A DNA stretch of 14,502 nucleotides from Gemmatimonadota bacterium. Its GTDB lineage: Bacteria; Latescibacterota; UBA2968; UBA8231. The notes beneath the pieces are model-generated. The model searched no databases and was not told the origin of the DNA. It saw only the letters and a program-made list of their open reading frames with translations. The stretch spans positions 1-14,502 of the forward strand of contig JAPOYQ010000680.1 of NCBI GenBank assembly GCA_026706505.1, in the 5' to 3' direction. The translations under genes were made by a program, and so were the position numbers. Shown here piece after piece: positions 1-14,502 of this stretch. Within the stretch, counting starts at the first letter, position 1. Each line of letters opens with the position of its first letter.

Positions 1-1
1 A

Positions 2-208
2 CACCGCGTGACGCCGACGGAAGCGGGGCAATTCATGGACGAGGATTTGTTTCCGGAGCAGTGCGAATTGGTGGGATCAATGTTAAAGGTGCCCGAGGGG
101 CCGGGGCTGGGCGTGGAGTTTAACGAAGAGCTGGCCCAGGAGCAGGAGTTCAAGTTTTGGGAAGCGCCGCATTTGCGGCGGCGGGATGGGTCGCATACGA
201 ACTGGTAG
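2..208 (+). CDS. Mandelate racemase/muconate lactonizing-type (enolase superfamily) enzyme, C-terminal tail
   Basis: Open reading frame running in from the left edge and ending at TAG 206-208; only the last 68 codons are visible. The reading VPEGPGLGVEFNEE followed by an aromatic/proline/arginine-rich end (EAPHLRRRDGSHTNW) is the usual C-terminal capping segment of mandelate racemase/galactonate-dehydratase-like proteins, where the P-x-GPGLGVE strand precedes the last helix. The catalytic barrel residues lie upstream of the window, so the substrate cannot be deduced; members of this family mostly dehydrate or epimerise sugar acids. A GTG at 8 is only an internal codon of the truncated gene. 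It converges on the HAD gene with a 35-nt gap. The family call rests on one motif and the overall look of the tail. Confidence 0.72.
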   Translation, partial: HRVTPTEAGQFMDEDLFPEQCELVGSMLKVPEGPGLGVEFNEELAQEQEFKFWEAPHLRRRDGSHTNW

Positions 209-243
209 TAGCTACTATTCTGTGCTTTGACGCGATTTCCTAA

Positions 244-891
244 TTAAGCACTAAGGAGTCGAGGCAACGTTGAAATGTCGTCTATAACCGCAATTTTGGG
301 TACTTCGTCAAATTCACTTTTGCTTGTCACACCTGATAGCACCGCAATAAAGGGGACCTTGGCCCGCTCGGCCGTTAACGCATCAATCGTACTGTCGCCA
401 ACGTAAAGTACGTCATTAGCATCCATTTGCATTCTAGAGATAGCGGTTGTTAACGCGCTGGGATGTGGTTTGTGTTCGGCAACATCTTCTCCGCCGATGA
501 TGACGCGGAAGCGATTGGACAGTCCTTCTCTCGCTAGAATCTCCTCAATCCTATAGCGAAATTTCGTCGACGCGATTCCCAAGGCAAAACCCATTTCGAT
601 CAACCGCTCAGTTGTCGCGGGGACGCTATCAAACATAGACGTTAAGTCCGCCATAACCTGATCAGCTCGTTCGACAAAGTTGCTTACAAACAAACTAACA
701 TCCTGATCATTTGTTTGCCCAGTCAAACTCAGGAAGGTATCCCCCAAAGACATACCAATAGTTCGCTTGATTCGCTCGTCGTCGGCCTGGGGCAAATTCA
801 ACCTTTCCAGCGCAAAATTAACACACTCAATGATGCCTTTTGTTGAATCTGCTAGTGTAAGGTCGAAATCAAAAATGATCGCCCGAGCCAT
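244..891 (-). CDS. HAD-superfamily hydrolase (phosphoglycolate-phosphatase-like, subfamily IA)
   Basis: 215 residues when started at ATG 891-889. All four HAD motifs are present. Motif I is FDFDLTLADS (nucleophile D8, acid/base D10). Motif II is the S/T in GIASTK (S108). Motif III is K141 in EHKPHP. Motif IV is VGDSTID (D166, D170). The alpha-helical cap between motifs I and II (about residues 18-95) fits subfamily IA phosphatases, which dephosphorylate small metabolites such as 2-phosphoglycolate; the real substrate is unknown. The frame stays open to 963, but that upstream start lies in the loop of a strong hairpin, and homologues begin just before the FDFD motif. No clear Shine-Dalgarno precedes 891 (only AAAGGGA about 15 nt away). 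Base composition is much lower in GC than its neighbours (bases 301-360: 26/60 G+C; lactonase bases 1321-1380: 42/60), suggesting a separate origin. Confidence 0.88.
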   Translation of the reverse strand: MARAIIFDFDLTLADSTKGIIECVNFALERLNLPQADDERIKRTIGMSLGDTFLSLTGQTNDQDVSLFVSNFVERADQVMADLTSMFDSVPATTERLIEMGFALGIASTKFRYRIEEILAREGLSNRFRVIIGGEDVAEHKPHPSALTTAISRMQMDANDVLYVGDSTIDALTAERAKVPFIAVLSGVTSKSEFDEVPKIAVIDDISTLPRLLSA

Positions 892-941
892 AGCTTGCCG
901 TGCGAATCCCTTTCTCAATACGGTCCGTAGGCATTCAACTA

Positions 942-983
942 CAGGGCGTACAACGCGGTCCAATAGCAGCGTTGTACGCCCTG
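942..983 (-). terminator. Perfect 15-bp stem hairpin between lactonase and HAD genes
   Basis: CAGGGCGTACAACGC at 942-956 is the exact reverse complement of 969-983, with a 12-nt loop (957-968). It starts 11 nt after the lactonase stop codon on the minus strand and lies before the HAD start. The position and strength suit a transcription terminator or 3' mRNA stabiliser of the lactonase transcript. No U-run follows on the minus strand (next bases TAGTTGAATG), so classical intrinsic termination is uncertain. The symmetric arm could alternatively be a protein-binding palindrome or a small dispersed repeat. Confidence 0.55.
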
Positions 984-994
984 CTATCTATCTC

Positions 995-2068
995 CTAAAA
1001 AACCGGAATAAATTTGTGGCACACGGGCGAGACGACTTCGGCCTTGTGGCCGGTGGGCGTGAGCTTGCCGGTGTCTGGATCAATGCGGAAGGTGAAGATG
1101 TCGTCGGTACTGTGGTTGCCGACGATTAGGTAGGTGCCCGTGGGGTCGAGGCCGAAGTTGCGCGGGTTGGCACCGCCGGTTGGCACGATCTCGACAAGTG
1201 CGAGCTGGCCGTTGTCTTGGTCGATAGCATAGACGGCAATGGAGTCGTGGCCGCGATTGGATCCGTAGAGGAAGCGGCCATTGGGGTGGACGTGGATGTC
1301 GGCGGTGTGGCTGACCTCCGCATAGCCGTCGGGCAGCGTCGAGATGGTCTGGATGGTGGCGAGCGTGCCGGCGTCGGCGTCGTAGTCAAACGCCGTGATG
1401 GTGTTGCTCAACTCGTTGATGACGTAAGCCCGTTGGCTGTCGGGGTGGAAGGCGAGGTGGCGCGGGCCGCTGCCAGGGGCGATTTCCGCGGGCGTCTGCG
1501 CGACGAGCTTGCCATTTTCGTGGTCAATCGCATAGATGAGCACCTTGTCGATGCCCAAGTCGGGGGCAAAGGCGTGTTTGTTGTTGGGGGCGACCATAAT
1601 CGAGTGGGCGTGTGGCCCCTCTTGGCGGCCTGGGTTGACCGAAGAACCCTCGTGTTGGACGAAATCCGTAGCCGGGCCGAGCGAGCCATCTTCGCGGATT
1701 GGCAGGATGGCGACGCTGCCGCCGCCGTAGTTGGCGGCTAGCGCGTACTTACCGGCGCGGTCAATGCTGATGTGGCAGGGGCCGGGGCCAACGGTCGATT
1801 CGGTGTTGATGTGGGTGAGGGCTCCGCTCTGTTGGTCAATGGCAAAGGCCGCAATCGCGCCGCCGGGCCGGTCGCCGACCTCGCTGGTCTCGCCGATGGC
1901 GTAGAGGAAGCGGCGGTTGGGCGCGATGTCGAGGAAGGACGGATTGTCAATGCCGCCAATGCTGCTTTGATGAGCGAGCGCACCGGTGGCCATGTCGAGG
2001 CGATAGACGTGGATGCCGTCCTCGTCGCCGCTGGAATAGGTGCCGATATAGACGAGATAGTCACTCAT
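995..2068 (-). CDS. Lactonase family protein (6-phosphogluconolactonase-type seven-bladed beta-propeller)
   Basis: 357 residues from ATG 2068-2066. The start is fixed by an AGGAG (2080-2076) seven bases upstream and by the family-typical opening YLVYIGTYSSGDEDGIHVYRL. Recurrent blade motifs are visible: NPSFLDIAPNRRFLYA, GPCHISIDRAGKYALAANYGGG, EGPHAHS, GSGPRHLAFHPDSQRAYV, ADIHVHPNGRFLYGSNRGHDSIAVY, GANPRNFGLDPTGTYLIVGN. These match the Pgl/YkgB (lactonase, PF10282-type) propeller of about 340-360 residues. The E. coli member hydrolyses 6-phosphogluconolactone, but many relatives act on other lactones or only bind ligands. An in-frame upstream ATG (2149) would add a hydrophobic leader (see findings). 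The gene follows the secreted-protein operon on the same strand after a 165-nt gap. Confidence 0.9.
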   Translation of the reverse strand: MSDYLVYIGTYSSGDEDGIHVYRLDMATGALAHQSSIGGIDNPSFLDIAPNRRFLYAIGETSEVGDRPGGAIAAFAIDQQSGALTHINTESTVGPGPCHISIDRAGKYALAANYGGGSVAILPIREDGSLGPATDFVQHEGSSVNPGRQEGPHAHSIMVAPNNKHAFAPDLGIDKVLIYAIDHENGKLVAQTPAEIAPGSGPRHLAFHPDSQRAYVINELSNTITAFDYDADAGTLATIQTISTLPDGYAEVSHTADIHVHPNGRFLYGSNRGHDSIAVYAIDQDNGQLALVEIVPTGGANPRNFGLDPTGTYLIVGNHSTDDIFTFRIDPDTGKLTPTGHKAEVVSPVCHKFIPVF

Positions 2069-2075
2069 AGTGGAA

Positions 2076-2080
2076 CTCCT
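2076..2080 (-). promoter_or_regulatory. Shine-Dalgarno deciding the lactonase start
   Basis: AGGAG read on the minus strand, seven bases before ATG 2068-2066. It favours the short cytoplasmic form over the upstream in-frame ATG at 2149, which has only GGTGA four bases before it. Confidence 0.6.
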
Positions 2081-2189
2081 TTGAGTTGTGAAGGCGATGG
2101 AAGGGAGGAAGAGAAGCATAGATAACAGGGCATTCGTTACAAACCGCATCGTTTCACCAAAACAGTGTTGAACTTTCATAAGCGACAGA

Positions 2190-2216
2190 CCTAATCCCAT
2201 AAATCCTGCCAATCCC
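2190..2216 (-). repeat. Three imperfect 9-bp units (GGGATTGGC / AGGATTTAT / GGGATTAGG)
   Basis: Minus strand, in the gap between secreted protein B and the lactonase. Three contiguous 9-mers share a (G/A)GGATT core. Similar degenerate GGATT-type short-period repeats are common in intergenic DNA of several uncultured phyla, from memory. No function is evident and it is not coding if the lactonase starts at 2068 or 2149. Confidence 0.4.
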
Positions 2217-2233
2217 GTTAATTTTATTTGGTT

Positions 2234-2791
2234 CTAATAGACAACCGAGATCGCACCCGTGTGCGTTCCTGGCCCCGACTCGGCCCCTAGATCGAGGCGG
2301 TAGAGATACATGCCCGGCGCGACCACGGCCCCCGCCTCGTCGCGAGCCGTCCAAGTGAAGCGATGGCCCGTTGCGGTCGGCGTGGATTCGACCGCAGCGA
2401 TTTGGCGGCCCGCTAGGTCGTAGAGCACGAGCGTGGGGGTCGCCGCGTCTAGCTTGAAGACCACAAAGCGCATGTCGAGCGCGTCGTTGATCCCGTCGCC
2501 GTTGGGCGTGATCACGGGTGAGGCCAGTTCTAGTGCGTCGATGAGTTGGCCGTGCTCGGCTAGTTCGGGTAGCATTACTACCTGAGAGCGGCGCTCGGCT
2601 GGCTCGACCGACTGCCAGAGGCCGGGCCGCTCGCTCAACCCGAGATCGAGGGGAAAAACCGTGGCGTTGTGCAAAACTCGCGTCGTGAAACCCACCCGAA
2701 TCGAGTCCTCGGTCACAATGCGCGGCAGGGCGACCAACAGCGAGTCGCCTCGCTGCTCGACGCGGGCGGGCGCAATTGGCGCAGGGCCGAT
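2234..2791 (-). CDS. Secreted protein B, C-terminal part with FlgD-like/gliding-motility-type C-terminal domain (cut off by adapter artefact)
   Basis: 185 codons open from the inner edge of the adapter block to TAG 2236-2234, in the same frame as the upstream part (2819-4579). An isolated gene caller would start it at 2737 (GTG), but that is internal. The segment RGDSLLVALPRIVTEDSIRVGF aligns with DDGLTVVLPERVTRANNAPLRI of neighbour protein A. The last 80 or so residues hold SPVITPNGDGINDAL, a LVLYDLAGRQIA strand and GMYLYRLDL. This is the TPNGDGxND ... (Y/F)DxxGR ... PGxY(L/V)Y(R) signature of FlgD Ig-like/type IX-like C-terminal domains found on many secreted proteins. Such tails are thought to anchor or sort proteins to the cell surface. 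It is not a separate gene. Confidence 0.85.
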   Translation of the reverse strand: MGPAPIAPARVEQRGDSLLVALPRIVTEDSIRVGFTTRVLHNATVFPLDLGLSERPGLWQSVEPAERRSQVVMLPELAEHGQLIDALELASPVITPNGDGINDALDMRFVVFKLDAATPTLVLYDLAGRQIAAVESTPTATGHRFTWTARDEAGAVVAPGMYLYRLDLGAESGPGTHTGAISVVY

Positions 2792-2831
2792 GTGTAGATC
2801 TCGGTGGTCGCCGTATCATTAAAAAAAAAAA
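2792..2831. other. Assembly artefact: Illumina P5 adapter plus poly-A inside a gene
   Basis: Bases 2792-2820 are the exact reverse complement of the 29-nt Illumina P5 flow-cell adapter (minus strand begins AATGATACGGCGACCACC and ends GATCTACAC), followed on the plus strand by 11 A's (2821-2831). A read that runs through its insert into the adapter and past the molecule end yields exactly P5 complement followed by poly-A. Translated, it gives the familiar contaminant strings FFFNDTATTEIYT and MIRRPPRST in two minus-strand frames. In the gene's own frame it creates TAA TGA (2821-2816). By alignment to neighbour protein A it replaces about 33 native bases. Confidence 0.97.
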
Positions 2832-4579
2832 GTAAAGCGCAATAGGTCGAAACCCGAGTCCTCAGCCTCCATCTGCGGCCACAGCGTATAGGTAAAACGG
2901 GTGTCCTCGTTGGGGATGGCTTGGCGCGGCTCAATGCGGCCCACCGCGCCCTGCAACAGCGCGTCCTCAAACTCGACCGAGAGCGAATGGACCACCGGTG
3001 CCACACTTGGGTCATCGGTGGAGAGGATCATCTCCAGCAGGATGAAGCGGCGCGGGCTTTCCGATTGGAATGCCTCACCCGAAAACTGATAGACGTTGCT
3101 CCATTCCCCCCAATCCTCGCCGACCACGAGCGTCGTATCGACCGGGCCGCGCAGCACCTTGGGCGAACTGTTCCACTTCTCCTCGGTGACCTGTTCGCCG
3201 ATCTTGTTGTAAAATGTATAGACCGGCTCTAGCGAGTTGCCCGAGCGCGAGCGCAGTTGCAGGCGGGTGCCTGCGGCCAACTCGGTATCCCAAGAGAGGT
3301 TTTTGATGACTTTTGGCCGCCCGTCGCCCGAGGTTTGTCCTAAGTCGATGAAGTCCGAGTGCAATACTACTTCGGCGGGATAGCCCGGAGAGAAGAGCAT
3401 GAACTCGGCCCATTTGACGATGCCCCAGCCGGTGTCTCTGATGCCGTGCCAGAAGAAGTAGCGCATCTTGCGCGGCTTGAACATATAGCGAATGTAGAGC
3501 AGGCGGTCGGCGTTGGGATTGATGTGGGTCAGGAGCTCTGTGTAGTCGAACGCATCGGGCACGGGCAGATTGGAACTGAGGCTGCGGGTGCCATCTGAAT
3601 AGAGCACCGTATGGCCCGGGCCGGTGCCGTTGATCGAGAAGCCCACCAAGCCCTCGTCGGGCCGAAAGGAATAGAGGAAGAATTCATCGACGAAGAACAC
3701 CGCCCCCAAATCCACTCCGAACCACACCCCACCCTCTTTCCAGCCGAGGCTGCCATACGAAGAGCCGATTAGGTTGTTGGTGTTCATGTCGGCGTCGAAG
3801 AGATTTTGCGGATCGACTGAGTTGACCCCGTTGACAAATCGACCTCGCTGCATGGTGCCAATGCTGATGTTGTCGCCAATGCCGCGGACTTCGATTTCGG
3901 CCAAGGCCGCGTCCGGAGTCTTTTCTTCTGCCTCAATGCGAATGCGCTGGATCACCCGATAGTTGTTCTTGGCCATCGGGTCGATACCCAAGCCCTCGTC
4001 GAGCTGAAATACGCTGTCGCGAGCGGTGAATCCGAGGGGGATGACGAGTTGGCTGGCCGCGTTGGGCCGGGTCGTGCGGAAGAGAGGTTCCAGCAGCACC
4101 ATGTCGTCTTGCACCGAGATGCGGGTCCCCGTGCTGCCGTACACAGTAAACTGCCGAAAGGGACGCGCGCCCTCGTCGTCGGGAAAAACGAGGCGTATTT
4201 CCCGGGCCAGCACAGCGCGGCCCAAGTCTATCTCAATGGCCCAGTCCTCGACGGCATCCGCCGGGTCTGGACGCCAGAAGGTCTGGGGATCTCCGTCGAT
4301 GATGTACTCTGCATCGGCGGGATTGGAGGTCGCCTCCCAGATGCCGCCTGTAGTTCGTCCGCGACTCTTGCTCTCGTAGGAGAAGCGATGGGCATCGGCG
4401 ACCGCGTTGATGTCCTTGCGGAACTTGACGAGCTGTAGTTGGCCGTTTTCGCCCACTTCAGTTAGGCCGAGGGGCACTTGCCAAGTCGCCCAAGCATCTT
4501 GCCCTTGGAAGGTCAGGGTTTCGCTGCTAACGGCCATGGCAGCCAACGCGACGCAGACGAGCGGAAAAAGAAATCGCAT
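2819..4579 (-). CDS. Secreted protein B, N-terminal part with two F5/8-type C (discoidin-like) domains
   Basis: 586 residues from ATG 4579-4577 to an adapter-made TAA (2821-2819); with 2234-2791 it forms one protein of about 780 residues. A signal peptide is clear: MRFLFPLVCVALAAMAVSS, cleavage near residue 19. GGIWEATSNPADAEYIIDGDPQTFW...DWAIEIDLG (about 79-120, continuing to 185) and NLFDADMNTNN...GGVWFGVDLG (about 259-345) are two discoidin/F5-8C-like carbohydrate-binding beta-sandwiches; a further beta-rich part follows (FIDLGQTSGDGRPKVIKNLSWDTEL...). No catalytic signature is seen. GGGAG (4592-4588) sits 8 nt before ATG 4579 and overlaps the TGA of protein A. The alternative GTG at 4588 has no room for a ribosome site. 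The gap from protein A is 13 nt, so the two are co-transcribed. Export and surface binding are inferred. Confidence 0.86.
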   Translation of the reverse strand: MRFLFPLVCVALAAMAVSSETLTFQGQDAWATWQVPLGLTEVGENGQLQLVKFRKDINAVADAHRFSYESKSRGRTTGGIWEATSNPADAEYIIDGDPQTFWRPDPADAVEDWAIEIDLGRAVLAREIRLVFPDDEGARPFRQFTVYGSTGTRISVQDDMVLLEPLFRTTRPNAASQLVIPLGFTARDSVFQLDEGLGIDPMAKNNYRVIQRIRIEAEEKTPDAALAEIEVRGIGDNISIGTMQRGRFVNGVNSVDPQNLFDADMNTNNLIGSSYGSLGWKEGGVWFGVDLGAVFFVDEFFLYSFRPDEGLVGFSINGTGPGHTVLYSDGTRSLSSNLPVPDAFDYTELLTHINPNADRLLYIRYMFKPRKMRYFFWHGIRDTGWGIVKWAEFMLFSPGYPAEVVLHSDFIDLGQTSGDGRPKVIKNLSWDTELAAGTRLQLRSRSGNSLEPVYTFYNKIGEQVTEEKWNSSPKVLRGPVDTTLVVGEDWGEWSNVYQFSGEAFQSESPRRFILLEMILSTDDPSVAPVVHSLSVEFEDALLQGAVGRIEPRQAIPNEDTRFTYTLWPQMEAEDSGFDLLRFTFFF

Positions 4580-4592
4580 CGTTCCCACTCCC

Positions 4593-6650
4593 TCAGTATG
4601 CTACGCCCACGGGGCGGAGCAAGGCGGCAGCGCGGCGCTCGGATTGCAGGACCACAGAGATTAAGTACACGCCCGGAGGCAGGGCACGGCCCTCTGCGTC
4701 GCGTCCGTCCCAGCGGGCCGTTTGCGGGCCGGCTGTTTGCAGGCCTTGAGACACGGTCGCCACATGGCGCCCGTCGAGCGCATAGACCGCCAATTCGACG
4801 GGCACTTGTTCCGGTAGGCCATAGAGGGAATAGGCCATCCGAAGCTCGTCGTGAACGCCGTCGCCATTGGGCGTCAACACAGGCGTTGAAAAGCGCAAGT
4901 TTTGCACCAAGGCAGGTTGTTGATCCGAAATGCTAAGGACGCGCAGACTGTTAGTGGAGAGCAATTCGCTGGCATCGCCAGAGACGATGGGTTGGGGCAA
5001 GGTCTCGACCTCTGAGTCGGTGACGGTGCCCAAGAACGTAGTGGCCAGTTCAAACACTTCCGCGGCAAAGACGATGCGCAACGGCGCGTTGTTGGCACGG
5101 GTAACGCGCTCAGGTAGAACTACTGTCAGCCCATCGTCCTCTTCGCGGACGGCGGCTGGGTCGGTCGCTTGCCCGCCGACGAGCAACTCTTTGAACGCAG
5201 GCTGGGCACCCGTTTGGATGCGCACTTGGTCGAAGCCGCGCTGATTCCCTCCTGAGAAGGAGGCCGATAGGTCGTATGCAAACTCGACCATTTCGCCTAA
5301 GGCCACCTCGCCGAACCCGTGCGCGGGCCGTGGGTCGTCGAGTGGGGCCACTTCGCCGAGGACGCGCGCCGCCAACAGCGGTGCCCGCTCGACCCACAGC
5401 GAATCCAAGCGCACAAAATCCGCAAAGCGGGTGCTGTGCAAGGTAATGAGCACCTGTATGAAGGAGCCGCTGTCGAGGTTGAGCGGCAGACCCGACTGGG
5501 TCGTGGGCGTTGACCAGAAGGTCCAGTTGTCGCTGTCGTAGGTGATTGCGGCTCGCATTCCAGGACGGGGGCTGCGCTGGACAAAGTCACAGGAGGCGCA
5601 CGTGCGGGCAAACCCCGTGCGGAGATCGTTCTCGTAGCGGGCGCGGGAGACGACCTTTTCCTTGCCAGTGACCGTGTATTCGTGATAGATGTTCGGATCG
5701 TCGTCGCGACCCGTGCGAACCTCGATCTCGGCGAAGGCCCGTGCATCGAGTGTCTCAACGGCTTCGCCAGCGACAAAACGCATCGGCGTGATGCTAAAAA
5801 ATAGCCGACCAAAATTCTGTTCGGCCCCGAGGTCAATGATCTTGGAGCGGTACGTAGCCCGCTTGGGAAAGCCCTCGCCATAGACCTCAAACTCGCTGAT
5901 GGTTCCGAGGAGCGAGCGGGCTTGATTGCCTTGGCCGCCGGATGAGCCGCTAACGCGGTTCCGGGTCAAGGCCGTCTCGTCGATGATGGAGAATTTGCGG
6001 GCCCAGCGGAAGAAGCGCACGTATTGCTGGTCAAAACCAATGCGCACGTCATGGGCAAAATTTTGCGTCGGCTCGGCGACGATCCTCGCGAGGGGCAGCG
6101 GTCCTTTGATGGCGAAAATCTCGCTGTTTTCCTCTTGGATCGAGATTTGGAAGGCCGGGGTCGAGTCCGTGCGCAGCGGCGTGCCGTCGGAGCGAAAGCC
6201 GCCCGAAGGGGTGTGGAAGCCGAAGGTGTGCGCCGGCACGGGCACGGCCAAGTCGATGGTGAAAAACTGCTTGCCAATGCCCTCGGCCTTGGAGGAATTG
6301 TACGTGGTGCTGTCGGCATCGATGAGTGCGACGCCGTTTTCGGTTGGGTCGCCGTTGCCTTCGTTCCACTTCCAGATGCGGGGCCGCTCGCCGTCGATAT
6401 AGCCTAATTCTTTGGGCTGGCGAAAGGTCGTCCAGTTGCTGAGCAGGGAAATGATGTTGACGCCCGGCTCGACGCGCACCGGCTGGATGGCACCAGGGAC
6501 GCGCTCAAAGTCAATCATAATGCTGACCGTGTCTTGGCCGGCCCAAGGCTGGCTGCCGCCGAGTTGCCAAGTAGTAACCTCGGCTTTTAGGGCGGTCGGA
6601 CCCAGAAGCGCGATAGCAACGGTGAGCGCGAAGCTGCGGGTGTTCAGCAT
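4593..6650 (-). CDS. Secreted protein A: F5/8-type domain protein with FlgD-like C-terminal domain
   Basis: 685 residues from ATG 6650-6648, preceded by AGGAG seven bases upstream; the AGG overlaps the dioxygenase stop codon. A signal peptide is visible (MLNTRSFALTVAIALLGPTALKA, cleavage near 23). ALIDADSTTYN...FFTIDLAVPV (about 108-138) opens a discoidin/galactose-binding-like fold. A second beta-rich region follows (SKIIDLGAEQNFGRLFFSI, FAEIEVRTGRDDDPN), with a CASC pair that could bind metal or form a disulfide. The C-terminal 95 residues carry STPVLTPNGDGVHDELRM, VYALDGRHVATV, ARWDGRDAEGRALPPGVYLISV: a FlgD Ig-like/gliding-type C-terminal domain. It shares overall architecture with protein B next door, so the two are probably an ancient tandem duplication or a partner pair. 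No enzymatic motif is recognised. Confidence 0.88.
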   Translation of the reverse strand: MLNTRSFALTVAIALLGPTALKAEVTTWQLGGSQPWAGQDTVSIMIDFERVPGAIQPVRVEPGVNIISLLSNWTTFRQPKELGYIDGERPRIWKWNEGNGDPTENGVALIDADSTTYNSSKAEGIGKQFFTIDLAVPVPAHTFGFHTPSGGFRSDGTPLRTDSTPAFQISIQEENSEIFAIKGPLPLARIVAEPTQNFAHDVRIGFDQQYVRFFRWARKFSIIDETALTRNRVSGSSGGQGNQARSLLGTISEFEVYGEGFPKRATYRSKIIDLGAEQNFGRLFFSITPMRFVAGEAVETLDARAFAEIEVRTGRDDDPNIYHEYTVTGKEKVVSRARYENDLRTGFARTCASCDFVQRSPRPGMRAAITYDSDNWTFWSTPTTQSGLPLNLDSGSFIQVLITLHSTRFADFVRLDSLWVERAPLLAARVLGEVAPLDDPRPAHGFGEVALGEMVEFAYDLSASFSGGNQRGFDQVRIQTGAQPAFKELLVGGQATDPAAVREEDDGLTVVLPERVTRANNAPLRIVFAAEVFELATTFLGTVTDSEVETLPQPIVSGDASELLSTNSLRVLSISDQQPALVQNLRFSTPVLTPNGDGVHDELRMAYSLYGLPEQVPVELAVYALDGRHVATVSQGLQTAGPQTARWDGRDAEGRALPPGVYLISVVLQSERRAAALLRPVGVAY

Positions 6651-6660
6651 GTCCTGTCTC

Positions 6661-7401
6661 CTAGCGAAAGTGCACGTCGGCGGCATGCAGGGCACCCGGG
6701 CCGTTTTGCATCCGCATTAGCTGGCGCTGACGCAGGCTCAAGCTGTCCCACCACTCGGACGGGAAGCCGTCGTGCGGATCGAGTTGGAAGACCAACATGT
6801 GCTTTCTATAATGGCCGAAGAGGGCGTGGCGGTTGCGGTCGCCGGTGTTGGCACCGCCGCCGTGCCAGCATTGGCCGTTGAAGACGATCACCGAGCCAGC
6901 CGAGGCGGTAGGCTGCACCTCGTGCTGGACTATAAATCCCTCCGGGGGCGCGGCGAGGCCGCTCTTGTGTGAGCCGGGCACCACGCGAGTGCCGCCGATT
7001 TCGGGGCTAAAGTCGTCGAGCATCCACACCGTATTCATCATCACCGGCGTGTCCATGTTGAGCATATAGGCGGGGATGTCGCTGTGCAGGTCTTGGAAGC
7101 CGTCGCCGGGGCGGACGATGCGCGAGTTGAGGCTGCCCAAAATCAGCGAGGGCTCGAGAAAGTGCTCGAGGATGGGCAAGACGCGAGGGTGGTCGATGCA
7201 CTGGTGGAAGATGCGATCCATGACCGGGAGGTTGGCTACGTGGCGGGCCGCGCCGCGATGGGTGTGTTCGGTGCCGTGCTCTTGTTCGCAGCGGATCAGG
7301 GCCTGGCGCATGGCCGCGGCCGTGTCGGAGTCGAGAATGTTTTCGAGCAGGGTGAAGCCGTAGATTTCGATTTCTTGGATGGCTTGTTCGAGTTCGTTCA
7401 T
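6661..7401 (-). CDS. Phytanoyl-CoA dioxygenase (PhyH) family Fe(II)/2-oxoglutarate oxygenase
   Basis: 246 residues, the normal length for bacterial PhyH-family enzymes. ATG 7401-7399 is preceded by AAGGA at seven bases. The facial triad is visible as H106-x-D108 in LHSD and H180 in CWHGGGANTG; an arginine (R189 or R191) follows at the place that binds 2-oxoglutarate carboxylate. GGTRVVPGSHKSG (136-148) is the conserved strand-turn before the distal histidine. Such enzymes hydroxylate diverse small molecules using O2 and 2-oxoglutarate; the substrate cannot be told. It is the first gene of an operon with two secreted proteins, ten bases ahead of protein A. It has no signal peptide, so it acts in the cytoplasm. 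PhyH paralogues are numerous in Poribacteria/Latescibacterota-type genomes. Confidence 0.92.
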   Translation of the reverse strand: MNELEQAIQEIEIYGFTLLENILDSDTAAAMRQALIRCEQEHGTEHTHRGAARHVANLPVMDRIFHQCIDHPRVLPILEHFLEPSLILGSLNSRIVRPGDGFQDLHSDIPAYMLNMDTPVMMNTVWMLDDFSPEIGGTRVVPGSHKSGLAAPPEGFIVQHEVQPTASAGSVIVFNGQCWHGGGANTGDRNRHALFGHYRKHMLVFQLDPHDGFPSEWWDSLSLRQRQLMRMQNGPGALHAADVHFR

Positions 7402-7426
7402 AGGGGTTTCCTTTACAAGAGCTACT

Positions 7427-7456
7427 AAAATAAGCCCGCAAAGTTCGCTTCTGCAA
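7427..7456 (-). promoter_or_regulatory. Possible promoter of the PhyH operon
   Basis: Minus strand: TTGCAG (7456-7451), 18 bases, TATTTT (7432-7427), in the 65-nt gap between the TauE stop and the PhyH start. Both boxes match the sigma-70 consensus only partly (3/6 and 4/6). This is the only AT-rich spot in the gap, so it is offered as a weak candidate. Confidence 0.22.
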
Positions 7457-7466
7457 CCGACTGCCT

Positions 7467-8186
7467 CTAAGCCGCATAGAGCGCATCTGCGATCATGCGC
7501 AAACAGAGAAGCGTGATCGCGATCCTAAAGACCTTGCGGAAGAGGTTTTCAGAAACCCGGTCGCGCAAGCGCGTCCCGCACCACGAGCCGAGCGCCGCCG
7601 CGCCAATCATCCCGGCGATGAGCGGCAAGTAGGGCGCAAAGGCGAAGCCGACAAAGCCGAAGACCAAAATTTTGCACAGGTGGGTGACGGTCATGATCGT
7701 GCCGTGGGTAATGACCAAGCGGTCCTTGGGCAAACCCGCGCTGGCTAAGAAGGCACCGCTCAGGGGTCCGGCGACGCCGACGAAGAGGGCGAGGAAGGTC
7801 TGAAGGGCACCGAAAATGGCAAAGTGGCCGGGGAGGCGAAAAGCGCGGCTGGGCACGGGAACCCAGATGACGAGGAGGATGAAGACGCCCAGGTACAGGG
7901 GGAGATCGTCGAAGCTAAAGTCGCCGACGACCTGCGCTCCCACGACAGCGCCGAGGACTGAGCCGCCTGAGAAAGGCCAAAAGATGCGCCATTCGATGTG
8001 GCGCAGGCCAAAGAATACGCGGCTGGCGTTGGAGGCTAGCTGCACGGCCCCGTGGACGGGGATGATGGCCGCGGCGGGCAGCAAGCCCGGCATGACCGAG
8101 ATCAGCGCGATACCGCCGCCCACGCCGATGATGGCGGTAAAGGTCGAGGTCAGGAAGGAGACGCCGATCAGGAAAAAGGGATCCAT
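7467..8186 (-). CDS. TauE/SafE-type sulfite/organosulfur exporter family membrane protein (TSUP)
   Basis: 239 residues and strongly hydrophobic, with about seven membrane segments. The first repeat opens with PFFLIGVSFLTSTFTAIIGVGGGIALI, carrying the GxGGG motif of the TSUP family. A second half-repeat begins near FGALQTFLALFVGVAGPLSGAFLASAGL (GxxGP-x3-G), followed by THGTIMTVTHLCKILVFGFVGFAF. Length and inverted two-repeat layout fit TauE/SafE, proposed exporters of sulfite, sulfoacetate or other anions across the inner membrane. ATG 8186-8184 directly follows the TGA (8189-8187) of the PLP enzyme with no gap and no good Shine-Dalgarno, implying translational coupling. Sitting after a predicted D-cysteine desulfhydrase, export of a sulfur product is a reasonable but unproven role. 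Confidence 0.9.
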   Translation of the reverse strand: MDPFFLIGVSFLTSTFTAIIGVGGGIALISVMPGLLPAAAIIPVHGAVQLASNASRVFFGLRHIEWRIFWPFSGGSVLGAVVGAQVVGDFSFDDLPLYLGVFILLVIWVPVPSRAFRLPGHFAIFGALQTFLALFVGVAGPLSGAFLASAGLPKDRLVITHGTIMTVTHLCKILVFGFVGFAFAPYLPLIAGMIGAAALGSWCGTRLRDRVSENLFRKVFRIAITLLCLRMIADALYAA

Positions 8187-9212
8187 TCAGTCGGCGAGCA
8201 CTTCTTGGGCATAGGCGAACAGAGCGGGGTTGCCGCCGGTGTGCAGGAAGATCGCCTCGCCGTCGAGCCTGCCGTTGCGTGCGTGGGCAAAAAGGCCGGC
8301 GAGGGCCTTGCTGGTGTACACGGGATCGAGGAGAATGCCCTCTTTGCGCGCCAAAGTGCGCAAGGCATCCAAGCCGGCGGGGGTGGGGATACCGTACCCC
8401 TCGCCGGCGAAGGAATTGTCGTTGTCAAAGTCGGCAGCGTTCATGGCAATGTCGAGGCCGAGGCGGCGGGCGGCTTGGTTGGCAATGGTGGCCATGGCCT
8501 CGTGGTGGCTGTCGGGACCGGGGAAAGGGCTGAAGCCGCGGACTTTGATCGGCGACTCAATATAGGCTAGGCCCAAAGCTAAACCGGCTTGGGTCGTGTC
8601 GAGGGCGCAGAGGTAGAGATAGGACGGGTTGATGCCCTGCTCTTGGCATTGGTGGGCAATCTCCACGCCCGCTTCGGCATAGGCGATAGCATCGAGATCG
8701 ATCGCATCTTCGCGGCGTGGCCAGTACGCGTTTTTTCCCTGTGCGGAAAGCTCTTCGACCTTGGCTCGTATGGAGTCTTGTTGGGCGTGCCAATCGCCTT
8801 CCGCTAGGACGGTGATCTGTGCGCCGAGCAGGTGCTGTAGCAGGTTGTTGCCCTGCGATTCAGTGTGGTCGATTGCGCGCACCGGCCTGAGGAGCAGGTG
8901 CAGTTCCAAGTCTAGTTTGGCGCAGGCCGCGGCGAGTTGGCGGCAGTAGTTGGACTGCACTGCCGCGCCCGAGACGATGGTGTCGGCCCCTTTGGCCAAG
9001 GCGTCGGCTAGGGCAAACTCGAACATCCGCGTCTTGTTGCCGCCAAAGGCCAGACCGTTCAGGTCGTCGCGCTTGATGTAGAGCGCAGGGCTGTCGAGGT
9101 GGGCGGTCAGGCGCGGCAGCGGCTCCAGCGGGGTGGGGCGGATTGAAGCTAGCTGGACGCGGGGTAGCTTGGCGATGGCTGCGGTGAGGGCGTTCGCTTT
9201 GGCGGAGTTCAT
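8187..9212 (-). CDS. D-cysteine desulfhydrase / ACC deaminase-family PLP enzyme
   Basis: 341 residues from ATG 9212-9210; AAGGA lies nine bases upstream. The motif YIKRDDLNGLAFGGNKTR holds the PLP-binding lysine (K60). SGAAVQSNYCRQLAAACAKL (81-100) is the substrate-carboxylate loop of the ACC-deaminase/DcyD group of fold-type II enzymes. HTGG (PLP-phosphate/pyridine region) appears near the C-terminus in AIFLHTGGNPALF. Family members cleave D-cysteine to pyruvate, sulfide and ammonia, or deaminate 1-aminocyclopropane-1-carboxylate; sequence alone does not choose between them, and the substrate could be another D-amino acid. Its start overlaps the TGA of the Gfo/Idh gene by ATGA (9212-9209), and it abuts the exporter gene. 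The longer reading to 9275 would overlap the oxidoreductase gene and is unlikely. Confidence 0.87.
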   Translation of the reverse strand: MNSAKANALTAAIAKLPRVQLASIRPTPLEPLPRLTAHLDSPALYIKRDDLNGLAFGGNKTRMFEFALADALAKGADTIVSGAAVQSNYCRQLAAACAKLDLELHLLLRPVRAIDHTESQGNNLLQHLLGAQITVLAEGDWHAQQDSIRAKVEELSAQGKNAYWPRREDAIDLDAIAYAEAGVEIAHQCQEQGINPSYLYLCALDTTQAGLALGLAYIESPIKVRGFSPFPGPDSHHEAMATIANQAARRLGLDIAMNAADFDNDNSFAGEGYGIPTPAGLDALRTLARKEGILLDPVYTSKALAGLFAHARNGRLDGEAIFLHTGGNPALFAYAQEVLAD

Positions 9213-10309
9213 GTGGTGCATTCCTTTGGCCAACCTTGGGGCGGCAGTTGGGAGAGGCGGTTTTGGCGGTGGCACTCTTCAATGACGGCGATCTGCACGC
9301 GCACCTGTTGCGGCGTGATCTCGGGTTGGGCTGCTTCCCGCAACGCGGCGAATACGCCGTCGTAATAGGCGTTGGACATATAGGTAAATGCGTCTTGCTC
9401 GTCCTCGTTGGGGGCCCAGGACCGCTCGATCATTTTTAGCTCCTCGCGGCAATAGCTCGGGCCGGGCAGTGGGCTGCGGATGAGCATTTGCTCGGGCGCC
9501 TTTTGCGGATCGTAGTAGCGCCAAGCCAGCCCCGCAGGGCCGCCGGAGAGGCCGCCGTGCTCGCCGTGGACGGTGTACATGGGCTGAGGGAAGGGGGTGC
9601 AGGAGGAGATTTCCATATCGATGACAGGTTTGTCTTTGGTGCGCAGTAGAATTTTGACGTAGTCCTCGGCGTCGCCGAAGGTGTTGGCGCGATCCATGGC
9701 GCAGAGGATTTGCTCCGGTATTTTAAAGTCGAGCAGGCGCATGGCTTGATCCATGGGGTGCGGGCCGGTGTTGAGTAGATTGCCGCCTCGGTATTCCTGC
9801 ACGGTCTGCCAGTCCCAGCGGCGGGCGAAACCGCTGAAGGAGATCGAGACTTGGACAATGCGGCCGAGGACGCCTGAGTCAATAACTTGGAGCAGCTTTT
9901 GAAATTGGGGCGCGTTGCGCGATTGCTGGAAGGGCAGGAGCAGGCTATCGGCCTTGTGGGCGGCGGCGATCATGGTGTCGAGTTCGGCCACGCTCCAGGC
10001 GAGGGGTTTTTCGCAGATGGTGTGGTGGCCGGTGTTGAGGGAATCGATGGTGGCTTGAGGATGGAGGTGGCTGGGCAGGGCGTTGACGACTAGGTCGATG
10101 TCGCCGCGCGCGAGAATGTCGCGGTAGTCGGCGTACGCGTCGCAACCCATTTCGCTTTGGGCGCGCTGGCGGCGGTCGTCAAGGAGGTCGGCGATGGCGA
10201 CTATTTGGTATTTGTGCGGGGCGGTTTTGAAGTAGCGGCAGTGGATGTTGAGGCCGGAGCGGCCTTGGCCGAGAACGGCGACGCGGATGGGTTCTTTTTT
10301 CGTAGGCAA
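9209..10309 (-). CDS. Gfo/Idh/MocA family NAD(P)-dependent oxidoreductase
   Basis: 366 residues from TTG 10309-10307, chosen because GGAG (10322-10319) lies nine bases upstream and the Rossmann strand IRVAVLGQGRSG (GxGxxG at 14-19) follows within seven codons. EKP at 100-102 (ICEKPLAWS) is the dinucleotide/catalytic lysine motif. GGNLLNTGPHPMDQAM carries the G-x-H-x2-D active-site residues (H184, D187). Family members oxidise or reduce sugars, inositols and sugar acids, or cleave glycosidic bonds by transient oxidation. The C-terminal alpha/beta domain is complete, ending at TGA 9211-9209. The ORF can be read up to TTG 10369, but that TTG lies in a perfect TTGACA hexamer that looks like a promoter box and has no ribosome site. 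First gene of a coupled trio with the PLP enzyme and exporter. Confidence 0.9.
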   Translation of the reverse strand: MPTKKEPIRVAVLGQGRSGLNIHCRYFKTAPHKYQIVAIADLLDDRRQRAQSEMGCDAYADYRDILARGDIDLVVNALPSHLHPQATIDSLNTGHHTICEKPLAWSVAELDTMIAAAHKADSLLLPFQQSRNAPQFQKLLQVIDSGVLGRIVQVSISFSGFARRWDWQTVQEYRGGNLLNTGPHPMDQAMRLLDFKIPEQILCAMDRANTFGDAEDYVKILLRTKDKPVIDMEISSCTPFPQPMYTVHGEHGGLSGGPAGLAWRYYDPQKAPEQMLIRSPLPGPSYCREELKMIERSWAPNEDEQDAFTYMSNAYYDGVFAALREAAQPEITPQQVRVQIAVIEECHRQNRLSQLPPQGWPKECTT

Positions 10310-10318
10310 TTTGGGTGG

Positions 10319-10322
10319 CTCC
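10319..10322 (-). promoter_or_regulatory. Shine-Dalgarno deciding the oxidoreductase TTG start
   Basis: GGAG on the minus strand, nine bases before TTG 10309-10307. No ATG or GTG exists between here and the Rossmann strand, and no comparable site precedes the outer TTG at 10369. Confidence 0.5.
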
Positions 10323-10340
10323 GTATAGAGATGGGCGTTT

Positions 10341-10369
10341 ATGTTGGGGGTTGAGCGGAAGGGTGTCAA
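10341..10369 (-). promoter_or_regulatory. Candidate promoter for the oxidoreductase-desulfhydrase-exporter operon
   Basis: Minus strand: perfect -35 hexamer TTGACA (10369-10364), 17 bases, then CAACAT (10346-10341; 3 of 6 to TATAAT, including A2, A5 and T6). Transcription would begin near 10333 and leave a short leader holding the GGAG site. It lies in the 81-nt divergent intergenic region, so control could be shared with the cupin operon. The weak -10 keeps confidence low. Confidence 0.32.
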
Positions 10370-10390
10370 GGTTTGTGAAGGGGGATTGGG

Positions 10391-11191
10391 ATGCGTAGTT
10401 TAGCGGGATGGCAGAGGATGATAGAGAAAAGCATGAAACACGTCCGTCTTGATGAGTTAGACCAAGAAGGCTGCCCGATCTTTGCGGGGTTGCGGCCAGA
10501 GACGCCGTGGGAGGCATTCGATTATTGGGTATTGGCACCGGGGGAACCGTTCCCGGTGGAAGGCTCAGGAATAGCTTGTGAACAGGGCTATGTATTTACA
10601 GGTGGGCCGGTGGAATTGACCGTGGGGCAGCAGCCAATAGAAAGCGGAGAAGGATCCGGGTTTATCATCGAACCTACCGGATGCGATCACGTGCTGAAAA
10701 ACTTGACCGATGTATCTGTGAACGTGCTACGCGTGCGCGTCGCGATGGACTTGGATTCAGAGGCGCAGCAAGGTGTACAGCCCAAGGCTGGCACCTTTGA
10801 CGAGCAAGCGCTAAAGTGGCGCGACGCAATTCACGGCGGCTGCGGGCAGATCGCCACTCGGCACGTGCTCTCGCCTGATGACTTCAACAGCGATTGGACC
10901 TTTCTCGACCACGCCATCCTCGGCGCTGGGGGATCGGTGGGGTATCACTATCACGACTTCCTCGAAGAGAGCTTTGTAGTATTAAAGGGACAAGGACTGA
11001 TGACTATTGACGACGAGACCTTTGCGGTGGGGCCGGGGTCGGTTACTTGGCAGGGCATTGGGCAGGGGCACGGCATCTACAATCCCGGGCCGGAAAAACT
11101 GGAGTTCGTCCGGATTGCCGTGAAACAAGCATGCGAAGAGTACACTACCATCGACTTGCACGACGATTTGTCGGCACGCAGGCCGACTTGA
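10391..11191 (+). CDS. Bicupin domain protein
   Basis: 266 residues from ATG 10391, which has AAGGGGG six bases upstream; ATG 10433 (MKHVRLDEL, 252 residues) is a rival start that fits the domain edge better but has a poorer ribosome site. Two cupin barrels are visible. The first (about 45-120) lacks metal ligands: CEQGYVFTGGPVEL and EPTGCDHVLKN hold only a lone histidine. The second (about 170-245) has the full metal motif: GYHYHDFLEES (H186, H188, E192) and GQGHGIYN (H227). Cupins of this type include sugar isomerases, dioxygenases and ligand-binding regulators; no finer call is possible. It is the first gene of the plus-strand operon, 12 bases before the DUF3500 gene. GC is somewhat lower than its neighbours (10561-10620: 30/60). 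Confidence 0.82.
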   Translation: MRSLAGWQRMIEKSMKHVRLDELDQEGCPIFAGLRPETPWEAFDYWVLAPGEPFPVEGSGIACEQGYVFTGGPVELTVGQQPIESGEGSGFIIEPTGCDHVLKNLTDVSVNVLRVRVAMDLDSEAQQGVQPKAGTFDEQALKWRDAIHGGCGQIATRHVLSPDDFNSDWTFLDHAILGAGGSVGYHYHDFLEESFVVLKGQGLMTIDDETFAVGPGSVTWQGIGQGHGIYNPGPEKLEFVRIAVKQACEEYTTIDLHDDLSARRPT

Positions 11192-11203
11192 GAAAGGAAG
11201 ATC

Positions 11204-12172
11204 ATGGACCAAACTAATACAGTACAACGCATGGCCGAGGCCGCCAGCAATTTTCTCGCGTCCTTAGATGCGGCCGAGCGGCAGAAGGCGGTGATCGACT
11301 TTGCCGACAGCGCGGAGCGCGAAAACTGGCACTACATTCCGAGGGAGCGCGCCGGATTGCCGCTAAAGGAAATGGACCAGCGGCAGCGGCAGCTAGCGCA
11401 CGCGCTAGTGGCGACCGGAGTCAGCGCGTCGGGGTACGAAAAAGTCTCGACGATCATTTCGCTGGAGCCGATACTGGCCGAATTGGAGGGGGCCGGGCGG
11501 CGCTTCCAGCGCGATCCCGAGCTGTACTACGTGAGCATTTTCGGCGAACCAGGTGGCGACGCGCCCTGGGGCTGGCGCTTTGAGGGCCATCACGTCTCGC
11601 TCAACCACACAATAGTACAAGGTCGGCTGGGATCGACGCCGTTGTTTTTTGGCTCAAACCCCGCTGAGGTGCGCCACGGCGAGCAAACGGGACTGCGGGC
11701 TTTGCGGGAGGAAGAGGACTTGGGGCGGCAGCTTTTGCACGAGTTGGACGGCGAACAGAAAGCAGTGGCCATCGTCCGTGCCGAAGCCCCAAGGGACATT
11801 CTCACGACCAACGTGCCCCATGTGCGCGGCGAGGTCGAGCCGGAGGGGTTGGGCAGTGCGGATATGAGCGCGGCGCAGCGCCAGATCTTGGACGCCTTGA
11901 TCGAAGTGTACGTACGGCGCCTGCCCGAAGCGCTGGCCGAAGCCGAATGGGAGCGACTCGGAGCGGCATATTTGCGGGCGGCGCACTTTGCTTGGGCCGG
12001 CGCAGAGGAACGCGGGGGGCCGCACTACTACCGGGTACAGGGGCCGGGTTTCCTAGCCGAGTACGACAACACCCAAAACGACGCCAACCACATCCACGCG
12101 GTCTGGCGCGACCTGCACAACGATTTCGGCGAAGATCTGCTCAAGCGGCACTATCGGCAGAACCATAGATAG
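11204..12172 (+). CDS. DUF3500 family protein
   Basis: 322 residues. ATG 11204 is preceded by AAGGA at five bases. The sequence follows the DUF3500 pattern from end to end: RMAEAASNFLASLDAAERQ, ERENWHYIPRERAGLPLKEM (39-57), LYYVSIFG (107-114), PWGWRFEGHHVSLNHT (121-136), TPLFFGSNPAEVRHG, APRDILTTN, HFAWAG (261-266), HYYRVQGPGFLAEYDNTQND (274-293) and NHIHAVWRD (295-303). Conserved W42, H43, H129, H130, H135 and the Y-D-N-x-Q-N-D-x-N-H-I-H stretch look like a metal- or substrate-binding set, but the family has no established biochemical function that I know of. No signal peptide is seen, so it is probably cytoplasmic here. It sits between a cupin and a GH13 enzyme in one operon. Confidence 0.93.
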   Translation: MDQTNTVQRMAEAASNFLASLDAAERQKAVIDFADSAERENWHYIPRERAGLPLKEMDQRQRQLAHALVATGVSASGYEKVSTIISLEPILAELEGAGRRFQRDPELYYVSIFGEPGGDAPWGWRFEGHHVSLNHTIVQGRLGSTPLFFGSNPAEVRHGEQTGLRALREEEDLGRQLLHELDGEQKAVAIVRAEAPRDILTTNVPHVRGEVEPEGLGSADMSAAQRQILDALIEVYVRRLPEALAEAEWERLGAAYLRAAHFAWAGAEERGGPHYYRVQGPGFLAEYDNTQNDANHIHAVWRDLHNDFGEDLLKRHYRQNHR

Positions 12173-12204
12173 TTGTAAGAATTGGACCAATTCCTAATAC
12201 TTTT

Positions 12205-12208
12205 GGAG
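12205..12208 (+). promoter_or_regulatory. Shine-Dalgarno deciding the GH13 TTG start
   Basis: GGAG, eight bases before TTG 12217. No ATG or GTG in this frame occurs until about residue 62, well inside the N-terminal domain, so the rare TTG is the likely initiator. Confidence 0.55.
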
Positions 12209-12216
12209 AGAATTCT

Positions 12217-14331
12217 TTGACTGTTACGGCCGTCTTCGGTTTACGCGCCGCGTTCTACGAACAATTGCACTGCCGCTACCAGCGCCGCGAGTTCGATAAC
12301 TGGCAGGTCTGGGGCGGCAACCTGACCATTGAAATCGACGGTCGGGTTTGCGAGCCGCCCCTAGCTAGGGCTTATATCGAACCTGGCAAGACGGCTGCCA
12401 TGGCCCAGGTGCGCTGCGAGCTTTTCGTCGCCGCCGTTGACCCGCGCGAAGTTCAGCCGGGGGATGTGGATGCGCGGCTGTGGACAGATGCTAACGGGAC
12501 AAATGATTACGTGGAGATGCGGCTGCTTGTCGATGCGGAAGGCGCTCCCGTCCTCGCCGGCAACAACCTCGTCTTTGAGTCAGCAGCTTTCGCGCTTGAG
12601 CGCACAGGCACCTTCAACTACGCGGTAGAGTTTTCCGCTGACAGCTACGCCGAGGCCGGGCGCAAGGAGTGGATCAGCCTCAACGATTTGGCTGAAAACC
12701 GCGACGGGGTCGTCGTCGTCAGCCCGGAGTGGGTGCGCAAGGGACCGACGATCTCCGAGGTGTGCGTGCGCAAGGTCGGAGCCGAGGTCGAGGGAGGCTG
12801 CTTCCGCTCCGGCCGGCTCGCCGAACTGGCGCGGCGCTTAGAAGACATACCTGCCGATGTGATCTACTTATTGCCCTTCTTCCGTCCGGGTTTTGTAGAC
12901 CTGCACACCGGCGCGGATGTGCGCAAGGGTGCCCTCGGCAGCGTCTATGCGGTACAGGACTTTTTCCAGGTTGATCCCGAGCTGGTTTCGCCGACTGAGG
13001 AAGTGGATTGGGAGGCACTGGTGGCGGAAGGTTTCGTGCTCCCAAACGAGATGGAAGGTCTCGCCGGGCTGTCAGCGGCCCAAGTGGAAAAGGCACTTGG
13101 CCGCGACGCCTTCGTCCAGCTAGTCGGTCGCGCTGAGTTGCGGGTACTGACTAGAAAGGCACACGCCCTCGGCAAGAAGGTCATCTTCGACTTAGTCCTG
13201 ATGCAGAGTAGCCGCGACTGTCCGCTGATCGCCGAGCATCCCGAGTGGTATCTGTGCGACGAGCGCGGTGTGCCGCAAATCCACCAGATCGCTTGGCTGG
13301 TCTATTCGGACGTGGCGCTCTTCGACTTGGTTTACAATCAGCCGTTGCAAGAGTACCTGCTGGAGATTGCCCCATATTGGATTGAGCAATGCGGATTCGA
13401 TGGGGTGCGCATCGACGCCAGTCAGACCATTGACCGGCCCTTCCTCAAAAAGCTCAAGAACCGCATTCAAGCTGTCGCACCCGAGGCGTTGGTGTTGGGC
13501 GAGACGCTGTGCCCGCTGGTAGAAGCAGTGGACGTCCCAACAGATGCGATCTACGCGCTCTTAGTTGACTTTCACTGCGACGTCGAGCACGCCCAACCCC
13601 TCATCGATTTCCTAGAAGAGATGCATCGCACCTTCGCGCCCGGCACCGTGGCCATGGCCTACTTTGAAAACCACGACAGCCCGCGCGCCACCCAAGTGTG
13701 GCACGAGCGGTTCCGGGAACTCTTGCACTGCGACGAGCAGGCGCGGGACTACTGGCAGGGCCTCACCTGTCCCATCCAGCCAAGAGACCGAGCGTTGCTG
13801 ATGGCCCTGCTCAAGAATTTGCAGGCCGCCTTGATCGACTGTTCGGCCGGCTCGGCCGCTAGGTGCAATCTGACGCGGGGTTTGGAGTTGGGCAGCGAGT
13901 GGGGTGAAGAAGCGCGCACCGACTTTGAAAACGAGACCCTCCTGCATTTCGACTGGGCCGACCGCGAACCGCACGCCAGCCTAGCGAGGGCCTACGAGCG
14001 TCTCTGCGCACTGCAAAAGGAATGGCCGGAATTTTGCGATGGAGAGGTGTACTTCCACCGCAACGAATTTGCTGGCGGCGACCCGGACGACCGCATTCTG
14101 GCGTACGTGCGCTATACTGAGCGAGGTGCGCTATTGGTGGCGCACAACTTCGATCCACGCACCGTGCGGCAGGCTTCCTACCACTTCGATTACCTGCCGC
14201 AGTCGCCCACATCGCGCCAAAAGTGCTTCGACACGTACGAAGCTCTTGCGATCGAGGCTATACCCGTCAGCGACGAGATCTCGGAGGTCAGCCTCATGCC
14301 ATTGCAGACGCAGGTGTGGCGACTTTACTGA
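12217..14331 (+). CDS. GH13 (alpha-amylase clan) enzyme, GlgE/maltosyltransferase-reminiscent
   Basis: 704 residues from TTG 12217. Residues about 25-140 form a beta-sandwich N-domain (WQVWGGNLTIEIDG...TGTFNYAVEF). The (beta/alpha)8 barrel runs from about 195 to 560: ADVIYLLPFFRPG (strand 2), SVYAVQDFFQVDPEL, KKVIFDLVL (strand 3), GFDGVRIDASQT (nucleophile D400), ALVLGETL (acid/base E429), YFENHDSPRA (stabiliser D487). A C-terminal beta domain follows. The usual D-x-V-x-NH of region I is replaced by DLVLMQSSRDCPLIAEHPEWYL, closely like the QCSPDHPW...EHPEWF block of GlgE. The 29-residue spacing of nucleophile to acid/base also equals GlgE as I recall it (D394/E423 in Streptomyces). It may be a glycosyltransferase or phosphorolytic enzyme and not a hydrolase. 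It follows DUF3500 after 44 bases and precedes a TIM-barrel gene. Confidence 0.84.
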   Translation: MTVTAVFGLRAAFYEQLHCRYQRREFDNWQVWGGNLTIEIDGRVCEPPLARAYIEPGKTAAMAQVRCELFVAAVDPREVQPGDVDARLWTDANGTNDYVEMRLLVDAEGAPVLAGNNLVFESAAFALERTGTFNYAVEFSADSYAEAGRKEWISLNDLAENRDGVVVVSPEWVRKGPTISEVCVRKVGAEVEGGCFRSGRLAELARRLEDIPADVIYLLPFFRPGFVDLHTGADVRKGALGSVYAVQDFFQVDPELVSPTEEVDWEALVAEGFVLPNEMEGLAGLSAAQVEKALGRDAFVQLVGRAELRVLTRKAHALGKKVIFDLVLMQSSRDCPLIAEHPEWYLCDERGVPQIHQIAWLVYSDVALFDLVYNQPLQEYLLEIAPYWIEQCGFDGVRIDASQTIDRPFLKKLKNRIQAVAPEALVLGETLCPLVEAVDVPTDAIYALLVDFHCDVEHAQPLIDFLEEMHRTFAPGTVAMAYFENHDSPRATQVWHERFRELLHCDEQARDYWQGLTCPIQPRDRALLMALLKNLQAALIDCSAGSAARCNLTRGLELGSEWGEEARTDFENETLLHFDWADREPHASLARAYERLCALQKEWPEFCDGEVYFHRNEFAGGDPDDRILAYVRYTERGALLVAHNFDPRTVRQASYHFDYLPQSPTSRQKCFDTYEALAIEAIPVSDEISEVSLMPLQTQVWRLY

Positions 14332-14354
14332 ACCTAAACAAGAGGAGTACGAAC

Positions 14355-14502
14355 ATGGCAAAAATCGGCGCAATTCACCACAACTGGCCCGGCTGCGACT
14401 TAGAGGGCTTCGCCCGGCGAGCCAGCGAAATCGGCTATCGCTACTGCGAGTTGCGGATCGGCGACATCTGGGATGGCGAGTCCAAAAACGGCGAGCAGAC
14501 GG
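14355..14502 (+). CDS. Sugar phosphate isomerase/epimerase-like TIM barrel protein, N-terminal part
   Basis: Starts at ATG 14355 with AGGAG (14343-14347) seven bases upstream and runs off the right edge after 49 codons. MAKIGAIHHNWPG followed by FARRASEIGYRYCELRIGDIWDG has the first strand and the (I/L)GYRYxELR second strand of xylose-isomerase-like/AP-endonuclease-2 TIM barrels, which isomerise or epimerise sugars and sugar derivatives. Metal ligands lie beyond the window. It follows the GH13 gene by 23 bases, so it belongs to the cupin-DUF3500-GH13 operon and probably handles a sugar product of that pathway. Confidence 0.75.
   Translation, partial: MAKIGAIHHNWPGCDLEGFARRASEIGYRYCELRIGDIWDGESKNGEQT

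What the first reader, a model, noticed from the sequence alone, without database searches (positions are those of the whole stretch)
2792..2831. Illumina P5 adapter and poly-A embedded in the contig
The 29 bases at 2792-2820 are an exact P5 adapter complement, followed by 11 A's. It breaks a gene, creates two tandem stops and generates database-contaminant peptides (FFFNDTATTEIYT, MIRRPPRST). Anyone annotating the window would otherwise report a pseudogene or a novel slippery element. The join also warns that the contig may be mis-joined here.
Basis: partly seen in the sequence, partly recalled or inferred. Interest (0 to 1): 0.8.

Follow-up and report, generated by a model that had tools for sequence, protein, structure and literature searches.

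The report
Sequencing-chip primer stamped into a gene
A 40-base piece of an Illumina sequencing primer and its anchor has overwritten, base for base, a piece of an ordinary bacterial gene in this contig; it is a laboratory artefact and not biology, but it seems to follow a predictable rule that also corrupts other published genomes.

Summary
Observation confirmed: 2792-2820 is the exact reverse complement of Illumina P5 (recalled oligo) and 2821-2831 is A11. It breaks one minus-strand gene (2234-4588).

Nothing was inserted and no mis-join is seen. In six of 11 same-genus genomes searched, the stretch is present at equal length (341 = 341 bases), so 40 bases replace 40. The window is collinear with its nearest genome.

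At the junction all six read GTGTAG[C/T]TC, 8 of 9 bases of P5's 3' end. I infer that the surface-bound P5 oligo (T-linker plus P5) misprimed inside the insert: reads run native, P5 complement, A10, then native again in register.

The signature recurs: 28 of 28 relatives of a viral contig, 106 of 106 scored uracil permeases, five XerC/D proteins, an isolate scaffold (junction only) and, with P7, two published Klebsiella phage genomes at one site. One relative of L132 keeps register but not the junction match.

Biologically not a real feature; the sequence-directed substitution is the part worth keeping. Raw reads were not available.

The parts
2792..2820 (-). P5 oligo sequence (29 of 29; reads 5'->3' on the minus strand)
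   Evidence: exact match
2821..2831 (-). T11 on the minus strand, read as the T10 linker of the surface oligo plus one base (inferred)
   Evidence: A-run mode of 10 after P5 in other assemblies; T10-P5 surface design in PMC11123353, one passage
2792..2800 (+). junction where six same-genus genomes read GTGTAG[C/T]TC, 8 of 9 bases of the complement of P5's 3' end
   Evidence: four on the query strand, two readable in reverse complement
2819..4588 (-). 5' piece of the broken gene, 589 aa, F5/8 type C domain
   Evidence: 29.1 bits, cut-off 28.2
2234..2791 (-). 3' piece of the same gene in the same frame; CHU_C type IX secretion signal domain in its ORF 2234-2737
   Evidence: 31.3 bits, cut-off 27
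2154..2819 (-). spurious ORF beginning MIRRPPRST inside the adapter
2713..3015 (-). spurious ORF crossing the adapter as FFFNDTATTEIYT

Best explanation
A sequencing artefact, not DNA of the organism. SHOWN: P5 complement plus A11 stands in place of exactly 40 native bases inside one gene, with both flanks in register; the native sequence at the junction resembles the 3' end of P5; other loci share these properties. INFERRED: during cluster generation, or re-synthesis before read 2, the surface-bound oligo (T-linker plus P5) primed inside the library insert at a site matching its 3' end and gave short strands anchored there. Sequencing toward the surface reads the native flank, then P5 complement, then the A10 of the linker. 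There the short strands end, and full-length strands of the same cluster (or the mate, if reads were merged) supply native sequence again in register. Because sequence sets the site, several reads carry the same error and the assembler accepts it.
For: Equal length in six genomes, 341 = 341, and 1001 = 1001 in G001; junction match 8 of 9; the only one of 32,972 positions in the orthologous 16.5-kb segment of G001 that meets three match criteria together. L141: 28 of 28 relatives have 39 native bases there and match 7-9 of 9. L071: native copy in the same scaffold shares 12 bases with P5 complement. L076: 106 of 106 scored relatives have the same length, 102 of 106 read VDL like the junk. L072 and four database XerC/D proteins carry the junk at the TTEIYTH motif. 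L138 in register with two RmlA chains. P7 counterpart at one site in phages Marfa and EI, where three relatives share 12-13 bases with P7 complement. A9-A10 precede poly-G in L160 and L186, so the As are template. Of 216 occurrences with inner adapter 3 are internal; of 21 without, 13 are.
Against: No raw reads. L132's only relative matches the junction at just 3 of 9 bases (counted by eye). Five positions in the G001 segment have a 6-base anchored match and only this one is known to be hit, so the match alone is not enough. L054 has A7 and no common frame. 7 of the 13 internal direct loci were not compared with relatives, and L071 cannot show register. Marfa and EI both bear labels of one centre, so they may not be independent.
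Confidence: 0.8

Rival explanations
1. Ordinary adapter read-through from short inserts: adapter-bearing reads make a dead end that the assembler or a gap-filler bridged to the far flank.
For: P5 complement followed by As is what read-through ends in; 216 of 237 public occurrences are of that kind.
Against: No inner adapter or index before P5 here. Such cases lie near an end of the fetched stretch in 213 of 216. An inner-adapter case, phage HMD-P3, is 109 bases longer than its nearest relatives, not in register. Exact register and a junction match would be coincidences.
Confidence: 0.1
2. Mispriming by the P5 PCR primer during library amplification, with the gap to the far flank closed later by software.
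For: Explains the direct junction and the 3'-end match.
Against: Does not explain why native sequence resumes in exact register after the linker-length A run in the window, L141 and L076.
Confidence: 0.08
3. A real mutation, pseudogene or slippery element of the organism.
For: Two tandem stops and an A11 run inside a gene.
Against: 29 of 29 identity to P5; the six genomes that hold the stretch lack it; P5 complement plus A6 at 120 or more places in genome contigs (capped) and P5 complement at 110 in viral contigs.
Confidence: 0.005

Closest known systems
Adapter contamination of microbial assemblies (Moeller et al. 2024, PMC11536531; part 1 of 3 of the text read)
   Same: Illumina oligo sequence built into a published assembly; harms annotation and contiguity.
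   Different: Described as concentrated at contig ends and beside inner adapters; here internal, without inner adapter, replacing native bases in register at a site that resembles the oligo's 3' end.
Index swapping on patterned flow cells (PMC5941783; title and start of abstract seen in a listing)
   Same: Also an error introduced on the sequencer, tied there to the amplification chemistry.
   Different: Concerns sample assignment, not the insert sequence.

Membership tests
Adapter read-through contamination | exact Illumina oligo sequence | tested here: met
Adapter read-through contamination | inner adapter (TruSeq or Nextera) between insert and P5 | tested here: not met
   none; native flank directly before P5 complement
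Adapter read-through contamination | lies at a contig end | tested here: not met
   2,791 and 11,671 bases from the window's ends
Surface-oligo mispriming with in-register substitution (proposed) | direct junction of native sequence and oligo | tested here: met
Surface-oligo mispriming with in-register substitution (proposed) | linker-length A run after the oligo | tested here: met
   A11; mode 10 in other assemblies
Surface-oligo mispriming with in-register substitution (proposed) | equal length to native copies | tested here: met
   six genomes, 341 = 341
Surface-oligo mispriming with in-register substitution (proposed) | native junction matches the oligo's 3' end | tested here: met
   8 of 9 in six genomes
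Surface-oligo mispriming with in-register substitution (proposed) | recurs at the same site in another library | tested here: inconclusive
   a G009 contig ends 11 bases past the junction, far flank not found; met for P7 in Marfa and EI, which may share a centre
Surface-oligo mispriming with in-register substitution (proposed) | confined to reads toward the P5 surface, with mixed base calls over the block | not testable with these tools
   no raw reads
Pseudogene or slippery element | present in close relatives' DNA | tested here: not met
   absent from the six genomes that hold the stretch

The most novel reading that the evidence does not exclude
Illumina surface oligos P5 and P7 misprime on inserts at sites that match their 3' ends, so short-read assemblies carry predictable 34-40-base in-register substitutions. 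Because conserved protein motifs encode such matches (XerC/D TTEIYTH and uracil-permease VDL for P5), the same conserved genes are struck repeatedly in unrelated organisms. Public databases would then hold recurrent false pseudogenes and split genes that end-trimming does not remove, at places computable in advance from the genome.
Probability: 0.65. Interest if true: 0.5.

Novelty: not a real feature. Interest (0 to 1): 0.33.

Why it matters
The gene is not a pseudogene, and the contig need not be distrusted at this point. More widely, internal direct substitutions would escape filters that look for inner adapters or only at contig ends. They split or hide conserved genes in reference records: in phage EI the portal gene is annotated as two, and in Marfa's RefSeq record no gene is annotated over that stretch. 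The rule found here (direct junction, linker-length A run, 3'-end match, register kept) makes them recognisable and, if the mechanism is right, predictable.

Tried and rejected
Mis-join: not supported, the window is collinear with G001. A product about 7 bases shorter: not supported. Pseudogene or slippery element: rejected by the six genomes without it. The As as absence of signal: unlikely, since A9-A10 precede poly-G in L160 and L186.

Led nowhere: gapped patterns for L132, L138 and L195 and for P7 locus L335 found only the loci themselves. No P5rc+A10 match in 20,395 E. coli records by megablast; no P5rc+A6 in 64 genomes of the phylum. G009 showed no close match to the far flank (best 68-74%), so its contig break stays only suggestive. 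Phage records TAC1, HMD-P3 and Pd_22F proved to be of the inner-adapter class. P7 loci L281 and L287 were not followed.

Results that needed a second look: the frame screen called 5 of 12 loci 'same' (L076, L108, L113, L132, L141) and 7 'different'. It takes the longest open frame on each side and called the window itself different although its gene's frame is open on both sides, so I do not rest on that tally. The first sorting of P5 rows (29 of 237 without inner adapter) was replaced by a wider motif list (21), which moved 8 rows to the inner class. Against E. coli UraA, L076 shows a 2-residue gap beside the junk; close relatives show none (where 14 of the 120 listed proteins did not fit the search expression and were not scored; 8,000 passed the threshold). 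The identities printed for G008 and G003 compare opposite strands and are void.

Literature: nine searches of one CC-licensed library listed no paper whose title or shown abstract describes direct, in-register P5/P7 substitution. Apart from part 1 of 3 of PMC11536531 and one passage of PMC11123353, only listings were seen, so absence from print is not established.

Full report
What is there. Window 2792-2820 is the exact reverse complement of the Illumina P5 oligo (sequence recalled) and 2821-2831 is a run of 11 As, the only homopolymer of 8 or more bases in the window. Expected exact occurrences are about 8e-14; 200 shuffles gave none even with 3 mismatches. The block lies in a minus-strand gene. 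The piece 4588-2819 (589 aa) carries an F5/8 type C domain just above its cut-off, and the ORF 2234-2737 in the downstream piece a CHU_C type IX secretion signal. Both pieces are in one frame, interrupted by FFF and two stops. The neighbouring gene 4593-6695 ends in a FlgD_ig domain, with CHU_C below its cut-off. The peptides MIRRPPRST and FFFNDTATTEIYT start or cross spurious ORFs.

It replaces, it does not insert. The window's own assembly is not held. The nearest genome, G001, aligns 1001 bases to 1001. The 40-base tiles on either side of the block are 32 and 40 of 40 identical; the block itself aligns at 21 of 42 columns with compensating gaps. In a search of 11 genomes of the genus, six (G001, G003, G004, G005, G008, G010) align over the whole query at 86-90%, each 341 bases to 341. 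Of the other five, G006 gives a diverged match (68%, 337 to 337), G009 only the near flank, and G002, G007 and G011 partial matches at 72-78%. Four of the six were printed on the query strand: the block matches at 18-19 of 40 positions and the next 159 bases at 152-157. The other two were printed on the reverse strand, so their identities are void, but the same junction motif is readable in reverse complement. The whole window is collinear with G001 (253-11175 at 92.9%, 11203-14502 at 90.8%). I see no mis-join and expect no shorter product.

The junction is not random. Where P5 complement begins, all six genomes read GTGTAG[C/T]TC, 8 of 9 bases of the complement of P5's 3' end. In the orthologous 16.5-kb segment of G001, both strands, 5 of 32,972 positions match 8 of 9, 5 have a 6-base anchored match, 11 match at least 11 of 15, and only this one meets all three. 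A contig of G009 ends 11 bases past the same junction, and no close match to the far flank was found in that genome: suggestive only.

Two classes of P5 in public assemblies. Scans returned 120 stretches of genome contigs (capped; pattern with A6) and 110 of viral contigs, 237 occurrences in all. With inner TruSeq or Nextera sequence before P5 there are 216: 213 within 200 bases of an end of the fetched stretch and 3 internal. Without it there are 21: 13 internal and 8 near an end (with a narrower motif list, had 29 without). The A run peaks at 10 (35 of the 125 rows with at least 20 further bases). In L160 and L186 an A9-A10 run is followed by poly-G, the no-signal call of two-colour instruments (recalled), so the As are template. 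A T10 linker before P5 on a chip surface is described in PMC11123353 (one passage read); that Illumina's own oligos have it is recalled.

The window's class tested elsewhere. L141: 28 of 28 relatives have exactly 39 bases in place of P5rc+A10 and match 7-9 of the first 9; the nearest (96% flank identity) matches 9 of 9. The search pattern fixed both flank words and allowed 25-55 bases between them. L071, titled as a strain's scaffold: flank, P5rc, A6, five Ns, then the flank again followed by native sequence that shares 12 bases with P5rc. L076, a uracil permease: 15 residues between two anchors, as in 106 of 106 relatives that fitted the expression (14 of the 120 listed did not); 102 of 106 read VDL where P5rc also encodes VDL. 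L138, RmlA: no gap at the junk in the two alignments shown. L072, XerC/D: ungapped over the junk in the three alignments shown. A search with 40 residues around it returned 129 proteins, 120 listed; 4 of the 120 carry NDTATTEIYT at the same place (register judged by eye), and 83 of the other 116 read D[V/I]ATTEIYTH. So P5's 3' end is nearly spelled by a conserved XerC/D motif. L132: one relative besides itself; 20 residues against 20 around the junk, but only 3 of 9 junction bases match (counted by eye). L054 fits poorly (A7, no common frame). L097, L099, L108, L113, L129 and L195 were not compared with relatives (a pattern for L195 found only itself). In all, 5 of the 13 internal direct loci were tested for register against relatives and 5 of 5 keep it; the window is a sixth.

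P7 does the same. One, L314, is Klebsiella phage Marfa. A second genome, phage EI, carries P7rc plus A10 at the same position, while three relatives (HMGUkp2, Biddle_MM4, AmPh_EK29) share 12-13 bases with P7rc and then differ from it. Both affected records bear CPT labels, so one centre is likely and the two may not be independent. In EI the portal gene is annotated as two; in Marfa's RefSeq record no gene is annotated there. Intact copies exist in relatives. The other three P7 loci were not resolved.

Mechanism. Shown: direct junction, equal length, match to the oligo's 3' end, linker-length A run, recurrence. Inferred: the grafted oligo primes inside the insert on the flow cell; shortened strands yield P5 complement and linker and stop; full-length strands of the same cluster, or the mate in read merging, then supply native sequence in step. 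P7 cases suggest that the event is not limited to re-synthesis of the P5 side. An in-register return is hard to get from library-PCR mispriming or gap filling. By contrast an inner-adapter case, phage HMD-P3, is 109 bases longer than its nearest relatives over the same stretch (1233 against 1124).

Known or new. Adapter contamination of assemblies is known: PMC11536531 (part 1 of 3 read) finds it concentrated at contig ends and beside inner adapters. Nine searches of one library listed nothing recognisable on the direct, in-register kind; most subscription papers and all bioRxiv preprints are outside that library.

Verdict. As biology this is not a real feature. As a sequencing artefact it is better defined and more interesting than reported: sequence-directed, length-preserving and recurrent in conserved genes.

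Noticed in passing
L314 (MN044033 / NC_048798) and L400 (MN106245.1): Klebsiella phages Marfa and EI both carry P7 complement plus A11/A10 at the same place in the portal gene; annotated as two genes in EI, not annotated in Marfa's RefSeq record.
   Followed up: yes
P0003, P0006, P0070, P0076; L072 2244-3158: Five XerC/D recombinases carry P5-derived residues just before the TTEIYTH motif, in register: a likely hot spot.
   Followed up: partly
phage records, e.g. KX965989 / NC_048651 (AP45), L403 = PQ462667, L402 = MK170160, L404 = MZ092003: 19 of 50,697 public phage records match P5 complement plus As; the three fetched are inner-adapter carry-over, and in HMD-P3 the endonuclease gene is annotated as two.
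   Followed up: partly
L250 (G004:C23 start): The contig of a same-genus genome begins with an error-laden stretch resembling P5, an index and Nextera sequence.
   Followed up: no
L054, minus strand, near 3484-3520 of the locus: P5 complement with A7 whose flanks share no reading frame; does not fit either class well.
   Followed up: no
window 2234-6695, minus strand: Two adjacent genes for large proteins with CHU_C- or FlgD_ig-like C-terminal ends; G001 holds several diverged copies of the first (67-75% DNA identity), so a multi-copy family.
   Followed up: no
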